Below are positions 1-64,000 of a stretch of DNA of 64,000 nt, piece after piece; positions within the stretch are counted from its first letter, which is position 1; each line of letters starts with the position of its first letter. A model generated the notes under the pieces. It did not search any database. It worked only from the letters and a program-made list of their open reading frames with translations, and was not told the origin of the DNA. The stretch covers positions 496,001 to 560,000 of the forward strand of contig NZ_JQJJ01000010.1 in the NCBI RefSeq assembly GCF_000745475.1, read 5' to 3'. The position numbers and the translations under genes are program-made. Source of the DNA: Allobosea sp. UNC402CLCol. GTDB taxonomy: Bacteria > Pseudomonadota > Alphaproteobacteria > Rhizobiales > Beijerinckiaceae.

Positions 1-69
1 TTCGACGGTTGTGCCGAAGCGATGAACGGCACGAAGGACCGCGGCATGGGCGGGCGTGAATGCCTTCAT
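1..69 (-). CDS. 5' end of an unidentified CDS running off the left edge
   Basis: An ATG on the minus strand at 67-69 overlaps the TGA of the LysR gene (66-68) as ATGA, and an open frame of 23 codons runs to the window edge, beginning MKAFTPAHAAVLRAVHRFGT. The overlap suggests translational coupling with the LysR gene. The fragment is too short to assign a family. Confidence 0.5.
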   Translation of the reverse strand, partial: MKAFTPAHAAVLRAVHRFGTTVE

Positions 70-944
70 GACCCGGATCGCTCCTGCAGTTGCGCTAGGA
101 GCAATCGGGCTGCGCGATCGAGAGGCGAATGCCGGCGATGATGGGCATAGGCCGTCACCAGAGGACTTTGCTCCAGCGGCAGCGCGGCGAGGCCTTCAAC
201 CAGATTGCTGCTGATGACGAACCCGTCGACCAGGGCGATGCCGACGCGCTCGCGAGCGAGATGGCAGGCGGTATCGGTGTGGCGAACGGTGATGGCGACC
301 CGCTCGGACAGGCCTGCGCTCGTCAGGGCCTCCTGGAAACTGTCGGACGCGCTGACGCCGTCCGGTCCATAGCTGATCAGGCGCTCGCCCTCGATGTCGC
401 CCCTGCTGAGTTCCGTTCGCCGGGCCAGGTGATGATCGCGCGAGAGCACGCAGACTAGAGGGCTTTGCCCCAGCGCCACGTCCTCGATGTCGTCCGCCCT
501 CATGGGACCGTAGGAAATCCCCAGATCGGCCTCGCCCGTGGCGAGATGCTCCCGCACATGGTCGAACATGATCTCCACCGCTGCGGATTCATCGAGCGCT
601 CGCCGCGTATGGGTAATGGCCGGCGGCAGGATGCTGTGGGCGAGGCCGGGAACGGTCGCCACCCTCAGCCGATTGACCATGCCAACCCGGATCATGTCCG
701 CTTCATGATGGGCGCGCCTCAGCGCGCCGAAGAGTGGCTGAGCCTGCCGGACGAGTGACTGAGCCTCTGGAGTCGGCACCAAGCGGCCCTGGATGGTCGT
801 GGCCAGGCTGAGATCGAGCTCTTCCTCGGCTTGGCGCAATGTCTTGATCACCGCCGATTGGCTGATGCCGAGGCCTTGCGCCGCCTCGCCCGTTCCGCCG
901 AGCCGGATGAAGGCATCGATCGCACGCAACGAGCCCAGCTTCAT
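66..944 (-). CDS. LysR-family transcriptional regulator
   Basis: This 292-residue protein has the usual LysR length and layout. An N-terminal winged helix-turn-helix lies at about residues 3-62 (SLRAIDAFIRLGGTGEAAQG, then SQSAVIKTLRQAEEELD). An effector-binding domain follows from about residue 90 (LRVATVPGLAHSILPP). It is divergent from the dipeptide-type ABC importer starting at 1058, so control of that operon is the simplest inference. The 113-base gap holds nested dyads that could be its site. It ends in an ATGA overlap with a gene leaving the window. The effector is unknown. Confidence 0.88.
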   Translation of the reverse strand: MKLGSLRAIDAFIRLGGTGEAAQGLGISQSAVIKTLRQAEEELDLSLATTIQGRLVPTPEAQSLVRQAQPLFGALRRAHHEADMIRVGMVNRLRVATVPGLAHSILPPAITHTRRALDESAAVEIMFDHVREHLATGEADLGISYGPMRADDIEDVALGQSPLVCVLSRDHHLARRTELSRGDIEGERLISYGPDGVSASDSFQEALTSAGLSERVAITVRHTDTACHLARERVGIALVDGFVISSNLVEGLAALPLEQSPLVTAYAHHRRHSPLDRAARLLLAQLQERSGS

Positions 945-949
945 GACTA

Positions 950-989
950 TTCCAAATGGTCGATGAACTTGCCGAATGTTTCATTGGAA
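950..989. promoter_or_regulatory. Candidate LysR operator with nested dyads
   Basis: The gap between the divergent LysR gene and the binding protein gene holds TTCCAA (950-955) with TTGGAA (984-989), and inside it ATGAA (963-967) with TTCAT (980-984), 12 bases apart. LysR regulators usually bind interrupted dyads in such divergent gaps. The match is by eye only. Confidence 0.35.
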
Positions 990-1057
990 GGACTAGATCC
1001 CCTCATGGAAGGATGCAAGTCGTCGCCGTGGCGCGGCCAATGAATCAGGGGATCGGT

Positions 1058-2584
1058 ATGACCAAGCTTCGCTCGATGATTTCGGCCGGCGCGCTGGCGC
1101 TTGCCATCGGCGCCCCGGCGCTCGTGACCGCGCCGTCCGCAGCTTTCGCCAAGGGCATTCTCAGATTGGCGCAGACTCAGGATCTCGTCTCGCTCGACCC
1201 GATCGCGACCAGCGACAACGCTTCGATCTACGCGCAGCTCCTGATCTTCGACACGTTGCTGCGGCCCAGTAAGGATGCCACGAAGCTCGAGCCCGGCCTC
1301 GCCGAGAGCTGGAAGGTCAGCGATGACGGCATGACCTACAGCTTCAAGCTGCGCGAGGCGAAGTTCTCCGATGGAACTCCAGTGACGGCCGCCGATGTCG
1401 CCTTCTCGCTGAAGCGCGCCGGCAGCGATGCCTCGAGCTGGAAGCGCTTCTTCTCCGGCATAGAGACCATCGACACGCCGGACGATCGCACCGTCGTGCT
1501 CAAGCTCAAGAAGGTGTTCACGCCGCTCCTCAACAACCTCGCCCTGTTCTCCTCGGCGATCCTGCCGCAGAAGGCCTTCGAGGCCGCGGGCGACAAGTTT
1601 TTCGACAAACCGATCGGCAGCGGCCCCTTCACCGTCGCGGCCTGGAACAAGGGACAGGGCCTGTCTCTCAAGAAGAACGCGAACTACTGGCAGGCCGGCA
1701 AGCCCGATCTCGACGGCGCCGAGCTGATGGTCATCCCTGAGGGCAACAGCCGCGTGCTCAAGCTGCAGGCCGGAGAGGTCGATGCCGCGATCGACATTCC
1801 GCTGAACCAGCTCCAGGCTCTGGGACGCGACGGCAAGATCAAGACGGCCGTCGCCAACGTCTTCCGCACGGATTTCGTGCTGATGAATACGAAGAAGAAG
1901 CCCTTCGACGACCTGCGCGTCCGGCAGGCCTTGAACTATGCCGTCGACAAAGAGGGGTTGCTCAAGGCGCTGCTCTACGGCACGGGCAAGGTCTCGAACT
2001 CACCGATGCCGCCGATGGCCTATGCCGATCCGGACCTGAAGCCCCACGCGCATGACATCGCCAAAGCTAAGGCCTTGCTGGCGGAAGCCGGCTACAAGGA
2101 TGGTTTCAAGACCTCGCTCCTCGTCGATTCCGGCCGCCCGCTGCATCGCCAGCTCGGCCAGGCCCTGCAGGCGGCGCTGAAGCAGATCGGCGTCACCGCC
2201 GATATCCGCCTCGTCGAAGGCGGCACGCACTGGACCACGACGAAATCCGGCGACTACGAGATGGCCGTCGCCTATGCAACGAGTGACACGATCGATCCGG
2301 ACCAGCTCGTCGGCTTCCTCCTCGTCAATCCCGAGCGCGCCAACGCCTATCACACCGAATGGAAGAGCGACCGGGTCAATGAGCTCTATGAGAAGGAGCG
2401 CGTGACGGCCGATGGCCCGGAGCGTGGCAAGATGTTCCAGGAGATCATCAAGCTCGCCCATGACGGCGCACCCTCAGTCTTCCTGTTCTACCCGGGCACC
2501 TCCTATGCCTATCGCAACAATGTCGAGGGCTTCGAGGTGCTGCCGACCTCGAACTTTCGCCTCGAGGACGTCAAGCTGAAGTGA
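1058..2584 (+). CDS. ABC transporter substrate-binding protein, family 5 (peptide type)
   Basis: A 508-residue periplasmic binding protein for a dipeptide/oligopeptide-type ABC importer. ATG 1058 is chosen because AGGGGAT lies just upstream and a typical Sec signal peptide follows (MTKLRSMISAGALALAIGA, cleaved after about AAFA). Family features run in the usual order: LRLAQTQDLVSLDP, then LEPGLAESWKVSDDGMTYSF, VRQALNYAVDKEGL, AKALLAEAGYKDGFKTSL, and near the end APSVFLFYPGT. It heads an operon with two permeases and a serine hydrolase. No ATPase gene is present nearby. The substrate is unknown. Confidence 0.93.
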   Translation: MTKLRSMISAGALALAIGAPALVTAPSAAFAKGILRLAQTQDLVSLDPIATSDNASIYAQLLIFDTLLRPSKDATKLEPGLAESWKVSDDGMTYSFKLREAKFSDGTPVTAADVAFSLKRAGSDASSWKRFFSGIETIDTPDDRTVVLKLKKVFTPLLNNLALFSSAILPQKAFEAAGDKFFDKPIGSGPFTVAAWNKGQGLSLKKNANYWQAGKPDLDGAELMVIPEGNSRVLKLQAGEVDAAIDIPLNQLQALGRDGKIKTAVANVFRTDFVLMNTKKKPFDDLRVRQALNYAVDKEGLLKALLYGTGKVSNSPMPPMAYADPDLKPHAHDIAKAKALLAEAGYKDGFKTSLLVDSGRPLHRQLGQALQAALKQIGVTADIRLVEGGTHWTTTKSGDYEMAVAYATSDTIDPDQLVGFLLVNPERANAYHTEWKSDRVNELYEKERVTADGPERGKMFQEIIKLAHDGAPSVFLFYPGTSYAYRNNVEGFEVLPTSNFRLEDVKLK

Positions 2585-2589
2585 CGGAT

Positions 2590-2605
2590 GGGCGCTGCCG
2601 CGCCC
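2590..2605 (+). repeat. Stem-loop between binding protein and permease genes
   Basis: GGGCGC-TGCC-GCGCCC forms a 6-bp stem six bases after the binding protein stop codon and 17 bases before the permease start. No T-run follows, so it looks more like an mRNA-stabilising hairpin than a terminator. Confidence 0.5.
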
Positions 2606-2621
2606 TTCCTCACGCACCGCC

Positions 2622-3557
2622 ATGCTGATCTACATCGTCAAGCGTCTCGCCCAGCTGGTGCCGGTCCTCTTCGGCATCACTCTGGCCTGTTTCCTGCTGC
2701 TACGCGCCCTCCCCGGAGACCCCGCGACGCTGCTCCTCGGCGCGCGCGGTGGTCCCGAGGAGATCGCGCTGATGAAGCAGCGGCTCGGCCTCGATCTGCC
2801 GCTCTGGCGGCAATATCTGCTGTTCCTCGCCGATATCGGCTCGGGCAGCCTCGGCCGCTCGGTCGTGCATGCCCGACCGGTGATGCAACTCGTGCTGGAG
2901 CGGCTGCCGGCGACTTTGTGGCTCGTCGCCTATTCGACAGTGCTCGCCGTGGCGATGACGGTGCCGCTCGCACTCTGGTCGGCGATGCGGCGCGGCGGCC
3001 CGGTCGATCTCGCGATCAAGCTCGCCTTCACCATCGTCATCGCGATGCCGTCCTTCTGGCTCGGGCTGATCTTCGTCATCCTCTTTGCGATCTGGCTGCC
3101 GCTGTTCCCGACCTCGGGCTATGGCGATGACCTGCTCTCGCGTCTGCACCATACGACGCTGCCGGCACTCGTTATCGCGCTGGCGACCGCCTCACTGACG
3201 ATCCGCAGTCTGCGGAGTGCCATCCTCGCCGTGCTCGGCTCCGACTACGTCACGACGGCACGCGCAAAAGGCGCCGGCACGGGCCGGCTGATGGGCGTCC
3301 ATGTGCTGCCCAATGCGCTGATCTCATCGATCTCGGTGCTTGGCGCTCATACGAGCTGGGTGATCGGCGGCACGGTGGTGATTGAGACCGTCTTCGCCCT
3401 GCCGGGGCTCGGCTCGCTCTTCGTCGAGTCGATCTTCTCCCGCGACTATCCGCTGATCCAGGGGCTCACCATCGTCTTCGCCGTCCTCGTCGTGCTGATC
3501 AATCTGGCGACCGATCTCGCCTATGCGCTCGCCGATCCGCGCATCAGGCTGGAATGA
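2622..3557 (+). CDS. Dipeptide-type ABC transporter permease (DppB-like)
   Basis: A 311-residue inner-membrane permease of the DppB/OppB type. The N-terminal membrane segment VKRLAQLVPVLFGITLACFL is followed by LLRALPGDPA, then the long first loop, and five further hydrophobic segments. The coupling (EAA) region reads DYVTTARAKGAGTGRLM at about residues 208-224, and the C-terminus DLAYALADPRIRLE is typical. It pairs with the DppC-type permease starting three bases downstream. Nearest relatives would carry di- or oligopeptides, but the actual ligand cannot be read. Confidence 0.93.
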   Translation: MLIYIVKRLAQLVPVLFGITLACFLLLRALPGDPATLLLGARGGPEEIALMKQRLGLDLPLWRQYLLFLADIGSGSLGRSVVHARPVMQLVLERLPATLWLVAYSTVLAVAMTVPLALWSAMRRGGPVDLAIKLAFTIVIAMPSFWLGLIFVILFAIWLPLFPTSGYGDDLLSRLHHTTLPALVIALATASLTIRSLRSAILAVLGSDYVTTARAKGAGTGRLMGVHVLPNALISSISVLGAHTSWVIGGTVVIETVFALPGLGSLFVESIFSRDYPLIQGLTIVFAVLVVLINLATDLAYALADPRIRLE

Positions 3558-3560
3558 CCA

Positions 3561-4373
3561 ATGAGCCGCTTCCGCTCCAATCCGAGCCTTTTCGTCGGGC
3601 TCGCCATGTTGGCACTGCTCGCCGCCTTCGTCGCGCTCGGCCAGGTCTGGACGCCACACGATCCCTTCGAGGTCGACTACGGCAACACGCTGCAAGCGCC
3701 CTCCCTGGCCAACTGGTTCGGCACCGATGATCTCGGGCGCGACGTTGCCTCGCGGGTGCTCGCGGGCGGCTATGTCGACCTCAAGGTCGCACTGATCTGC
3801 GTCGCCGCGCCGGCCGTTCTCGGCGTTGTGATCGGGGCGATCTCCGGCTTCATCGGCGGGCGCGTCGACACCTTCATCATGCGCGTCACCGACATCTTCT
3901 GGGCCTTCCCCTTCTATGTGCTCGTCATCGCCATCGTCGGCGTGCTGGGGCCGGGCGAGGCCAATCTCTACCTGGCCTTCCTGCTGGTAAACTGGATCTC
4001 CTTCGCCCGCATCGTTCGTGGCGAGGTGCTGGTGCTGCGCAATCTCGAATTCGTGCAGGCGGCGCGCAGCCTCGGCTGCACGACACCGCGGATCGTCACC
4101 GCCCATATCCTGCCGAATGCAGTGAACCCGGCGATCGTCTACGCCATGGCCGACGTGGTGCTGACCATCCTCGCCGTGACCTCGCTGAGCTTCCTCGGTC
4201 TCGGCATCCAGCCGCCGACACCGGAATGGGGGCTGATGATCTCGGACGGGCGTCAGTTCCTGTTCGATGCCTGGTGGATCGCGACCTTTCCGGGCTTCGC
4301 GATCATCTACACCGGCGTGACCTTCGCGCTGATCGGCGAAGGCCTCGACACCGCCCTTCGGCCCAAGGGCTGA
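3561..4373 (+). CDS. Dipeptide-type ABC transporter permease (DppC-like)
   Basis: A 270-residue DppC/OppC-type permease. After one N-terminal membrane segment it shows the family hallmark WFGTDDLGRDVASRVLAGGY (about residues 53-72), a membrane domain, the coupling loop EFVQAARSLGCTTPRIVTAH, and SFLGLGIQPPTPEWGLMI near the end. It lies three bases after the DppB-like gene and is presumably translated with it. In most systems the next genes encode the two ATPases; here a serine hydrolase follows, so the energising subunits must come from another locus. Confidence 0.93.
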   Translation: MSRFRSNPSLFVGLAMLALLAAFVALGQVWTPHDPFEVDYGNTLQAPSLANWFGTDDLGRDVASRVLAGGYVDLKVALICVAAPAVLGVVIGAISGFIGGRVDTFIMRVTDIFWAFPFYVLVIAIVGVLGPGEANLYLAFLLVNWISFARIVRGEVLVLRNLEFVQAARSLGCTTPRIVTAHILPNAVNPAIVYAMADVVLTILAVTSLSFLGLGIQPPTPEWGLMISDGRQFLFDAWWIATFPGFAIIYTGVTFALIGEGLDTALRPKG

Positions 4374-4407
4374 TCTCCTTTTCCGACCCGCCTGCGACAG
4401 GTGCGCC

Positions 4408-5325
4408 ATGAGCTTTTTCGACACCGATGAAAACCTGCAGCGCATCGGCACGCTGCTGACGGCGAAGGCAGAAGCCATCTTTCGCGAACGTGGTGTCCCG
4501 ACCGAGCAATTCGGATTCGTGCTATTGCAACCGGCGCGAGATGGCGAGCGGCCAAAGGGAGTTGCTCTGCGCCCCGACTGGCGCAGTTATCCCTGTTCGC
4601 TGGTCAAAGTGTTTTTCCTTATCGCGGCACAGGCTGCACTGGAGACAGGGCAGCTAACCGGGCACGAGGAACTGGATCGCGCCATGCGCGACATGATCCT
4701 CTGGTCCTCCAATGCGGCAACCAATTACGTCATCGACCTGCTGTCCGGAACGACCGGGGACACGCTGCTTTCCGAGCCGGAGATGACCGAATGGGGCGAG
4801 CGCCGCCAGGTGGTCAACCGCTTCTTCGGACAGCTCGGCTGGCCGGAGCTGGCCGGCATCAACCTCAATCAGAAGCTGATGGACGACCTGCGCTATGGCC
4901 GGGAGAAGATTGGCCTCGATCGCTCACCGGACGGGCACAATGCCCTGACGCCGATCGCCATGGCCCGCCTGATGCACGCGATCTTCCACGGCTCGGTGCT
5001 GACCGAGGCGAGGCGAGAGAGGGTTCAAGAGCTGCTCGCCCGCGATCTCGCCAGTCCCTTCCTGCCGCGAGGTGCCTATCAGGTGACGGGCTATCTCGCC
5101 GGTGGCATGCCTGCCGGAACGCAGATCTGGTCGAAAGCGGGACGCACCCGCTGGCTCGGCGACGACCGCGCCGATTTTCGACGCCACGACGCGCTTCGAG
5201 CCGTTCTGCCAGATGGTGCCGAGTTCATCCTGACGGTGTTTTCGCAAGGCGAGGCGATCGCCGAGGACGACGGGTTTCTGCCGCAGCTCGGATCCATCGC
5301 TGCGAAGGAGATCCTAGACCTCTGA
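4408..5325 (+). CDS. Beta-lactamase-fold serine hydrolase (class A-like), no signal peptide
   Basis: A 305-residue protein with the three class A-type active-site elements in order and spacing: SLVK (nucleophile Ser64, Lys67), SSN at about 100-102 in the place of SDN, and KAG at about 243-245 in the place of KTG. No signal peptide or membrane segment is seen at the N-terminus (MSFFDTDENLQRIGTLL), so a cytoplasmic place is likely, which argues against a resistance role. It is the last gene of the peptide-type importer operon and may hydrolyse the imported compound, for example as an amidase or peptidase. No Glu166-type omega-loop residue could be assigned with certainty. Confidence 0.75.
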   Translation: MSFFDTDENLQRIGTLLTAKAEAIFRERGVPTEQFGFVLLQPARDGERPKGVALRPDWRSYPCSLVKVFFLIAAQAALETGQLTGHEELDRAMRDMILWSSNAATNYVIDLLSGTTGDTLLSEPEMTEWGERRQVVNRFFGQLGWPELAGINLNQKLMDDLRYGREKIGLDRSPDGHNALTPIAMARLMHAIFHGSVLTEARRERVQELLARDLASPFLPRGAYQVTGYLAGGMPAGTQIWSKAGRTRWLGDDRADFRRHDALRAVLPDGAEFILTVFSQGEAIAEDDGFLPQLGSIAAKEILDL

Positions 5326-5596
5326 TCCGTGTTGCAATCTCATCGAGAGTTCAACACGACGCGACACTGACGGTGGAACCCGCACCCTAGAGAATGCTGC
5401 CCGCTGAAGGCAGCTTGCCGAGGGAGCACGTCCCTCCGAAGCTGGGTTTTTGCCGAACGCGCCGCCGAAATACCCCACAATAACAGACGCTTACGCCACG
5501 AATTTGCGCGCGAGATCCGATCCCAACTCGGCTCGGCACGACCGCGCCACATTGCCAATTGACCCCGCCACTTTTCCGCCTTACTCGTAAACACGA
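5326..5596. other. Intergenic region upstream of the cobalamin riboswitch
   Basis: No gene is seen. A 7-bp inverted repeat (CGTGTTG 5328-5334, CAACACG 5352-5358) follows the serine hydrolase stop codon but lacks a T-run. The btu promoter should lie in this stretch. Confidence 0.5.
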
Positions 5597-5770
5597 CGGT
5601 TCCCTCACGGGATCAAAAGGGAACGCAGTGCGGATGATTTGCCATTCTATGCTGCGGCTGCCCCCGCAACTGTAAGCGGCGAGCCTTATCGCCATACGCC
5701 ACTGGGACCTCGGCCCTGGGAAGGCGGTGACAAGGCGACGACCCGCGAGCCAGGAGACCTGCCGTCAGTC
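5597..5770 (+). ncRNA. Cobalamin (vitamin B12) riboswitch
   Basis: The conserved core GCTGCCCCCGCAACTGTAAG begins at 5657 and the B12 box AGCCAGGAGACCTGCC lies at 5748-5763. Upstream GGTTCCC and AGGGAA flank a P2/P3-like region, and CCACTGGGACC followed by CTGGGAAGGC give the other conserved parts. The element sits about 130 bases before the GTG start of btuB, so it should reduce expression of the btu genes when cobalamin is plentiful. Exact ends are approximate. Confidence 0.95.
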
Positions 5771-5899
5771 GTGGTCACACGCGAACACGTTCGGACGGGG
5801 TGTTTCGATCGCTGCTCGACTGTCTGCTCCCTGCCGGGAGTGAACGGGAGATCGCGTTCGCGGTGACGTGCCACAGACGTCAACGCCCGAGGTCTCATC

Positions 5900-7849
5900 G
5901 TGATCCGCCTTTCCAGAGCCGCGCAGCGCGGCACGTCTTCCGTCATCGCATTGTCCCTCGCCGCCGGTGCTACGCTGCTGGCCCATCCCGCCCGTGCCCA
6001 GGCCCCCGGCGAAACCATCGCGCTCGACCAGATCGTCGTCAGTGCGACCGGCACGCCGACTCGGGTGCGCGAGGTCGCGAGCTCCGTCACGGTGGTCACC
6101 GCTCAGGAGATCGATCAGCAGCAGCGCCGCACCCTGCCGCAGGCGCTTGCCGCTGTGCCGGGTCTGAACATCGTCCAGATCGGCGGTCCGGGCGGCCAGA
6201 CCTCGGTCTTCATGCGCGGCACCAACTCGAATCACGTCAAGGTTCTGATCGACGGCATTGAGGCGAACGACCCCTCGACGCCGAACCGCTCCTTCGACTT
6301 CGGCTCGATGTTGACCGACGACATCGAACGCATCGAGGTGCTGCGCGGCCCCCAGAGCGGCCTCTACGGCGCCAACGCCATCGGCGGCGTGATCTCGATC
6401 ACCACCAAGCGGGGCGAGGGTCCGCCGAAGGCAACGGCGCGCATCGAGGCCGGATCGCACGGCACTTTCAACCAGGCGGCCGGATTCAGCGGCGGCGACG
6501 ATCGCTTCAATTACGCCTTCAACGTTTCCCATATGCGCTCGGACTCAACCGATTCGGTGCCGCCGAACCTGATCCCGCCGGGCGTGCGCGTTAAGCCGAA
6601 CGCTTATGACGCCTATAGCTATTCCGGGCGCCTCGGCTTCGCGCTGACCGACACGCTCAGCGTCAACTGGGTCGGCCGCTATACCGACGGCCAGTTCCGC
6701 TCGACCTACGATGCCGGCTTCCCGGGCCGGCCGACGCCCTATCGAGCACTTTCGAACTACGCCCAGGCCTTCACTCGCGGCGAGGTGGTCTGGGACCCGC
6801 TCGGCGGGCGCTTCGTAAACCGGTTCGGCATCTCCTACTCGAATCAGGACCGTTCGAACCGCTCGCCCAACGCCTTCGGGATCCTTGGTTTGCCGACGGA
6901 GAACCTTGGTGAGCGCATGAAGCTCGACTGGCGGGGCGATTTCGAGATCGCCAAGGGCCATATGCTGATCGGGGGGCTCTCTTGGGAGCGCGAGCGGCTG
7001 GAGACCCCCAGCTTCACGGCCTCGAACGGCAACAAGGCGGCTTACCTTGAGTATCAGGGCAGCTTCGCCGATCGGTTCTTCCTCGCAGCGAACATCCGCC
7101 ACGATCACGACGACAGCTATGGCGGTCACACCACCTATCGGATCGCGCCGGCCTATATCGTGCCGGGCACCGAGACGAAGCTGAAGGCGAGCTATGGCAC
7201 CGGCTTCAAGGCGCCGACGCTCGCCGAGCTGTTCATCGACTACCGGCCGGGCTTCAACTTCTTCGGCAACCCGAACCTCAAGCCTGAGGAGAGCAAGGGC
7301 TGGGACATCGGCTTCGAGCAGCCGCTCTTCGACAAGCGCGTCCAGTTCGGTGCTACCTGGTTCCAGAACGATATCGAGAACCTGATCGTCACCAATGTGG
7401 CGCGTAACTCCTATGCCAATGTCGGCAAGGCCGAGACGAAAGGGGTCGAAGCCTTCGCTGCGCTGCAGATCTCCGAGCAGTTGCGCGTCCGGGGCGACTA
7501 CACTTTCACGCTCGCCAAGGATGAGACCGCGCATCAGGAGCTACTGCGTCGGCCACGTCACAAGGCCAGCGGCACCGTGACCTGGGCGCCGATCGAGAAG
7601 CTCAGCCTTTCGGCCACGTTGATCTATGTTGGCCCCTGGGTCGATGGGAACCGGGACTTCTCGGTGCCTCGCTTGAAGGCCAAGGGCGCGACCCTGGTCA
7701 ACCTCGCCGCCGAATACAAGGCGACCGACAAGGTCACGGTCTTCGGGCGCGTCGACAACCTGTTCGATAAGCGCTGGGAGAACCCGGTCGGCTTCCTTGT
7801 GCCTGGTTTCGGCGCCTTCGGCGGCATCAAGGTCGCGTTCGGCGGATGA
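5900..7849 (+). CDS. btuB: TonB-dependent vitamin B12 outer membrane receptor BtuB
   Basis: A 649-residue TonB-dependent receptor. It begins at GTG 5900 with GAGGT about six bases upstream, then a signal peptide (to about PARAQA), a TonB-box-like stretch IALDQIVVSA, the plug domain (TLPQALAAVPGLNIVQIGG, VFMRGTNSNHVKVLIDGIEA, IERIEVLRGPQSGLYGANAI, about residues 55-170) and a beta-barrel. Late barrel motifs include KASYGTGFKAPTLAELF and NPNLKPEESKGWDIGFE. The upstream cobalamin riboswitch and the overlapping btuF gene fix the substrate as a corrinoid. Confidence 0.95.
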   Translation: MIRLSRAAQRGTSSVIALSLAAGATLLAHPARAQAPGETIALDQIVVSATGTPTRVREVASSVTVVTAQEIDQQQRRTLPQALAAVPGLNIVQIGGPGGQTSVFMRGTNSNHVKVLIDGIEANDPSTPNRSFDFGSMLTDDIERIEVLRGPQSGLYGANAIGGVISITTKRGEGPPKATARIEAGSHGTFNQAAGFSGGDDRFNYAFNVSHMRSDSTDSVPPNLIPPGVRVKPNAYDAYSYSGRLGFALTDTLSVNWVGRYTDGQFRSTYDAGFPGRPTPYRALSNYAQAFTRGEVVWDPLGGRFVNRFGISYSNQDRSNRSPNAFGILGLPTENLGERMKLDWRGDFEIAKGHMLIGGLSWERERLETPSFTASNGNKAAYLEYQGSFADRFFLAANIRHDHDDSYGGHTTYRIAPAYIVPGTETKLKASYGTGFKAPTLAELFIDYRPGFNFFGNPNLKPEESKGWDIGFEQPLFDKRVQFGATWFQNDIENLIVTNVARNSYANVGKAETKGVEAFAALQISEQLRVRGDYTFTLAKDETAHQELLRRPRHKASGTVTWAPIEKLSLSATLIYVGPWVDGNRDFSVPRLKAKGATLVNLAAEYKATDKVTVFGRVDNLFDKRWENPVGFLVPGFGAFGGIKVAFGG

Positions 7850-8700
7850 CGGCGGATCGCTGTCCCCGCTGCACGCTGCGAGCAGCGCTGGTGGTCGCGG
7901 GCTTCGTGCTCGCGGCGACCGCAGCAGCGCGCGCGCAGCCGGAGCGCATCGTCTCGCTCAACATGTGCACAGACGAGCTGGTGCTCCGCCTCGCCGACGC
8001 TAAGCGCATCGCCTCCGTGACCTGGCTCTCGCAGGACCCGCTTAACGCCAACATGGCAGAAGTCGCGCGCCGGATCCCGGCCAATCACGGGCTCGTCGAG
8101 CAGGTCCTGGCGCTTAAGCCCGATCTCGTCGTTGCCGGTGCCTACACGACGCGGGCGACTATCGGGCTGCTGAAACGCGTCGGAGCGTCGCCGCGCGAGT
8201 TCAGTGTGCCGCGCAACCTCGCGGAGATGCGTGCCCAAATCCGCGAGATGGCGGCGTTGCTCGGCGCGCAGACGCGTGGTGAGGCGCTGATCGCCGATAT
8301 CGATGCCCGCCTTGATGTGCTTGTAGCGCGTCGCCCGGCGCGGCCGCTGCGTGCGATCGTCCTTCGCCCGAACGGTTTCACCGTCGGGCGCGGCTCGCTG
8401 GTGGACGAGATCCTGACGCGTGCCGGGCTGGTCAACATCGCCGCAGAGCTCGGCATCGAGAGCTATGGACAAATCCCGCTCGAGACGGTCGCGCTCGCCG
8501 GCGCGGAGGTGCTGGTGCTCAACGACACCCCGGACGGGCCACCGTCGCTCGCCCATGAGGTGCTGCATCACCCGGTCATCGCGCGGCTCTCCGGCAGGCT
8601 CAGGCTGGTGGCGTTGCCCTCGCGCCTCTGGACCTGCGCCGGGCCGAGCGTGGTCGACGCGATCGAGCAGTTGGTCGCCCAGACGGAACAGCGCAAATGA
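7846..8700 (+). CDS. btuF: Cobalamin ABC transporter periplasmic binding protein BtuF
   Basis: A 284-residue binding protein of the BtuF/FecB fold. The signal peptide (TLRAALVVAGFVLAATAAARAQ) is followed by PERIVSLNMCTDELVLRLAD, a start typical of BtuF, then VTWLSQDP, LKPDLVVAGAYTT and RPNGFTVGRGSLVDEIL. The start overlaps the btuB stop as ATGA. In the periplasm it would hand B12 from BtuB to BtuCD. The last residues (IEQLVAQTEQRK) end in another ATGA overlap with btuC. Confidence 0.92.
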   Translation: MTADRCPRCTLRAALVVAGFVLAATAAARAQPERIVSLNMCTDELVLRLADAKRIASVTWLSQDPLNANMAEVARRIPANHGLVEQVLALKPDLVVAGAYTTRATIGLLKRVGASPREFSVPRNLAEMRAQIREMAALLGAQTRGEALIADIDARLDVLVARRPARPLRAIVLRPNGFTVGRGSLVDEILTRAGLVNIAAELGIESYGQIPLETVALAGAEVLVLNDTPDGPPSLAHEVLHHPVIARLSGRLRLVALPSRLWTCAGPSVVDAIEQLVAQTEQRK

Positions 8701-9710
8701 GACAGCTTCCCGGAGCCGGCGTCCGACCTGTCGTCCTGATGCCCGTGCTGGGCCTTGCCACACTGGCGATGGCCGCTGCGTCGCTGGCGCTCGGCTACGC
8801 GGCGCTGCCGCTCGGCCAGGCCTTTGCCGACGCCATTGCCGGGCGGGCCAGCCTGCCGGCGCTCGTGCTCATGGAACTGCGCCTGCCGCGAGCGCTGCTC
8901 GGCGCGCTCGTCGGCTTCAGCCTCGGCATGGCCGGAGCGGCGATGCAGGGGCTGATGCGCAATCCGCTGGCCGAGCCCGGCATCGTCGGCATTTCGAGCG
9001 CCGCCGCCCTTGGCGCGGTCACCGCCTTCTACAGCGGCCTTTCGGCGACGGTCGCGCTCGCCCTGCCGCTCGGCGGTATCGCAGGCGCGCTCCTGGCGAC
9101 ACTCGTCCTCTTCGTCCTGCTGGGGCCCGGCGCCAGCACGATGACGCTGATCCTCGCCGGCGTCGCGCTCAACAGCTTCGCGGGTGCGGCGACTGCGCTC
9201 GCGCTCAACCTAGCGCCCAACCCCTACGCTGCGCTGGAGATCGTGTTCTGGCTGATGGGCTCGCTCGCCGACCGCAGCATGAGCCATGTCTGGCTGGTGC
9301 TGCCTCTGATGCTCGCCGGCTGGCTGCTGATGGCCTCGACGGCACCGGCACTCGACGCGCTGAGCTTGGGTGAGGAGACGGCAGCGAGCCTCGGCTTCGA
9401 TCTGACCTGGCTGCGCGCGCGGCTGATCGGCGGGGCGGCGCTCGCGGTCGGCAGCGCCGTCGCGGTCACCGGCGCGATCGGATTCGTCGGACTCGTCGTG
9501 CCGCATCTGCTGCGCCCGCTGGTCGGCCACCGGCCCGGCCGGCTCCTAGTCGCGAGCGGGTTTGGTGGCGCGGTCCTCGTGCTTGCCGCTGATCTCGGCG
9601 TGCGACTCGCTCCGGTCCGGCCCGAACTCAAGCTCGGCGTCGTCACCGCGCTGATCGGGGCGCCTTTCCTGTTCGGGCTGGTGCAGCGCCTGCGGCGGGA
9701 GGCACTCTGA
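8697..9710 (+). CDS. btuC: Cobalamin ABC transporter permease BtuC (FecCD family)
   Basis: A 337-residue permease of the FecCD family with about ten hydrophobic segments. Family motifs are RLPRALLGALVGFSLGMAGA and MQGLMRNPLAEPGIVGISSA near the N-terminus, and AIGFVGLVVPHLLRPLVGHR near residues 260-280. It overlaps btuF by four bases and the btuD start by one base, so the four btu genes are translated as a tightly coupled unit. Its place in this operon gives the B12 assignment; the family also includes siderophore permeases. Confidence 0.92.
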   Translation: MRQLPGAGVRPVVLMPVLGLATLAMAAASLALGYAALPLGQAFADAIAGRASLPALVLMELRLPRALLGALVGFSLGMAGAAMQGLMRNPLAEPGIVGISSAAALGAVTAFYSGLSATVALALPLGGIAGALLATLVLFVLLGPGASTMTLILAGVALNSFAGAATALALNLAPNPYAALEIVFWLMGSLADRSMSHVWLVLPLMLAGWLLMASTAPALDALSLGEETAASLGFDLTWLRARLIGGAALAVGSAVAVTGAIGFVGLVVPHLLRPLVGHRPGRLLVASGFGGAVLVLAADLGVRLAPVRPELKLGVVTALIGAPFLFGLVQRLRREAL

Positions 9711-10510
9711 TGGCGATCGTGGCACAGGGGATTTGCGTTTCCCTCGGCGGCCGCTGCGTGCTGACCGCGGCCGACATGGCGCTCCAGCCCGGCGAAGTGC
9801 TCGGCATCGTCGGCCCCAACGGCGCCGGAAAGACCACGCTGCTGCGCGTCCTCGCAGGCCTCCTTAGGCCGGACCAGGGCAGCGTGCGCTACGACGGCTC
9901 GACGGCGCGCGAGCTTGGCCGGCGCGCCTTGGCGCGCCGCGTCGCCTTCCTCGCTCAGGACGGCGCAGCCACCTGGCCGCTCTCCGTCGAAGCCTTGGTC
10001 GGGCTCGGCCGGCTGCCGCATCGGCCGCCCTTCGGCGCCGAGAGCGAGGCGGACCGCGCGGCCGTTGCGAACGCCATGGCGCTTTGCGACATCGCGGCCC
10101 TTGCTGGCCGGACTCTCGGAACTCTGTCCGGCGGCGAAGGCAGGCGTGTCCTGCTGGCGCGCGCGCTCGCGGTCGACGCGGCCTATCTCCTGGCGGACGA
10201 GCCACTCGCGGGGCTCGACCCCGGCCACCAGCTCGAGACGCTAAAGCGGCTCCGAACCGTCGCTGCCGGAGGCGTGGGCGTAGCGGTCGTGCTGCACGAC
10301 CTGTCGCTCGCCGCGCGCTTCTGTGACCGCCTGCTGCTCATCCATCGCGGCCTCCGGATCGCCAATGGGGCACCGGGCGATGTTCTGGATGATGCAGCGC
10401 TGGCCGATGTCTTCGGCGTGAGCGTGCTGCGCGGTCAGCGCGACGGTGTGCCCTTCCTTCTGCCCTGGCAAACGATCGACGCAAGAGGCTCTACCCATGA
10501 CGGATGCTGA
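9710..10510 (+). CDS. btuD: Cobalamin ABC transporter ATPase BtuD
   Basis: A 266-residue ATPase. Walker A GPNGAGKTT lies at about residues 35-43, the signature LSGGEGRR at about 142-149, and Walker B YLLADEPLAGLD at about 160-171, followed by the switch His in VVLHDLSLAARFCDR. Its ATG shares one base with the btuC stop. It drives corrinoid transport through BtuC. The 3' end overlaps the following unknown gene by 14 bases. Confidence 0.92.
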   Translation: MAIVAQGICVSLGGRCVLTAADMALQPGEVLGIVGPNGAGKTTLLRVLAGLLRPDQGSVRYDGSTARELGRRALARRVAFLAQDGAATWPLSVEALVGLGRLPHRPPFGAESEADRAAVANAMALCDIAALAGRTLGTLSGGEGRRVLLARALAVDAAYLLADEPLAGLDPGHQLETLKRLRTVAAGGVGVAVVLHDLSLAARFCDRLLLIHRGLRIANGAPGDVLDDAALADVFGVSVLRGQRDGVPFLLPWQTIDARGSTHDGC

Positions 10511-11516
10511 GACCGTTCGCGCGCTGCTGCGCGAGCACATCCACACTGCTGGGACGCAGTGGAACCTGGGCACGTTCGGCGCCATCGCCGAGTTCATGCG
10601 CGACCCCGGCGATGCCTGCGAGATTGTCGATCGGCCCGATCTTCTCTCCGCGGCGACGGCGCGAGGCAGCATCGGCTTCGGCTCGCTCGCGGGCATCCGC
10701 CCCTTTGCCTCGGAATCCGCGACCGGCGCGAGCTGGAACCACCGCGTCGCGCTTTGCCTGCCGACGGATGCCTGCGCCATGTCCGGCCGGACCGAGCTGA
10801 CTGAACTCGGCCCGGACAAGGACGCTTTGCGCGAGGAGGATCGTGCCGCGATTCTGTTCGACATGGGCCTCGGCACGCTGCAGGCGGACATTTGCATCCG
10901 CACCGCCGATCCCGCGCTGATCGGCGTGCTCAGGGCGGAGGCCGGCCGGCCGCTCTTCGCGCCCGGCAATGGTGCCATGGGCGCAATCCTTGCCGCCGGG
11001 CCGCACCGCGTCTTCATCGCCCGCTTTGGTCGCTGCGAGGTTTATCAGCCGATCCCGCCGGCAGACGGCAAGAGCCCCGAGGGACCGCATACCCATGTCC
11101 TGCCGAAGCTTTTGCGCTCGGGCCGCACCCATGCCGCGACCGAGCCGGTGCCGGATGGGTTTGTGCCCTGTGCTCACCTCATTCCCGCCCACCCGGTGAA
11201 GGATGCCATGGACCGGCCGAGCCCATGGGACGAGCGCGCGCACAAGGAGTTCCAGCGCCTGCTCCAGGCTCATGGCGATGCCGAGCTTGTAAGGGTCAAG
11301 CGAGATCTCCTCGCGGCCATTCGAGGCGGCGACCAGCCGAGTTCCTTCCCGGTGCCGAAGGTGCGAGCTGCTAACCACACTATCAAGGCGACCCTGCGTC
11401 AGCTCGCCGCATCGAGCGAGCGCCGGAAGGATTTGGACAGCTGGTGGGCCGTTTTCGATGCGCGCAAGCTTGAGGACGGCGCGCCTGACGAAAACGACGC
11501 CTATGGGCATGCGTAA
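10497..11516 (+). CDS. Conserved protein of unknown function at the end of the btu operon
   Basis: A 339-residue protein starting at ATG 10497, inside the last 14 bases of btuD. It has no signal peptide or membrane segment and looks soluble and cytoplasmic. Visible features are an alternating hydrophobic region (TLQADICIRTADPALIGVLR), a conserved-looking HTHVLPKLL at about residue 200 and a basic C-terminal part. I think it belongs to an uncharacterised alphaproteobacterial family that I remember as DUF6925, but I am not sure of that name. The deep overlap with btuD implies a role tied to cobalamin uptake or use. Confidence 0.75.
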   Translation: MTDAETVRALLREHIHTAGTQWNLGTFGAIAEFMRDPGDACEIVDRPDLLSAATARGSIGFGSLAGIRPFASESATGASWNHRVALCLPTDACAMSGRTELTELGPDKDALREEDRAAILFDMGLGTLQADICIRTADPALIGVLRAEAGRPLFAPGNGAMGAILAAGPHRVFIARFGRCEVYQPIPPADGKSPEGPHTHVLPKLLRSGRTHAATEPVPDGFVPCAHLIPAHPVKDAMDRPSPWDERAHKEFQRLLQAHGDAELVRVKRDLLAAIRGGDQPSSFPVPKVRAANHTIKATLRQLAASSERRKDLDSWWAVFDARKLEDGAPDENDAYGHA

Positions 11517-11750
11517 GCGTTCCGTGTTTCGTGAGAGCATTGCCTACCGAAGGTGGCTCCAGGCGGTGAGCGACATCTCCGGAACTCCTTGACCGACCAG
11601 GGCTTCTTTAGCGGAGAGCACCTGACTGAGCGGCGATCGGCACAACAGGGCCACATCCAGCTCGGGAAATCTGATCATCCCTTCCGGAAACCTCCTTGGC
11701 GGGGCTTCCTGGGCGTCCTGTAGTCATTGGACGAACAGGACTGATCCGCA

Positions 11751-12257
11751 ATGGCGACGATCCGGAAGCTCCGGGGCAGATGGCAGGCACAGGTGCGACG
11801 GCGCGGCATGGCACCTCGTGCCAAAAGTTTTGATCAGAAGGCTGACGCCGAGAAGTGGGCGCGCTCCCTTGAGAGCGAGCTCGATCGCTGCGGTATGCTG
11901 CCGGATACGCGCGTAGCTGAATCTACGACACTCCGATCGATCCTCGAGCGCTACATGGTCGAGGTCTCGCCTCGGAAACGCAGCGCCCACACCGAGACCT
12001 CTCGGATCAAGGCGCTGCTGCGTCGTACGATCTGTCACCGGACGCTCACGCTGCTCTCGCCCTCAGATCTCGCGACTTATCGCGATGAGCGCCTCAAGAC
12101 CGCGTCGCCGTCGACCATCATCCGCGAACTGAACACGATCTTCGAGAAGGGCTTGAACGTCATAGAGGTCTCGACGATCAGCGGGCACAAGGAGTTGAGA
12201 ATGCTCTCGCGCTACGCCCACCTCCGAGCGACCGATCTAGTTGTTCGCCTGGGATAG
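11751..12257 (+). pseudogene. Tyrosine recombinase (integrase) with internal deletion
   Basis: A 168-codon frame beginning MATIRKLRGRWQAQVRRRGM. The N-terminal arm-type and core-binding domains are present to about residue 127 (TLLSPSDLATYRDERLK, then SPSTIIRELN). The sequence then jumps straight to the C-terminal end of a catalytic domain (FEKGLNVIEVSTISGHKELR, then MLSRYAHLRATDLVVRLG). The catalytic Arg, the beta-sheet Lys and the HxxR box are missing; only the later His and the Tyr nucleophile region remain. Intact relatives are about 330-350 residues, so roughly half is lost by an in-frame deletion. It should be inactive. Confidence 0.85.
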
Positions 12258-12735
12258 GGCCAGACATCGAAGTCCTAGGTTGACGCACTAAGCGCCAACA
12301 GCATGCTGCCAATCTCTCGCTGCCTCATTGCTCAATCCTTGCCAACCAAGGCCGCATAGACTCGCGCATTGGTCGTGGGACCGTGCACCGTCGAATGCGC
12401 AGTATCCCACCTGCTTTGCCGGACTGCCTGCTAACTCCGGTCGGCCACTCCGATAAACGCACATCAGGTCTATCCGGAGTGAAGCATGTCTCGATATCGT
12501 TCTGCTTTTGCTGCCCTCGTCTGTGTTGGGGCGCTGTCGTGTACCGATCCTCATGCGCGCCGAAATAGCCTGGATCCTCAAAAGCGAAGACAAGGTGCTG
12601 CGCAGGGGGGGGGCGCCCAGATCCTCGCGCCGCATACGTCGCAGCCGGGATCGACCTCCTCGCCTGGTCGCAGAACTTTAGCGAGGCTGAGGAGCCCTCA
12701 TGGTCGGCGGTCTCATGACGGCGAGCCACACTCCC
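12258..12735. other. Degenerate intergenic region between integrase remnant and tRNA scar
   Basis: No gene can be supported. Several short frames exist on both strands but none has a recognisable domain, and a run of nine G residues lies near 12605. The stretch probably holds decayed pieces of a former mobile element. Confidence 0.4.
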
Positions 12736-12773
12736 GGCGCGCCCGACACGATTCGAACGTGTGACCTTTGCCT
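12736..12773 (-). repeat. Inverted 38-bp copy of the tRNA-Arg(CCG) 3' part (att-like scar)
   Basis: These 38 bases are an exact reverse complement of 12887-12924, the tRNA-Arg part from the anticodon stem 3' strand through the T-arm to the CC of the 3' end. Identity stops just before the final A. Integrases commonly use this part of tRNA genes as att core, so this is probably an attachment-site remnant left by integration followed by inversion or deletion. Confidence 0.8.
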
Positions 12774-12848
12774 CTTCGGGCATTTGTTCCTTCGCAAAAT
12801 CCCGCATTGCCGAAGCAGCGGGGATCGGCTATCCAGCCTTCACGGTTT

Positions 12849-12925
12849 GCGCCCGTAGCTCAGCTGGATAGAGCGTTGCCCTCCGAAGGCAAAGGTCACA
12901 CGTTCGAATCGTGTCGGGCGCGCCA
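12849..12925 (+). tRNA. tRNA-Arg (anticodon CCG)
   Basis: A complete 77-base cloverleaf. The acceptor stem GCGCCCG pairs with CGGGCGC, the D-arm is GCTC...GAGC, the anticodon stem TTGCC/GGCAA encloses loop CTCCGAA with anticodon CCG, and the T-arm ACACG-TTCGAAT-CGTGT is regular. CCA is encoded. A run of seven T (12926-12932) follows directly and may terminate transcription. Confidence 0.97.
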
Positions 12926-13116
12926 TTTTTTTAATGAAATCAATGCACTGGGCGAATGCGCGCCCCTTTCGAGCTTCGGTAGCCTCTACCCTCGGAAGCG
13001 ATGCGTTGCGGTTTATGCGTGACGAAAAGGGGCTTCGGACGCGTTTCTGAGGGCTTCGAGGGTTCTCTGTTGTCATTCTTTGGCGAAAGCATTTCGGCTT
13101 GAGACAGCGAGTCCAT

Positions 13117-13144
13117 CGAGCGTTGCCCACGTGGGCAACGCTCG
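13117..13144. repeat. Perfect 28-bp palindrome
   Basis: CGAGCGTTGCCCAC is followed directly by its exact reverse complement GTGGGCAACGCTCG, giving 14-bp arms with no spacer. It lies in gene-free DNA about 190 bases after tRNA-Arg. It could be a protein binding site, a recombination relic or part of a repeat. Confidence 0.8.
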
Positions 13145-13271
13145 TCGCAATTGGCGCGCACCAATTCCTGACAGGTGGACCGCAGGAGCCCTTGTCCGCA
13201 GGTGGCCACAACGGTCCTTGCGACAGTCCGCTTTCGGAAGTCTAACTTACATTGCCAGGCAGGGTGGAACT

Positions 13272-13307
13272 GGCCCTTAGTTGACGTCTGGAAGGTCTGC
13301 TTCCGGG
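13272..13307 (+). repeat. Dispersed degenerate repeat, copy 1
   Basis: It begins GGCCCTTAGTTGACGTCTGG and ends around GGTCTGCTTCCGG. It is similar to 13343-13379 and 44453-44489; the shared pattern is GGCCCyTwGyTGAC followed about ten bases later by yGCTTyyGG. Confidence 0.5.
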
Positions 13308-13342
13308 TAGCGCTATGTGGCCAGTCGTCGAGCGCCGAAATC

Positions 13343-13379
13343 GGCCCTTTGCTGACATCGGGAATGCCCGCTTTTGGAC
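13343..13379 (+). repeat. Dispersed degenerate repeat, copy 2
   Basis: It begins GGCCCTTTGCTGACATCGGG and continues to ATGCCCGCTTTTGGAC. It lies 36 bases after copy 1 in the same orientation and matches it at most positions. Confidence 0.5.
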
Positions 13380-13525
13380 AGTCAGATTAGTCCTTTTGCT
13401 GAGCTTGGCGGAGTATGACAGTGCCTGGCGCGTTCCGGTTGCATTATTGCGAGCGCCGGCACTGTTTTACGCAGCGTCATGGGGTATGTTTTATCGTTTC
13501 GTCGCGTCCGTGACGCGAACATGAA

Positions 13526-13550
13526 CGAGGCGGCTTTGATTGCCGCCTCG
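13526..13550 (-). terminator. Stem-loop terminator of the alpha/beta hydrolase gene
   Basis: CGAGGCGGC (13526-13534) pairs with GCCGCCTCG (13542-13550) over a 7-base loop, starting 11 bases after the hydrolase stop on the minus strand. Only two T residues follow in that direction, so it may be a weak or assisted terminator. Confidence 0.6.
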
Positions 13551-13560
13551 TCCTCGCGGG

Positions 13561-14544
13561 TCAGCCTCGGACGAAGGCCAGGATATCCCTGTTCACGACG
13601 TCCGCGTGGGTGGTCGCCATGCCGTGGGGCAGCTTGTTGTAGATGTTCAGTGTCGCTCGCTTGAGCAGCTTGGCGGTGAGCGGAGCGCTGTCGCCGATCG
13701 GGACGACCTGATCGTCATCGCCATGCATCACGAGGGTCGGGACCTCGATCACCTTGAGGTCTTCGGTGAAATCGGTCTCGGAAAAGGCCTTGATGCCGTC
13801 ATGATGGGCCTTGGCTGCGCCCATCATGCCCTGGCGCCACCAGTTCTGGACGAGGCTCGGATCCGCTTCGACCCCCGGTCGGTTGAAGCCGTAGAACGGG
13901 CCCGCCGCGAGATCGGTGTAGAATTTGCTGCGATTGGCGGCGAGGCTCTTGCGAAAGCCGTCGAAGACCTCGATCGGGAGGCCGCCGGGATTCTTGTCGG
14001 TCTTGACCATGATCGGCGGCACCGCGCCGATGAGGACGAGCTTTGCCGTGCGCTTCTTGCCGTGACGGGCGACATAGCGCGTGGCCTCGCCGCCGCCGGT
14101 CGAATGGCCGATATGGACGGCGTTGCGCAGGTCGAGATGCTCGACGACAGCCGCGACGTCGGCGGCGTAATGATCCATGTCATGACCCTCGGAGACTTGG
14201 CTGGAACGGCCATGCCCGCGCCGGTCATGCGCGACGACCCGGAAACCCTGCGCCAGGAAAAACAGCATCTGCGCATCCCAGTCATCCGAGCTGAGCGGCC
14301 AGCCATGGTGGAAGACCAGCGGCTGCGCCGATTTCGGGCCCCAATCCTTGTAGAAGATCTCGACGCCATCACGGGTCGTCACATAGTTCATGCGTTGGCT
14401 CCTTCTGCTTTTCTGAGAGGAAACGGTGGCGGGTTGCGCGAGAGACTGGAGCGGAAGCGTGCCAGCTGCCGCCATGCCGGCACCGCCGCACAGGAAGTCC
14501 CGCCGACTGAGGTCAGTCGCTCTGGATAGAGTTTCGTTCGGCAT
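13561..14544 (-). CDS. Tat-exported alpha/beta hydrolase (non-haem chloroperoxidase type)
   Basis: A 327-residue protein with a twin-arginine signal ([19 protein letters not shown]). The mature part has the chloroperoxidase/esterase pattern: [20 protein letters not shown], the nucleophile elbow GHSTGGG, the acid in [10 protein letters not shown], and the catalytic His in [14 protein letters not shown] 14544 has GGAGG about five bases upstream. Relatives hydrolyse esters or perhydrolyse small acids without a metal. It is divergent from an SDR gene, possibly sharing a promoter region. A periplasmic location is unusual for this group and follows from the signal. Confidence 0.88.
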
Positions 14545-14719
14545 CGGCGCCTCCGAGGCGCGACTATGGGGTTGCGATCGAAACCTTTGGACGGCGCCTT
14601 GATCAGGCGTCTCCTCAGGTCTCGGCTCAGGGGCCGCGTCAATATTTGACCGCTTCCGAAAAGCTCGACGATCATGCGTTTCTCGCCACCGCGATCAATA
14701 CGATCGATGTCGTCTCGGT

Positions 14720-14748
14720 CTATTCTTAAGTATAGGATATCTCTACTT
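14720..14748. promoter_or_regulatory. Candidate operator upstream of the SDR gene
   Basis: An AT-rich stretch holds the near-palindrome CTATTCTTAAGTATAG (14720-14735, one mismatch) overlapping a second dyad, AAGTA (14728-14732) with TACTT (14744-14748). Spaced dyads of this kind are known for HxlR/YodB-type redox regulators, but no such regulator gene lies in the window. It is about 60 bases before the SDR start. Confidence 0.4.
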
Positions 14749-14808
14749 CGGTATATTTTGATTTCAATGATGGGCTTCCCATTCTCGAATCTCAGAATGG
14801 AGGTCCGC

Positions 14809-15558
14809 ATGCAGAAACTGTCCAACAAGGTCGCCGTGATCACCGGCGGCAACAGCGGCATCGGCTTCGCGACGGCACAGCGCTTCGTCGCCGAAGGCGC
14901 GAAGGTCCTGATCGTCGGGCGCCGCCAGGATGCGGTCGGCGCAGCCGTCGAGGCCTTGGGGTCAGCAGCGACCGGTCTGGCGGGCGACGTCGCCGATCTC
15001 GGCACCCATGATCGTGTTGCCGCGCTCGTGGCTGAACGGTTCGGCAAAGCCGATATTTATATGGCGAATGCGGGTGGCATTCGCATTCAGCCCAGCCGCG
15101 CCGTGACGCCGGGCGACTATGACGCGCAGTTTCTCGCCAATGCGCGTGGCACGTTCTTCGGCGTGCAGAAGATTGCCCCCTTGCTGCATGACGGCAGCGC
15201 CATCCTGCTGACGAGCTCGATCGCCAGTCGCAAGGTGTTGGACGGTCACGCCGTCTACGCCGGCAGCAAGGCTGCAATCGAGGCCTTCGCACGCAACTGG
15301 GCGCTGGAATTCAAGGACCGGCGCATCCGCGTGAACGTGCTCAGCCCCGGCCCGACCGATACGCCGATCATCGGGAAGCTCGGCATCGCGGCCGAAGTGC
15401 TGTCAGAGGTCGAGGAACAGGCCGCGCAGGCGATCCCGTTTGGCCGGATGGGCGAGGCCGACGAACTTGCTCAAGCCGCCCTTTTCCTCTGCTCGGCCGC
15501 AAGCGAATTCGTGACGGGCGTCAATCTCGCGGTCGACGGTGGCATGACGCTGACCTGA
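14809..15558 (+). CDS. SDR-family NAD(P)-dependent oxidoreductase
   Basis: A 249-residue classical short-chain dehydrogenase. ATG 14809 is chosen because GGAGGT ends a few bases upstream and the frame begins MQKLSNKVAVITGGNSGIG with the TGxxxGIG cofactor site. It also has NAG after about residue 85, the active-site YAGSK, and a C-terminal GVNLAVDGGMTLT. The SGIG with an Arg about 20 residues later (GRRQD) favours NADP(H). It is divergent from the alpha/beta hydrolase. Substrate unknown; relatives in this position are often induced by electrophiles. Confidence 0.9.
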   Translation: MQKLSNKVAVITGGNSGIGFATAQRFVAEGAKVLIVGRRQDAVGAAVEALGSAATGLAGDVADLGTHDRVAALVAERFGKADIYMANAGGIRIQPSRAVTPGDYDAQFLANARGTFFGVQKIAPLLHDGSAILLTSSIASRKVLDGHAVYAGSKAAIEAFARNWALEFKDRRIRVNVLSPGPTDTPIIGKLGIAAEVLSEVEEQAAQAIPFGRMGEADELAQAALFLCSAASEFVTGVNLAVDGGMTLT

Positions 15559-15667
15559 TCGCCGGTACGATCCGGACATTCCAGGCGATCCGGCGCGGCG
15601 ATGAGTAGCCATGCCTGGATCGTCATGCGTCCCATCGGATGCGAAAGGGCGGTCCGGCCCGATGGGT

Positions 15668-16360
15668 TTAGGCCGCGTTGGTCTCGCGCATCCTGACCGG
15701 CAGGGCTTCCCAGGCCCGGATCAGCTCGCCGATCGAGGCGACCTCCATCTTTCGCATCAGATTGCCTCTGTGCAGCTTGACCGTGACCTCGCTGATGCCG
15801 AGATCGAAGGCGATCTGCTTGTTGAGACGCCCCCGCGTCACCTCATGCATGATTTCCCGCTCCCGGGGCGTCAGCGTCTGCAGGCGCTCGACATAGCCCT
15901 TGATCTTCGCGGCTTCCGCCCGTCGTGCCGCATCCAGCCCGATCGCTGCGTTGACGGCATCGAGCAGCGTCTGGTCGCGCACCGGCTTCGTCAGGAAGTC
16001 CACGGCGCCGGCTTTCATGGCCTGGACGGTCATGGGGATGTCGCCGTGCCCGGTCAGGAAGATGATCGGCTTGGGATTGCCAGTGGTCGTCAAGTGACGC
16101 TGGAGGTCGAGCCCGCTGGAGCCGGGCATACGGACGTCGAGGATCAGGCATCCGGGCCAGTCGAGAGCGTCGGTTTCGAGCAGCGCTTGCGTCGAGCTGA
16201 ACGAAACCGCTTCGAAGCCGGCCGACAGCATCAGCTCGGACAAGGCTTCCTGGACCGAGGCATCGTCATCGACAATGATGACGAGGGGCTGCTTCGCCTC
16301 GGCCTGGCGTTGTACCGGAAGCGGAATCGGTCTCCGCGAGAGTGAGCGATCCATGATCAT
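15668..16360 (-). CDS. FixJ-type response regulator (receiver plus LuxR HTH)
   Basis: A 230-residue regulator starting at ATG 16360, preceded by GGAAGGTGA. The receiver domain has VDDDA, phospho-acceptor Asp in LILDVRMPG, Thr in FLTGHGD and Lys in FLTKPV. The C-terminal LuxR/FixJ helix-turn-helix reads LTPREREIMHEVTRGRLNKQ and ISEVTVKLHRGNLMRKM. It is the last gene of the four-gene signalling operon and is a paralogue of the regulator at 16744. It probably activates transcription once phosphorylated by the upstream kinase. Confidence 0.92.
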   Translation of the reverse strand: MIMDRSLSRRPIPLPVQRQAEAKQPLVIIVDDDASVQEALSELMLSAGFEAVSFSSTQALLETDALDWPGCLILDVRMPGSSGLDLQRHLTTTGNPKPIIFLTGHGDIPMTVQAMKAGAVDFLTKPVRDQTLLDAVNAAIGLDAARRAEAAKIKGYVERLQTLTPREREIMHEVTRGRLNKQIAFDLGISEVTVKLHRGNLMRKMEVASIGELIRAWEALPVRMRETNAA

Positions 16361-16378
16361 GTTCACCTTCCACACTAC

Positions 16379-16741
16379 CTATTGATGCAGGGCTCTTGCG
16401 ATCGCCGCCAGCAGGGCCTGACCGTCGAAGGGCTTGCAGAAGAAGGACTCAACCGCGCGCGCCCTGATCTGGTCGGCGATTTCATGGCGGCCGGTGATGA
16501 GGAAGACCGGCAGGTCCGGGCGCTCCCTGTTCACGAGGTCCCGCAGCTCGAAGCCGTCGAATCCGGGCATGCCGATATCCGTGATGAGAAGATCCAGCCC
16601 GGAGAGGCCTGCCCCGGTCAACGCTGTCGCCGAGGGGAAGCCGCGAACTGCATAGCCCGCCGATTCAAGCAGATCCTCGAGCGATTCGAGCAATCTCGGA
16701 TCGTCATCGACCACGGCGACGACGTATTTATGCATGCTCAC
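16379..16741 (-). CDS. Single-domain response regulator (receiver only)
   Basis: A 120-residue free-standing receiver domain with acidic pair VDDDPRL, phospho-acceptor Asp in LLITDIGMPGFDG, Thr in FLITGR and Lys in FFCKPF. There is no output domain, so it may act as a phosphate sink, a phosphorelay carrier or a competitor for the kinase. It lies two bases after the upstream FixJ-type regulator and 18 bases before the next one, clearly in the same transcript. Confidence 0.92.
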   Translation of the reverse strand: MSMHKYVVAVVDDDPRLLESLEDLLESAGYAVRGFPSATALTGAGLSGLDLLITDIGMPGFDGFELRDLVNRERPDLPVFLITGRHEIADQIRARAVESFFCKPFDGQALLAAIARALHQ

Positions 16742-16743
16742 AC

Positions 16744-17385
16744 TCAGACTCCTCCCGTCCGGCGCGAATGCTGGATCGGAATTTCCAACCGCTCCGCAAT
16801 TCGCACCAGGTCGGCCAGCGATGACGCGGCCATTTTCTGCATGACGTTTCTTCTATGGATCTGCAGGGTGACTTCGCTGATGCCGAGTTCGGCCGCAGCC
16901 TGCTTGTTGAGGAGCCCGCTCACTACGAGAGGAAGGACCTCCCGCTCCCGCGGAGACAGCTCCTGGTAGCGCCTTCGGAGCAGGGCGAGCTCGGCGCGTT
17001 TCGCCTTCGTTTCCCGGTCCTGCGCGATCGCCGAGCGGATCGCCCCCAGAAGCGCCGTATCGCTGAACGGCTTGGTCAGGAAATCGATGGCGCCATGCTT
17101 GATGGCGCGGACCGATGACGGAATGTCGCCATGCCCGGTAATGAACACGATGGGCGGATGGTCATCGCGCGCGATCAGCCGCTGCAGTTCGAGGCCGTTG
17201 ATGTCGGGAAGCTCGACATCGAGAATGAGGCAGGCGGGAAGATCGGGCTTGTCCGCAGCGATGTAATCGCCGGCCGATCGGAACAGGGCGGATTCGACGC
17301 CGTTTGCCGCCAGCAGCTCACCCAGCGCTTCGCGCAGAGCCTCGTCGTCGTCAACGACGAACACGATGGTGCCGTCAGCGGTCAT
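16744..17385 (-). CDS. FixJ-type response regulator (receiver plus LuxR HTH)
   Basis: A 213-residue regulator beginning MTADGTIVFVVDDDEALREA. ATG 17385 overlaps the kinase 3' end by 11 bases, which suggests coupled translation. The receiver has Asp in LILDVELPDINGLE, Thr in FITGHGD and Lys in FLTKPF, and the HTH region reads LSPREREVLPLVVSGLLNKQ and ISEVTLQIHRRNVMQKM. It is the nearest partner of the multi-PAS kinase. A longer reading from 17517 would overlap the kinase by 140 bases and is rejected. Confidence 0.92.
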   Translation of the reverse strand: MTADGTIVFVVDDDEALREALGELLAANGVESALFRSAGDYIAADKPDLPACLILDVELPDINGLELQRLIARDDHPPIVFITGHGDIPSSVRAIKHGAIDFLTKPFSDTALLGAIRSAIAQDRETKAKRAELALLRRRYQELSPREREVLPLVVSGLLNKQAAAELGISEVTLQIHRRNVMQKMAASSLADLVRIAERLEIPIQHSRRTGGV

Positions 17386-20296
17386 GGTCCGCTTTCGCTT
17401 CGACAGGCAGGGTGAAGAGGAATGTCGCCCCGCCATCCTCATTGTTCTCGGCCCATAGGCGCCCGCCATGGGCTTCGACGATGGTGCGCGAGATCGCCAG
17501 CCCCATGCCCATTCCATTGGATTTGGTCGAGAAGAACGGTTCGAAGACCTTGTCCGGAGCGCCGATTCCCTCGCCCATGTCCCGGACCTCGGTCCGGACG
17601 AACGCGCCAGAGCGCATGGTCTGGATGTGGAGCGCTCCGCGCTGCGCGGATTCCATCGCCTCCATGCCGTTGCGGATCAGGTTGACGAGAACCTGCTGGA
17701 TCTGGATCCGATCCAGCGCCAACGGCGGAAGCCCGGCCTCGACATTGATCTCGATGCGAATGCGCCGCCGGGTCGCTTCTTCCGACATCAGGTCGCGGGC
17801 TTCGTAAAGAATCGTGTCGAGCTGGCACAGGCTTCGCGCTTCGACCGTTTGCCTGAACAGGGCACGGACCCTGCCGACGACGTCGGCTGCGGAATTTGCG
17901 TCGCGTATGATGCGCTCGACGGTCTTCTGCGCCCGCTCGAGATTGGGAGGGTCGGAGGTCAGCCAGCGTTGGCAGGCATGCGAGTTGGCGACCACGGCCG
18001 CGAGCGGCTGGTTGACCTCGTGGGCGATCGACGCAGAGAGTTCCGCCAGGCTCGCGGCCTGTGCCGCGCGTGCGAGGCGCTCCTGCGTCAATGTCAGCGC
18101 TTCCTGCGCACGCACCTGATCTTCGATCTCGAAGCAGATGCCGTTCCATTGAACGATCTCGCCCTCGACATTGCGCATCGGCGCGGTTCGCGTCTCGACC
18201 CAGCGAAACGCGCCATCCGCCCGTCGCAGGCGATGCTTCATCGCGTAGGGAGAGCCCGTCGCCAGCGAGCGACCATACCTCTCCTTGACGTCGGGGAGAT
18301 CGTCCGGGTGGATGATGGCTTCGAGGGTGCCGGCCAGGCGTGTGCTGCCGTCCTCATCCTTGTCTCCCAGCCCGAACCCGAGGAATTCCCGCAGCTTCTC
18401 GCTGCGATAGATCGGGTCCCCGTTCGGTGCGGCGCAGTAGATGAGGGCGGGCAGCGTCTCGACGAGTTGGCGCAGCGATTGCTCGCTCTCCCGGAGAGCA
18501 TCCTCCACCCGCAGCTGATCGTCGATGTCGTGGGACAGGCCGTGCCACTGGATGATGCTGCCATCCTCGTCCAGGAGTGGCTCGGCGCGCCCATCCATCC
18601 AGCGATAGACGCCGTCGTGGCGGCGCAAGCGATAGCGCATCGCGAAAGGCCGGCCGCTGTTCAGGCAATCGTGGAGCTCGGCCCAAACGCGACCGGCATC
18701 GTCCGGATGGAGCGCGGCCTTCAGCGCCGCCGCATATTGCTCCGTCTGGGACTGTTCATGGTTGCCTTCGTCAAGGCCCAGGAAATCGATGAAGCGGCGG
18801 TTGAAGAAATTCGGTGCTCCGGCCGGGGTCAAGCGCCAAAGGAAGCTCGGCACCAGATCGACGAGCCGGGTCAATTCCTGCTTGCGGAGATGCAGCTCCG
18901 TCTGCGTGGTGATCAGATCGTGGATGTCGACGGAAACGCCGTACCAGCGAATGATCTTGCCCGCTTCGTCGCGCAGCGCCTCCGCCCGCGTTTCGGTCCA
19001 GCGATAGCTGCCATCGGCCCGACGCTGAAGGTATTTGATGGCGTAGGGCACGCCGGTCATGACGGATTTGGCGAAGGTCCGCTCCGCCAGATCCAGGAAA
19101 TCGGGATGGATCATCTTCTTGAGCGTGAGTGACCCATCCGGCGCCGTAACGGTCTCGGTCGTGGCGCCGGTCACTTCCATCATCCGCCTGTTGAGATAGA
19201 CGGGATGGCCTGCCCCCGTCATGCTCCAGATCATGGCCGGAACCGTGTCGATCAACTGCTCGAGATGCTGTTCCCTGGCCCGCAGGGCGGCCTCCGTCTT
19301 CTTGTAGACGTCGATATCGATCGAGGTGCCGAACCAGCCCGTGATGCGGCCTTCATCATCCCGTGTCGGCCGCGCCGAGATGCGGTGCCAGACATACTGG
19401 CCCGTCGCGCGCAGCATCCGGTACTCGATGTTCCATGGCTCGCCCGTCTTCAGACAATGGCGCAAGGTCGAGGCGGCCCTGTCGACATCGTCGGGATGGA
19501 CACCGCGCATCCACCCGGCTTCGCCGCCGTCGATGAATTCGCGTTCGCCGAGGCGGCGATTGAGATCCTCGAGGGCCATGTCGATCGCGACCTGGGCGGC
19601 CGGCGTGACATAGGTGAACTTGCCCATCGCATCGAAGGCCCAGGCCTTGCCGTGCAGGCTTTCGATCACCTTGGCCGCCTTGACCGCCTCCACGGTCGCG
19701 CCGAGGGATTCCGCGACGGTCCAGCGGTCGTCCGGTCTGGACACCATCGCGTCGACATCGACGCTGACGCCATAGCCCGGCTCGGCGCGCAATTCGGTCC
19801 AGTGATAGCTGCCGTCCGGCTGACGCAGCCGATAGCTCGTCACTTGTGGCACGCCCGTCCAGAACGCGTAGGCAGCGGCCTGCGCAATCGCAGGCCGGTC
19901 ATCCGGATGGATCGCGCTGTGCTCGGAAACAGGCCCGAGACCGTCCTGCTGTCCAGGCTCTCGTCGCTGCGCCGCTGCGGGCCACCTGCCGCTCCGGGAC
20001 GGGTCTGACCAAAGGAGCAGGCCGATACAAGCGGCGACCGCGACAAATGCCCCGAGCGAAAGCGCGGCGTCCCGGATCGCGCCCGGGTAGAGCAGGGCAA
20101 CCAACGCCGACGCGGCGAAGGCGATCAGCAGCCCGATCCAGAGCGGCAGGAGCCAATATCCCCGCGCATAGAGAAACAGAGCACCGAGCGGCGCCAGGAC
20201 GCCGAAGAGTGTCCCGGTCGACCAGCATGCCGCGAGGCCGACAGCCAATGTGACGACCATCAACGCCGCCGGCGTTCGACGAAGCGCTGCTATCAT
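17375..20296 (-). CDS. Membrane-anchored multi-PAS sensor histidine kinase
   Basis: A 973-residue kinase; ATG 20296 follows AAAGGAG at good distance. Residues about 10-95 hold three to four membrane segments. At least four, probably five, PAS/PAC units follow (about 120-745), each with an HPDD-type turn and a YRW.E-type PAC strand, for example RRADGSYRWTETRAEAL and RRADGAFRWVETRTAPM. The HisKA-type H-box is SIAHEVNQPLAAVV (about residue 775), the N-box LVNLIRNGMEAM, and the G-boxes DMGEGIG and GMGMGLAISRTIVEAHGG. It heads an operon with three response regulators. PAS array and FixL/FixJ-like partners suggest redox, light or small-molecule sensing. Confidence 0.92.
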   Translation of the reverse strand: MIAALRRTPAALMVVTLAVGLAACWSTGTLFGVLAPLGALFLYARGYWLLPLWIGLLIAFAASALVALLYPGAIRDAALSLGAFVAVAACIGLLLWSDPSRSGRWPAAAQRREPGQQDGLGPVSEHSAIHPDDRPAIAQAAAYAFWTGVPQVTSYRLRQPDGSYHWTELRAEPGYGVSVDVDAMVSRPDDRWTVAESLGATVEAVKAAKVIESLHGKAWAFDAMGKFTYVTPAAQVAIDMALEDLNRRLGEREFIDGGEAGWMRGVHPDDVDRAASTLRHCLKTGEPWNIEYRMLRATGQYVWHRISARPTRDDEGRITGWFGTSIDIDVYKKTEAALRAREQHLEQLIDTVPAMIWSMTGAGHPVYLNRRMMEVTGATTETVTAPDGSLTLKKMIHPDFLDLAERTFAKSVMTGVPYAIKYLQRRADGSYRWTETRAEALRDEAGKIIRWYGVSVDIHDLITTQTELHLRKQELTRLVDLVPSFLWRLTPAGAPNFFNRRFIDFLGLDEGNHEQSQTEQYAAALKAALHPDDAGRVWAELHDCLNSGRPFAMRYRLRRHDGVYRWMDGRAEPLLDEDGSIIQWHGLSHDIDDQLRVEDALRESEQSLRQLVETLPALIYCAAPNGDPIYRSEKLREFLGFGLGDKDEDGSTRLAGTLEAIIHPDDLPDVKERYGRSLATGSPYAMKHRLRRADGAFRWVETRTAPMRNVEGEIVQWNGICFEIEDQVRAQEALTLTQERLARAAQAASLAELSASIAHEVNQPLAAVVANSHACQRWLTSDPPNLERAQKTVERIIRDANSAADVVGRVRALFRQTVEARSLCQLDTILYEARDLMSEEATRRRIRIEINVEAGLPPLALDRIQIQQVLVNLIRNGMEAMESAQRGALHIQTMRSGAFVRTEVRDMGEGIGAPDKVFEPFFSTKSNGMGMGLAISRTIVEAHGGRLWAENNEDGGATFLFTLPVEAKADHDR

Positions 20297-20467
20297 GATC
20301 GGCTGCTCCTTTCGGAGACGGCATGCCTGGAAACCGTCACAGCTTCGTCTAGCACCAGTCCTCGAAGTCGCGACTGACAAACTCACCTGAAGCTAGCGCT
20401 GGGAGGCCGCAGCCGCACTTATGGAAATCCATGACTTGCCGGGAGCTCGAGCCGGGAAGAGAGGAGC

Positions 20468-21415
20468 CTAGGCGGGCTCGGCCAGCGAAAGGCCTTGTGC
20501 TTCGCAACGATCATGGATGAGGTCGATGATCTCGTTCCTGGCGGAGGTCCCTGTCGCGAGGCTCGCGACGCGGAACTGCAGTTCTACCTCGATGGCTGCC
20601 GCGTCGATCCCCTTCAGCGCTACGGCCGGCGGGGGCTCCTTGACGATCCGGGTACTGGCTTCCAGCACGGATCGCATGGCGTCCTCGACGATGCGCGGCC
20701 TTTGCCCGGCGGTAAAGCGGACGCCCAATGTGATGAGATGGGACTCGTCGGGACGGCTCAGGCTGGTCAGGCTCTGCTTGGCCAGCAGGCTGTTCGGCAG
20801 CACGACGATGTTGTTCAGGCCCGTCAGCAGATTGGTGGAGCGCCAGTTGGTTTCGGTGACGCGCCCCGCGGTGCCGTCGCTCAATTGCACCCAGTCGCCG
20901 ATGGCATAGGCCTTGCCGAGCGTCAGCGCGATGCCGGAAAAAACGTCGCCGAGCGTATTCTGCAAGGCCAGGCCGAGGATCAGCGCGACGACGCCCGAGG
21001 TCGTCACCAGCGTGGCGATCGGCAGGCCGAAGACGAAGCCCATCACCGACAGTGCCACGCCGAGATAGATGGCGGCGACGGCCATATCCAGGATCAGATG
21101 CGCTTCCTGCGGCTTGCGGTTGAGCCTGACATAGATGTGGATGAAGCCGATGATCGTCCAGGCGAGATGGGTCCACCAGAGGATCCTGGCGGATTTGGAG
21201 AGCAGCGCGGTCAACCCCTCGGCATAGACGTCGTCGGACTGGTGCGGAGCGATGCCGCCCATGTAGAGCACGAGGCTCATGCCGGCGAAGAACAGGATCT
21301 GGACGATCAGGCGACCGGTCGGCCGGTCGCAGCCCTGAATGTGCCAGATGACGATACCGGCAATTCCCAGGACGTTGATCAGAACCAGTGGGAGGGTGTG
21401 GTCATCGCCGAACAT
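20468..21415 (-). CDS. Mechanosensitive channel of the MscS family
   Basis: A 315-residue inner-membrane protein with about five hydrophobic segments, from LPLVLINVLGIAGIVIWHI through the pore-lining helix LVTTSGVVALILGLALQNTL, then the MscS beta domain FSGIALTLGKAYAIGDWVQL and the GRVTETNWRSTNL loop. The C-terminal cytoplasmic domain is short. It may release solutes at osmotic downshift; some members instead gate other signals. It lies upstream of the signalling operon on the same strand, 171 bases from the kinase start, so co-regulation is possible. Confidence 0.9.
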   Translation of the reverse strand: MFGDDHTLPLVLINVLGIAGIVIWHIQGCDRPTGRLIVQILFFAGMSLVLYMGGIAPHQSDDVYAEGLTALLSKSARILWWTHLAWTIIGFIHIYVRLNRKPQEAHLILDMAVAAIYLGVALSVMGFVFGLPIATLVTTSGVVALILGLALQNTLGDVFSGIALTLGKAYAIGDWVQLSDGTAGRVTETNWRSTNLLTGLNNIVVLPNSLLAKQSLTSLSRPDESHLITLGVRFTAGQRPRIVEDAMRSVLEASTRIVKEPPPAVALKGIDAAAIEVELQFRVASLATGTSARNEIIDLIHDRCEAQGLSLAEPA

Positions 21416-21483
21416 GAAGGGCCCCGATCACGATCGTCCAGGCTGGAGAAGGGCTGTGCGGGGCCGAAACCCGGCTTGCTCCT

Positions 21484-21909
21484 CTACTTCTTGAGCGGGA
21501 AGGTCAGTTCCTGCTGGGCGGTGTCGACGACGAAGACGGCCAGCAGCTTGGCCGGATGCGTCTTGCTGGCGTTCTCGCTGACGCCGTGGCGGTCGCCCGG
21601 CAGCTCCGAAAAGCTTTCGCCGGCCTTGTAGACTGTGACCGGGCCATCATTGACCTGGCTGCGGATCGCCCCTTCCAGCACGGTCGCGTAGATGAAGGCC
21701 GATGTCGGGTGCGTGTGGCCCTCCGAGAAACCGCCCGGAGCATATTCGACGAGAACGCCCCTCATGCTCTTGCCCGGCACGTTCGGCAGCTTGTGGTCGT
21801 AGACCAGCGTAACCTTTGCGCCTTCGCCGCCGCCGGGCGTGTCATGCGCCATCGCCGAGGCCGACAGGAGAGCCGTCAACGCAACAACGCACGCCCATGA
21901 TCTGGCCAT
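21484..21909 (-). CDS. Exported cupin-domain protein
   Basis: A 141-residue protein with a Sec signal peptide (SWACVVALTALLSASAMAHD) and one small cupin barrel. The metal-binding His residues sit in the first cupin motif GHTHPTSAFIYATVLEG, and the second motif is ELPGDRHGVSENASKTHPAK. AAAGGA precedes ATG 21909. Function is unknown; secreted cupins of this type occur with dehydrogenases and hydrolases in stress or detoxification clusters. It shares strand and spacing with the NmrA-like gene 36 bases upstream. Confidence 0.85.
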   Translation of the reverse strand: MARSWACVVALTALLSASAMAHDTPGGGEGAKVTLVYDHKLPNVPGKSMRGVLVEYAPGGFSEGHTHPTSAFIYATVLEGAIRSQVNDGPVTVYKAGESFSELPGDRHGVSENASKTHPAKLLAVFVVDTAQQELTFPLKK

Positions 21910-21945
21910 GTCGATCGTCCTTTCGTGATGGATTGTGATGAGCCG

Positions 21946-22698
21946 CTATTTCCGGGGAGCGGTCGCGAACCAGCGGTCGAAATCGATGCGGCCGATGCGG
22001 GGATTGTTGTCGGAGACGAGCGAACCGGCCTCCAGCCTGGTCCCGAAATAGCGGGCATCCGGGTCGGGGACGACGGTGCGCGAATCCCCGATCGCCTTGA
22101 GGTAGCGCGCGACGAAATCGCAGAGGCGCGCGCGCTCGGGGCCGGCGATTTCGATGATGCTATCGGCCGGCGCCGCCAGCGCCGCCTCCGCCACGAAATC
22201 GGCGACGTCGTCGGAGGCGATCGGCTGCAGATTACCCGTCGACAGATGGGTGCTCCCGCCGACGGTTCCTGCCTGGGCTATGCCGCCGAGGAACTCCATG
22301 AACTGCGTGGACCGCAGGATCGTATACGGGATGCCGGCTTGGCGGATGATCGCTTCCTGCGCCACCTTGGCACGAAGATAACCGCTCTCCGACAGCCGGT
22401 CGGTGCCGACGATGGAGAGCGCGACATGGTGCTTCACGCCGGCCTTCTTCTCCGCCGCCATCAGGTTTTTGCCCGAGGTCTCGAAGAATTCGAGCACGGC
22501 TTTGTCCTCGAAGGACGGCGAGTTCGCGAGGTCGATCACCACGGCAGCGTCGTTCAGCGCCTCCGCCAGACCTTCGCCCGTGATCGTGTTGACGCCGGTA
22601 TTCGGCGAGGCGGCAACGACCTCATGCCCTTTCTGGCGCAGGCGCACCGCAGTCTTGGAACCGATCAGGCCGGTCCCGCCGATGATCACGATTTTCAT
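21946..22698 (-). CDS. NmrA-like / atypical SDR NAD(P)-binding protein
   Basis: A 250-residue Rossmann protein beginning MKIVIIGGTGLIGSKTAVRL, with the GGTGxIG cofactor motif of extended or atypical SDRs. ATG 22698 has GGAG about nine bases upstream. The body includes VDLANSPSFEDKAVLEFF and HHVALSIVGTDRL, as in NmrA/HSCARG-like and sugar epimerase-like proteins. The classical YxxxK is absent, so it may sense or bind NADP(H) rather than catalyse. It is followed on the same strand by the cupin gene. Confidence 0.85.
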   Translation of the reverse strand: MKIVIIGGTGLIGSKTAVRLRQKGHEVVAASPNTGVNTITGEGLAEALNDAAVVIDLANSPSFEDKAVLEFFETSGKNLMAAEKKAGVKHHVALSIVGTDRLSESGYLRAKVAQEAIIRQAGIPYTILRSTQFMEFLGGIAQAGTVGGSTHLSTGNLQPIASDDVADFVAEAALAAPADSIIEIAGPERARLCDFVARYLKAIGDSRTVVPDPDARYFGTRLEAGSLVSDNNPRIGRIDFDRWFATAPRK

Positions 22699-22785
22699 CT
22701 GCTGTCTCCGTTCTCGCGGCATTCGTGCGGCGCGCCGTTCACCAATTCGCGGGCGAACGGCACTGCCGGCGCGAAAGGCCAGGTG

Positions 22786-23703
22786 TCAGTAGTCCCAGAA
22801 AGCCGGGACCCAGCGGAAGGCGTCGCCGTCGACGGCCACCCGGCCGACGGACGGGAACGGCAGGTGGGTCGCCACCAGCTGTTCGCCGGACGCCGCAAGC
22901 TCCGTCAAAAGGCGGACACGGACACGGGCCGCCTCCTCGGGATCGTGCTCGAAGCCATTGTGCCAATCGGGGTGGTCGAAACCGACGGTGAAGACGGCAT
23001 CGCCGGCGAAGGTCAGCCGATCACCGCCGGACGCCAGGCGGACCACGCTGTGGCCGGGGGTGTGGCCGCCGGTTCGGCGGACGATCACGCCTGGCGCGAC
23101 TTCGTGCTCCTCGTCGAACAGCCGCAGATGGCTCCGATATTCCTGCGCGAACCGCTTGGCGGCGGCGCGGAGCGCATCCGGGAAGCCCTCGGGCATGTTG
23201 ACTTGGCTGAAGTCCGGCGCTTCCCAGAACTTGACCTCGGCGGCGGCGACATGGATGCGCAGGTCCGGACGCAGCTGGTCCTTCACCCCTTCGACGAGCA
23301 GCCCGCCGACATGGTCCATATGCATATGCGTCAGCACGACATCGGTGACCGATGCGAGGTCGATGCCGGCGGCCGCAAGTCGCTTGATCAATTGCCCTGC
23401 CTTCGGCAGGTTCAGGTCCGGGTCCAGCCCCAATCCCGCATCGACGAGAATAGTCTGGTTGCCGCTGCGGACCACGACCACGTTCAGCGACCAGTCGAAC
23501 GCGTCCTGCGGCAGGAACATCTCGTTCAGCCAGGTCGCCCGCTCGGTCGCGGCGACGTTGTGACCCAGCATCTTCGTCGGAAGCGGCAATACGCCATCGC
23601 TGATGATCAGCACCTCGATATCGCCGATCTGCACCGCATAGCGCGATGGAACGAGCTCCTCGGGTCCTGTCTTGCTGGGGCGTGAGGCGATGTCCAGGCT
23701 CAT
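22786..23703 (-). CDS. Metallo-beta-lactamase-fold hydrolase
   Basis: A 305-residue MBL-fold protein. The zinc site is visible as LTHMHMDHVGG (HxHxDH), with later ligands His in GGHTPGHS, Asp in FAGDAVFTVGF and a C-terminal His in VATHLPFPS. The fold begins with TILVDAGLGLD. ATG 23703 is preceded by AAGGAG. It has no signal peptide. Family members include lactonases and quorum-quenching enzymes as well as general hydrolases, so the substrate cannot be named. It leads the NmrA-like and cupin genes. Confidence 0.9.
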   Translation of the reverse strand: MSLDIASRPSKTGPEELVPSRYAVQIGDIEVLIISDGVLPLPTKMLGHNVAATERATWLNEMFLPQDAFDWSLNVVVVRSGNQTILVDAGLGLDPDLNLPKAGQLIKRLAAAGIDLASVTDVVLTHMHMDHVGGLLVEGVKDQLRPDLRIHVAAAEVKFWEAPDFSQVNMPEGFPDALRAAAKRFAQEYRSHLRLFDEEHEVAPGVIVRRTGGHTPGHSVVRLASGGDRLTFAGDAVFTVGFDHPDWHNGFEHDPEEAARVRVRLLTELAASGEQLVATHLPFPSVGRVAVDGDAFRWVPAFWDY

Positions 23704-24039
23704 GACTGTCTCCTTATGACGCCGCTCTGCTCACGGCACCGGAGACGCTATTGGGAGCCCGTTTTTCGGTCGATTGGGTCAAGGAATAGGGCGAGCCATA
23801 CCAAGTTATAGGTTTTAGCCGACGCTGTTATGTTTGGGCTGGGGATGCCCTTTATTGACCGGCTCGCGCCACAAGCCGCGGAGCTTCCGGCTGCATCGCG
23901 TGCAAGGAAGCCGGTGCCGTGGGCGGGCGAGGCTGAAAGGTTGGTGAAAGCTTGGCGGCCTAGGAAGCCGATGCATGGTCGGAGAGCTTCCACTCAAGAG
24001 AAGCGCTTCCGGACGAGGAAACGAACAAGGAGTAGCCTT
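23704..24039. other. Divergent promoter region between MBL hydrolase and NitT-type importer
   Basis: No gene is seen in this 336-base gap. It should hold the promoters of both transcripts; an AT-rich part lies around 23795-23835. A longer reading of the importer binding protein into this gap lacks a signal peptide and is rejected. Confidence 0.5.
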
Positions 24040-25038
24040 ATGCGCGCGCAGACTCTCATCCGCTCGATTGCTTTCGCTTCGCTTTTCGCCGCGTCGACCG
24101 CGGCGCTGGCCGCCGACAAGGTGACCATCATGGTCGGCGGCTATGAGAAGCAGATCTACCTGCCGGCCAAGCTCGCCGAGAGTCTCGGTTATTTCAAGGA
24201 TGAGGGCCTCGAGGTCGAGCTCCTCAACGAGGCGGCCGGCGTCGATGCCGAGAACGAGATGCTGGCCGGCGTGGTCCAGGGCGTGGTCGGCTTCTACGAC
24301 CATTGCGTCGACCTGCAGTCCAAGGGCAAGTTCGTGATGTCCGTGGTGCAGTTCAGTCAGGCGCCGGGCGAGGTCGAGCTGGTTTCGTCGAAATATCCGG
24401 ACGTCAAATCGATGGCCGATCTGAAGGGCAAGAACCTCGGCGTCACCGGGCTCGGCTCGTCGACCAATTTCCTGACGCAGTATCTGATGATGAAGTCGGG
24501 CGTGCAGCTCGGAGACTTCACCTCCGTCCCGGTCGGCGCCGGCGCCACCTTCATCGCCGCGATGCAGCAGGACAAGATCCAGGCGGGCATGACGACCGAG
24601 CCGACGATCTCGCGCCTGCTCTCGACCGGAGAAGCGCGCATCCTCGTCGACATGCGCACGGTCGAGCAGACCAAGGCGGCTCTGGGGGGCACCTATCCCG
24701 CCGCTTCGCTCTACATGACGACGGCCTGGGTCGAGAAGAACAAGCCCATCGTGCAGAAGCTGGCGAATGCCTTCGTCAAGACGCTGAAATACATCGGTAC
24801 CCACAGCGCCGAAGAGATCGCCGACAAGATGCCGAAGGACTATTACGTCGGCAACAAGGAGGCCTATGTGAAGGCTCTGGCCGACGGCAAGGCGATGTTC
24901 ACCACCGACGGCGTCATGCCGCAGGGTGGCCCGGAGACGGTGCTGGCTGTGCTCTCCGGCTTCTCGAAGAACATCAAGGGCAAGCAGATCGACCTGTCGA
25001 AGACCTACACGACCGAGTTCGTGAAGAACGCCAAGTAA
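24040..25038 (+). CDS. ABC transporter substrate-binding protein, NitT/TauT type
   Basis: A 332-residue binding protein of the SsuA/THI5-like fold. ATG 24040 follows AAGGAG and starts a signal peptide (MRAQTLIRSIAFASLFAAST, cleaved after AALA). Family features include VTIMVGGYEKQIYLPAKLAE and SLGYFKDEGLEVEL, then MADLKGKNLGVTGLGSSTNF and the late YYVGNKEAYVKALADG. Homologues bind nitrate, sulfonates, pyrimidine precursors or aromatic acids. It leads a three-gene importer with ATPase and permease. The adjoining two-component system may control it. Confidence 0.92.
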   Translation: MRAQTLIRSIAFASLFAASTAALAADKVTIMVGGYEKQIYLPAKLAESLGYFKDEGLEVELLNEAAGVDAENEMLAGVVQGVVGFYDHCVDLQSKGKFVMSVVQFSQAPGEVELVSSKYPDVKSMADLKGKNLGVTGLGSSTNFLTQYLMMKSGVQLGDFTSVPVGAGATFIAAMQQDKIQAGMTTEPTISRLLSTGEARILVDMRTVEQTKAALGGTYPAASLYMTTAWVEKNKPIVQKLANAFVKTLKYIGTHSAEEIADKMPKDYYVGNKEAYVKALADGKAMFTTDGVMPQGGPETVLAVLSGFSKNIKGKQIDLSKTYTTEFVKNAK

Positions 25039-25063
25039 GGCGGGTCTCGCAGCCGACCTCTCC

Positions 25064-25089
25064 GCGGGCGGTGGCTCTGCTCCGCCCGC
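25064..25089 (+). repeat. Stem-loop between binding protein and ATPase genes
   Basis: GCGGGCGG (25064-25071) pairs with CCGCCCGC (25082-25089) across a 10-base loop, in the 101-base gap after the binding protein stop. No T-run follows. Confidence 0.55.
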
Positions 25090-25139
25090 TTCCGTTCAGC
25101 CCATCCCTGTCCCGCCGCTTTCGCGGCGAAGGAGGCCCC

Positions 25140-25964
25140 ATGCCTGCAATCGAGGCGAGCGCAAGCCCGGCGGTCGAGCTGATCAATGTCAGCCGCCGCT
25201 TCCTGACTCCGGACGGCAAGTCGATGACGGCCATCCGCGACTTCAACATGAGCGTCGCCCGCGGCGAGTTCGTCGCAGTGGTCGGCCCGACCGGCTGCGG
25301 CAAATCGACGACGCTCAACCTCGTCACCGGCCTCGCCAGGCCGTCGAGCGGCGAAGTCCGGCTCTTCGGCGGCCCGGTCGACGGCATCGATCCCCGGATC
25401 GGCTTCGCCTTCCAGACGGACGCGCTCTTTCCCTGGCGCAGCGTCATCGACAACGTCGTGGCCGGCCCGCTCTTCCGCGGCAAGCCGCGCGAGGAGGCCT
25501 ATGCGAAGGCCCGCGAATGGCTGGCGCGGGTCCATCTGAGCGGCCATGAGAGCAAGTACCCGCACCAGCTTTCCGGAGGCATGCGCAAGCGCGTCTCGCT
25601 GGCGCAGACCTTCATCAACGAGCCGCAGATCCTGCTGATGGACGAGCCCTTTTCCGCGCTCGACGTGCAGACGCGGGTGATCATGCACGACGTGCTGCTC
25701 GGATTGTGGTCCGAGGCGAAGGCCTCCGTGATCTTCGTGACGCATGATCTCGAGGAAGCCATCGCGTTGGCCGACAAGGTCTATGTGCTCACCGCCGGCC
25801 CCGCGACCGTGAAGTCGGTCTATCCGGTGGCGCTGCCGCGCCCGCGCGTGGTCGCCGAGATCCGCTACCAGGAGGACTTCATCGCCCTCTCGCGCACGAT
25901 CTGGGACGATCTGCGCGACGAGGTCGAGCGTGGCGCCGCCCGCGACGAAGCCGTGGCTGCCTGA
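25140..25964 (+). CDS. ABC transporter ATPase, NitT/TauT type
   Basis: A 274-residue ATPase. ATG 25140 follows GAAGGAGG. Walker A is GPTGCGKSTT, the Q-loop lies in IGFAFQTDALFPWRS, the signature is LSGGMRKRVSLAQTF, Walker B ILLMDEPFSALD, and the switch His is in VTHDLEEAI. It energises the permease 11 bases downstream. The fit to the SsuB/TauB group matches the binding protein type. Confidence 0.93.
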   Translation: MPAIEASASPAVELINVSRRFLTPDGKSMTAIRDFNMSVARGEFVAVVGPTGCGKSTTLNLVTGLARPSSGEVRLFGGPVDGIDPRIGFAFQTDALFPWRSVIDNVVAGPLFRGKPREEAYAKAREWLARVHLSGHESKYPHQLSGGMRKRVSLAQTFINEPQILLMDEPFSALDVQTRVIMHDVLLGLWSEAKASVIFVTHDLEEAIALADKVYVLTAGPATVKSVYPVALPRPRVVAEIRYQEDFIALSRTIWDDLRDEVERGAARDEAVAA

Positions 25965-25975
25965 GGAGATCGATC

Positions 25976-26851
25976 ATGACCGATATAGCCCTTACAGCCG
26001 ACACGACCTTCCGGCCCGGCACGTCGGATGCCGAAATCGAGGCGGCCGCCGCCAAGGCCGCCCGCAACCGCCGCCGGACGGTCCTGTTCTGGCGCTGGGT
26101 GATCCTCTTCGTCCTGCTCGGCGGCTGGGAAGCGGGCGCCCGGCTCGGCATCATCGACGAGTTCTTCTTCTCGCGCCCGAGCGCGATCTGGGAACGGCTG
26201 GTCGACTGGGTGGTCAACGGCACCTCGGAAGGCCCGCTCTGGCTCCATCTCTGGGTGACGATGGAGGAGGCGCTGGTCGGCTTCGCGCTCGGCTCGGTGA
26301 CGGGCATCGTCGTCGGCATCGCGCTCGGCCGCAACCGGATGCTCTCCGACATCTTCTCGATCTACATCAAGCTGATCAACTCCGTCCCGCGCGTCGTCCT
26401 GGCGCCGATCTTCATCATGATCTTCGGGCTCGGCCTCGCTTCCAAGGTGGCGCTGGCCTTCGTGATGGTGTTCTTCGTCGTCTTCGCCAATGCCTTCCAG
26501 GGCGTGCGCGAGGCGGACCGCAACCTGATGGCCAATGCCCAGATCCTGGGCGCGAAGGGGTGGCAGCTCACCCGTTCGGTGGTGATCCCCTCGGCCATGA
26601 GCTGGATCTTCGCATCGCTGCATGTGAGCTTCGGCTTCGCGATCATCGGCGCGATCGTGGGTGAGTTCGTCGGCTCCCGCCACGGCATCGGGCTGCTCAT
26701 CAACATCGCCAAGGGCACCTTCGATGCGGCCGGCATGTATGCGGCGATCGTGGTCATCATGATCGTGGCGCTGGCGGCGGAATATCTGATGACACTGGTC
26801 GAGAACCGGCTGGCGACCTGGCGCCCGGCGCCCCTTCACGACACTCAGTGA
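25976..26851 (+). CDS. ABC transporter permease, NitT/TauT type
   Basis: A 291-residue permease with about six membrane segments. The cytoplasmic N-terminus is followed by VLFWRWVILFVLLGGWEAGA, then the coupling region GVREADRNLMANAQILGAKG with WQLTRSVVIPSAMSWIFASL, and a long C-terminal membrane segment. It closes the importer operon. Its last seven bases overlap, tail to tail, with the 3' end of the sensor kinase gene on the other strand. Confidence 0.93.
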   Translation: MTDIALTADTTFRPGTSDAEIEAAAAKAARNRRRTVLFWRWVILFVLLGGWEAGARLGIIDEFFFSRPSAIWERLVDWVVNGTSEGPLWLHLWVTMEEALVGFALGSVTGIVVGIALGRNRMLSDIFSIYIKLINSVPRVVLAPIFIMIFGLGLASKVALAFVMVFFVVFANAFQGVREADRNLMANAQILGAKGWQLTRSVVIPSAMSWIFASLHVSFGFAIIGAIVGEFVGSRHGIGLLINIAKGTFDAAGMYAAIVVIMIVALAAEYLMTLVENRLATWRPAPLHDTQ

Positions 26852-28299
26852 GGCTCCTCCCGTGGCGTGCCATCTCGGTCCGCCACGGGCAGTTCGACCA
26901 GGACGCGCAGTCCCGGTCCGCCGGATCTGTCGGAAAGCGAGATCGTCCCGCCATGGGCCGCGACGATCTCGCGAACGATCGCGAGTCCAAGCCCTGTTCC
27001 TTCGACCGTCGCCGGAGCGAGCCGGTGGAAGCGCTCGAAGACGCGTTCCCGCTCCGCCTCGGGAATGCCCGGCCCCTCGTCCTCGACGATCAGCAGGGCC
27101 TGCGTGCCCTGCCGGTCGAGCGTCACGCGCACGGCGCCCCCGGAGGGCCCGTGGCGAAGCGCGTTCTCGACCAGATTGACCACGAGCTCCCGCAGCAGCG
27201 TGCTGTGGCCGGCCAGAGGGAGGGTACCGACCTTGTCCTCGAAGGAAAGATCCACGCCCCGGTCGAAAGCGATGCCGGCCAGGCTCTCCAAAGCCGCGCG
27301 CGCGATGGCGGCGAGATCGATCCGTTCCTTGCGCAAGGCGGCTCCACCGGGCTCCGCGCGCGCCAGCGTCAGCAACTGATTGACGAGGCGGCCCATGGCG
27401 TCGATGCCGCCGTCGATCGCGGCCAGCGCGTCGCTCTTGCCCGCGGAGGTCTCCTCGCGCAGCCCGGTCGCGGCCTGCGTCTTGAGCACGGCGAGCGGCG
27501 TGCGCAACTGATGCGAGGCATCGGCCACGAAGCGCCGCTGCAAATCGATGTAGCGTTGCACGCGCGCAAAGGCCTGGTTGAGCGCATCGATCAGCGGCTG
27601 CAGCTCGGTCTGCACATCCTCCCGCCGCAAGGGTTGCAGGGAGCCGGGATCGCGCGACTGCAGGGCATTGCGGACCCGCAGGAGCGGCGCAAGGCCGCTG
27701 CGGAGCCCCAGCAGCGCCAGCAGGGCGGCGATGCAGACGAGGATCGCCTGGTCGCGCAGCGACCTCAGCCAGAGCTCCCGGACCAGCCGGTCACGCCCGT
27801 TCAACGTCGCGGCGACGATGACGAGCGCGTTGCCCCCGGCGGTTTCCGAGATCACCGGCTGTGCGAGAGCCACGCCCCGGATGTCGTCGACGCGGAAACG
27901 CGCATTGTAGAAGACGGGCTGGAGATCGCGCGGCGGCTGAGGCGGCATCTCGATATCCGGAAATCCGGCGATCAGCTGTCCCGTGGGCGACAGCACCCGA
28001 TAGATCACCCTGTCGCGATCCGGCGAGGCGAACATTTCCAGCGCCGAAGGCGGGATCAGCGCTTCGACGCGCCCGTCGGTTTCGCGAACCTGCTCGGCGA
28101 TCACGCGCGCCGAGGCCAGCAGCATGCGATCGGTGATCAGATTGGCCACGGTTTCGGCGCTGCGCTGTGCCGTCCAGCCGTTGTAGACGACGATACCGGC
28201 CAGAGGCAGCAGCAGCCAGCCCAGCAGCTCGGCGCGCAGGCTCCTCGAGCCGGATGCGAAAAAGGGGGAACTGGCTTTTCGCAAGAACCCTGCTCTCAC
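26845..28299 (-). CDS. TctE/QseC-like sensor histidine kinase
   Basis: A 484-residue membrane kinase. A first membrane segment (LLGWLLLPLAGIVVYNGWTA) is followed by a periplasmic 2CSK_N-type domain, a second segment (QAILVCIAALLALLGLRSG), a HAMP-like stretch, the H-box FVADASHQLRTPLAVL, the N-box LVVNLVENALRHG, and G-boxes VEDEGPGIP and GTGLGLAIVREIVAAHGG. The start is GTG 28299 with no close Shine-Dalgarno, so it is less certain. It follows its regulator gene by 34 bases. Relatives control carboxylate uptake, which fits the adjoining importer. Confidence 0.88.
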   Translation of the reverse strand: MRAGFLRKASSPFFASGSRSLRAELLGWLLLPLAGIVVYNGWTAQRSAETVANLITDRMLLASARVIAEQVRETDGRVEALIPPSALEMFASPDRDRVIYRVLSPTGQLIAGFPDIEMPPQPPRDLQPVFYNARFRVDDIRGVALAQPVISETAGGNALVIVAATLNGRDRLVRELWLRSLRDQAILVCIAALLALLGLRSGLAPLLRVRNALQSRDPGSLQPLRREDVQTELQPLIDALNQAFARVQRYIDLQRRFVADASHQLRTPLAVLKTQAATGLREETSAGKSDALAAIDGGIDAMGRLVNQLLTLARAEPGGAALRKERIDLAAIARAALESLAGIAFDRGVDLSFEDKVGTLPLAGHSTLLRELVVNLVENALRHGPSGGAVRVTLDRQGTQALLIVEDEGPGIPEAERERVFERFHRLAPATVEGTGLGLAIVREIVAAHGGTISLSDRSGGPGLRVLVELPVADRDGTPREEPH

Positions 28300-28333
28300 T
28301 GTCTAGACGCGTCGCCGCTTCGGATTTCCGGCT

Positions 28334-29005
28334 CTAGCCGGCAGTCTTTCTCAACGCATAGCCGAGCCCGCGCAAGGTGCCGATCGCAATCGGGCCATCG
28401 CCCAGCTTTTTCCGGACGCGGTGGACGTAGATCTCGATCGCATTGTCGGTCGCGTCGTCGTTGAGACCGAAGACCGTTTCGGTCAGGGCCGCTTTCGAGA
28501 CCACGCGCCCCGACGCCAGCAGGAGGGCTTCGAGAACGCTGTACTCCCGCGCCGTCAGATCCAGCGGAGTGCTTTCGAGCTTGAACTGGCGGCTCTCGGT
28601 TTCCAGGACCAGAGGCCCGAAAGCGGGGTGAGGAACGCGGCTGTCCTGCTTGCGGCGTAGCTGGGCCCGGATACGGGCTTCGAGCTCCTGCGGATCGAAA
28701 GGCTTGACCAGATAGTCGTCGGCTCCGGCGTCGAGCCCGGCCACCCGGCTCGAAACCGCGTCATTGGCGGTCAGGATGATCACGGGAGTGAGTCCGCGCC
28801 GCTGCCGGAAGCGCCGCAGCAGCTCCAGGCCGGTCATGTTGGGCAGTCCGATATCGAGGATGATCAGATCGTAGAGCTGCGTCGCCAGCGCGGCATCCGC
28901 ATCCGCGCCGTCATAGACCGCATCGACGACATACCGGCTCTTGCGCAGCAGGCGGGAGAGCCAGTCGGCGAGCTCGCGATTGTCCTCGATCAGCAGGATG
29001 CGCAT
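28334..29005 (-). CDS. OmpR/TctD-like response regulator
   Basis: A 223-residue regulator. The receiver domain has MRILLIEDNRELADWL, phospho-acceptor Asp in LIILDIGLPNMTGLELL, Thr in ILTANDA and Lys in YLVKPFDPQELEAR. The C-terminal winged helix reads LDLTAREYSVLEALLLASGR and ATDNAIEIYVHRVRKKL. It is the partner of the TctE-like kinase downstream. Local targets could be the NitT-type importer, although that operon faces away from it. Confidence 0.92.
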   Translation of the reverse strand: MRILLIEDNRELADWLSRLLRKSRYVVDAVYDGADADAALATQLYDLIILDIGLPNMTGLELLRRFRQRRGLTPVIILTANDAVSSRVAGLDAGADDYLVKPFDPQELEARIRAQLRRKQDSRVPHPAFGPLVLETESRQFKLESTPLDLTAREYSVLEALLLASGRVVSKAALTETVFGLNDDATDNAIEIYVHRVRKKLGDGPIAIGTLRGLGYALRKTAG

Positions 29006-29055
29006 GGCGGGCAGAGTGCCATTTCACGGCGCCGAGAACCAGCTTCTCCGCGAAG

Positions 29056-29334
29056 ATGAGTTTCGTTCGCGGCCTGGCAGCACTGTCTGTCCTGCCGTTC
29101 CTCTCGAGTGGCGGTGGCGGTTTTGTCGCTGCTCTGCTCGCTGGAGTTTTAGCGATAGCGCTCAGCCTGTCCGGCGTCGGCTACCTTTGTGGGCTGTGGG
29201 CACGCTACAGTTTGAAGGCGCCGTTCTTCTTGAGCCCGACGGCCGCCCTCGGCCGGATTACTCGACTGGGTGACGGGCGCGATCCTGCTCGGAGCCTTGG
29301 TGCTCGCCTCTGACCTCATGTTTGGCTGTCAGAC
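29056..29334 (+). pseudogene. Possible C-terminal remnant of a LysE-type exporter
   Basis: A hydrophobic reading from 29056 (VAALLAGVLAIALSLSGVGY, then PTAALGR) appears to continue in another frame as LLDWVTGAILLGALVLASD near 29265-29320. Joined with a one-base shift, this resembles the last two membrane segments of LysE/RhtB amino acid exporters. No N-terminal half is found. The similarity is weak and rests on pattern only. Confidence 0.3.
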
Positions 29335-30075
29335 GAGCGATGTCGGCGTCACGATGATCTCGTTGACGCAGACATGCGGCGGCAGTGTCGCGACGTGCAG
29401 CACGAGGCCGGCGATGTCCTCGGGGCGAAGCATCCGGGCTCGCACCTCATCGCTCATCTTGACCGGCCGCTTGTCCATCAACGGCGTCAGCGTATCGCCC
29501 GGCGAGAGTACGCAGGAGCGGATGCCGTGCACGCCGTGCTCGATATTGATCGCATGGCTCATGGCGACGACACCGCTCTTGGCGGCCGTGTAGACCGGGC
29601 CGGGGCCGGCGCTGAGGACATGCGCCGCCAGCGAGCCGATATGGATGAGGACGCCGCCGCCCTGCGCCTGCATCACCGGCAGCACGGCCCGCGAGAGCTG
29701 CAGCGCGCCGCGTAGATTGGCGTCGAGCAGCAGGTCGACCGAATCCGGCGTCAGCTTGGACCAGGAACGGTCGGGAATGTTCGTGCCGGCGTTGCTGACG
29801 AGGATGTCCAGCGAGCGGCCGGCGAGGAGCGCGAGCGCCTGCTCGATGGCCGCGACATCGGCCACGTCGGCGGGGGCGACGATCGCCTCCCCGCCTTCGC
29901 CCGCGATGCGCGCGGCAAGCTGCTCCAGCGGCTCCGCGCGCCGGCCGGTCAGCGCGACCGTTGCGCCGGCGCGGCTCAGGGCAAGCGCCGTGGCCTCCCC
30001 GATGCCGCCGGCGGCCCCCGTTACCCAGGCGGTCTTGCCGGCAAGGATCTTCCCGCTCGCGCTCACAGCGGCCAC
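29329..30075 (-). CDS. SDR-family oxidoreductase, probable D-mannonate/fructuronate oxidoreductase
   Basis: A 248-residue classical SDR: cofactor site TGAAGGIGEATALALSRAGA, NAGTN, catalytic Ser in HIGSLAAHV, and YTAAK. Its start overlaps the uxuA stop by 13 bases, so the two enzymes are coupled. In many bacteria an SDR next to uxuA interconverts D-fructuronate and D-mannonate, in place of the UxuB long-chain enzyme. That function is inferred from context only. It is the last gene of the sugar-acid operon. Confidence 0.88.
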   Translation of the reverse strand: MAAVSASGKILAGKTAWVTGAAGGIGEATALALSRAGATVALTGRRAEPLEQLAARIAGEGGEAIVAPADVADVAAIEQALALLAGRSLDILVSNAGTNIPDRSWSKLTPDSVDLLLDANLRGALQLSRAVLPVMQAQGGGVLIHIGSLAAHVLSAGPGPVYTAAKSGVVAMSHAINIEHGVHGIRSCVLSPGDTLTPLMDKRPVKMSDEVRARMLRPEDIAGLVLHVATLPPHVCVNEIIVTPTSLV

Positions 30076-31259
30076 CCGTGCTCGTCGGCCAGCGCCGTCA
30101 TCACGCCGCGCAGCTCGGCCAGGCCGCGCATGCGGCCGATCGCGGGGTAACCCGGGAAGGTCGGCTTGCCGATATCGTCGAGCAGTTCGTGGCCGTGGTC
30201 GGACCGGAAGGGGATGCGCCAGTCGGCCTGTCCGGCAGCCTTGCGCCGGGCCTGCTCGCGCAGCAGGACCCGGATGACCGCGACCATGTTGGTATCGCCG
30301 CCGAGATGATCGGCTTCCATGAACGAACCGTCGGGATCGTTGGCGACGTTGCGCAGATGGGCGAAATGGATTCGATCGGCGAAGCGCTCGGCGATCGCGA
30401 CGGGATCGTTCTTCGGATTGGCGCCGAGCGAACCGGTGCAGAAGGTCAGGCCGTTGGAAGGGCTGTCGACCGCGCTGAGGATCGCCTCGAAATCTTCCAT
30501 CGAGCCGGCGATGCGCGGCAGGCCCAGCAGAGAACGAGGCGGATCGTCCGGGTGGATCGCCATGCGGATGCCGACCTTTTCGGCGGTCGGGATGATCGCC
30601 TTGAGGAAGCGGATCAGGTTGTCGCGGAGCTGTTCGCGGCCGATGCCGTGATAGCGTTTCAGCATGACGCGCAGACCCTCGATGTCGTAGCGGTCATAGG
30701 CGCCCGGCAAGCCGGCCATGATCGTGGCGAGCAGGCGGTCGCGGTCGGCTTGCGTCGAGGCGTCGTACCATTCCTTGGCGCGGGCCAGCACTTCGGGCGA
30801 GACGTCGGCCTCCGCACCCTCGCGCCGAAGCATGAAGCAATCGAAGGCCGCGAACTCATGCGCGTTGAAGCGCAGGGCCATGGCGCCGCTCGGCAGCTTG
30901 TGACGCAGCACGGTCCGGGCCCAGTCGAGCACCGGCATGAAATTGTAGCAGATGATGTGGACGCCGGCCTCGGCGAGGTTCACCATCGACTGGCGGAAAC
31001 GCTCGTAGAGCGGCTCGACATCATCCTCCGCCAGCTTGATCTTCTCATGGATCCAGAGGCTCTCGACGACGCTCCAGCGCAGGCCAAGCTCGGGCCTGGC
31101 CGCAATGGCATCGAAGCGGGCACGGATCTGCTCGCGCGTCCAGACCTCGCCGGCCGGCACCTCGTGCAGGGCCGTCACCAGCCCGGTCGCGCCCGTCTGC
31201 CGGATGTGATCGAGGGGGATGATGTCGTTGGGGCCCCACCACCGCCAGGTCTGTTCCAT
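30063..31259 (-). CDS. uxuA: D-mannonate dehydratase UxuA
   Basis: A 398-residue enzyme of the UxuA TIM-barrel family, which dehydrates D-mannonate to 2-keto-3-deoxy-D-gluconate with a divalent metal. Hallmarks include MEQTWRWWGPNDIIPLDHIR at the N-terminus, ICYNFMPVLDWARTVLRHKL, MAIHPDDPPRSLLGLPRI, LTFCTGSLGANPKNDP, IHFAHLRNV and FRSDHGHELLDD, the last with metal-ligand His/Asp. The length is normal. It sits 28 bases after the GntR gene and overlaps the SDR. Confidence 0.95.
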   Translation of the reverse strand: MEQTWRWWGPNDIIPLDHIRQTGATGLVTALHEVPAGEVWTREQIRARFDAIAARPELGLRWSVVESLWIHEKIKLAEDDVEPLYERFRQSMVNLAEAGVHIICYNFMPVLDWARTVLRHKLPSGAMALRFNAHEFAAFDCFMLRREGAEADVSPEVLARAKEWYDASTQADRDRLLATIMAGLPGAYDRYDIEGLRVMLKRYHGIGREQLRDNLIRFLKAIIPTAEKVGIRMAIHPDDPPRSLLGLPRIAGSMEDFEAILSAVDSPSNGLTFCTGSLGANPKNDPVAIAERFADRIHFAHLRNVANDPDGSFMEADHLGGDTNMVAVIRVLLREQARRKAAGQADWRIPFRSDHGHELLDDIGKPTFPGYPAIGRMRGLAELRGVMTALADEHGWPL

Positions 31260-31287
31260 GGTCTCGCGCTTTCTCAGATAGGCCTGT

Positions 31288-32007
31288 TCAAGGGGATTTC
31301 GGCGGCGTGCCGCCGGGCTGGGGCGGCGTATCCTCGAAGAATTCGGCGTGCTCGACGGCGATCTTTTCGAGCGCCAGCGAGGCGCTGTGCAGATGGGTCT
31401 CCATCAACGCCACGGCTCCATCGGCATCATGCGAGAGCACGCATTTCACCAGCTGCTCATGCTGGTGGAAGATCATTTCGAGCCATTCCTGGCTCTCCAG
31501 CGAGAGATAGCGCAGGCGGTCGAGCTGGGTTTTCATCGAGAGAATGAAATCCCAGACATGCGGATGCCCGGCGATCAGCATGAGCGCTCGATGCAGATCC
31601 TCATCGGAGCTGAAGAACCCATAATGGTCGCGGCGCGTGATGATCCTGGCCTGCTCCTTGAGCAAACCGTTCAGCACACGCTCCTTCTCGTGGCCCGTAG
31701 CGAGGGCGGCGCTGTGCACGGCGCGGCATTCCACGGTTTGCCGCACGAATTGCGCATCGCGAACGGCCGATAGCTGGATCGGCGCGACGAAGCTGCCGAC
31801 CTGAGGGACGATGGAAAGCAAGCCCTCGACGGAAAGGCGGTGAAAGGCCTGGCGGACCGGGGTCCGGCTCAAGCCGTAATGCGCCGCCATCTTGATCTCG
31901 GACAGCGCCTCTCCCGGCCGCAACTGGCCCGTGAGGATGCGCCCGCTCAGGTCGTCATAGACCTGGGTGACGGTCCAGCGGCTCTCGGCTTTCGGGACCA
32001 CGACCAT
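31288..32007 (-). CDS. GntR-family regulator with FCD effector domain
   Basis: A 239-residue regulator. The winged helix lies at about residues 10-75 (VYDDLSGRILTGQLRPGEAL, YGLSRTPVRQAFHRLSVEGL) and an FCD-type all-helical ligand domain follows, with metal/ligand residues in SSDEDLHRALMLIAGHPHVW and HEQLVKCVLSHD. It lies inside the operon between the ABC ATPase (6 bases) and uxuA (28 bases). The palindrome CTTGTATACAAG before the first gene of the operon (36127-36138) is a good candidate for its operator; a sugar-acid intermediate is the likely inducer. Confidence 0.9.
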   Translation of the reverse strand: MVVVPKAESRWTVTQVYDDLSGRILTGQLRPGEALSEIKMAAHYGLSRTPVRQAFHRLSVEGLLSIVPQVGSFVAPIQLSAVRDAQFVRQTVECRAVHSAALATGHEKERVLNGLLKEQARIITRRDHYGFFSSDEDLHRALMLIAGHPHVWDFILSMKTQLDRLRYLSLESQEWLEMIFHQHEQLVKCVLSHDADGAVALMETHLHSASLALEKIAVEHAEFFEDTPPQPGGTPPKSP

Positions 32008-32013
32008 CGGGCG

Positions 32014-32760
32014 TCAATGCGCGGCGTTGCTGATGGTGCTGAGGAAGCGCTTGGCGCGCTCGCTCTTGGGGGCCGCCAGCATCTCGCGCGGGTTGCCTTC
32101 CTCGACGATCTTGCCGCCGTCCAGGAAGACCATGCGCGTGCCGACATCGGCTGCGAAGCGGATCTCGTGCGTCACGACCAGCATGGTCCGGCCTTCCACG
32201 GCGAGATCGCGCATCACGGCCAGCACTTCGCCGACGGTCTCGGGGTCGAGCGCCGAGGTCGGCTCGTCGAAGAGCAGGATATGCGGGTTGGTCGCGAGCG
32301 CGCGGGCGATCGCGACGCGCTGCTGCTCGCCGCCGGACATCTGCGCCGGATAGGCGTTGATGCGGTGCGACAGCCGGACCTTCTCGAACAGGCCTCGCGC
32401 CCGTTCCTCGACGGTCTTGCGGTCCTCGCCATGGACGACGACTGGAGCCAGCATGACGTTCTCCAGCGCCGTCAGATGCGGGTAGAGATTGAAGTGCTGG
32501 AAGATCATGCCGATGCGGCGGCGCACGTCGATGATGCTGCGCTGCTTGGCTTGCACGGCCTTGCCCTCGAAGAGGATGTTGCCGCCCTCGATGGTCTCGA
32601 GGCCGTTGACGCAGCGCAGGAGCGTCGACTTGCCGGTGCCGGAGGGGCCGATGAAGCAGACGATCTCGCCGGCCTGCACGGTGGTCGAGACGCCGTCGAG
32701 GATCGTCCTGTCCCCAAAGCGCTTCACGACATGGTCGAACTTGAGAACGGTGTCGGTCAT
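32014..32760 (-). CDS. Polar amino acid-type ABC transporter ATPase
   Basis: A 248-residue ATPase of the GlnQ/HisP type. The start MTDTVLKFDHVVKRFGDRTI at 32760 overlaps the permease stop by four bases. Walker A is GPSGTGKSTL, the Q-loop lies in GMIFQHFNLYPHLTALENV, the signature is MSGGEQQRVAIARAL, Walker B ILLFDEPTSALDPE, and the switch His is in VVTHEIRFA. The C-terminus is standard. It powers the importer of the sugar-acid operon. Confidence 0.93.
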   Translation of the reverse strand: MTDTVLKFDHVVKRFGDRTILDGVSTTVQAGEIVCFIGPSGTGKSTLLRCVNGLETIEGGNILFEGKAVQAKQRSIIDVRRRIGMIFQHFNLYPHLTALENVMLAPVVVHGEDRKTVEERARGLFEKVRLSHRINAYPAQMSGGEQQRVAIARALATNPHILLFDEPTSALDPETVGEVLAVMRDLAVEGRTMLVVTHEIRFAADVGTRMVFLDGGKIVEEGNPREMLAAPKSERAKRFLSTISNAAH

Positions 32761-33434
32761 TGTCCTGCTCCGGCCGTCATGAGGCGGGTGTTGACGTGGA
32801 AGCGCCGTTCGAGCGCAGCCCCGCCGAGCGAGATGCCGTAATTGATGAGGAAGTAGATCAGCGCCAGCAGGAGCAGCGGCACGAAGCTCGAGCCCATGGT
32901 CTCGCGGATCAGGAGGCCGGTCTTGGTCAGCTCGACATAGCCGATGATCGAGGCGAGCGAGGATTCCTTCAGCGTCGCGATATAGACGCCGACCGAGGGC
33001 GGCAGGATGACACGCAGCGCCTGAGGCACGATGACGTGGCGCATCATCTGCCAATAGGTCATGCCCGCGGCCCGCGCGGCTTCCCACTGGCCCTTGCCGA
33101 CGCTTTCGAGCCCGGCCCGGATGACCTCGGACATGGTCGAGCTGGCATGGAGCGCCAGAGCGACGGTCGTAGCGGTGAACGGAGACAGATCGATCCCGAA
33201 GACCAGCGGCATGCCGAAGAACACGAAGAACAGCACGATCAGGATCGGGATCGAGCGGAAGAACTCGGTGAACAGCAGAGCCAGCAGCCGCAGCGGCAGG
33301 AAGGTGGACATCCTGGCAAGCGCGATCAGCGTGCCGCCGACCGCGCCGATCAGCAGCGCGAGCCAGGACAGCCAGATGGTGACGAGCGCCGCCTTCAGCA
33401 GCAGCGGCATGTAGGTGAGCAGTTGTGCGCTCAT
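32757..33434 (-). CDS. Polar amino acid-type ABC transporter permease
   Basis: A 225-residue permease of the HisM/GlnP type with about five membrane segments. Family motifs are TEFFRSIPILIVLFFVFFGM and the coupling region GQWEAARAAGMTYWQMMRHV followed by IVPQALRVILPPS. The start and stop overlap the neighbouring genes by four bases each. It forms a heterodimer with the upstream permease. Confidence 0.93.
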   Translation of the reverse strand: MSAQLLTYMPLLLKAALVTIWLSWLALLIGAVGGTLIALARMSTFLPLRLLALLFTEFFRSIPILIVLFFVFFGMPLVFGIDLSPFTATTVALALHASSTMSEVIRAGLESVGKGQWEAARAAGMTYWQMMRHVIVPQALRVILPPSVGVYIATLKESSLASIIGYVELTKTGLLIRETMGSSFVPLLLLALIYFLINYGISLGGAALERRFHVNTRLMTAGAGQ

Positions 33435-34105
33435 CGATAGGCCTCCGGCTGGCGGAACAGCCAGCGCCCGATGGCGATGCGTCCGAGGTTCACGATCTGG
33501 CAGAGCACGAGATAGACCACCGCTGCGATGACGAAGGTCTCGAAGAAGCGGAAGGAGGAGGAGCCGACCGTCTGCATCCAGGACGCGACCTCTTCGACCG
33601 CGACGGCCGAGGCCAGCGAGGACGCGAGGATGACGGCGATGAACTGGTTGCCGAGCGGGGCGTAGATGGTGCGGAAGACCTGCGGCAGCACGATATGGCG
33701 GTAGAGCTGAACGCGCGTGAAGCCTTGCGAGGCGGCGGCCTCGAACTGGCCGGGCGGCACGGCGACGAGGCCGGCGCGAATGATCTCGGCCATATAGCCG
33801 GCGCTGTTCAGCGTCAGCCCGATCAGCGCGGAATTGAAGGGCGACATGCGCAGGCCGAGCTGCGGCAGCGCGAAATAGACGATGTAGAGGATGACCAGCA
33901 GCGGCGTGTTGCGCATCACCTCGACATAGAGGCCGCCTGTAAAGCGCAGGAGGCGCGAATCCGAGCGGCGCATCAGCGCGACCCCGGAGCCGATGGCGAC
34001 GCTCAGCACGATCGCGAGCACGGAGAGCAGCAGCGTCGCCTGAGCTGCGGCAGCGAGATCGCCGAGATAGGGATAGATGCTGCGAAACGAGAAATAATAA
34101 GGCAC
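33431..34105 (-). CDS. Polar amino acid-type ABC transporter permease
   Basis: A 224-residue HisQ/GlnP-type permease. It has the family motifs VEVMRNTPLLVILYIVYFAL and GQFEAAASQGFTRVQLYRHI followed by VLPQVFRTIYAPLGNQFIAV. It is 96 bases after the binding protein gene, with a strong stem-loop between. Its start MPYYFSFRSIYPYLGDLAAA fits the short periplasmic N-terminus of such subunits. Confidence 0.93.
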   Translation of the reverse strand: MPYYFSFRSIYPYLGDLAAAAQATLLLSVLAIVLSVAIGSGVALMRRSDSRLLRFTGGLYVEVMRNTPLLVILYIVYFALPQLGLRMSPFNSALIGLTLNSAGYMAEIIRAGLVAVPPGQFEAAASQGFTRVQLYRHIVLPQVFRTIYAPLGNQFIAVILASSLASAVAVEEVASWMQTVGSSSFRFFETFVIAAVVYLVLCQIVNLGRIAIGRWLFRQPEAYR

Positions 34106-34166
34106 CGATCAGGCCTTCCTGTCCGGCATCGGCTCAACTGGCGCCGATGCACTCCGCGGCGGAAGA

Positions 34167-34188
34167 GCGACGCCCGTGAGGGCGTCGC
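34167..34188 (-). repeat. Stem-loop between binding protein and permease genes
   Basis: GCGACGCCC (34167-34175) pairs perfectly with GGGCGTCGC (34180-34188) across a GTGA loop, 14 bases after the binding protein stop on the minus strand. It is stable and has no T-run, so it may protect the upstream mRNA or reduce read-through. Confidence 0.65.
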
Positions 34189-34201
34189 CGCATGTGCGAA
34201 C

Positions 34202-35026
34202 TCAGTACTTCGCCTGGATCGGCGGCTGCTCGAAGCCGAACCACTTCTGGAACAGCTTCTTGTTGTCGCCCGACGCATTGAACTGATCGACGAAGAGGTT
34301 GAGCACGCGCAGCCAGTCCGCGTCGCCGGCCGGCAGGCCGATGGCGATTTCGGCGCGGGCCAGGTCGCCCTCGGCCTCGCGCAGCTTGCCCGGGTTCTCC
34401 TTGATCGCGTTGCCGTTGTAGAAATTGTCCTCGGCCATCGCGTCGGCCTGCCCGGTCAACACGGCGTTAAGCTCGTCGGCCTGGGTGTTGAAGCGGATGA
34501 TCTGGGCCTTCGGCATATTGGCCGGGACGGCGCGCTCGGCGGTGCCGCCGCGCGAGATCGCGACGCGGATGCCGGCCTCGTTGGCCTCGGCGATGGTCTT
34601 GTAGGGGCTGTTCGCCGGCAGGAGCAGGCGCATCGTGGTGACGAGATAGGGGTTGGTGAAGGCGATCGAGGTCGAGCGCTCGACGTTGCGGGTGAAGTCC
34701 GCGATCGTGACGTCCGCCTTGCGGGTCTGCAGGGCGGTGACGCGCGCCGGGATGTCCGAGATGATGAATTCCGGCTTGACCTTCAGCGCCTCGGCGAGCC
34801 GCTTGGCGATGTCGATATCGTAGCCTTCCGGCTCGCCATTGGGCATCACACGGCTATAGGGCGGCAGGCTGCCGAGGACCGCGATGCGGATCGTGCCGCG
34901 CTGGAGGATGCTCTGGAGAATGCCGGGGGCGTTCTGCGCCTGTGCGGAGGCGAGCGTGGCCATGCCGAACAGCCCCACCGCCGCGATACCGCAAAGCGAC
35001 TTCATGATTCCGCGCTTGGACAACAT
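34202..35026 (-). CDS. ABC transporter substrate-binding protein, polar amino acid type (family 3)
   Basis: A 274-residue periplasmic protein with signal peptide SLCGIAAVGLFGMATLASAQ. The family 3 pattern is visible: GTIRIAVLGSLPPYSRVMPN, GYDIDIAKRLAEALKVKPEF, VTALQTRKADVTIADFTRNV and RAEIAIGLPAGDADWLRVLN. Usual ligands are amino acids, yet the operon enzymes act on sugar acids, so an aldonate or uronate-like ligand is possible. A stem-loop follows the gene. Confidence 0.92.
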   Translation of the reverse strand: MLSKRGIMKSLCGIAAVGLFGMATLASAQAQNAPGILQSILQRGTIRIAVLGSLPPYSRVMPNGEPEGYDIDIAKRLAEALKVKPEFIISDIPARVTALQTRKADVTIADFTRNVERSTSIAFTNPYLVTTMRLLLPANSPYKTIAEANEAGIRVAISRGGTAERAVPANMPKAQIIRFNTQADELNAVLTGQADAMAEDNFYNGNAIKENPGKLREAEGDLARAEIAIGLPAGDADWLRVLNLFVDQFNASGDNKKLFQKWFGFEQPPIQAKY

Positions 35027-35070
35027 TGTTTCTCTCCCTTTCCTGTAAGCGGGGCCCGGTCAGGCCGGGT

Positions 35071-36102
35071 TTATTCGTCGAAGGCGAGCTGGACCTTGAG
35101 CAGGCGATCGGGATGCGTCTCGACGAAATCGAAGGCCGCGCGCGCATCGCGTGCGGCGAAGGTCTGTGTGATCATGGCCGCCGGATCGAGGCGGCCGCTC
35201 TCCAGCCAGGTCACGACCTCCGGAATGAGCCTCCGGTTCAGGCGCGAGCCGAAGAGCGACAGCTCCTTCCGGACGATTTCCTGCTGGCTGACATTGCAGG
35301 GGGCCGGTGAAAAGCCGAGCAGTCCGATGCGGCCGGCGGGGCTGGCGACCCGGCAGGCTTCCTCAAGCAAGGCCGGGATGCCGGCGCCGTCGATCACCAC
35401 CGAAGGGCCGAGGCCGTCCATTTCCGCTTTCACGGCTTCGGGGACGGAGCGGGAAGGGGAGTGGATGGTGAGATCGGCGCCGAAGCTCTTGGCACGCTCC
35501 AGCCGGGCTTCGTCGATATCGACGACGATGCAGCGGGCGCCCTTCAGCTTGGCGACCTGCAGCACCGTGATGCCGACCGTACCCGCGCCATAGACCAGCA
35601 CGGTGTCCTCGGCGTCGCAGCCCGTCGCGGTCAGCACGTTGGCGGCGACCGAAAGCGGCTCGGCCAGGGCTGCCACGGCAAATGACAGGTCGCGCGAAAC
35701 CTTCACCGCGTTCTTCGCCGGCAGGATCGCCTCGCTGCTGAAGCCGCCGTCGCGATGGACGCCGATGACCTCGAGCGTGGCGCAAACATTGGGCCGGCCG
35801 CGGCGGCAGGGATAGCAATGGCCGCAGGAGACGACCGGGTCGGCGACGACATGGTCGCCGATCGCGAGCGCCGAGACGCCTTCGCCGATCGCGGTGACCT
35901 CGCCGGCGAATTCATGGCCGATGATACGGGGATAGCGGGCAAAGGGATTGGAGCCGTGGAGAATATGCATGTCGGAGCCGCAGATTCCGGCGCGACGGAC
36001 ACGCAGCTTCACTTCACCCGGTCCGGGATTCGGCCGCGAGCCTGAAACCAGGCTGAGCGCGTGCGGCCGCGCGACGCTGACGGCAATAGGCTCCATTTCC
36101 AC
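35071..36102 (-). CDS. Zinc-binding alcohol dehydrogenase, probable aldonate 5-dehydrogenase
   Basis: A 343-residue MDR-family enzyme. Catalytic zinc residues are Cys in RRAGICGSDMH and His-Glu in IIGHEFAGE. The structural zinc Cys set is CGHCYPCRRGRPNVC. The cofactor site VYGAGTVGITVLQVAKLKGA ends in an Asp (VVDID), favouring NAD. It is first in the operon, next to a palindromic operator. Relatives include RspB-type L-gulonate 5-dehydrogenase and L-galactonate dehydrogenase. With UxuA and the SDR downstream, oxidation of L-gulonate to D-fructuronate is the best guess. Confidence 0.88.
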   Translation of the reverse strand: MEMEPIAVSVARPHALSLVSGSRPNPGPGEVKLRVRRAGICGSDMHILHGSNPFARYPRIIGHEFAGEVTAIGEGVSALAIGDHVVADPVVSCGHCYPCRRGRPNVCATLEVIGVHRDGGFSSEAILPAKNAVKVSRDLSFAVAALAEPLSVAANVLTATGCDAEDTVLVYGAGTVGITVLQVAKLKGARCIVVDIDEARLERAKSFGADLTIHSPSRSVPEAVKAEMDGLGPSVVIDGAGIPALLEEACRVASPAGRIGLLGFSPAPCNVSQQEIVRKELSLFGSRLNRRLIPEVVTWLESGRLDPAAMITQTFAARDARAAFDFVETHPDRLLKVQLAFDE

Positions 36103-36126
36103 CCTGGATCATTTTGATAACGTCTT

Positions 36127-36138
36127 CTTGTATACAAG
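36127..36138. promoter_or_regulatory. GntR-type operator (perfect 12-bp palindrome)
   Basis: CTTGTATACAAG lies 25 bases upstream of the start of the zinc dehydrogenase gene. Its TTGTATACAA core is the type bound by FCD-group GntR regulators, and such a regulator is encoded in the same operon at 31288-32007. Confidence 0.7.
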
Positions 36139-36409
36139 TGCACTAGCATTCCAGGTGGCCGGCTGCAAGCTTGGCGATCGATAGAACGGTCGCCCCACGC
36201 CAGTTGAGCTCAATGCGCCAAAGTCCCTCAGCGCGCGCCTGCCGGGAGGACGCAGGCCGCGTTGTGGCGCGCGGCGGCCCTGAGGATTCCACCTTTTCGA
36301 ATGACCGCGCCGAATGGAAAACAGACAGTGAGTCTGCGCCAAATCTGCTCTGTGGGCAGGAGAGCGGGTCCCGTTTTCCTGCCCAATCGATGCTTTGTCG
36401 GTCTCGCTT

Positions 36410-36692
36410 TGCTTCGGAGAGCATCTGCATATGCGTGACCGCGACACCGCCTTCTGCGAGTTCGGGCAGGCGCGCGAACTCAGGCTTGCACGTGCGGCGT
36501 CGCGTTGCGCGCCTGGAAATCCGCCTCGGTGGCGAAGATCTCGTAGAAGATGAAATGGCCGGGCGCGGTACGATCCTCGTGCAGGAAGTAGATCAGGTTG
36601 TGGGGCTCGTTGCGAACCTGCGCCACGAGCGGGAGCGTAGCCTTGCGCAGATCGTCTTCCATGCCGGGCTTTGCGCGAACCTCGGCCTCGCA
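36410..36692 (-). pseudogene. Broken antibiotic-biosynthesis-monooxygenase (YgiN-like) gene
   Basis: On the minus strand the reading EAEVRAKPGMEDDLRKATL, LVAQVRNEPHNLIYFLHEDR, then FIFYEIFATEADFQAR and NATPHVQA matches the small ABM-domain fold of putative quinol monooxygenases. The expected N-terminal residues (QTIGC before EAEV) have no ATG, GTG or TTG. A stop follows VQA, and the expected C-terminus FARLPELAEGGVAVTHMQML continues in another frame. So both the start codon and one frame position appear lost. An internal ATG at 36662 would give only 60 residues. Confidence 0.65.
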
Positions 36693-36695
36693 TCC

Positions 36696-37100
36696 AATAG
36701 TCTGGGCAGACGGAAGTGATCTCGTTCCTGCGGTGCCGATGTCCCCGCTCTCAATGTAGAGGACTATGGAGCAGACATAGTTCTCATCATCGCCCGAGAC
36801 GGCACGCCAAACTCCACTTTCACTACTTAAACGCTGCCGATCTCCGCCTGGATTGCGGTCGATCGGAGAGCGCTCGTTTCTCTATTGTCCCGGCCGCCGG
36901 CCGGTGCCGGGCCCGCTACACGCGTTCATCGATCACGTTCGGAAAACATCGCCGGTGACTTGAAGCTGAGACCGTCTGCTGCCGGGCGGTCCTTCAACGT
37001 CAGCTTGTGGCACTGTGACTTCGCCAGCCAATTCAAACCAAAAACAGTCCTGGAGTTGCTCGTGAAGCGCCGTGTGAAGGCGACTGATGCAGATGGGCGT
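36696..37100. other. Gene-free intergenic region
   Basis: No gene or clear signal is seen between the broken monooxygenase and the end of the kinase gene. GC content and codon pattern differ from neighbours, and short frames lack features. It resembles the other scar-like gaps at 12926-13525 and 44353-44827. Confidence 0.4.
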
Positions 37101-38357
37101 TCAATTTGAAGCCAACTGGAAGAAATCGACTGGACCCATCTGACCACCCTTCAAGACAACTTCCAAACCATCCAACTGTTGAACTGCGCTATGGGCGCGG
37201 CAAAGCGGTGCTCCATCAACCAGCGGGGCCCGGTAAGATAGGCCCCAGATGTCGAGCGCTTTGATTGCGAGAGTGGAGGTGTCTCCGCCGGCGACGACGA
37301 GGCGTGAGATGCGGGCACGGTCCATGATTCTGCGCATCAGACGGCCGGTCTCCCGTGCGACGGAGCGCGGATCGCCCGGAGCGCCGTCAGGTGGTCTCGT
37401 GACGAGCATGGTGTCGCCGACGGCGAGGAGTTCCAGGGCTTGCTCAGAGAGCCTCTGCCCATAGGATGGCTCGTCGCGCAGCCGGTCGGCATCGACAGGC
37501 AGATGCGCGAAGCCGCTCGCGGTCTCGACCTGGGCTCGCGTGACGGGCGAGAGGGAACCGACCAGCGCAAGCACAGGGCCGTACGATCGTGCAACAGGCT
37601 GTGACGCAGCCGGCCCCCCCGTCCCCCCCAAGAGTTGCGCCGCCATCCGCGCAACCGAACTCGCACCTACGAACAGTCCAGGCGCGGCATCGAGAGACTT
37701 CCGAAGCCGATGGGCGATCACTGTGAGGTCGCTCTCGCGTGACACATCGAAGAGGATGATGTCCCGATCCAGAATATTCGCTGGTCCTGCGCCTTCCAGG
37801 GCCCTGTAGTCCACGAGGCTGATCGATCCGAAGCCTTGAAGCCCGAGATGTCGCCTCAGATCGGACTCAACCATCGGCGTGACGGGGTGACGGCTCATCG
37901 TCGGGTGCCGGTCGATCCGGTAGACTTCACCATCGCCGGCCGCAGCAAAGAGATGACCGAAAAGGCAGTAGCGGCCGAGATTGGGTTGCCCGCCGATGAT
38001 CGAGATAGGCCCTTCCGGAAAATGCGGCCTCAACGCCGCGACGGCGGCACCGATGTTGCCGACGTGAGGGGCGCTATCGAAGGTGGAGCAGCACTTGTAG
38101 TGCATGATCCGCACGCCGAGCTGCGCGAAGAAGCGGCCGGCGGCGTCGAGCACGGGGCCCATCTCGGTTGGAGGCATCGAGCGGGTCGCACCCGCGATTC
38201 CAACCGCGTCGAGAGGTCCGGCAGAGGCCAGTTGCTCCGGGGTGGGAATGCCGAGGAAGAGTAGCGCCCGAAAGCCGCGCTCGGCGAGCATGGCGAGGGT
38301 GTCCGTTGCGCCGGTGAAGTCGTCACCGAACCAACCGTAGAAGGGCGGGATTGTCAT
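37101..38357 (-). CDS. Four-carbon acid sugar kinase family protein (DUF1537 type; OiaK-like)
   Basis: A 418-residue kinase. The N-terminal domain begins FYGWFGDDFTGATDTLAMLA, the GDDxTGA hallmark of the family, with YKCCSTFDSAPHVGNIG typical of the acid-sugar site. The C-terminal nucleotide-binding domain has LVVAGGDTSTLAIKALDIW and VVLKGGQMGPVDFF. It would phosphorylate a C4-C6 acid sugar at the end hydroxyl. It lies seven bases after the RuBisCO-like gene. The same pair of families forms the 3-oxo-isoapionate kinase and decarboxylase/transcarboxylase steps of D-apionate degradation, so an OiaK-like role is the best guess. Confidence 0.9.
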   Translation of the reverse strand: MTIPPFYGWFGDDFTGATDTLAMLAERGFRALLFLGIPTPEQLASAGPLDAVGIAGATRSMPPTEMGPVLDAAGRFFAQLGVRIMHYKCCSTFDSAPHVGNIGAAVAALRPHFPEGPISIIGGQPNLGRYCLFGHLFAAAGDGEVYRIDRHPTMSRHPVTPMVESDLRRHLGLQGFGSISLVDYRALEGAGPANILDRDIILFDVSRESDLTVIAHRLRKSLDAAPGLFVGASSVARMAAQLLGGTGGPAASQPVARSYGPVLALVGSLSPVTRAQVETASGFAHLPVDADRLRDEPSYGQRLSEQALELLAVGDTMLVTRPPDGAPGDPRSVARETGRLMRRIMDRARISRLVVAGGDTSTLAIKALDIWGLSYRAPLVDGAPLCRAHSAVQQLDGLEVVLKGGQMGPVDFFQLASN

Positions 38358-38364
38358 CTCGGGG

Positions 38365-39642
38365 TCAGCACGGTTTGGCGCCGAAAGTATCGAGTGCCTG
38401 CTTCAGTTCCGGCTGCCATTGGGCTGCCTCGGATAATGACACGCCCGCGGCCACCGCCGCCCAGGCCTGGCGGATGCTGGCGACGCCGGCGGCCGGCCCG
38501 CCCGGATGCGCCAGGATGCCGCCGCCTGCCATGAACAGGAGATCGGCATGGCCGATCGCATCCCAGGTCGGCTGCGCCGTTCCGGCCCATTGGCCGGAGG
38601 AGAAGGCGGGCAGGACCCGGTCATCTAGGTCTTCGGTCAGCGGCGTCACGCAGTCGCGTGCTGAGGAGACGACTTCTTCGTCCTCCTGCGCAAATTTACC
38701 CTGCACGCCATGGACATGCATGTGGTCGACGCCAGCCAGTCGCCAGAGCGTCTGATAAGCCTGAAAGGAGATGCCGAGCCAGGGGTGGCGTGAGACCGCG
38801 CCATAGCCATTGCGATGGCCGTGCAAGGCAAGATCGGTCGAGCGGCGCAAGGTCTCTATACCGGAGAAGCCGCACCAGTTCAGGCTCGCCATCACGCAGG
38901 TGCCACCTTCGCGCGCCACGAGATCGGCATGGCGCCTCATCGCGTCGGTCTCGTCCGTGATGTTGAACGCGATCATGACCTGCTTGCCGGTTCGGTCGGC
39001 ATGGCGGCGGACCGCCGCCATCACCGCCGGGATGCGTTCGGCGAGTGGCGCATGGTCCGGGTTGGCTGAAATCTCGTCATCCTTGATGAAGTCGAGGCCG
39101 GCGGCGCAGAGCGTCGCGACGAGTTCGGCTGTCTCATCCGGGCTCAATCCGACATTGGGCTTGATGATCGAGCCGACCAGCGGGCCCGCGTCCACGCCGG
39201 TGAGCCTACGGGTGCCGGCGATGCCCTGCGCAGGCAGCGCGAAGCGCCGGCGATAGCTCTCAGGAAGACGGATGCTGTCCAAACGCAGCCCGGTGGTCTC
39301 GCCGAGGTCGAAGAGATTGCCGGCGACGATCGAGGCGAGCGTGGCCAGATTAGAGCCGACATTCGAGACCGGGAACGAGATGGAGACCTGAGCCCGCCGA
39401 TAAGGACCAGAGACGCCTTTGCGGGCGAGCCAGGCATTGGGAAGGCTCGGCGTCGCGGCGGGCGCGAACTCCTCCACCTGTGTGACAACGGCCCGCGTAC
39501 GATTGCGCAATTCGTCGGTTTCGCCAGCGACACGGGTGAAGGTACCGCTTGACTGCTCGCCGGCCATAATCTCGGCGACGCGCGCGGGATCGAGCGGCGT
39601 CTCGATCAGGTAGCTGGCTTCGAAACGGTCATGGTTCATCAT
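38365..39642 (-). CDS. RuBisCO-like protein (form IV), OiaX/OiaT-like candidate
   Basis: A 425-residue RuBisCO large-chain homologue. The carbamylated-Lys motif AGLDFIKDDE is intact, as is the substrate-binding SIIKPNVGLSPDETAELV. The loop-6 position reads HMHVHGVQGKF, followed by AFSSGQWAG and the phosphate-binding FMAGGGILAHPGGPAAGV. The start is set at ATG 39642, seven bases after the VOC gene; ATG 39639 or 39669 are possible. Lack of other Calvin-cycle genes and the acid sugar kinase partner argue against CO2 fixation and for cleavage or decarboxylation of a phosphorylated oxo-acid. Confidence 0.9.
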   Translation of the reverse strand: MMNHDRFEASYLIETPLDPARVAEIMAGEQSSGTFTRVAGETDELRNRTRAVVTQVEEFAPAATPSLPNAWLARKGVSGPYRRAQVSISFPVSNVGSNLATLASIVAGNLFDLGETTGLRLDSIRLPESYRRRFALPAQGIAGTRRLTGVDAGPLVGSIIKPNVGLSPDETAELVATLCAAGLDFIKDDEISANPDHAPLAERIPAVMAAVRRHADRTGKQVMIAFNITDETDAMRRHADLVAREGGTCVMASLNWCGFSGIETLRRSTDLALHGHRNGYGAVSRHPWLGISFQAYQTLWRLAGVDHMHVHGVQGKFAQEDEEVVSSARDCVTPLTEDLDDRVLPAFSSGQWAGTAQPTWDAIGHADLLFMAGGGILAHPGGPAAGVASIRQAWAAVAAGVSLSEAAQWQPELKQALDTFGAKPC

Positions 39643-39649
39643 GCCCGCG

Positions 39650-40204
39650 TCACCGGTTTGCTGCGGCAAGCTTCGTGAGATCGGGGAAGGGCCGTACCGG
39701 ATCCTTGCCGTCCCAGCCTTCAGACGCCTCGCGGATCAACCGGAACATCTCGCCCTTGGGCCCCGCCACTTCCGACAGCTCGATCACGGTGCCCGGGTGA
39801 TAATGCGTATCGAAATAGATGAAGCGGCCGCGCTCGCCGACCTCGCCGCTCATCACCGGCTTGAAGCCTTCCGCCAGCAACCGCTCAAGGTCTGCGTCGT
39901 AATCCGACGTCCAGTAGGCGACGTGCTGCAGGCCGCTATGGCCGGCATCGGTGAAGTCCTTGTACATCGACGGCACGTCGTTGCGGCACTGGATCAGTTC
40001 GATTTGGAGCGGCCCTGAATTGGCGAGCGCCACGGAATTGTGCGGCTCATGGGCCTCGCCCTTGTAGCGGTAATTCCGGATCGGAACCTTGGGATTGTAG
40101 AAGAAGGGGCCGACGCCGAGTACGCGGCTCCAGTAATCCATCGCGGCCTCGATATCAGGCACGACATAGCCGGCCTGGCGGATCTGGCCGAAAAAGCGGC
40201 TCAT
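39650..40204 (-). CDS. VOC-superfamily (glyoxalase-fold) protein
   Basis: A 184-residue protein with two VOC modules. The first begins FFGQIRQAGYVVPDIEAAMD and includes LQIELIQCRND; the second has SGLQHVAYWTSDYDADLERL and ends with GTVIELSEVAGPKGEM. Likely metal ligands are Gln in IRQAG, Glu in IELIQ, His in LQHVAYW and Glu in VIELSE. It may be an epimerase, isomerase or dioxygenase. Its place between the TRAP transporter and the RuBisCO-like gene implies a step on the imported sugar acid. GAGGT precedes the ATG. Confidence 0.88.
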   Translation of the reverse strand: MSRFFGQIRQAGYVVPDIEAAMDYWSRVLGVGPFFYNPKVPIRNYRYKGEAHEPHNSVALANSGPLQIELIQCRNDVPSMYKDFTDAGHSGLQHVAYWTSDYDADLERLLAEGFKPVMSGEVGERGRFIYFDTHYHPGTVIELSEVAGPKGEMFRLIREASEGWDGKDPVRPFPDLTKLAAANR

Positions 40205-40228
40205 GGTGATGACCTCGATGCAAGCAGT

Positions 40229-42115
40229 TCAGAATTTCAGGAAGCCGGTGGAGAGCCAAGGGAAGGCGGCGACCACGACAAGGCCGATCAGCAAGGCCAG
40301 CATGTAGCCCCAGATGTATTTGAGGCCGTCGTCGGGATTGATCTTCGAGATGGCGCAGGCGCCGTAATAGCCGACGCCGAAGGGCGGGGCGAAAAGGCCG
40401 ATGCCCATCGCGAAGATCACGACCATGGCATAGTGGACCTCGTGCACGCCGAGCTGGTGGGCGATGGGGAAGACGAGCGGCCCGAACAGCACGATCGCCG
40501 GGATGCCTTCCAGCACGCTCCCGAGAATGATGAAGGCCAGGATCGAGATCGCCAGGAAGCCCCAGCCTCCGCCGGGCACCGACGACATGGCACGGGCCAG
40601 ATCCTGCGAGAAGCCCGATTGCGTCAGCCCCCAGGCCATCGCGGTGGCGCAGCCGACGATGAAGATGATCGCGCCGGTGAGCGAGGCTGTGTCGACCAGC
40701 ATCTTGCCGAGGCGGCGGACATCGAACTGCCGATAGATCAGGAGCCCCGCCAGCACGGCATAAGCGATACCGATGGTCGAAACCTCGGTCGCGGTGGCAA
40801 CACCTTCGACGACCGCGGCGCGGATGACGAAGGGCAAGGCAATCGCGGGGAGCGCGATGAGGCAGAGCTTGGCGATCTCGCGGCTCGAATGCCGGACCAC
40901 ATGGCTCAGATCTTCTCCACGATAGCGCCACCAGACGACGAAGCAGAGCGCGATGCCCAGCACCAGCGCCGGCAGCATGCCGCCGGTGAACAGCGCGGCG
41001 ATCGAGACGCCGGTGACCGAGCCGATGGTGATCAGCACGATCGAGGGTGGGATCGTCTCGGTCTGGGCGCCGGTGGCGGAGAGCAGCGCGACAAGGTCGC
41101 CGGGCTTGGCGCCGCGCTTCTGCATTTCCGGGAAGAGCACCGGGGCGATCGCGGCCATGTCGGCGATCTTCGAGCCGGAGATGCCGGAGACCAGATACAT
41201 CGCGCCGATCAGCACATAGGAGAGCCCGCCGCGGACATGGCCGAGCAGCGAGGCGAGGAACTGGATCATGGCGCGCGCCATGCCGGTCATCTCGATCAGA
41301 GCGCCGAGGAAGATGAAGAGCGGGACGGCGAGCAGGATGAGATGGCTCATGCCCTCGTCGAGCCGCCCGACCATGACGAGCATCGGTGTCGAGGTCGTGC
41401 AGGCGAGATAGCCGAAGGTGGCGAGGGCGAAGGAAAAGGCGATCGGCACGCCGGAGAAGACGTTGAGGGCGACGACGCCGACGAAGAAGACGATCAGGTT
41501 GAGCTTGCCCAGCGGCTTCAGCATTGGGCCGGCGAGCCAGAACAGGGCGACGAACGCCGCCGTGATCGCAATGGCCAGAAGAATGGGCTTGAGCGCGCCC
41601 AGGCGCATCAGGCGCAGGCAGGCGACGATCAGCATCAAACTCTTGCCGAGCGGCAAGGCGGCGGCGCGCCAGGCATTGCTCACCTCAAGCGCCGGCGTGA
41701 CAATGAAATGCTCTTCCTCGGCATATTCCAGCGCATGCGGCAGGATCAGCAGCAGAAAGGCGATCGCGGCGGTGACGGCCAGCGCCTCCAGCACCGCACG
41801 GGTGCCGGGCGAGACGCGGCTGACGAGCCCGGTCATCCGCATATGCTCGCCACGGCGCAATGCGATCACCGCGCCGAGCATCGACAGCCACAGGAACAGG
41901 ATCGAGGCGAGTTCGTCCGCCCAGACCAGCGGCGCGTGGAAGACGTAGCGGGCGGTCACGCCGGCACCAAGAATGACGATCTCGGCGAGCACGATCACCG
42001 CCGCGACGAACTCGACCAGTCCGCCGAGGCCGCGCTCGAACCTGTCGGCCGCTCGCGCCAGTCCCGTCAGGGGCAGGCGCGCAGGCTCCTGCAGCGTTGC
42101 GCCGTGCACATCCAT
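40229..42115 (-). CDS. TRAP transporter fused permease (DctQ-DctM)
   Basis: A 628-residue membrane protein joining the small (DctQ, about residues 30-190) and large (DctM, about 205-628) TRAP subunits. The DctQ part has VFHAPLVWADELASILFLWL, and the DctM part shows FFVGVVALNVFSGVPIAFSF, LVSGISGSKIADMAAIAPVL and PEMQKRGAKPGDLVALLSAT. About 16 membrane segments are expected. AGGAGG precedes ATG 42115. It imports an organic or sugar acid with sodium or proton symport, with the DctP-type protein encoded just upstream. Confidence 0.93.
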   Translation of the reverse strand: MDVHGATLQEPARLPLTGLARAADRFERGLGGLVEFVAAVIVLAEIVILGAGVTARYVFHAPLVWADELASILFLWLSMLGAVIALRRGEHMRMTGLVSRVSPGTRAVLEALAVTAAIAFLLLILPHALEYAEEEHFIVTPALEVSNAWRAAALPLGKSLMLIVACLRLMRLGALKPILLAIAITAAFVALFWLAGPMLKPLGKLNLIVFFVGVVALNVFSGVPIAFSFALATFGYLACTTSTPMLVMVGRLDEGMSHLILLAVPLFIFLGALIEMTGMARAMIQFLASLLGHVRGGLSYVLIGAMYLVSGISGSKIADMAAIAPVLFPEMQKRGAKPGDLVALLSATGAQTETIPPSIVLITIGSVTGVSIAALFTGGMLPALVLGIALCFVVWWRYRGEDLSHVVRHSSREIAKLCLIALPAIALPFVIRAAVVEGVATATEVSTIGIAYAVLAGLLIYRQFDVRRLGKMLVDTASLTGAIIFIVGCATAMAWGLTQSGFSQDLARAMSSVPGGGWGFLAISILAFIILGSVLEGIPAIVLFGPLVFPIAHQLGVHEVHYAMVVIFAMGIGLFAPPFGVGYYGACAISKINPDDGLKYIWGYMLALLIGLVVVAAFPWLSTGFLKF

Positions 42116-42144
42116 TCGTCAGCCTCCTGATCGGGTCGCGGTGC

Positions 42145-43161
42145 TCAGGCGAGCTTGCCGACGGAGCCTTCAAGCAGGTCCCAGGCTTCCTTGCCGAAGC
42201 GCTCCTGCCAGTCCTTGTAGAAGCCAGAGTCGCGCAGCTTGGCACGGAAGGAGTTTGGGTCGGTCTTGTTGAACGCGAGACCCTTCGACTGCAGATCGGC
42301 CTGGACGGTCTCGTTGAGCTTCTTGATGTCGTTGCGTTGGGCCACGCCGGCATCGTTGATCGCGGCGGCCACGATCTTCTGCACGTCCGGCGGCAGGCCG
42401 CGCCAGGCGCGGCCATTGGCGATGAACCAGAATCCGTCCCAGATGTGGTTGGAGACCGCGCAGCTCTTCTGCACCTCGTAGAGCTTGGCGACCTGAATGA
42501 TCGGCAGCGGGTTTTCCTGCGCATCGACGATCTTCGTCTGAAGCGAGGAATAAACCTCGGAAAACTGGAGGCTCGCCGGCGACGCATCGAGCGCCTTGAA
42601 CATCGCGATCGACAGCGGGCTGACAGGCACGCGGATCTTGAGGCCGGCCATGTCCTTGGCGCTCTCGATCGGCCGACCCGAGGTCGTCATCTGGCGGAAG
42701 CCGTTATCCCACATCTTCTCGAAAGCGTAGAGGTTCACCTTCTCGATCGCCTGCCGGACATGAGCGCCGACGGGGCCGTCCATCGCCTTCCAGACCTGAT
42801 CATAGCCGGAGAAAGCGAAGCCCACGGCATTGATCGCCGCGACCGGCACCAGCGTCGCGATGACAAGCGCCGAGGGGGTGAAGAAGGTGATGCCGCCACT
42901 GCGGACCTGGCTCAGCATGTCGGTGTCGCCACCCAGCTGATTGTTCGGGAAGATCTTGATCTCGACGCGCCCGTTCGTCTCCTTGGCGATGCGGTCAGCG
43001 GCTTCCTGCGAGCGGATGTTGAGCGGGTGGCTCAGGGGCAGGTTGTTGCCATACTTCAGCTCGATCTCGGCGGCCCGGGCGACGAGGGGCGCTCCAATCA
43101 GCGGCAAAGCCGCGCCGATGGTGGCGCCGCGCAGAATCGTCCGACGAGTCACTTTGGTCAT
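42145..43161 (-). CDS. TRAP transporter substrate-binding protein (DctP type)
   Basis: A 338-residue DctP-family protein. ATG 43161 follows GGAGGAT. The signal has a twin-arginine-like motif (MTKVTRRTILRGATIGAALP). Mature-domain motifs are ELKYGNNLPLSHPLNIRSQE, VEIKIFPNNQLGGDTDMLSQ, AMDGPVGAHVRQAIEK and the ligand-binding Arg region MAGLKIRVPVSP. It should bind a carboxylate via that Arg. It leads the five-gene operon with the RuBisCO-like and kinase genes and is divergent from the LacI-type regulator. Confidence 0.93.
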   Translation of the reverse strand: MTKVTRRTILRGATIGAALPLIGAPLVARAAEIELKYGNNLPLSHPLNIRSQEAADRIAKETNGRVEIKIFPNNQLGGDTDMLSQVRSGGITFFTPSALVIATLVPVAAINAVGFAFSGYDQVWKAMDGPVGAHVRQAIEKVNLYAFEKMWDNGFRQMTTSGRPIESAKDMAGLKIRVPVSPLSIAMFKALDASPASLQFSEVYSSLQTKIVDAQENPLPIIQVAKLYEVQKSCAVSNHIWDGFWFIANGRAWRGLPPDVQKIVAAAINDAGVAQRNDIKKLNETVQADLQSKGLAFNKTDPNSFRAKLRDSGFYKDWQERFGKEAWDLLEGSVGKLA

Positions 43162-43263
43162 GTCATCCTCCCGAATGGCCCTCGATGAGCCTTGTCTTGA
43201 TCTTGGGGGGAACGATAGAAAGGCAGAATGATCGTCGTCAAACTCAAATACTGATGGTTTTTG

Positions 43264-44352
43264 ATGGATTCGGATGTCGCTAAGCATCCACCCGAACCGA
43301 CTGTGACCGCGGTCGATCCGCATCGGCGGCGTCAGCTGGCCACGGTCGTCGATGTGGCGCGGCTCGCTGGCGTCTCGACAGCGACCGTGGACCGTGTGCT
43401 GAACCGGCGTCCGGGCGTCCGGCCGGTCACGACCGAGAGGGTCCTCAGGGCGGCCGCCGATCTCGGTTATGTACTGGATGCGGCCTTGCCTGCCGGTGCG
43501 CTGAAACCGCTGCGCCTCGCCTTCCTGTTGCCGGCTGGCAGTAACCGCTTTCTCGCCGGGCTCGGCCGGCTCGTGGTGGAATCGCGCGAGCGACTTGCGT
43601 CCTTCAATATCCGCGCGCGGCTTGACCACATCGACAGCTTCAATCCCGAGCTGCTCGCACAGCATCTTCGGGCGGTCGGCCGCGAGGTCGAAGGCATCGC
43701 CTTCATGGCGATCGAGCATCCCATGGTGCGCGAGGCCGTCGACTGGCTCGCGGAGCGCGGCGTGCCAACTGTGACGCTGATCTCCGATATCGCCAATACG
43801 CGCCGCGTCGCCTATGTCGGGCTGGACAATCGCGCAGCCGGGCGGACGGCCGGGCAGCTCATCGCGCGCTTCATCGGATCACGGCCCGCGAAGGTGGCGA
43901 TGATCGCCGGCAGCCTGAGCTACCGCGCCCATGAAGAGCGCGAAATGGGCTTTCTCTACCTCTTTCGGGAACGTTACCCAGCGATAGAGGTCGTCGGGCT
44001 GCGCGAGGGCCATGACGAGGAGGCGCGCAACTACCGTCAGACCAAGATGCTGCTCGCCCGGCATCCCGATCTGGCGGGCATCTACAACATCGGTGGCGGG
44101 CCGGAGGGAATTGCACGCGCCCTGAAGGAGGCTGGCCGGCAGAACGACGTGGTCTTCGTCGGCCACGGGCTGACGCCGGAGACGCGTAGCCTCCTGATCG
44201 ACGGGGTGATGGATGCCGTCATCAACCAGAATCCGCAGGCGGCGCTGATGGATTGCGTCTCCATCTTCGCCAACATCCGGGCGGGCCGCCACCCGCCGGA
44301 GGGGACGGCACGGCCCAATATCGAGATCGTGCTGCGCGAGAACCTGCCGTGA
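43264..44352 (+). CDS. LacI-family transcriptional regulator
   Basis: A 362-residue regulator with an N-terminal LacI helix-turn-helix (TVVDVARLAGVSTATVDRVL then NRRPGVRPVTTERVL, about residues 26-65) and a periplasmic-binding-protein-like sensor domain (PLRLAFLLPAGSNRFLAGLG, AYVGLDNRAAGRTAGQLIAR, GIYNIGGGPEGIARALKEA). It starts 102 bases from the TRAP operon in divergent orientation and probably represses it until the imported sugar acid or an intermediate binds. ATG 43264 is preferred over the TTG three bases upstream. No strong Shine-Dalgarno is seen. Confidence 0.92.
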   Translation: MDSDVAKHPPEPTVTAVDPHRRRQLATVVDVARLAGVSTATVDRVLNRRPGVRPVTTERVLRAAADLGYVLDAALPAGALKPLRLAFLLPAGSNRFLAGLGRLVVESRERLASFNIRARLDHIDSFNPELLAQHLRAVGREVEGIAFMAIEHPMVREAVDWLAERGVPTVTLISDIANTRRVAYVGLDNRAAGRTAGQLIARFIGSRPAKVAMIAGSLSYRAHEEREMGFLYLFRERYPAIEVVGLREGHDEEARNYRQTKMLLARHPDLAGIYNIGGGPEGIARALKEAGRQNDVVFVGHGLTPETRSLLIDGVMDAVINQNPQAALMDCVSIFANIRAGRHPPEGTARPNIEIVLRENLP

Positions 44353-44827
44353 TAAGCAGCCATTGCGCGTGGCGCTCCGCTTGGCGCTCAGAGATCATAA
44401 TGCAGCTGGCATGCTACGTCCGCCAGATGGCAGCTATCGGATGTCTGCAGTTGGCCCCTTGCTGACTCGTGGAGCGTCTGCTTTCCGGCAATCCAGTTTG
44501 CGCGGCGATACGATTGGCAAAGTTGGCTCATTTCCAACCTCCTGGCCTCCAGTCAATGCACGAAGCTTGCGGCTGACGGCGAGCTCGCGATCGACGCCTC
44601 TGCGGCAAGCTAGCCACCTGGAACTGCCATCAGCGAAGCAACCTTGGTTGGCTTTGTCAGCTCGAATAGGCCATCCGGGATCGGGTTCAGGCGATTGTGC
44701 AACCTTCCATGGCCATCTTCGCTCGCTCGTTTGCCGGAGGGCAATCGCATCGATGCCCTCCATTCATGCCATTTCTCCTGAACGCGTTCACAGGCACGCT
44801 GTGGACGACGACCGGGAAGGGGCTCAA
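44353..44827. other. Gene-free region with a dispersed repeat
   Basis: No gene is supported between the LacI gene and the convergent FAD oxidase gene. It holds one copy of the degenerate repeat also found after tRNA-Arg. The small frames here lack features. Confidence 0.5.
44453..44489 (+). repeat. Dispersed degenerate repeat, copy 3
   Basis: It begins GGCCCCTTGCTGACTCGTGG and continues to GTCTGCTTTCCGGC. It matches the copies at 13272-13307 and 13343-13379 at most positions. Confidence 0.5.
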
Positions 44828-45931
44828 TCATGGAAAAAAGCGCGCCGGCCTAAAGCTCGAAAGTTCCGGTCGCGTCCTTCCATTAACGATCTCGTCGGCG
44901 GCCATCGCCCCTAAGACCGGCGACAGCGTCGCGCCGCTATGGGTGACCATGACGTAGTAGTTCTCGACACCCGGCACCGGGCCGATGGCCGATAGACCGT
45001 CCTGTGGAATCGGCCGCACGGTGACGCGCGCGGCTTCCGGCTTGAGCGGGGCGAGGCCGGGCAGAATGCGCAGCAGGCGGTCGACGAGATCCTGCGCCTG
45101 CTCCATGCCGGGATTGACGCCGATCTCCGGCGTCACCGTGGCGTCGGCTGCGCCCCAGTGCAGCATCAGGCGCCCGGCTCCATCCGGCCGGAAGTCGCAG
45201 ATGGGGCTGGCGATGACGCGCTGGATGCTGGCCGGAACGGGCGGCGTGAAGACGAGGAAACCGATCGTGGGTGCCAATGGCACGTTCGGCGCTGCGGCTC
45301 CGACCGTGTCGTTGGACCAGCGCCCGGTGCAGTTGACGACGATGTCGGCATGGAAGGTCTCGCCGCTCTCGCTGCGCACGCCCTTCGCCCGGCCTCCCTC
45401 GACGATCAGGCCGGCCACCCTGGTCTGCGTCCGCAATGTCGCGCCATGGCGCCGCGCCGCACTCATCATCGCATGGGCATAGACCACCGGGTCGAGCCAG
45501 CCATCGTTTGGGTACCAGGCGATCGGCGCGTCGCCGACGGCCTCGGGCGCGATGTCCGGCTCCAGCTCCAGCAACTGCTTGCGGTCGATCCATTCGGCCG
45601 CATAGTCCCAGCTCCGCAGCCGCTCGACCTTGGCCTTCAGCGCGGCTTGCTCGGATTCCGCCCGCCACTCGATGCGCCCGCCGCCGTGCCACCAGGGCGT
45701 CGCGCCGAACTCGTCCTTCAGCGCCGCATGGGCCCGCATGCCGGCCACGTTGAGGTCGTGATAGGCACGCGGCGTCTTGTTCGAGGAGTTCGTCCAGGCG
45801 AAGGAGATGCCGGATGTCCCGCCGCCGACGCGTGTCGCCTCGAGCACGGTGACCTTGGCGCCGGCGCGCGCCAGCCGGTAGGCGACCGACGTCCCGAGGA
45901 CGCCGGCGCCGACGACAATGATCTCAGTCAT
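44828..45931 (-). CDS. FAD-dependent amino acid oxidase/dehydrogenase (DAO family)
   Basis: A 367-residue DAO-family flavoprotein. The FAD site is TEIIVVGAGVLGTSVAYRLA, followed by the acidic strand end VTVLEA and GGGTSGISFAWTNSSNKTPR. The C-terminal part has VTVRPIPQDGLSAIGPVPGV and YYVMVTHSGATLSPVLGAMA. It would oxidise a secondary or primary amine of an amino acid-like substrate to imine/keto acid. It is a close paralogue of the gene at 48934 and the last gene of the peptide-type importer operon. A related group forms subunits of octopine/nopaline oxidases. Confidence 0.9.
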   Translation of the reverse strand: MTEIIVVGAGVLGTSVAYRLARAGAKVTVLEATRVGGGTSGISFAWTNSSNKTPRAYHDLNVAGMRAHAALKDEFGATPWWHGGGRIEWRAESEQAALKAKVERLRSWDYAAEWIDRKQLLELEPDIAPEAVGDAPIAWYPNDGWLDPVVYAHAMMSAARRHGATLRTQTRVAGLIVEGGRAKGVRSESGETFHADIVVNCTGRWSNDTVGAAAPNVPLAPTIGFLVFTPPVPASIQRVIASPICDFRPDGAGRLMLHWGAADATVTPEIGVNPGMEQAQDLVDRLLRILPGLAPLKPEAARVTVRPIPQDGLSAIGPVPGVENYYVMVTHSGATLSPVLGAMAADEIVNGRTRPELSSFRPARFFP

Positions 45932-45970
45932 GATCCATATCCGCTAGAGAAGGGGGAGGTTCGAATAGGC

Positions 45971-47059
45971 TTACGCCGCGCGCTTCGCAGCCCAGCCGTC
46001 GCGCGCCAGCGATTTCAGTTCGGCGAGCGACATCGCTTCGAGGCCGATCTCGCCGAGCAGATCGTTTTCCGCCGCGAAATCCCGGCCATAGAGCGCCGAG
46101 AAGATGTCGATGCCGGCCTGGTGCAGCGTCGCGGGCCGGCCGGCGAGCTTGCCGAGCAGCACTGTCGGATGCAGGCCGAAGGGGGCGTCCTCCAGGACAT
46201 AGCGCGTGTCGATACTGCTCGGTCCGTTGCCGCCATTGCCGCGGGCCGCGAGCTGGCGCGCCATCTCGCCGACCGGTCCGGGCTCGACATGGAAGGAGAG
46301 ATTGTAGTGCTCGCGGATGGTGCGGACCTTGTAGCCGGCGGCTTCCGCGATGGCGAGACGCTCGGCGTCGAGGGCTTCGAGCAGGCGGCCGACGGAATCG
46401 GTGTTGTTTTCGTTCTGCCCCCAGGTCTCGCCATGCTCCATGCGGGTGAAGTTGCACAGCGCGATGCCGAGATGGTTCTGCGGGTTGAGATTGGACAGCG
46501 AAATCGCCAGCGCGTCGTCGCGCTGGACGAAGCGATCGCCGAACAGCTGCTGGCAGATTGTCAGCCCCCGCTTGGAGGCCGAGACGGGAATCGTCGCGAT
46601 GTCGACCTTCGAGCGGACGGTCGAGACGTTGACGCTGGCATCTCCGGTCCTGCGCCCGGCGGTCACCGTCGTGCCCCAGACGACGACCGGCACGTCGAGC
46701 CCTCGCTCGGCGATCTTGCGGGCGATATAGAGGCCGCTGAACGAGGTGTGGGAGCTGATGATGACGACCTGCCCGACCGCGAGATGCGGGGCGGCGGCGT
46801 CCATCGCCGCGCGGTGGCCATTGGCCGGCAGGGCGAAGAGCACCGCCCCGGCCCCGGCGACCGCCTCGGCGGCGCTCGCGGCGACCGCGACCTTGAAGCT
46901 GCCGGTCAGGCTGCCGGTCGCCGTCAGAGGCTCGCCCTTGGCGAGGCTCCGGCCGCTCTTGCCGGATGGCGACCACAGCACCGGCTCATGGCCGAGGGAG
47001 GAAAGAAGGGCGGCATTGCCATAGGCAATCGAGCCCGCACCGAGCACAGCGACACGCAT
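45971..47059 (-). CDS. NAD/NADP octopine-nopaline dehydrogenase family protein
   Basis: A 362-residue enzyme. The N-terminal Rossmann domain starts MRVAVLGAGSIAYGNAALLS and includes ADGAGAVLFALPANGH-like residues and VVIISSHTSFSGLYIARK. The C-terminal helical octopine-DH domain has LCNFTRMEHGETWGQNENNT, with the expected catalytic His, and REHYNLSF. Family members interconvert opine-type N-(carboxyalkyl) amino acids with amino acid plus keto acid. With two DAO-family oxidases and a peptide-type importer in the same operon it probably takes part in opine-like compound breakdown. Confidence 0.85.
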   Translation of the reverse strand: MRVAVLGAGSIAYGNAALLSSLGHEPVLWSPSGKSGRSLAKGEPLTATGSLTGSFKVAVAASAAEAVAGAGAVLFALPANGHRAAMDAAAPHLAVGQVVIISSHTSFSGLYIARKIAERGLDVPVVVWGTTVTAGRRTGDASVNVSTVRSKVDIATIPVSASKRGLTICQQLFGDRFVQRDDALAISLSNLNPQNHLGIALCNFTRMEHGETWGQNENNTDSVGRLLEALDAERLAIAEAAGYKVRTIREHYNLSFHVEPGPVGEMARQLAARGNGGNGPSSIDTRYVLEDAPFGLHPTVLLGKLAGRPATLHQAGIDIFSALYGRDFAAENDLLGEIGLEAMSLAELKSLARDGWAAKRAA

Positions 47060-47098
47060 CGTCTTGATCCTTGGGAGTTTTGTTGGGGTGGTCTGGGT

Positions 47099-47122
47099 GG
47101 ACCGGGCAAGAGCGCCCGGTCC
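47099..47122 (-). repeat. Stem-loop after the binding protein gene
   Basis: GGACCGGGC (47099-47107) pairs with GCCCGGTCC (47114-47122) across a 6-base loop, 22 bases after the binding protein stop and before the octopine-dehydrogenase-type gene. No T-run follows. Confidence 0.6.
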
Positions 47123-47143
47123 GTCGCAACGAGGCCCGGGATG

Positions 47144-48886
47144 TCAGTAGGTGTAACCGGCCTTTTCCATGTACTGCTTCGCCAGGTTGAAGTCGTAGGC
47201 GATCGGCTTCAGCAGGTCTTGGTCGTAGAATTCCGAGGTGAAGGGCATCGGCACCGTGCCGGGCTTGCCGAAGCCGGCAACGACGTTCTTGATGATCTGC
47301 TCACGCGGGATCATGTGGCTCATCGCCTTGCGGACATACATCGCCGCTTCCGCGGCGCGGCTCGGATCCTTCTTGCCGAGCGGCGTCTCGACGCCGGTGC
47401 CGAAGACCGGATGGTTCAGGTTGAGGCAGGTCTGCATCCACTTGAACGAGTCGAAGCGATTGACCTTGCCCCATGACGGATCGACGGTGCTGAGCAGGCC
47501 GCCGACATCGTACATCGGGTCATGCGCGTCGATGGCGCCGGATTTGATGGCGCTGAGCAAGGCATCGGCGCCCTCGATATTGACGACATAGAAGGTCTTG
47601 ACGTTGCCGTCGGTCTTTCGCCAGTAGTTCTCGTTCTTGCTGTATTTGTAGGCCTTGCGCGAGGGGTCGAAGCCCTGCGGGATCCAGGGCCCGGTGCCGA
47701 CGCCGCCCTTCGCCGCGAAGACCTTGCCGTCCGAGGTCTTGACCGGGAAGGTGCCGAGCCAGGTCGAGATGACGTGGCCGCGCAATTCCTCCGGCTTGAT
47801 GTCCTTGTAGGCATGCTTCGGCATGATCGCGATGACCGGCAGCAGGAAGTCGTAGAACAACATGTTCGGTTGCGGCAGCGTCACCGTGATCTCGTGCGTG
47901 CCGGTGACCTTGTAGGCGTCGCGCGAACCCATCACCGCTGACAGCGTCGCCTGGAACAGGCTTGCATAGGTCTTGTCGATGATCGTGTCCCAGGTGAACT
48001 TGACGTCCTCGGCGGTGAACTCCTCGCCGGAATGCCATTTCACGCCCTTGCGCAGGCTGATGACCCAGCTCTTGCCATCCTCCGAGCCTTTGACCGTTTC
48101 AGCCAGCGCCGGGACAAGCTTCTTGTTGGCCCAGCTGTCATATTCCATCAGCGCGTTGTAGACCGGGCCGAAGATGTTGGATTCATTATAGCCGCTGCCA
48201 TACATCGGGATGAGCTGGCTCGGCGGCTGCCAGGAGGCGAAGGTCGCGGTGACGTCACCGGTCGCGCCCTCGATCGACCAGTCCTCCGGCCGCGGATAGA
48301 AGACCGGGTTATAGGTCGTCGATTCCATCCCCTTCAGCTTCGGATTGGTGATGATCACCTCTTCCGGATAGAAGACGATGTGCAGCGGCTCGATCTCGTA
48401 CCAGCGCTTCACGAAGGCGGCCATCGCCGTCTTGCGGTCCTCGGGCGTGATCGCGCGTGAATATGTCTCGATGGCCGCGTCGATCTGCTGGTCGGCGACG
48501 CGATAGTAGTTTTGCCCGTTCGGAGGCACGTTCTTGCTGTGGAACAGCGCCTCGGGGCTTGGCGCCAGCCCGTTATAGTAGATCCGCTCCGAATACATGT
48601 CGAAGCCACCCTCGACATGGGTCTTGCCGCTGTCGTTGGCGCGCCGCGCGATGACCACGGAAGGCGGTTGGTAGCTCGCATTGACGTCGATGCCGAGCCG
48701 CGCGAACTGCTTGCCGATCAGATCGGTCCAGATCATGCGCGACTGCAGGTTGTTGAAGATCATCAGATAGAGCTTGAAGTGGGGCGGCTTCGCCAGAGCG
48801 GGCTCGGGCAGGCCGCCGGCTGCGAGCGCGGCGGCCCCCGCCCCGGTCCATTTCAGAACGTCACGTCGCGTCGATTTCTCAGACAT
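47144..48886 (-). CDS. ABC substrate-binding protein, family 5, apparently circularly permuted
   Basis: A 580-residue peptide-type binding protein with a twin-arginine signal (STRRDVLKWTGAGAAALAAG). Parts are in an unusual order. Residues about 34-203 look like the usual C-terminal lobe (HFKLYLMIFNNLQSR, FARLGIDVNASYQPP, then RKTAMAAFVKRWYEIEPLHI and VFYPEEVIITNPKLKGM). Residues about 211-580 look like the usual N-terminal and middle part (KLVPALAETVKGSEDGKSW, GVKWHSGEEFTAEDVKFTWD, later YVRKAMSHMIPREQIIKNVV). It ends at FNLAKQYMEKAGYTY, where normal relatives continue into the C-lobe. Both parts are complete, so the fold may be kept. A stem-loop follows the gene. Confidence 0.88.
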   Translation of the reverse strand: MSEKSTRRDVLKWTGAGAAALAAGGLPEPALAKPPHFKLYLMIFNNLQSRMIWTDLIGKQFARLGIDVNASYQPPSVVIARRANDSGKTHVEGGFDMYSERIYYNGLAPSPEALFHSKNVPPNGQNYYRVADQQIDAAIETYSRAITPEDRKTAMAAFVKRWYEIEPLHIVFYPEEVIITNPKLKGMESTTYNPVFYPRPEDWSIEGATGDVTATFASWQPPSQLIPMYGSGYNESNIFGPVYNALMEYDSWANKKLVPALAETVKGSEDGKSWVISLRKGVKWHSGEEFTAEDVKFTWDTIIDKTYASLFQATLSAVMGSRDAYKVTGTHEITVTLPQPNMLFYDFLLPVIAIMPKHAYKDIKPEELRGHVISTWLGTFPVKTSDGKVFAAKGGVGTGPWIPQGFDPSRKAYKYSKNENYWRKTDGNVKTFYVVNIEGADALLSAIKSGAIDAHDPMYDVGGLLSTVDPSWGKVNRFDSFKWMQTCLNLNHPVFGTGVETPLGKKDPSRAAEAAMYVRKAMSHMIPREQIIKNVVAGFGKPGTVPMPFTSEFYDQDLLKPIAYDFNLAKQYMEKAGYTY

Positions 48887-48933
48887 CGTTGTCCCCTCTT
48901 CTGGTTGATTGGAAACGGAAGTGACGGTGTCGC

Positions 48934-50046
48934 TCAGGCCTGGAAGCGCGCCGGGCGGAACGCCTCCAGCTCCGGCCGCTGGCGGCCATGCAGCACCTCG
49001 TCTGCCACGGCCTGGCCGAGGAAGGGCGAGAGCGTGACGCCGCTATGGGTGACGACGACGTAGTAGCCGTCGACCCCGCGTGCCGGCCCCACCGTCGACA
49101 GCCCGTCCGCCGGAATCGGCCGCATCGTGGTGCGCACGGCCTCGGCCTTGACGCCCTTCAACCCCGGCAGGATCTCGGCGGCGCTGGCGATGGCGATCCG
49201 CGCCTCCTCGCAATCCGGCGTGCGGCTTTCCAGTGCGGCGAAGCGGTCGTCGAGCGAATCCTTGCGCACCATCAGCCGCCCGGCACCGTCCGGCCGGACA
49301 TCGACATCGGGGGCGTGGAAAGGTCGGCGCAATGCGACGCCGACCGGCGGCGTGAACACTAGGAAGCCGATCGTCGGCGCGAGCGGCACGTTCGGCGCGG
49401 TCTGGCTCACCGTCTCGTTCGACCAGCGGCCGGTGCAGTTGATCACGAGATCGGCCTCGTGGAGCGCGCCGCTTTCGTCCCGCGCGCCGACGACGCGGCC
49501 ATTGCGCGTTTCCAGCCCGGTGATCCTGACGCCGGTCTTGAGCGCGGCACCGTAGCGCTGGCGCGCGGCGCGCAGCATGGTGCCGGCATAGAGCACAGGA
49601 TCGACCCAGCCCTCCTCCGGGCAGAACACGACCTGAGCGTCGTCCGGAACCGCATCGAGGGCGATTTCCGGCTCGAGCTCGCCGAGGCGCTTCTTGTCGA
49701 TGAACTCGGCCGCGTAGCCCCAGTCGCGCAGCCGCTTGACCTTCTCGGCCTGCGCAGCGACCTCCGCCGGATCGACGCGCCATTCCAGGCTGCCGCTCTG
49801 GTGGAACCAGGGCGTGGCGCCGAATTCCTCCTTCAGCGCCGCATGGGCCCGCATGCCGGCGACGTTGAGGTCGTGATAGGGGCGCGGCGTCTTGTTGTTG
49901 GAGTTGGTCCAGGCGAAGCTGACGCCGGAGGTGCCGCCGCCGATACGGTCGGCCTCCAGCACGGTGACCTTCGCCCCGCCCTGCGCCACCCGGTAGGCGA
50001 CCGAGCTGCCGACGATTCCGGCTCCGACGACGATGACGTTCATCAT
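48934..50046 (-). CDS. FAD-dependent amino acid oxidase/dehydrogenase (DAO family)
   Basis: A 370-residue DAO-family enzyme and close paralogue of the gene at 44828. The start is ATG 50046 (or 50043) with AGGAC upstream; it begins MMNVIVVGAGIVGSSVAYRV. Shared motifs are GGGTSGVSFAWTNSNNKTPR, HDLNVAGMRAHAALKEEFGA, VPLAPTIGFLVFTPPVG and TMRPIPADGLSTVGPARGV with YYVVVTHSGVTLSPFLGQA. It lies between the ATPase pair and the permuted binding protein gene. Amine oxidation of the imported compound is likely. Confidence 0.9.
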   Translation of the reverse strand: MMNVIVVGAGIVGSSVAYRVAQGGAKVTVLEADRIGGGTSGVSFAWTNSNNKTPRPYHDLNVAGMRAHAALKEEFGATPWFHQSGSLEWRVDPAEVAAQAEKVKRLRDWGYAAEFIDKKRLGELEPEIALDAVPDDAQVVFCPEEGWVDPVLYAGTMLRAARQRYGAALKTGVRITGLETRNGRVVGARDESGALHEADLVINCTGRWSNETVSQTAPNVPLAPTIGFLVFTPPVGVALRRPFHAPDVDVRPDGAGRLMVRKDSLDDRFAALESRTPDCEEARIAIASAAEILPGLKGVKAEAVRTTMRPIPADGLSTVGPARGVDGYYVVVTHSGVTLSPFLGQAVADEVLHGRQRPELEAFRPARFQA

Positions 50047-50071
50047 GGCATGTCCTGTGATCTGGCCCGCA

Positions 50072-51106
50072 TCAGCGCGGGTTGTGGCAAGCGAAGGCAT
50101 GGGCGCCGTCCGGGGCGGCGAGCGGCGGAACCTGTCGGGAGCAGATCGGCAGCGCCGCCGGGCAGCGGGTGTGGAAGACGCAGCCGGAAGGCCGCTTCAC
50201 CACGCTCGGGATCTCGCCGCTGATCGCGTCGCGCGGCTTCTGCCGGGCCGGATCGGGCACCGGAATCGCGGAGATGAGGGCCGCGGTATAATGATGGCCC
50301 GGCCGGGCGAAGATCTCGTCGACCTCGCCGATCTCGACGAGATTGCCGAGATACATCACCGCGATGCGGTTGCTGAGGAAGCGCACCGAGCTCAGATCGT
50401 GCGAGATGTAGAGATAGGAGAGCTTCAGCTCCTCCTGCAATTCGGCGAGCAAGTTGAGGATCTGGGCGCGCACGGAGACGTCGAGCGACGACACCGGCTC
50501 GTCGCAGATCAGCAGGCGCGGCTCGACGGCGAGTGCGCGTGCGATGCCGATGCGCTGGCGCTGGCCGCCGGAGAATTCATGCGGGTAGCGGTCGGCATGC
50601 TCGGCCGGCAGCCCGACGCGCTCCAGCAGCGCCTCGACCGCGCCGTCCCATTGCGCCGGGGGAACGAGGCCGTGAACCCTGAGCGGCTCCGACAGGATCT
50701 GCCGGACGCTCCAGCGCGGGTTGAGCGAGAGATAGGGATCCTGAAAGACGTATTGCATCTGCCGGCGCAGCGCGAGCACCTCCGGCCGGCGGTCGCGCGA
50801 GAAGGTCGCGCAGACATCGGTATCGCCGAGCCTGATCGTGCCGGAGCTCGGCGGGACGAGATGTAGGATCGAGCGAGCGGCGGTGGTCTTGCCGCAGCCG
50901 CTCTCGCCGACGATGCTCAGCGTCTCGCCCTCGTCCAGGCTGAAGCTGATGTCGTTGACGGCGCGGATCTCGCCCGTGACCTTCTGGCGGAACAGGCCGC
51001 GCCGATTCAGCGGATAGCTCTTCACCAGCCCGTCGACGCTGAGCAGCGGCTTACGGCTCGTACGCTGGCGGGGCTCGGGCACGGGAGCGATCGCGGTCTC
51101 AGCCAT
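50072..51106 (-). CDS. Oligopeptide-type ABC transporter ATPase (OppF/DppF-like)
   Basis: A 344-residue ATPase. Walker A is GESGCGKTT, the Q-loop region MQYVFQDPYLSLNPRW, the signature FSGGQRQRIGIARAL, Walker B LLICDEPVSSLDVSVRAQIL, and the switch His is in LYISHDLSSV. The C-terminal oligopeptide extension carries a Cys motif, with CVFHTRCPAALPICS. It overlaps the partner ATPase by eight bases and forms the second motor of this importer. Confidence 0.94.
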   Translation of the reverse strand: MAETAIAPVPEPRQRTSRKPLLSVDGLVKSYPLNRRGLFRQKVTGEIRAVNDISFSLDEGETLSIVGESGCGKTTAARSILHLVPPSSGTIRLGDTDVCATFSRDRRPEVLALRRQMQYVFQDPYLSLNPRWSVRQILSEPLRVHGLVPPAQWDGAVEALLERVGLPAEHADRYPHEFSGGQRQRIGIARALAVEPRLLICDEPVSSLDVSVRAQILNLLAELQEELKLSYLYISHDLSSVRFLSNRIAVMYLGNLVEIGEVDEIFARPGHHYTAALISAIPVPDPARQKPRDAISGEIPSVVKRPSGCVFHTRCPAALPICSRQVPPLAAPDGAHAFACHNPR

Positions 51107-52181
51107 GGCCGGGCACTCCGGCGCTGCCGCGCTTCAGGCAATGGACGACGCGGCCGGGCTCGATTGCGGCGGCCTGCGGCACGAGCCGCGTGCAGTCCGG
51201 CGCAGCCTCTGGACAACGCCCGGCGAAACGACAGCCGCCGCCGAGCGGCTGGCCCGGCGTCGCCGCGAGCCCGACCGTCGGCAGGCGCTCGCGCCTCCCT
51301 TCGGCATCGACGGCGTAGCGCTTGTCGATCCGGGGCGTCGAGGCGAGCAGGGCTTGCGTATAGGGGTGCGAAGGCCGGGCGAAGACGGCATGCTTGTCGC
51401 CGGTCTCGCAGACCTGGCCGGCATACATCACGGTGATCCGGTCGGCTATGCGCGCCACCACGCCCATATCGTGGGTGACGAAGATCATCGACATGCCGAG
51501 CCGCTGCTTCAGCTCCTCGAGCAGGTCGAGGATCTGCGCCTGGATGGTGACGTCGAGCGCCGTGGTCGGCTCGTCGGCAAGCACCAGCGCCGGATTGCAC
51601 AGCAGCGCCCGCGCGATGCAGACCCGCTGCTTCATGCCCCCGCTCATCTCATGCGGGTATTGCGACAGGCGCGGGCCGGGATCGGTGATGCCGACGAGAC
51701 GGAACAGCTCCTCGACGCGCTGCAGTGCAGCCGCGCGCGGCAGCTTCTCATGAACCTTCAGGATCTCGGCAAGCTGGGCGCCGACGGTCAGCAGCGGATT
51801 GAGCGAATAGCCGGGGTTCTGGAAGATCATGGTGAGGCGTCGCCCGCGCAGCTTCTGCATCTCGCGCTGCGATTTCGCCGCGATGTCCTCGCCCTCGAAC
51901 AGGATGCGCCCGCCCGCGATCCGCGCTGGCGGCGGCAGGAGGTTGAGGATCGCCAGGCTCGACAGCGTCTTGCCGCTGCCGGATTCGCCGACGATGCCCA
52001 TCGTCTCGCCGGCACGCACTTGGTAGCTGACATCCTCGACGACCCGGATCGGCGCGTTCCAGGGCGGAAACTGGATATGTAGATTCTCTACCGAGACCAG
52101 CACGGGCGCCTGCGAGGCTGCAGCCTCGGGCTGTCTGGGCAAGGCGGCAGCGGCCTGCGTTTCGGCGGCGAGGCTCATCAT
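51099..52181 (-). CDS. Oligopeptide-type ABC transporter ATPase (OppD/DppD-like)
   Basis: A 360-residue ATPase starting at ATG 52181, one base overlapping the permease stop. Walker A is GESGSGKTLS, the Q-loop lies in LTMIFQNPGYSLNPLLTVGA, the signature MSGGMKQRVCIARAL, Walker B LVLADEPTTALDVTIQAQIL, and the switch His is in FVTHDMGVV. The C-terminal Cys region is CRFAGRCPEAAPDC. A longer reading from 52883 belongs to a wrong frame over the permease gene. Confidence 0.94.
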   Translation of the reverse strand: MMSLAAETQAAAALPRQPEAAASQAPVLVSVENLHIQFPPWNAPIRVVEDVSYQVRAGETMGIVGESGSGKTLSSLAILNLLPPPARIAGGRILFEGEDIAAKSQREMQKLRGRRLTMIFQNPGYSLNPLLTVGAQLAEILKVHEKLPRAAALQRVEELFRLVGITDPGPRLSQYPHEMSGGMKQRVCIARALLCNPALVLADEPTTALDVTIQAQILDLLEELKQRLGMSMIFVTHDMGVVARIADRITVMYAGQVCETGDKHAVFARPSHPYTQALLASTPRIDKRYAVDAEGRRERLPTVGLAATPGQPLGGGCRFAGRCPEAAPDCTRLVPQAAAIEPGRVVHCLKRGSAGVPGHG

Positions 52182-53134
52182 CAGACTTTGGCCCGCGGGT
52201 TGAAGGCGTCGGTCAGCCCATCCGCCAGGAGATTGAAGCCGAGCACGGTGATGAAGATCGCGAGACCGGGGCTCAGCGAAGCCCAGGGCGCGACCTTGAG
52301 CGCCTCGTAGTTGAAGTAGAGGAGCTGGCCCCAGCTCACCGCCGCCGGATCGCCGAAGCCGAGGAAGCCGATCATCGCCTCCGCCAGCACGGCGCCGCCG
52401 ATGCCGAGCGCCACGATGACGACGAGCGAGGGCAGGGCGTTCGGCAGGATGTGGCGGAACAGGATGTCGCCCGAGGTCGCGCCGATGCAGCGTGCTGCCT
52501 CGACGAATTCCTGGTTCTTGAGCCGCAGGAACTCGGCCCGCGTCATCCGCGCGATCGGCGCCCAGGAGAAGACGCCGATCAGCAGGATGATCACGCCGAG
52601 ATTGAGATAGGGCACGCTTTCGAAGGGCGTGTTGACGATGGCGACGCCGAGCAACCGCACCACGGCGAGGATGACGACGAACATCGGGATGACCAGGAAG
52701 AAGTCGGTGAAGCGCATCAGCACCTCGTCGGTGGTTCCGCCGCGATAGCCGGCAAAGCCTCCGACCAGCACGCCGATCACGGAGGCGATCGACATCGCGC
52801 CGAGCCCGACGGCGAGCGCCGTCGGCGCGCCGTAGATCAGGCGGCTGAGCACGTCGTAGCCCATGCGGTCGGTGCCGAGCCAATGGGTCCAGCTCGGCGG
52901 CGCCTTGGCGCCGGGGTCGAGCATCGGGCTCTGGTCATGCGCATCGAAGGGCGCGAGGAAGGGGCCGATCACCGCTGTCGCGACGACGAGCATGACCAGC
53001 ACGAGGCCGAGCATGCCGGTGCGGCTCCGCGTGAAGCGCTGCCAACCTTGCCGCCAGATGCCCTTGGCGGGCTTGGGCAGCGGCTTTGGCCGTGAGGTGT
53101 GGCTCGCGATCGTCTGGTCGGTCACGCCGCTCAC
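52181..53134 (-). CDS. Peptide-type ABC transporter permease (DppC-like)
   Basis: A 317-residue DppC-type permease. After a cytoplasmic N-terminus and first membrane segment (GMLGLVLVMLVVATAVIGPF) come HWLGTDRMGYDVLSRLIYGA, the coupling stretch QEFVEAARCIGATSGDILFR, and MIGFLGFGDPAAVSWGQLLY. It overlaps the DppB-like gene by four bases. It pairs with that permease in the opine-like importer. Confidence 0.93.
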   Translation of the reverse strand: MSGVTDQTIASHTSRPKPLPKPAKGIWRQGWQRFTRSRTGMLGLVLVMLVVATAVIGPFLAPFDAHDQSPMLDPGAKAPPSWTHWLGTDRMGYDVLSRLIYGAPTALAVGLGAMSIASVIGVLVGGFAGYRGGTTDEVLMRFTDFFLVIPMFVVILAVVRLLGVAIVNTPFESVPYLNLGVIILLIGVFSWAPIARMTRAEFLRLKNQEFVEAARCIGATSGDILFRHILPNALPSLVVIVALGIGGAVLAEAMIGFLGFGDPAAVSWGQLLYFNYEALKVAPWASLSPGLAIFITVLGFNLLADGLTDAFNPRAKV

Positions 53135-54099
53135 TCCAGGCTGATGCGGGGATCGATGAGGACGTAGATCACGTCCGTCAGCAGGGTCGTGCAGATCAGC
53201 ATGAAGGCGATGACCGCACTCGCGCCCATGATGACGGGGTAGTCGAGCTGGTGGATCGCAGCGACATAGAGGGAGCCCAGCCCCGGCCAGGTGAAGACGG
53301 ATTCCGTCACCGGCGCGGTGCCGAGCATCAGGCCGATCAGCAGCCCGAGATAGGTCAGCATCGGGATGAAGGCGGCGCGCAGCGCGTGAACGTAAATGAC
53401 GCGCCGCTCGGGGATGCCGCTGGCGCGCATCGCCGCGATGAAGTCGCTCTTCAGCACGTCGACCATGTTCGAGCGCATCAGCAGCGTCAGCGTCGCGGTG
53501 TTGAAGAAGGTCAGCATCGCGACGGGCAGCACCATGTGCCAGAGCGCGTCGAGCGTCGGGCTGCCGCCGAGCGGGTTGCGGGTCGAATAGGCGCCGTAGC
53601 TTGGCAGCCAGTCGAGCGTGTAGGAGAAGACGAAGATCAGCAGGATGCCGAGGAAGAAGGCCGGCAGGGACTGGCCGAGCAGCGCCGTGCCCATCACCGC
53701 GAAATCCGAGCGCGAATGCTGGCGGCGGGCGGCCGTGACGCCGAAGAGGATCGCGATTGCCAGCGCGATCAGGATGGCGGGGACCTGAATCTTGAGGGTC
53801 TGCCAGCCCCAGGTCAGGATGAGCGAACCGACCGGCTGGTTATAGACGATGCTGGTGCCGAAATCGAGGTGGAGCAGCCGCCCGAGCCAGAGCAGGTAGC
53901 GGGTGAGCGGCGGCTGATCGAGCCCGTAATAGGACTTCATGCGCTCGATCACCTCGCCGGTCATGCCGGGCGTCTCCGCCATCATCAGCTCGATCGGATT
54001 GCCGATCGCGTTGATCAGGAAGAAGATCGCTGCGCTGACGCCGAGCATCAGGATGATCGCAAAGATCAGCCTCCTCGTCAGAAAGACGAAAACCTGCAT
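53131..54099 (-). CDS. Peptide-type ABC transporter permease (DppB-like)
   Basis: A 322-residue DppB-type permease and first gene of the eight-gene operon reading down to 44828. Features are FVFLTRRLIFAIILMLGVSA, the periplasmic loop, the coupling stretch KSDFIAAMRASGIPERRVIY, FTWPGLGSLYVAAIHQLDYP, and the C-terminus TDVIYVLIDPRISLE. About six membrane segments. The promoter should lie in the 219 bases upstream. Confidence 0.93.
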   Translation of the reverse strand: MQVFVFLTRRLIFAIILMLGVSAAIFFLINAIGNPIELMMAETPGMTGEVIERMKSYYGLDQPPLTRYLLWLGRLLHLDFGTSIVYNQPVGSLILTWGWQTLKIQVPAILIALAIAILFGVTAARRQHSRSDFAVMGTALLGQSLPAFFLGILLIFVFSYTLDWLPSYGAYSTRNPLGGSPTLDALWHMVLPVAMLTFFNTATLTLLMRSNMVDVLKSDFIAAMRASGIPERRVIYVHALRAAFIPMLTYLGLLIGLMLGTAPVTESVFTWPGLGSLYVAAIHQLDYPVIMGASAVIAFMLICTTLLTDVIYVLIDPRISLE

Positions 54100-54188
54100 T
54101 GCGGCCAGTATCTCCCGTTCAGATTGGCCATAGATCTCCCGTGTTCTGGATGCGCTGTGCGGCGCAGCCAGGACCGGGTCCCGTTTGT

Positions 54189-54202
54189 TTGATCTATGTC
54201 AA
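54189..54202. promoter_or_regulatory. FNR/FixK-like box upstream of the importer operon
   Basis: TTGATCTATGTCAA matches TTGA-N6-TCAA, the half-site pattern of FNR/FixK regulators, 90 bases upstream of the first permease start. One such match is expected by chance in a window of this size, so the assignment is weak. Confidence 0.3.
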
Positions 54203-54318
54203 TGACAGCGAAGGTATGGACCGGAAATCGAGGCGTCAAAGAATATGATTTTGCCAGTTCATTCCTGCAGGTTATGGCGTCCGTGCCGACCTGGACCTTT
54301 GCGGCGCCCTCCCGCTCC

Positions 54319-55224
54319 TCACGAATCCGCGCTGTAGCCGAGCCGTTCCAGCTCGTCCTCGATATCCCGGATCAGTGCGTCGGCCAGCGAGGAGCCCGTC
54401 AGGGTGTTCGGACGCAGATGCCAGACCGGAGAGAAGATTTCCGGCGCGAAGGGCTTCGCGACGAGGCCGCGTCCGATGAAGCTGTGCGCGTTGAGCTCGT
54501 CGACGAGCGCGATCCCGGCGCCATTGGCGACCAGGGCGCTGGCGACGTTGGCCATTGGCGCGTCGATGAACATGCGTGGCAGTACGCCCGCCTGCTCGAA
54601 GACCTTCTCGACGAAGATGCGACGATCCGGCGATCCGATCGAGACGAAGTTCTCGCCGTCGAGATCCTCGGGCCGGATCGTCTTCAGCCCCGCGAGGCGA
54701 TGGCCTTCGGGCACGGCACAGACATTGGGGATGCGCGCGATCAGGCGGCACACGACATTGGGATGCGGGGTGAAATGTTCGGTGATCCCGACATCGATCT
54801 GCCCGGCGATGACCCATTCGATGATGCGGTCGGAGCTGCGCGAATGCAGCTTGACCGAGGTCTTCTCGTGCTGCCGGCAAAAGCGCGTCAGCAAAGGCGG
54901 GATGAGCGTCCCTGCCAGCATCGGCATGACGCCGAGATTGAGCCGGCCGAACTGCAGCTCGCGAATGTCCTTCGTCATCCGCTCGAGACGTTCGACGCTT
55001 TCCCAGGTCCGCTGAACCTCCGCGAAATACAGCTCGCCGTCCCGTGTCGGCTTGAGGCGTCCCTTCATGCGCTGGAACAGGATGATGCCGGTGCTGCGCT
55101 CGAGCTGGTTCAGCATCTTGCTGGCGGCCGGCTGCGAGACCGACATCATCTCGGCCGCCTGGGTGAGCGTACCGAGATGCATGATGTGGCGGAAGAGCTC
55201 GACATGCCTGAGATTCACTGTCAT
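54319..55224 (-). CDS. LysR-family transcriptional regulator
   Basis: A 301-residue LysR regulator. ATG 55224 follows GAGGGGA and starts MTVNLRHVELFRHIMHLGTL; the HTH continues with SVSQPAASKMLNQLERSTGI. The effector domain begins at about residue 93 (RLNLGVMPMLAGTLIPPLL). A longer start at 55329 adds 35 low-complexity residues and is rejected. It lies upstream of, and on the same strand as, the importer operon that begins at 54099, and is the best candidate for its regulator. Confidence 0.9.
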   Translation of the reverse strand: MTVNLRHVELFRHIMHLGTLTQAAEMMSVSQPAASKMLNQLERSTGIILFQRMKGRLKPTRDGELYFAEVQRTWESVERLERMTKDIRELQFGRLNLGVMPMLAGTLIPPLLTRFCRQHEKTSVKLHSRSSDRIIEWVIAGQIDVGITEHFTPHPNVVCRLIARIPNVCAVPEGHRLAGLKTIRPEDLDGENFVSIGSPDRRIFVEKVFEQAGVLPRMFIDAPMANVASALVANGAGIALVDELNAHSFIGRGLVAKPFAPEIFSPVWHLRPNTLTGSSLADALIRDIEDELERLGYSADS

Positions 55225-55374
55225 CCGTCCCCTCGCAGACATGCGACCGCTGCGTCCTGTGCCCGTGGCTGCGCAGTTCGCGGAGCGATACTCCCCCAAT
55301 GGCGTCCTGCGGGGAAGCGCCTGAGACATTGAGGGAAGGCCCCGGGCAGAGAGCTGGGTCGGCCGCGGTCAGAC

Positions 55375-56271
55375 TCAGCCCGCCGCGCTCCGGAAAGGCG
55401 GCGGCGGCTTGAGGCTGGCGATGAAAGTTTCGACCAGCTTGCTCGTCGGCCGGCCGCGCTGGCGGAACAGGAAGATCGGAACCCGTATCGCCGGCCGGAA
55501 GCTGCGAAAGACGAGGCCATGGCCGTCACGCATCCGCGCCGCCTCGCTGTCGACGATGCCGACGCCGCAGTCGGCGGCCGCGAGCGCGCAAATGGTCAGG
55601 CCGAGACTTGCATCGATGATCGTCCGGGGATGCTGGCCGTCGCTTTCCAGAGCCTGGGTCAGCTTGCGGCGGAACTCGTCCTCGGGGCCGAGCGCGATGA
55701 TCCTCTCATTCGCGAGATCGGATGCCTCGATGAAGGGCTTGCCCGCGAGCCGATGCCCTTCCGGCAAGGCGATGACCCCTTCGAGGTCGAACAGCTTGCG
55801 ACGGGAGAGATTGTACTCCTCGCTGCGGAGCTGGGCGATGCCGAGATCGATCTCGCCGCTGCCGACCAGCCGCGCGGCGTCGGCCGAATTGCTCGAATGC
55901 AGCGAGATCGTTACGTCGGGATGCGCTTCGGAGAAGCGGGCGACCATCGCCGGAAGCCAGGCGATGCCCAGCGCGGGAATGGTGCTGACGACGATGCGCC
56001 CCTGTTTGCGGTCGCTGAGACCGGCGGCGAAGCGCGCCAGATTCTGCATGCCGAAATAGGTGCGCTCGACCTCGGTATAGAGCAGCCGCGCCTCCTCGGT
56101 CGCGGCGATGCCCTTGGTCGTGCGCGCGAAAAGCCGCAAGCCCAGCTCGGCCTCCAGCAATTTGAGGGCCTTGCTGACCGCGGGCTGCGAGATGCGCAGG
56201 ATGTTGGCCGCCTCGGTGATCGAGCCGGAATCCATGATCGCCTTGAAGACTTCGACCTGGCGGTAATGCAT
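55375..56271 (-). CDS. LysR-family transcriptional regulator
   Basis: A 298-residue LysR regulator beginning MHYRQVEVFKAIMDSGSITE, with HTH residues RISQPAVSKALKLLEAELGL and an effector domain from about residue 92 (IVVSTIPALGIAWLPAMVAR). ATG 56271 is preferred; ATG 56295 would start within the dyad at 56291-56315. It is divergent from the second peptide-type importer (56503 onward) and probably controls it. A much longer reading of the same frame covers antisense DNA of the importer and is not real. Confidence 0.9.
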   Translation of the reverse strand: MHYRQVEVFKAIMDSGSITEAANILRISQPAVSKALKLLEAELGLRLFARTTKGIAATEEARLLYTEVERTYFGMQNLARFAAGLSDRKQGRIVVSTIPALGIAWLPAMVARFSEAHPDVTISLHSSNSADAARLVGSGEIDLGIAQLRSEEYNLSRRKLFDLEGVIALPEGHRLAGKPFIEASDLANERIIALGPEDEFRRKLTQALESDGQHPRTIIDASLGLTICALAAADCGVGIVDSEAARMRDGHGLVFRSFRPAIRVPIFLFRQRGRPTSKLVETFIASLKPPPPFRSAAG

Positions 56272-56290
56272 GGCATGACCATAACCTGAG

Positions 56291-56315
56291 TTCATATAGA
56301 TCGTAAATTTATGAA
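56291..56315. promoter_or_regulatory. Candidate LysR operator (spaced dyad)
   Basis: TTCATA (56291-56296) and TATGAA (56310-56315) form a perfect 6-bp dyad with a 13-base spacer in an AT-rich stretch between the divergent LysR gene and the importer. This is the usual layout and position of LysR sites. Confidence 0.5.
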
Positions 56316-56502
56316 TTTGAGGCAGATCGAATGCTGTGATCTGCTGACCGATGTCGCCGTTATCCGCACTTTCGACCGGATGACCGGGAAGGCGGCCAAA
56401 AAACCAGAGACTGACTTCGCACCGGGACGGCGGTGGGGCGCTCGCGCGCGCCATGACGCTTGCCCGGTGCGACGAAATTGCCAGCTTGGGGAACAGCAGA
56501 AC

Positions 56503-58035
56503 ATGCGCAGCCTTCGTCATTCCTGCACCGTGGCGGCGTTGGCCACGGGCCTCTCTTTCCTCGCCGCCCAGGCCTTCGCGCAGCCCGCCGGGGTCCTGCG
56601 CGTCGCCGTGGGTGCCGATCCGGCGACCTTCGACCCGGCCTTCAACGATTTGCCGGTCGGCAATGCGGTCGATCTCGCGGTGCTGGAGGGGCTCTTCCGG
56701 CTCGATCCGCAGAACAATGTCCAGAAGAGCCTCGCGACGGACTCCTCCTTCTCGCCGGACGGCAAGGTCTTCTCCGTCAAGATCAGGGCGGGGAAAACCT
56801 TCAGCAACGGTGACCCGCTGAACGCGGAGGCGGTGGCCGCGAGCTTCAACCGCATGCTCGACGAAAAGACCGGCTCGATCTATCGCGGGCTCTACGCTTC
56901 GCTCGGCACGGTGAAGGCGGTCGGCGAGGATACGGTCGAGTTCCACATGGCCGAGCCCAACGGCCACGTGCTGATGCTGCTCGCCAGCACCGCGGCCAGC
57001 ATCGTCAACGTCAAGGCGCTCAAGGAGATGGGCGCTGAGTACGGCCGCAAGCCTGTCGGCTCGGGCCCCTATATGGTCGAGCGCTATGTCGGCGGCGAAG
57101 GCTTCCGCCTCGTGCCCAATCCGAAATATGCCGGCGATTATCCGGCCACGCTGAAGGCGATCGAGTTCACCGTGGTGCCGGAGGACGGCTCGCGCATGGC
57201 GCTGATGGAGACCGGCGCCGCCGACATCGTCGAGCGCGTACCGCCCGAATCGATCGCCGCGATCAATGCGCTCAAGAGCGCCAAGGTCGTCACCCCGCCC
57301 AGCATGTTCTCGATCAACATGGAGATGGTGCTGCGCGGCCCGCTGGCCGATCCGCGGGTGCGCCAGGCGCTGAACCTCGCCGTCGATCGCGAGGGCATCG
57401 CCAAGGGTGTCCTCGGCGGGCTCGGCACGCCCTCGGTCGGCATGGTCGGCCCCGGCACGCAGGACGAATTGCGCAAGACCTTCCCGCCGATCCCGTTCGA
57501 TCCGGCCGGCGCCAAAAAGCTGCTCGCGGAAGCAGGCTACAAGCCCGGCCAGCTCGCGCTCAGCTTCACCTGCCCGACCGGGCGCTACATCAAGGACGTG
57601 CAGGTCTGCCAGGCCCTGGCCGGCTCCTTCGAGGATGTCGGCATCAAGGCGACGCCGCTCGTCGTCGATCGCGGAACCTGGACCAAGGTGGTCGGCATGG
57701 AGCCGGCCCAGCGCACCGACAATATGGGCATGGTCGGGCGCGCCACGGCGGGCATGGACTACACGCTCTACCGCCTGTTCTACACCGGCGTCGGCGCCAA
57801 CCGCACCGGCTATTCCAATCCGCGCGTCGACGCCCTGCTGAAGGAAGGCCGGGCCACGACCGATCCGGCAAAGCAGAAGGCGATCTATGGCGAGGTCCAG
57901 GAGATCGTCTGGAAGGATCAGCCCTTCCTCTTCCTCTGGTACCAAACCCAGGCGATCGGCGTCGCCAACCGCGTCCAGGGCTTTGCCGTCCAGCCCAACG
58001 AGACGCTGGTCTTCGACAAGGTGACCCTGAACTAG
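56503..58035 (+). CDS. ABC transporter substrate-binding protein, family 5 (peptide type)
   Basis: A 510-residue binding protein with signal peptide SCTVAALATGLSFLAAQAFA. The order of parts is normal: LRVAVGADPATFDPAFNDLP, FSPDGKVFSVKIRAGKTFSN, GDPLNAEAVAASFNRML, VRQALNLAVDREGIAKGVL, AKKLLAEAGYKPGQLALSFT and a C-terminal DQPFLFLWYQTQAIGVANRV. ATG 56503 follows GGGGAA. It leads the second peptide-type importer operon. The ligand is unknown; an N-acylated or N-methylated amino compound would fit the enzymes downstream. Confidence 0.93.
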   Translation: MRSLRHSCTVAALATGLSFLAAQAFAQPAGVLRVAVGADPATFDPAFNDLPVGNAVDLAVLEGLFRLDPQNNVQKSLATDSSFSPDGKVFSVKIRAGKTFSNGDPLNAEAVAASFNRMLDEKTGSIYRGLYASLGTVKAVGEDTVEFHMAEPNGHVLMLLASTAASIVNVKALKEMGAEYGRKPVGSGPYMVERYVGGEGFRLVPNPKYAGDYPATLKAIEFTVVPEDGSRMALMETGAADIVERVPPESIAAINALKSAKVVTPPSMFSINMEMVLRGPLADPRVRQALNLAVDREGIAKGVLGGLGTPSVGMVGPGTQDELRKTFPPIPFDPAGAKKLLAEAGYKPGQLALSFTCPTGRYIKDVQVCQALAGSFEDVGIKATPLVVDRGTWTKVVGMEPAQRTDNMGMVGRATAGMDYTLYRLFYTGVGANRTGYSNPRVDALLKEGRATTDPAKQKAIYGEVQEIVWKDQPFLFLWYQTQAIGVANRVQGFAVQPNETLVFDKVTLN

Positions 58036-58036
58036 C

Positions 58037-58134
58037 GCATTTTCGAGCGAAGTGGACACCGGTTCGCGTGAAGAAAATGCGATCAAACAAAGAGTTGGAG
58101 CATTTCGGCGTTTCTGCAAAACGCGGAAATGCTC
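58037..58134 (+). repeat. Double stem-loop intergenic repeat
   Basis: Two hairpins fill the gap after the binding protein gene. The first has GCATTTTC (58037-58044) with GAAAATGC (58073-58080) and an inner GCGAA/TTCGC pair. The second has GAGCATTTC (58098-58106) with GAAATGCTC (58126-58134) and inner GCGTTT/AAACGC. The pattern resembles dispersed rhizobial intergenic elements. Confidence 0.75.
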
Positions 58135-58162
58135 CGGCGCCACGCAAGCGGAGGGCCGGACG

Positions 58163-59089
58163 ATGTTCGTTCTGAGACGCCTGGGCGGAGCCCTGCCGAC
58201 GCTGTTCGCGGTCTCGCTGCTCGTCTTTCTCTTCGTCGACCTGATCCCAGGCGACCCGGCGCAGATTCTCGCCGGGCCGACCGCCTCGAACGAGGAGATC
58301 GAGAGCATCCGTCAGTTCCTCGGCCTGAACGAGCCTTTGCTCACGCGCTACGGCCATTTCCTGCGCGGCATCTGGGACCCGGCCGTCGCGACCTCCTTCC
58401 GCACCCATCGCCCCGTCGTCGTCGAACTGGCGGAGCGGCTGCCGAACACGCTGATCGTCTCGATTGGCGGGCTCGTCATCGGCGTCGTCGTCGGCACGCT
58501 CGCCGGCATTGTCAGCGCGATGCGCCCGGGCGGCTTCGCCGATGCGGCGATCACCGTGCTGACGCTCGCGGGGATCTCGATGCCGATCTACTGGCTCGGC
58601 CTGCTCTGCATCTGGCTCTTCGCGGTCCATCTCGGCTGGCTGCCGGCGGCCGGGGCCTCGACACCGGCGCATTTCGTCCTGCCGATCCTCGTCATCGCCA
58701 CGCGGCCGGCCGCGATGTTCAGCCGCCTCGTCGCGGCCAGCCTGACCGAGACGATGGGCAAGGACTATCTCGACACCGCCCGCGCCAAGGGGCTGAGCGA
58801 AACCCGCGTCGTGCTCGCCCATGCCTTGCGCAACTCGCTGATCGCGGCGGTGAGCGTCGCCGGCGTGCAGTTCGGCGGCATGCTCGGCGGCTCGGTCGTC
58901 ACCGAGACTGTGTTCGGCATCCCCGGCGTCGGCCGGCTGCTCGTCGATGCGGTCTCGCGCGCCGACTATCCCGTGATCCAGTACGCGATCCTGATGTTCG
59001 CGGTCTTCTTCGTCGTCATCAACCTCGTCACCGACCTGCTGACGCAATGGCTCGACCCGCGCACCCGCGAGCAGGAGAGGCCGGCATGA
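58163..59089 (+). CDS. Peptide-type ABC transporter permease (DppB-like)
   Basis: A 308-residue DppB-type permease from ATG 58163 (GGAGGG upstream). Features include FVLRRLGGALPTLFAVSLLV, DLIPGDPAQILAGPTAS, the coupling region KDYLDTARAKGLSETRVVLA, and the C-terminus NLVTDLLTQWLDPRTREQE. A start at 58052 would run through the hairpin repeat and is rejected. It ends in an ATGA overlap with the fused permease-ATPase gene. Confidence 0.93.
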   Translation: MFVLRRLGGALPTLFAVSLLVFLFVDLIPGDPAQILAGPTASNEEIESIRQFLGLNEPLLTRYGHFLRGIWDPAVATSFRTHRPVVVELAERLPNTLIVSIGGLVIGVVVGTLAGIVSAMRPGGFADAAITVLTLAGISMPIYWLGLLCIWLFAVHLGWLPAAGASTPAHFVLPILVIATRPAAMFSRLVAASLTETMGKDYLDTARAKGLSETRVVLAHALRNSLIAAVSVAGVQFGGMLGGSVVTETVFGIPGVGRLLVDAVSRADYPVIQYAILMFAVFFVVINLVTDLLTQWLDPRTREQERPA

Positions 59090-61052
59090 GCCTGGTGCAG
59101 GACATGGCCGCCGGCGCTCCCCCTCTCGCCGCGAAATCCGACGCTGCCCCTCCGCGCCGGCGCTGGACCCTGCTGTGGCGCATCCTCGCCCAGCCCAAGG
59201 GCGCGATCGGGCTGACGCTGGTCGTGCTCTATCTGCTGCTCGCGATCTTCGGGCCGATGCTGGCGCCGCAGGATGCCTTCCGCCAGAACTTCGCCCAGAC
59301 CCTGCGTCCGCCTTCCGCCGCCCACTGGTTCGGCACCGACCAGCTCGGCCGCGACGTCTTCAGCCGCGTGCTGGTGGGTGCACGCGCGACGCTCGGCATC
59401 GGTGTCGGCGGTGTCGCCGTGGCGTTCCTCATCGGCGTGCCGCTCGGCATCCTCGCCGCCTGGCGGCGCGGCTGGATCGAGGCGGTGCTGATGCGCGCCA
59501 TCGACATCATGCTGAGCTTTCCCGACATCGTCTTCGCGCTAGCGGTGGTGGCGATCCTCGGCGCCAATACCCAGAACGTCATCATCGCGGTCGGCGTGGT
59601 CGCGGTGCCGGTCTTCGCTCGCACGGCCCGCGCCGTGACGCTGAGCATCCTGGCCGAACCCTATATCGAGGGCTCGGCCGCGCTCGGCGCCAGCCCGGCC
59701 CGCATCATCCTGCGCCATGTGCTGCCGAACATCTCGGGCACGCTCCTGACGCTCTCGACCCTGCTCTTCGCCTCGACGCTGCTCTCGGCCTCCGGCCTCG
59801 GCTTCCTCGGGCTGGGCACGCAGCCGCCCTTCCCGGAATGGGGCACGATGCTCGGCGAAAGCCGCTCCTATATTCGCAGCCACCCTTATCTCGCGACCTT
59901 TCCGGGGCTGTTTCTGGCCGTCTCCGCCCTTGCCTTCAACTTGTTGGGCGAAGCGTTGCGTGTGATCTACGACCCGACCAGCCGGCGTACTGCCCGGAGG
60001 GCGCCGCTCTTCGCCTTCCTGCGCCGCCGTCCCGCGGCACCGTCGCCCGGCATCGCTGCCGACGTGGAGGCCGAGCGGAGCGCCGTTTCGGTCAAGGCCC
60101 TGCGTATGGCCTTCCGGACCCGCGACGGCCTGCTCGATGTCGTGCGCGGGGTCGATCTCGCGATCCGTCCGGGCCGGACGCTGGCGCTGGTCGGCGAATC
60201 CGGTTCCGGCAAATCGACCTTGCTGCGGGCCATCGGCACGCTCGCCAATCCACAGGAGGTCGCGATCACGGAAGGAGCGATCGGCATCGGCGGGCAATCC
60301 GCGCTCGGGCTTTCCGCTGCGGCTTTGCGCGAGCTGCGCCGACGCAAGATCGGCGTCGTCTTCCAGGACGCGGCGAGCGCCCTCAACCCGGTCCTGACGG
60401 TCGGCGCCCAGCTCGCCGAGGCGGTGAGCGCCGGATCGAGCCTCGACAATGAAGCTGTCCGGCAGCGCTGCATCGCCCTCTTGCAGGATGTCAGGATCGC
60501 CGATCCCGAGCGGCGCCTGGCCATGTATCCGCATCAGTTCTCGGGTGGGATGAAGCAGCGCATCGTCATCGCGATCGCGCTCGCCCAGGACCCGCAGGTG
60601 CTGCTCGCCGACGAGCCGACCAGCGCGCTTGATGTCACGATCCAGCAGCAGATCCTGGTCCTGCTGCGCGAGATCCAGGCGAAGCGCGGCATGGCGGTGC
60701 TGCTCGTCACCCATGACCTCGGCCTTGTCGCCCGCTTCGCTGACGACGTCGCGGTGATGTATGCCGGCCGCATCGTCGAGAGCGGCGAGGTCGCGACCGT
60801 GCTGGAGCGGCCGCTGCATCCCTACACGCTGGCGCTGCGCGCCTCCGCGCCCGGTGCCGGCGAGGGGCGCGGCCAGCCGCTGCGCAGCATCCCGGGCGAG
60901 CCGCCGCTTATTGGCCAGTTCCCGGCGGGCTGCACCTTCCGCCCGCGCTGCCCGCGCACGCAAGGGCGCCCGGACTGCGCCGAGCGGGAGCCCGAGCCGC
61001 GGACCGTCTCCGGCCGGCAGGTCGCCTGCCTCTTCGCCGAGGAGGGCCTGTC

Positions 61053-61056
<4 letters not shown>
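59086..61056 (+). CDS. Fused DppC-type permease and DppD-type ATPase
   Basis: A 656-residue single chain joining two importer subunits. Residues about 1-300 are a DppC-type permease (HWFGTDQLGRDVFSRVLVGA, coupling loop EPYIEGSAALGASPARIILR, LGFLGLGTQPPFPEWGTML). A basic linker of about 30 residues follows. Residues about 335-656 are an ATPase with Walker A GESGSGKST (about 370-378), signature FSGGMKQR (about 485-492), Walker B VLLADEPTSALD, the switch His in LVTHDLGLV and the Cys-rich end CTFRPRCPRTQGRPDC. The frame is continuous with no stop. Confidence 0.92.
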
Positions 61057-62153
<1,097 letters not shown>

Positions 62154-62172
62154 AAGACGAAGGATTCGATCG

Positions 62173-63378
62173 ATGTCCGATCACAACAGCGCCTCCGAAG
62201 TCGTCATCGTCGGCGGCGGCATCTATGGGACGAGCCTGGCCTATCAACTCGCCAAGGCGGGCCGCAGCGTCACCCTGCTCGAGGCCGGCGAGATCGCCGG
62301 CGGTGCCTCGGGTGGGCCCGGCGAGCGTGGTGTGCGCGCCAGCGGCCGCGACCTGCGCGAATTGCCGGTCTGCGCGCTGGCCCAGCAACTCTGGGCCGAA
62401 TACCAGGCCAGGATCGAGGGCGGCGTCGGCTACCGCCGCGTCGGCGGCCTCAAGATCTACGACGTCTCCTACGGCCATCGCGAGCACGAGGTGCGCGGCC
62501 GCATGGAAGCGACCGCGATGGTCCAGGCGAGCCTCGGCACACCCTCCGAGGTGCTCTCGCGCGACGAGGCGCTCGCCCGCGAGCCTGAGCTCGCTCCCGG
62601 CATCCTCGGCGCGATCTGGTGCCCGCATGACGGCGTCGGCGACCACAGCTTCGCGACGCGCCAATTCGCCAGGGAGGCGGCTAAGGCCGGCGCCGTCATC
62701 CGCACCGGCGCCAAGGTCGCCGAGATCGTGCAGACGCGCGGGGCGGTGACGGCGGTCAAGCTCGCCGGCGGCGAGACGGTCCCGGTCGGCTCGCGCCTCG
62801 TCGTCGTCGCCAATGCCGGCGCCGAGGCGCTGCTCAAGCCCGTGCTGAAACCGCATGAGCTCGGCCCGGTCTGGAACCTGATGCCGCAGATGCATTTCGT
62901 TTCGAACCCGCTGAACAGGACGATCAACCACCTGCTCTCCCATGCACATCGCCGGCTGGCGGTGAAGCAGCTCCCGGACGGCACGATCATGCTCTCGGGC
63001 GGAGCCCATGTCGGCTACACGCCGGAAGGGCTGTGGAAGGGCTCCCTCAGCTCGATGACGCAGAACGTCACCGACGGCCTCCTGACCATGCCCTTCATCG
63101 ACAACTCCAGCCTGCTCAGCGTCGACGCCTCGCGGGTGGAGACTGTCGCGGCAGACCAGATTCCGCTGATCGGACAGGCCGAGGCGTTGCCGAACCTGAT
63201 TTACGGCTATGGCTGGTCCGGCCACGGCTTCGCCATTTCGCTCGGCTTCACCAGGCTGTTCAGCGAATGGATCGCGACCGGCGAGAAGCCGGAGGCGCTG
63301 GAGCCGTTCTCGCCGCTGCGTTTCCACAAGCCGGCCGAGATGCTCAAGGCCGCCGCGCTCGGGCGCGCCGCGGCCTGA
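62173..63378 (+). CDS. FAD-dependent oxidoreductase (DAO family)
   Basis: A 401-residue DAO-family enzyme starting MSDHNSASEVVIVGGGIYGT, with the GxGxxG FAD site and acidic strand end VTLLEAGEIAGGASGGPGE. The C-terminal FAD motif is DQIPLIGQAEALPNLIYGYG then WSGHGFAISLGFTRLFSEWI. It is more distant from the two other DAO genes in the window, closer in shape to sarcosine oxidase or N-methyl amino acid oxidases. It probably oxidises the imported amine. ATG 62173 is chosen because the FAD site must be near the N-terminus. Confidence 0.9.
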   Translation: MSDHNSASEVVIVGGGIYGTSLAYQLAKAGRSVTLLEAGEIAGGASGGPGERGVRASGRDLRELPVCALAQQLWAEYQARIEGGVGYRRVGGLKIYDVSYGHREHEVRGRMEATAMVQASLGTPSEVLSRDEALAREPELAPGILGAIWCPHDGVGDHSFATRQFAREAAKAGAVIRTGAKVAEIVQTRGAVTAVKLAGGETVPVGSRLVVVANAGAEALLKPVLKPHELGPVWNLMPQMHFVSNPLNRTINHLLSHAHRRLAVKQLPDGTIMLSGGAHVGYTPEGLWKGSLSSMTQNVTDGLLTMPFIDNSSLLSVDASRVETVAADQIPLIGQAEALPNLIYGYGWSGHGFAISLGFTRLFSEWIATGEKPEALEPFSPLRFHKPAEMLKAAALGRAAA

Positions 63379-63451
63379 CCCCTCCGCACCATCGACGCCA
63401 GCCGGCGGATGCGGCCCTGCCCGCATCCGCCGCAGGACAGGATCTGGATTC

Positions 63452-64000
63452 ATGCTGACCGATTTCGACCCCGCCCGCCCCGGCAAGACCGTCCACGACC
63501 TCGGCCCGATCGCGGGACCACCGGAGGGGATCGCAGGGGAGATCCTCTGCTGCATCAATAATGGCGAAGGTCCCTCGGTGCTGCTGCTCGGCGGCATCCA
63601 TGGCGACGAATACGAGGCTCAGATCGTGCTGCGTCGCCTGGCCGAGCGGCTGACGCCGGCCGATGTCACCGGGCGCGTCATCATCATCCCCTCGCTCAAT
63701 TTCCCGGCCTCGCAGAAGGGCAAGCGCCTCTCTCCCTTCGACGGCCAGAACATGAACCGCTGCTTCCCCGGCAAGGCGGACGGCACGCCGACGGAACGGC
63801 TCTGCGCCTTCGTGATGGAGCGGCTCTTCCCCGTCGTCGATCTGCTGATCGACGTTCATGCCGGCGGCAGCGACGTCTCGGTGGTGCCGATGGTCTTCGG
63901 CTTCGCGACGCAGAAGAGCGTGGTCGACGATGCCCGCCTGAATCGGCTGATGGAAGCCTGGGGCTACCGTTTCGTCCAGCATGTCGACGGCATCGACGAG
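63452..64000 (+). CDS. Succinylglutamate desuccinylase/aspartoacylase family protein, 3' end cut by window
   Basis: The first 183 codons of a zinc amidohydrolase. The M14-like zinc site is visible as GGIHGDEYEAQIVLRRLAER (His and Glu ligands) and DLLIDVHAGGSDVSV (His ligand). NMNRCFPGKADGTPTERL carries the substrate Arg region of the family. These enzymes remove acyl groups from amino acid-type substrates. It lies 73 bases after the FAD oxidase gene in the same direction and probably belongs to that operon. The gene continues past the right edge. Confidence 0.9.
   Translation, partial: MLTDFDPARPGKTVHDLGPIAGPPEGIAGEILCCINNGEGPSVLLLGGIHGDEYEAQIVLRRLAERLTPADVTGRVIIIPSLNFPASQKGKRLSPFDGQNMNRCFPGKADGTPTERLCAFVMERLFPVVDLLIDVHAGGSDVSVVPMVFGFATQKSVVDDARLNRLMEAWGYRFVQHVDGIDE

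Follow-up and report, generated by a model that had tools for sequence, protein, structure and literature searches.

Does the gene at 47144-48886 of the window (the whole stretch of DNA analysed here, 64 000 nucleotides) encode a working family 5 substrate-binding protein (SBP) whose parts stand in circularly permuted order? A preliminary description had read it as a single odd gene for a peptide-binding protein with permuted lobes. We consider it very likely that the product is a working family 5 SBP with a permuted fold, cut in domain III, probably of one origin and acting as the receptor of a DppBCDF-type importer.

The last part of the protein comes first

The open reading frame stood as described, and its strand was corrected to minus. 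It starts with ATG, and its 580-residue product (P0001) was assigned from the frame, profile matches and a structural model. A Tat-type signal peptide occupies residues ~1-32 (RRDVLKW; 48791-48886, minus strand); the Pfam model TAT_signal matched residues 6-24 (E 7e-05) and the NCBIfam model TIGR01409 residues 6-32, both above their cut-offs, and the protein is predicted to be exported. The canonical last part (end of domain III and last strands) comes first, at residues 34-203 (48278-48787, minus strand), and is followed by the canonical first part (domains I and II and the beginning of domain III) at residues 213-580 (47147-48250, minus strand), as placed by hhalign and by the models canC and canN, respectively.

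Against the Pfam profile SBP_bac_5 (PF00496) the protein scored 184.9 bits (gathering cut-off 32.4), with residues 256-579 matching profile positions 1 to ~279-281 of 368. The chain ends there, at AGYTY, where canonical family 5 proteins continue. Among the 56 SBP_bac_5 matches listed for the same genome, the 55 others reach at least profile position 331, while this one stops at ~281. canC, a model of the canonical last part built from 39 canonical proteins, scored 43.3 bits on residues 34-203, compared with a maximum of 6.8 bits in 2000 shuffles (1442 scored) and a best score of 0.3 on the 39 canonical first parts (26 scored). Its match covered residues 56-192 and that of canN residues 213-579 (178.3 bits), the last part thus lying ahead of the first. 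On residues 411-580 canC gave no score, so no second C-lobe was seen. These results bear out the proposal that residues 34-203 carry the features of a canonical end and residues ~211-580 those of a canonical first part stopping at AGYTY; a full C-lobe within 211-580 was absent.

The protein was then compared with an alignment of 39 canonical proteins (524 positions; hhalign query numbers count from residue 34). In native order, query 181-546 aligned to template 35-352 (score 350.3, E 3e-49), and a second, separate alignment joined query 20-156 to template 372-500 (score 96.9, probability 98.2%, E 4.5e-14). Rotation at residue 211 turned these into a single alignment of 458 columns with a score of 439.5, covering template positions 37-500 of 524; the two parts add up to full length, as had been supposed, and all domain parts of a family 5/cluster C protein are present after rotation. 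A scan of rotation points rose from the native 350.3 to a plateau at residues 188-224 with a peak of 440.1 at residue 212, and the rotated alignment had a gap of ~2 residues where the native ends meet. The plateau and the gap indicate that the canonical ends meet at about residues 193-212 and that the chain was opened right after the AGY helix. With the limits of canC and canN, this places the join of canonical C-terminus to canonical N-terminus at residues ~193-212 (48251-48310, minus strand), a correction of the boundary given before.

The same shift was seen against individual proteins. We built a profile, A1, from the 47144-48886 protein and 15 orthologues (16 rows, 576 positions, numbering close to that of the residues). 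Its positions 251-340 and 513-575 matched the first part of the canonical protein at 56503 and its positions 124-186 the end; for the canonical protein at 956, positions 239-356, 391-451 and 513-575 matched the first part and 98-185 the end. The blocks are thus cyclically shifted against both canonical family 5 proteins of the window, including the one at 56503 that had been put forward for this comparison. A broader permuted profile, A3 (29 rows), paired residues 18-348 of Bacillus subtilis AppA (1xoc) with profile 212-543 (i-E 4.7e-72) and AppA 358-506 with profile 42-197 (i-E 2.4e-19), each part being significant alone. In each of the best 60 of the 116 solved sequences matching A3, it was the start of the chain that the best stretch aligned to the second part of the profile, and hence no solved permuted member was seen among them.

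By these matches the protein departs from the canonical linear order and is a permuted variant, no ordinary family 5 member. That it is a full-length family 5 (SBP_bac_5, cluster C) binding protein in circularly permuted form is well supported by sequence, profile rotation, predicted fold and relatives. Compared with the three Bosea orthologues (L011, L012 and L013), dN/dS is ~0.06-0.17 in both parts of the gene; both are under purifying selection.

Predicted fold and position of the cut

An AlphaFold model from the 16 orthologues alone was poor (pLDDT 42.3, pTM 0.38), the alignment being too shallow. A second input also contained 18 canonical fragments, with first and last parts in rows of their own, and raised the values to pLDDT 79.0 and pTM 0.82; since the fragments were placed by homology, this model supports the permutation without being fully independent of it. 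Residues 1-31, 77-107 and 191-197 had pLDDT below 50. In a Foldseek search, the best 50 of 163 matches at E ≤0.001 were peptide-, nickel-, heme-, glutathione-, chitin-, opine-, sialic-acid- and similar binding proteins, and most of these titles also head the family 5 sequence matches. TM-scores reached 0.47 by query length over only ~250-410 aligned columns because Foldseek keeps sequence order, and the C-lobe placement is not shown by Foldseek itself. The matches of the fragment-aided model include proteins with a three-domain bilobed fold and a two-strand hinge, an architecture that the permuted protein may share. Neither of the two outcomes that the preliminary description named as refuting arose, the one on the fold being judged from the model's scores and secondary structure.

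From the secondary structure of the model and the domain limits of EppA (I 27-256, IIa 257-302, III 303-530, IIb 531-563; PMC7312458), we infer that the hinge is formed by strands around 474-487 and 168-180. Lobe 1 would then be continuous (~181-473) and lobe 2 would consist of ~35-175 plus ~490-580, with the cut inside domain III (lobe 2), ~90 residues past the first hinge strand. Of the claim that lobes stand in permuted order, the permutation has been upheld by rotation, fold and relatives; the wording about lobes has not, as the cut would fall inside lobe 2 and leave lobe 1 continuous. A short link would connect the canonical N- and C-termini, which both belong to lobe 1, and new ends would have formed inside domain III after a conserved helix ending in AGY, so that the chain would begin and end in lobe 2 with lobe 1 as its uninterrupted middle.

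Residues ~81-94 form an extra lobe 2 stretch, RRANDSGKTHVEGG, with invariant Arg81, Arg82 and Lys88, a trait of the subfamily relative to most of the wider permuted relatives.

Relatives with the same order and cut

Relatives are encoded by 23 of 41 pattern matches in the genome collection. Fifteen of them (L011-L025) are full-length or nearly so and 59-95% identical to the 47144-48886 protein, and eight match the second part alone. Their organisms include Bosea, Microvirga, several Acetobacteraceae-type genera, Reyranella and one Desulfobacterales MAG (L019). Seven of 67 genomes of the same genus carry the permuted gene, the window's genome included. Searches of the class (E 1e-80, 385 genomes) and of the order (E 1e-25, 297 genomes), each with 3 or 4 candidates scored per genome, found it in one genome, the window's own. 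A phylum search with the broad profile was a weak census, with four candidates scored per genome and canonical first parts filling the list, and among the matches listed it gave no new permuted member outside the window. Three scans of viral contigs for relatives of the permuted protein yielded none.

Plasmids widened the set. tblastn with the 47144-48886 protein matched 384 plasmid records, 11 of which had a single match spanning at least 80% of the query; haloarchaea among these 11 matched at 21-25% identity as single collinear pieces. With relatives from Nitratireductor (L071) and Haladaptatus (L070) as queries, 55 of 2811 and 42 of 1396 records passed the coverage of at least 80%, and order was checked for 13 permuted plasmid proteins. 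The L071 query also matched 44 of 289 class genomes at E 1e-30. Ten places in ten genomes (L075-L084) cover most of the query and all ten are permuted, and 20 more fetched loci (L085-L104) match its second part alone and all 20 are canonical. Among the places outside the fetched loci, whose order was unsorted, one match (G044 contig C3) spans 114 to 530.

When the proteins holding both parts were sorted (n=100; 30 other ORFs of the same loci, with neither part, were dropped), 39 were permuted with the same cut and 61 canonical; because permuted queries and the window's own genome supplied the set, 39 of 100 describes a chosen, non-random sample and is no frequency. The 39 comprise the 16 members of A1, the 13 plasmid loci and the 10 class genomes. 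The search for homologues of the same order was thus successful, and the gene is not the single oddity it had seemed. Permuted proteins end at most ~45 residues past the AGY (or AGF, AGW, SGF) motif. Seven of the 39 are haloarchaeal (L070, L072, L105, L106, L109, L110 and L111), and an LAGC- or LSGC-like lipobox lies near the N-terminus in 7/7 aligned haloarchaeal members. With same-cut relatives in bacteria and salt-loving archaea, the permuted order represents a conserved reshuffling of a widespread fold, no error.

In the Desulfobacterales MAG, from another phylum, the permuted SBP is 62% identical and lies on the chromosome, flanked on one side by a DAO gene and on the other by an ABC set of spermidine type with a TOBE_2 ATPase and two permeases; an IS200-like transposase lies nearby, and we read this as transfer or mis-binning.

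Operon and candidate ligand

On the minus strand, the genes run in the order LysR, permease B, permease C, ATPase D, ATPase F, DAO, permuted SBP, octopine-dehydrogenase-like, second DAO. A LysR-type regulator (54319-55329; Pfam) stands upstream of the operon, as do its relatives in L011-L013 and L015. It is followed by a DppB/OppB-type permease (53131-54099; Pfam BPD_transp_1), a DppC/OppC-type permease (52181-53134; BPD_transp_1 and OppC_N), a DppD/OppD-type ATPase (51099-52082, start approximate; ABC_tran and oligo_HPY) and a DppF/OppF-type ATPase (50072-51106; ABC_tran and oligo_HPY). An FAD-dependent oxidoreductase of the DAO family (48934-50100; Pfam DAO) precedes the permuted SBP, and an octopine/nopaline dehydrogenase-like protein (45971-47059; Pfam Octopine_DH, E 1.6e-30) and a second FAD-dependent oxidoreductase of the DAO family (44828-45931; Pfam DAO) follow it. 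From LysR to the second DAO, no SBP besides the permuted one was seen. Judged by gene order and domain content, the permease and ATPase genes of a DppBCDF-type importer share an operon with the permuted SBP, which would act as the ordinary Venus-flytrap receptor of this importer.

In 12 of the 15 orthologous loci, B-C-D-F precedes the SBP on one strand; in L011-L013 (Bosea) a DAO gene separates F from the SBP. The exceptions are L014, where the four genes are divergent, L020, which ends at the contig end, and L019, which has none of the permeases. Most operons observed pair the permuted protein with an ordinary DppBCDF-type importer.

An octopine-dehydrogenase-like gene lies near the permuted SBP in 5 of the 15 loci and in 6/6 further same-genus loci. 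Downstream of the SBP, both ORFs that were scanned (L016 and L021) encode a luciferase-like monooxygenase, and annotations beside permuted SBPs name a nitrilotriacetate monooxygenase (L073) and an LLM flavin-dependent oxidoreductase (L074). These neighbours suggest that the permuted SBP imports a secondary-amine carboxylate, opine-like or aminopolycarboxylate, which the neighbouring oxidases and dehydrogenase would break down; the operon would then offer an uptake route for such compounds. The import role is the surer part of this reading, and the ligand class is put forward tentatively, at somewhat less than an even chance. Arg50, Arg81, Arg82, Lys88 and Arg101 are invariant in the chain-first part of A1, some of them within the low-confidence stretch 77-107; the set would suit a polyanionic ligand, like the basic cleft of EppA. 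The protein could instead be a family 5 permutant with another ligand, for example a peptide, and M28 or M20 peptidase, hydantoinase or creatininase genes do adjoin other permuted relatives. The DAO and Octopine_DH neighbours at 47144-48886 and the NTA-monooxygenase-like neighbours in closer relatives make this less likely, as does the dipeptide-binding equivalog NF043070, on which the protein scored 43.5 bits, far from the curated cut-off of 1005.

Other permuted SBP operons (L072, L105-L108 and L111) have creatininase, M20 or M28 peptidase, hydantoinase/oxoprolinase and RidA-type genes nearby, which hint at nitrogen-containing amide or cyclic ligands. In L111 (Halomarina sp. BND7 plasmid, 9622-10899), a transposase gene separates the permease from the ATPase genes of the permuted SBP's transporter. 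In L071 (Nitratireductor plasmid, 9541-13514), the genes beside the permuted SBP for the second permease (1674 bases) and the ATPase (2304 bases) exceed the usual length and may encode fused subunits.

Origin of the permuted order

For a tree of the 100 proteins (469 columns, quick IQ-TREE, the canonical rows being a small sample), first and last parts were aligned independently, which kept their order from contributing any signal. The 39 permuted rows formed one side of a branch, corresponding to one change (SH-aLRT 93). FastTree support for the permuted group was 0.87 with both parts and 0.57 with the first part alone. In the tree of the last part only, one long-branched canonical row (L027) fell inside the permuted group, giving two changes. 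The best reading of these trees is a single origin, the permuted order having most likely arisen once and then been inherited or passed among Alphaproteobacteria and haloarchaea. The simplest route would be a tandem duplication of a binding-protein gene in frame, after which the outer halves were lost. At L128 (G786 contig C1), two canonical family 5 SBP genes (991-2583 and 2632-4233, minus strand) lie in the same frame 48 bases apart; the pair reads last part, stop, first part, and thus represents raw material for such a duplication, not the event itself. Among the places listed in the phylum search, this locus was the one besides the window's own that matched most of the profile, and it was rejected as a permuted candidate since it holds two tandem canonical genes with a stop codon between them.

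The last part of one SBP gene might also have been fused to the first part of a different, neighbouring SBP gene. Tandem same-frame canonical genes such as those at L128 do occur, the authors of the TpMglB-2 study raised a similar fusion for their protein (PMC4990184), and the nearest canonical rows are not the same in the first-part and last-part trees. The permuted rows nevertheless gather in both part trees (39 alone in one, 39 plus one canonical row in the other). As neither tree names a clear donor, a fusion of paralogues keeps some weight, although we regard such a chimera as unlikely and prefer duplication within one gene.

Very improbable is a truncated binding protein behind an unrelated N-terminal domain. 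A single-sequence search of solved structures gave nothing significant for residues 35-204 (best E 0.076), the chain-first part, for which profiles were used instead; yet this best match, 4oet 408-477 of 494, itself lies near the canonical family 5 end, and the last-part alignment at E 4.5e-14 and the margin of canC over its shuffles refute an unrelated domain. A sequencing or assembly artefact or a decayed gene, for which no evidence was found at 47144-48886, has a practically negligible chance in view of the 15 orthologues in other public genomes, the seven same-genus carriers, the low dN/dS and the kept operon.

Comparison with known binding proteins

DppA, AppA, NikA and EppA, all of cluster C, share the same profile over nearly their whole length once the permuted protein is rotated, and belong to the same kind of importer operon. 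EppA binds aminopolycarboxylates, and EDTA-degrading Chelativorans is described as having an NTA-type monooxygenase, an iminodiacetate oxidase and EppA as family 5 SBP (PMC7312458). EppA was weighed as a permuted relative because of the NTA-monooxygenase neighbours of permuted relatives, and was set aside: the main text of the paper describes the canonical domain order and contains no mention of permutation (PMC7312458). Domain IIb is C-terminal in EppA, whereas the permuted chain would start and end inside domain III.

A closer likeness in kind is TpMglB-2 (Tp0684), reported as a circularly permuted SBP that occurs naturally, is conserved and retains binding of its ligand, glucose (PMC4990184). 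As described there, it belongs to cluster B, with the permuted strands in the N lobe and a fourth cross-over made, whereas the cut here would lie in lobe 2 of a cluster C fold. The 47144-48886 protein matches SBP_bac_5 in Pfam and lacks the cluster B type I fold, and no TpMglB-2-like sugar-type cluster B title occurred among the best 60 of 116 PDB matches or the best 50 of 163 Foldseek matches. Glycine-betaine-binding proteins are presumably another kind of SBP, outside cluster C. For these, a circular permutation related through structure comparison has been reported by CPSARST (PMC2395249).

Permuted SBPs are therefore already known, and among the open-access papers listed our search found no report of one in family 5 or cluster C, so that the case appears new there. 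We think it likely that these proteins form an undescribed single-origin clade of permuted cluster C SBPs in Alphaproteobacteria and haloarchaea, with the chain ends moved from lobe 1 to lobe 2. If so, the usual description of lobe 2 as inserted in lobe 1 would be reversed, and the membrane anchor of the haloarchaeal members, with their lipobox, would shift too. The records examined annotate the permuted proteins just as ABC transporter substrate-binding protein, and with this plain annotation and a Pfam match covering only ~1-279 of 368, the permuted order is easily overlooked. A natural permutant with canonical sisters and an intact operon would allow folding, lobe closure and permease docking to be compared across two topologies.

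Within the window, a second, canonical and divergent family 5 system adjoins the permuted operon from 56503-58035 onward. A close relative of its SBP (sister rows, support 100) also lies beside the permuted SBP in L073 and L074.
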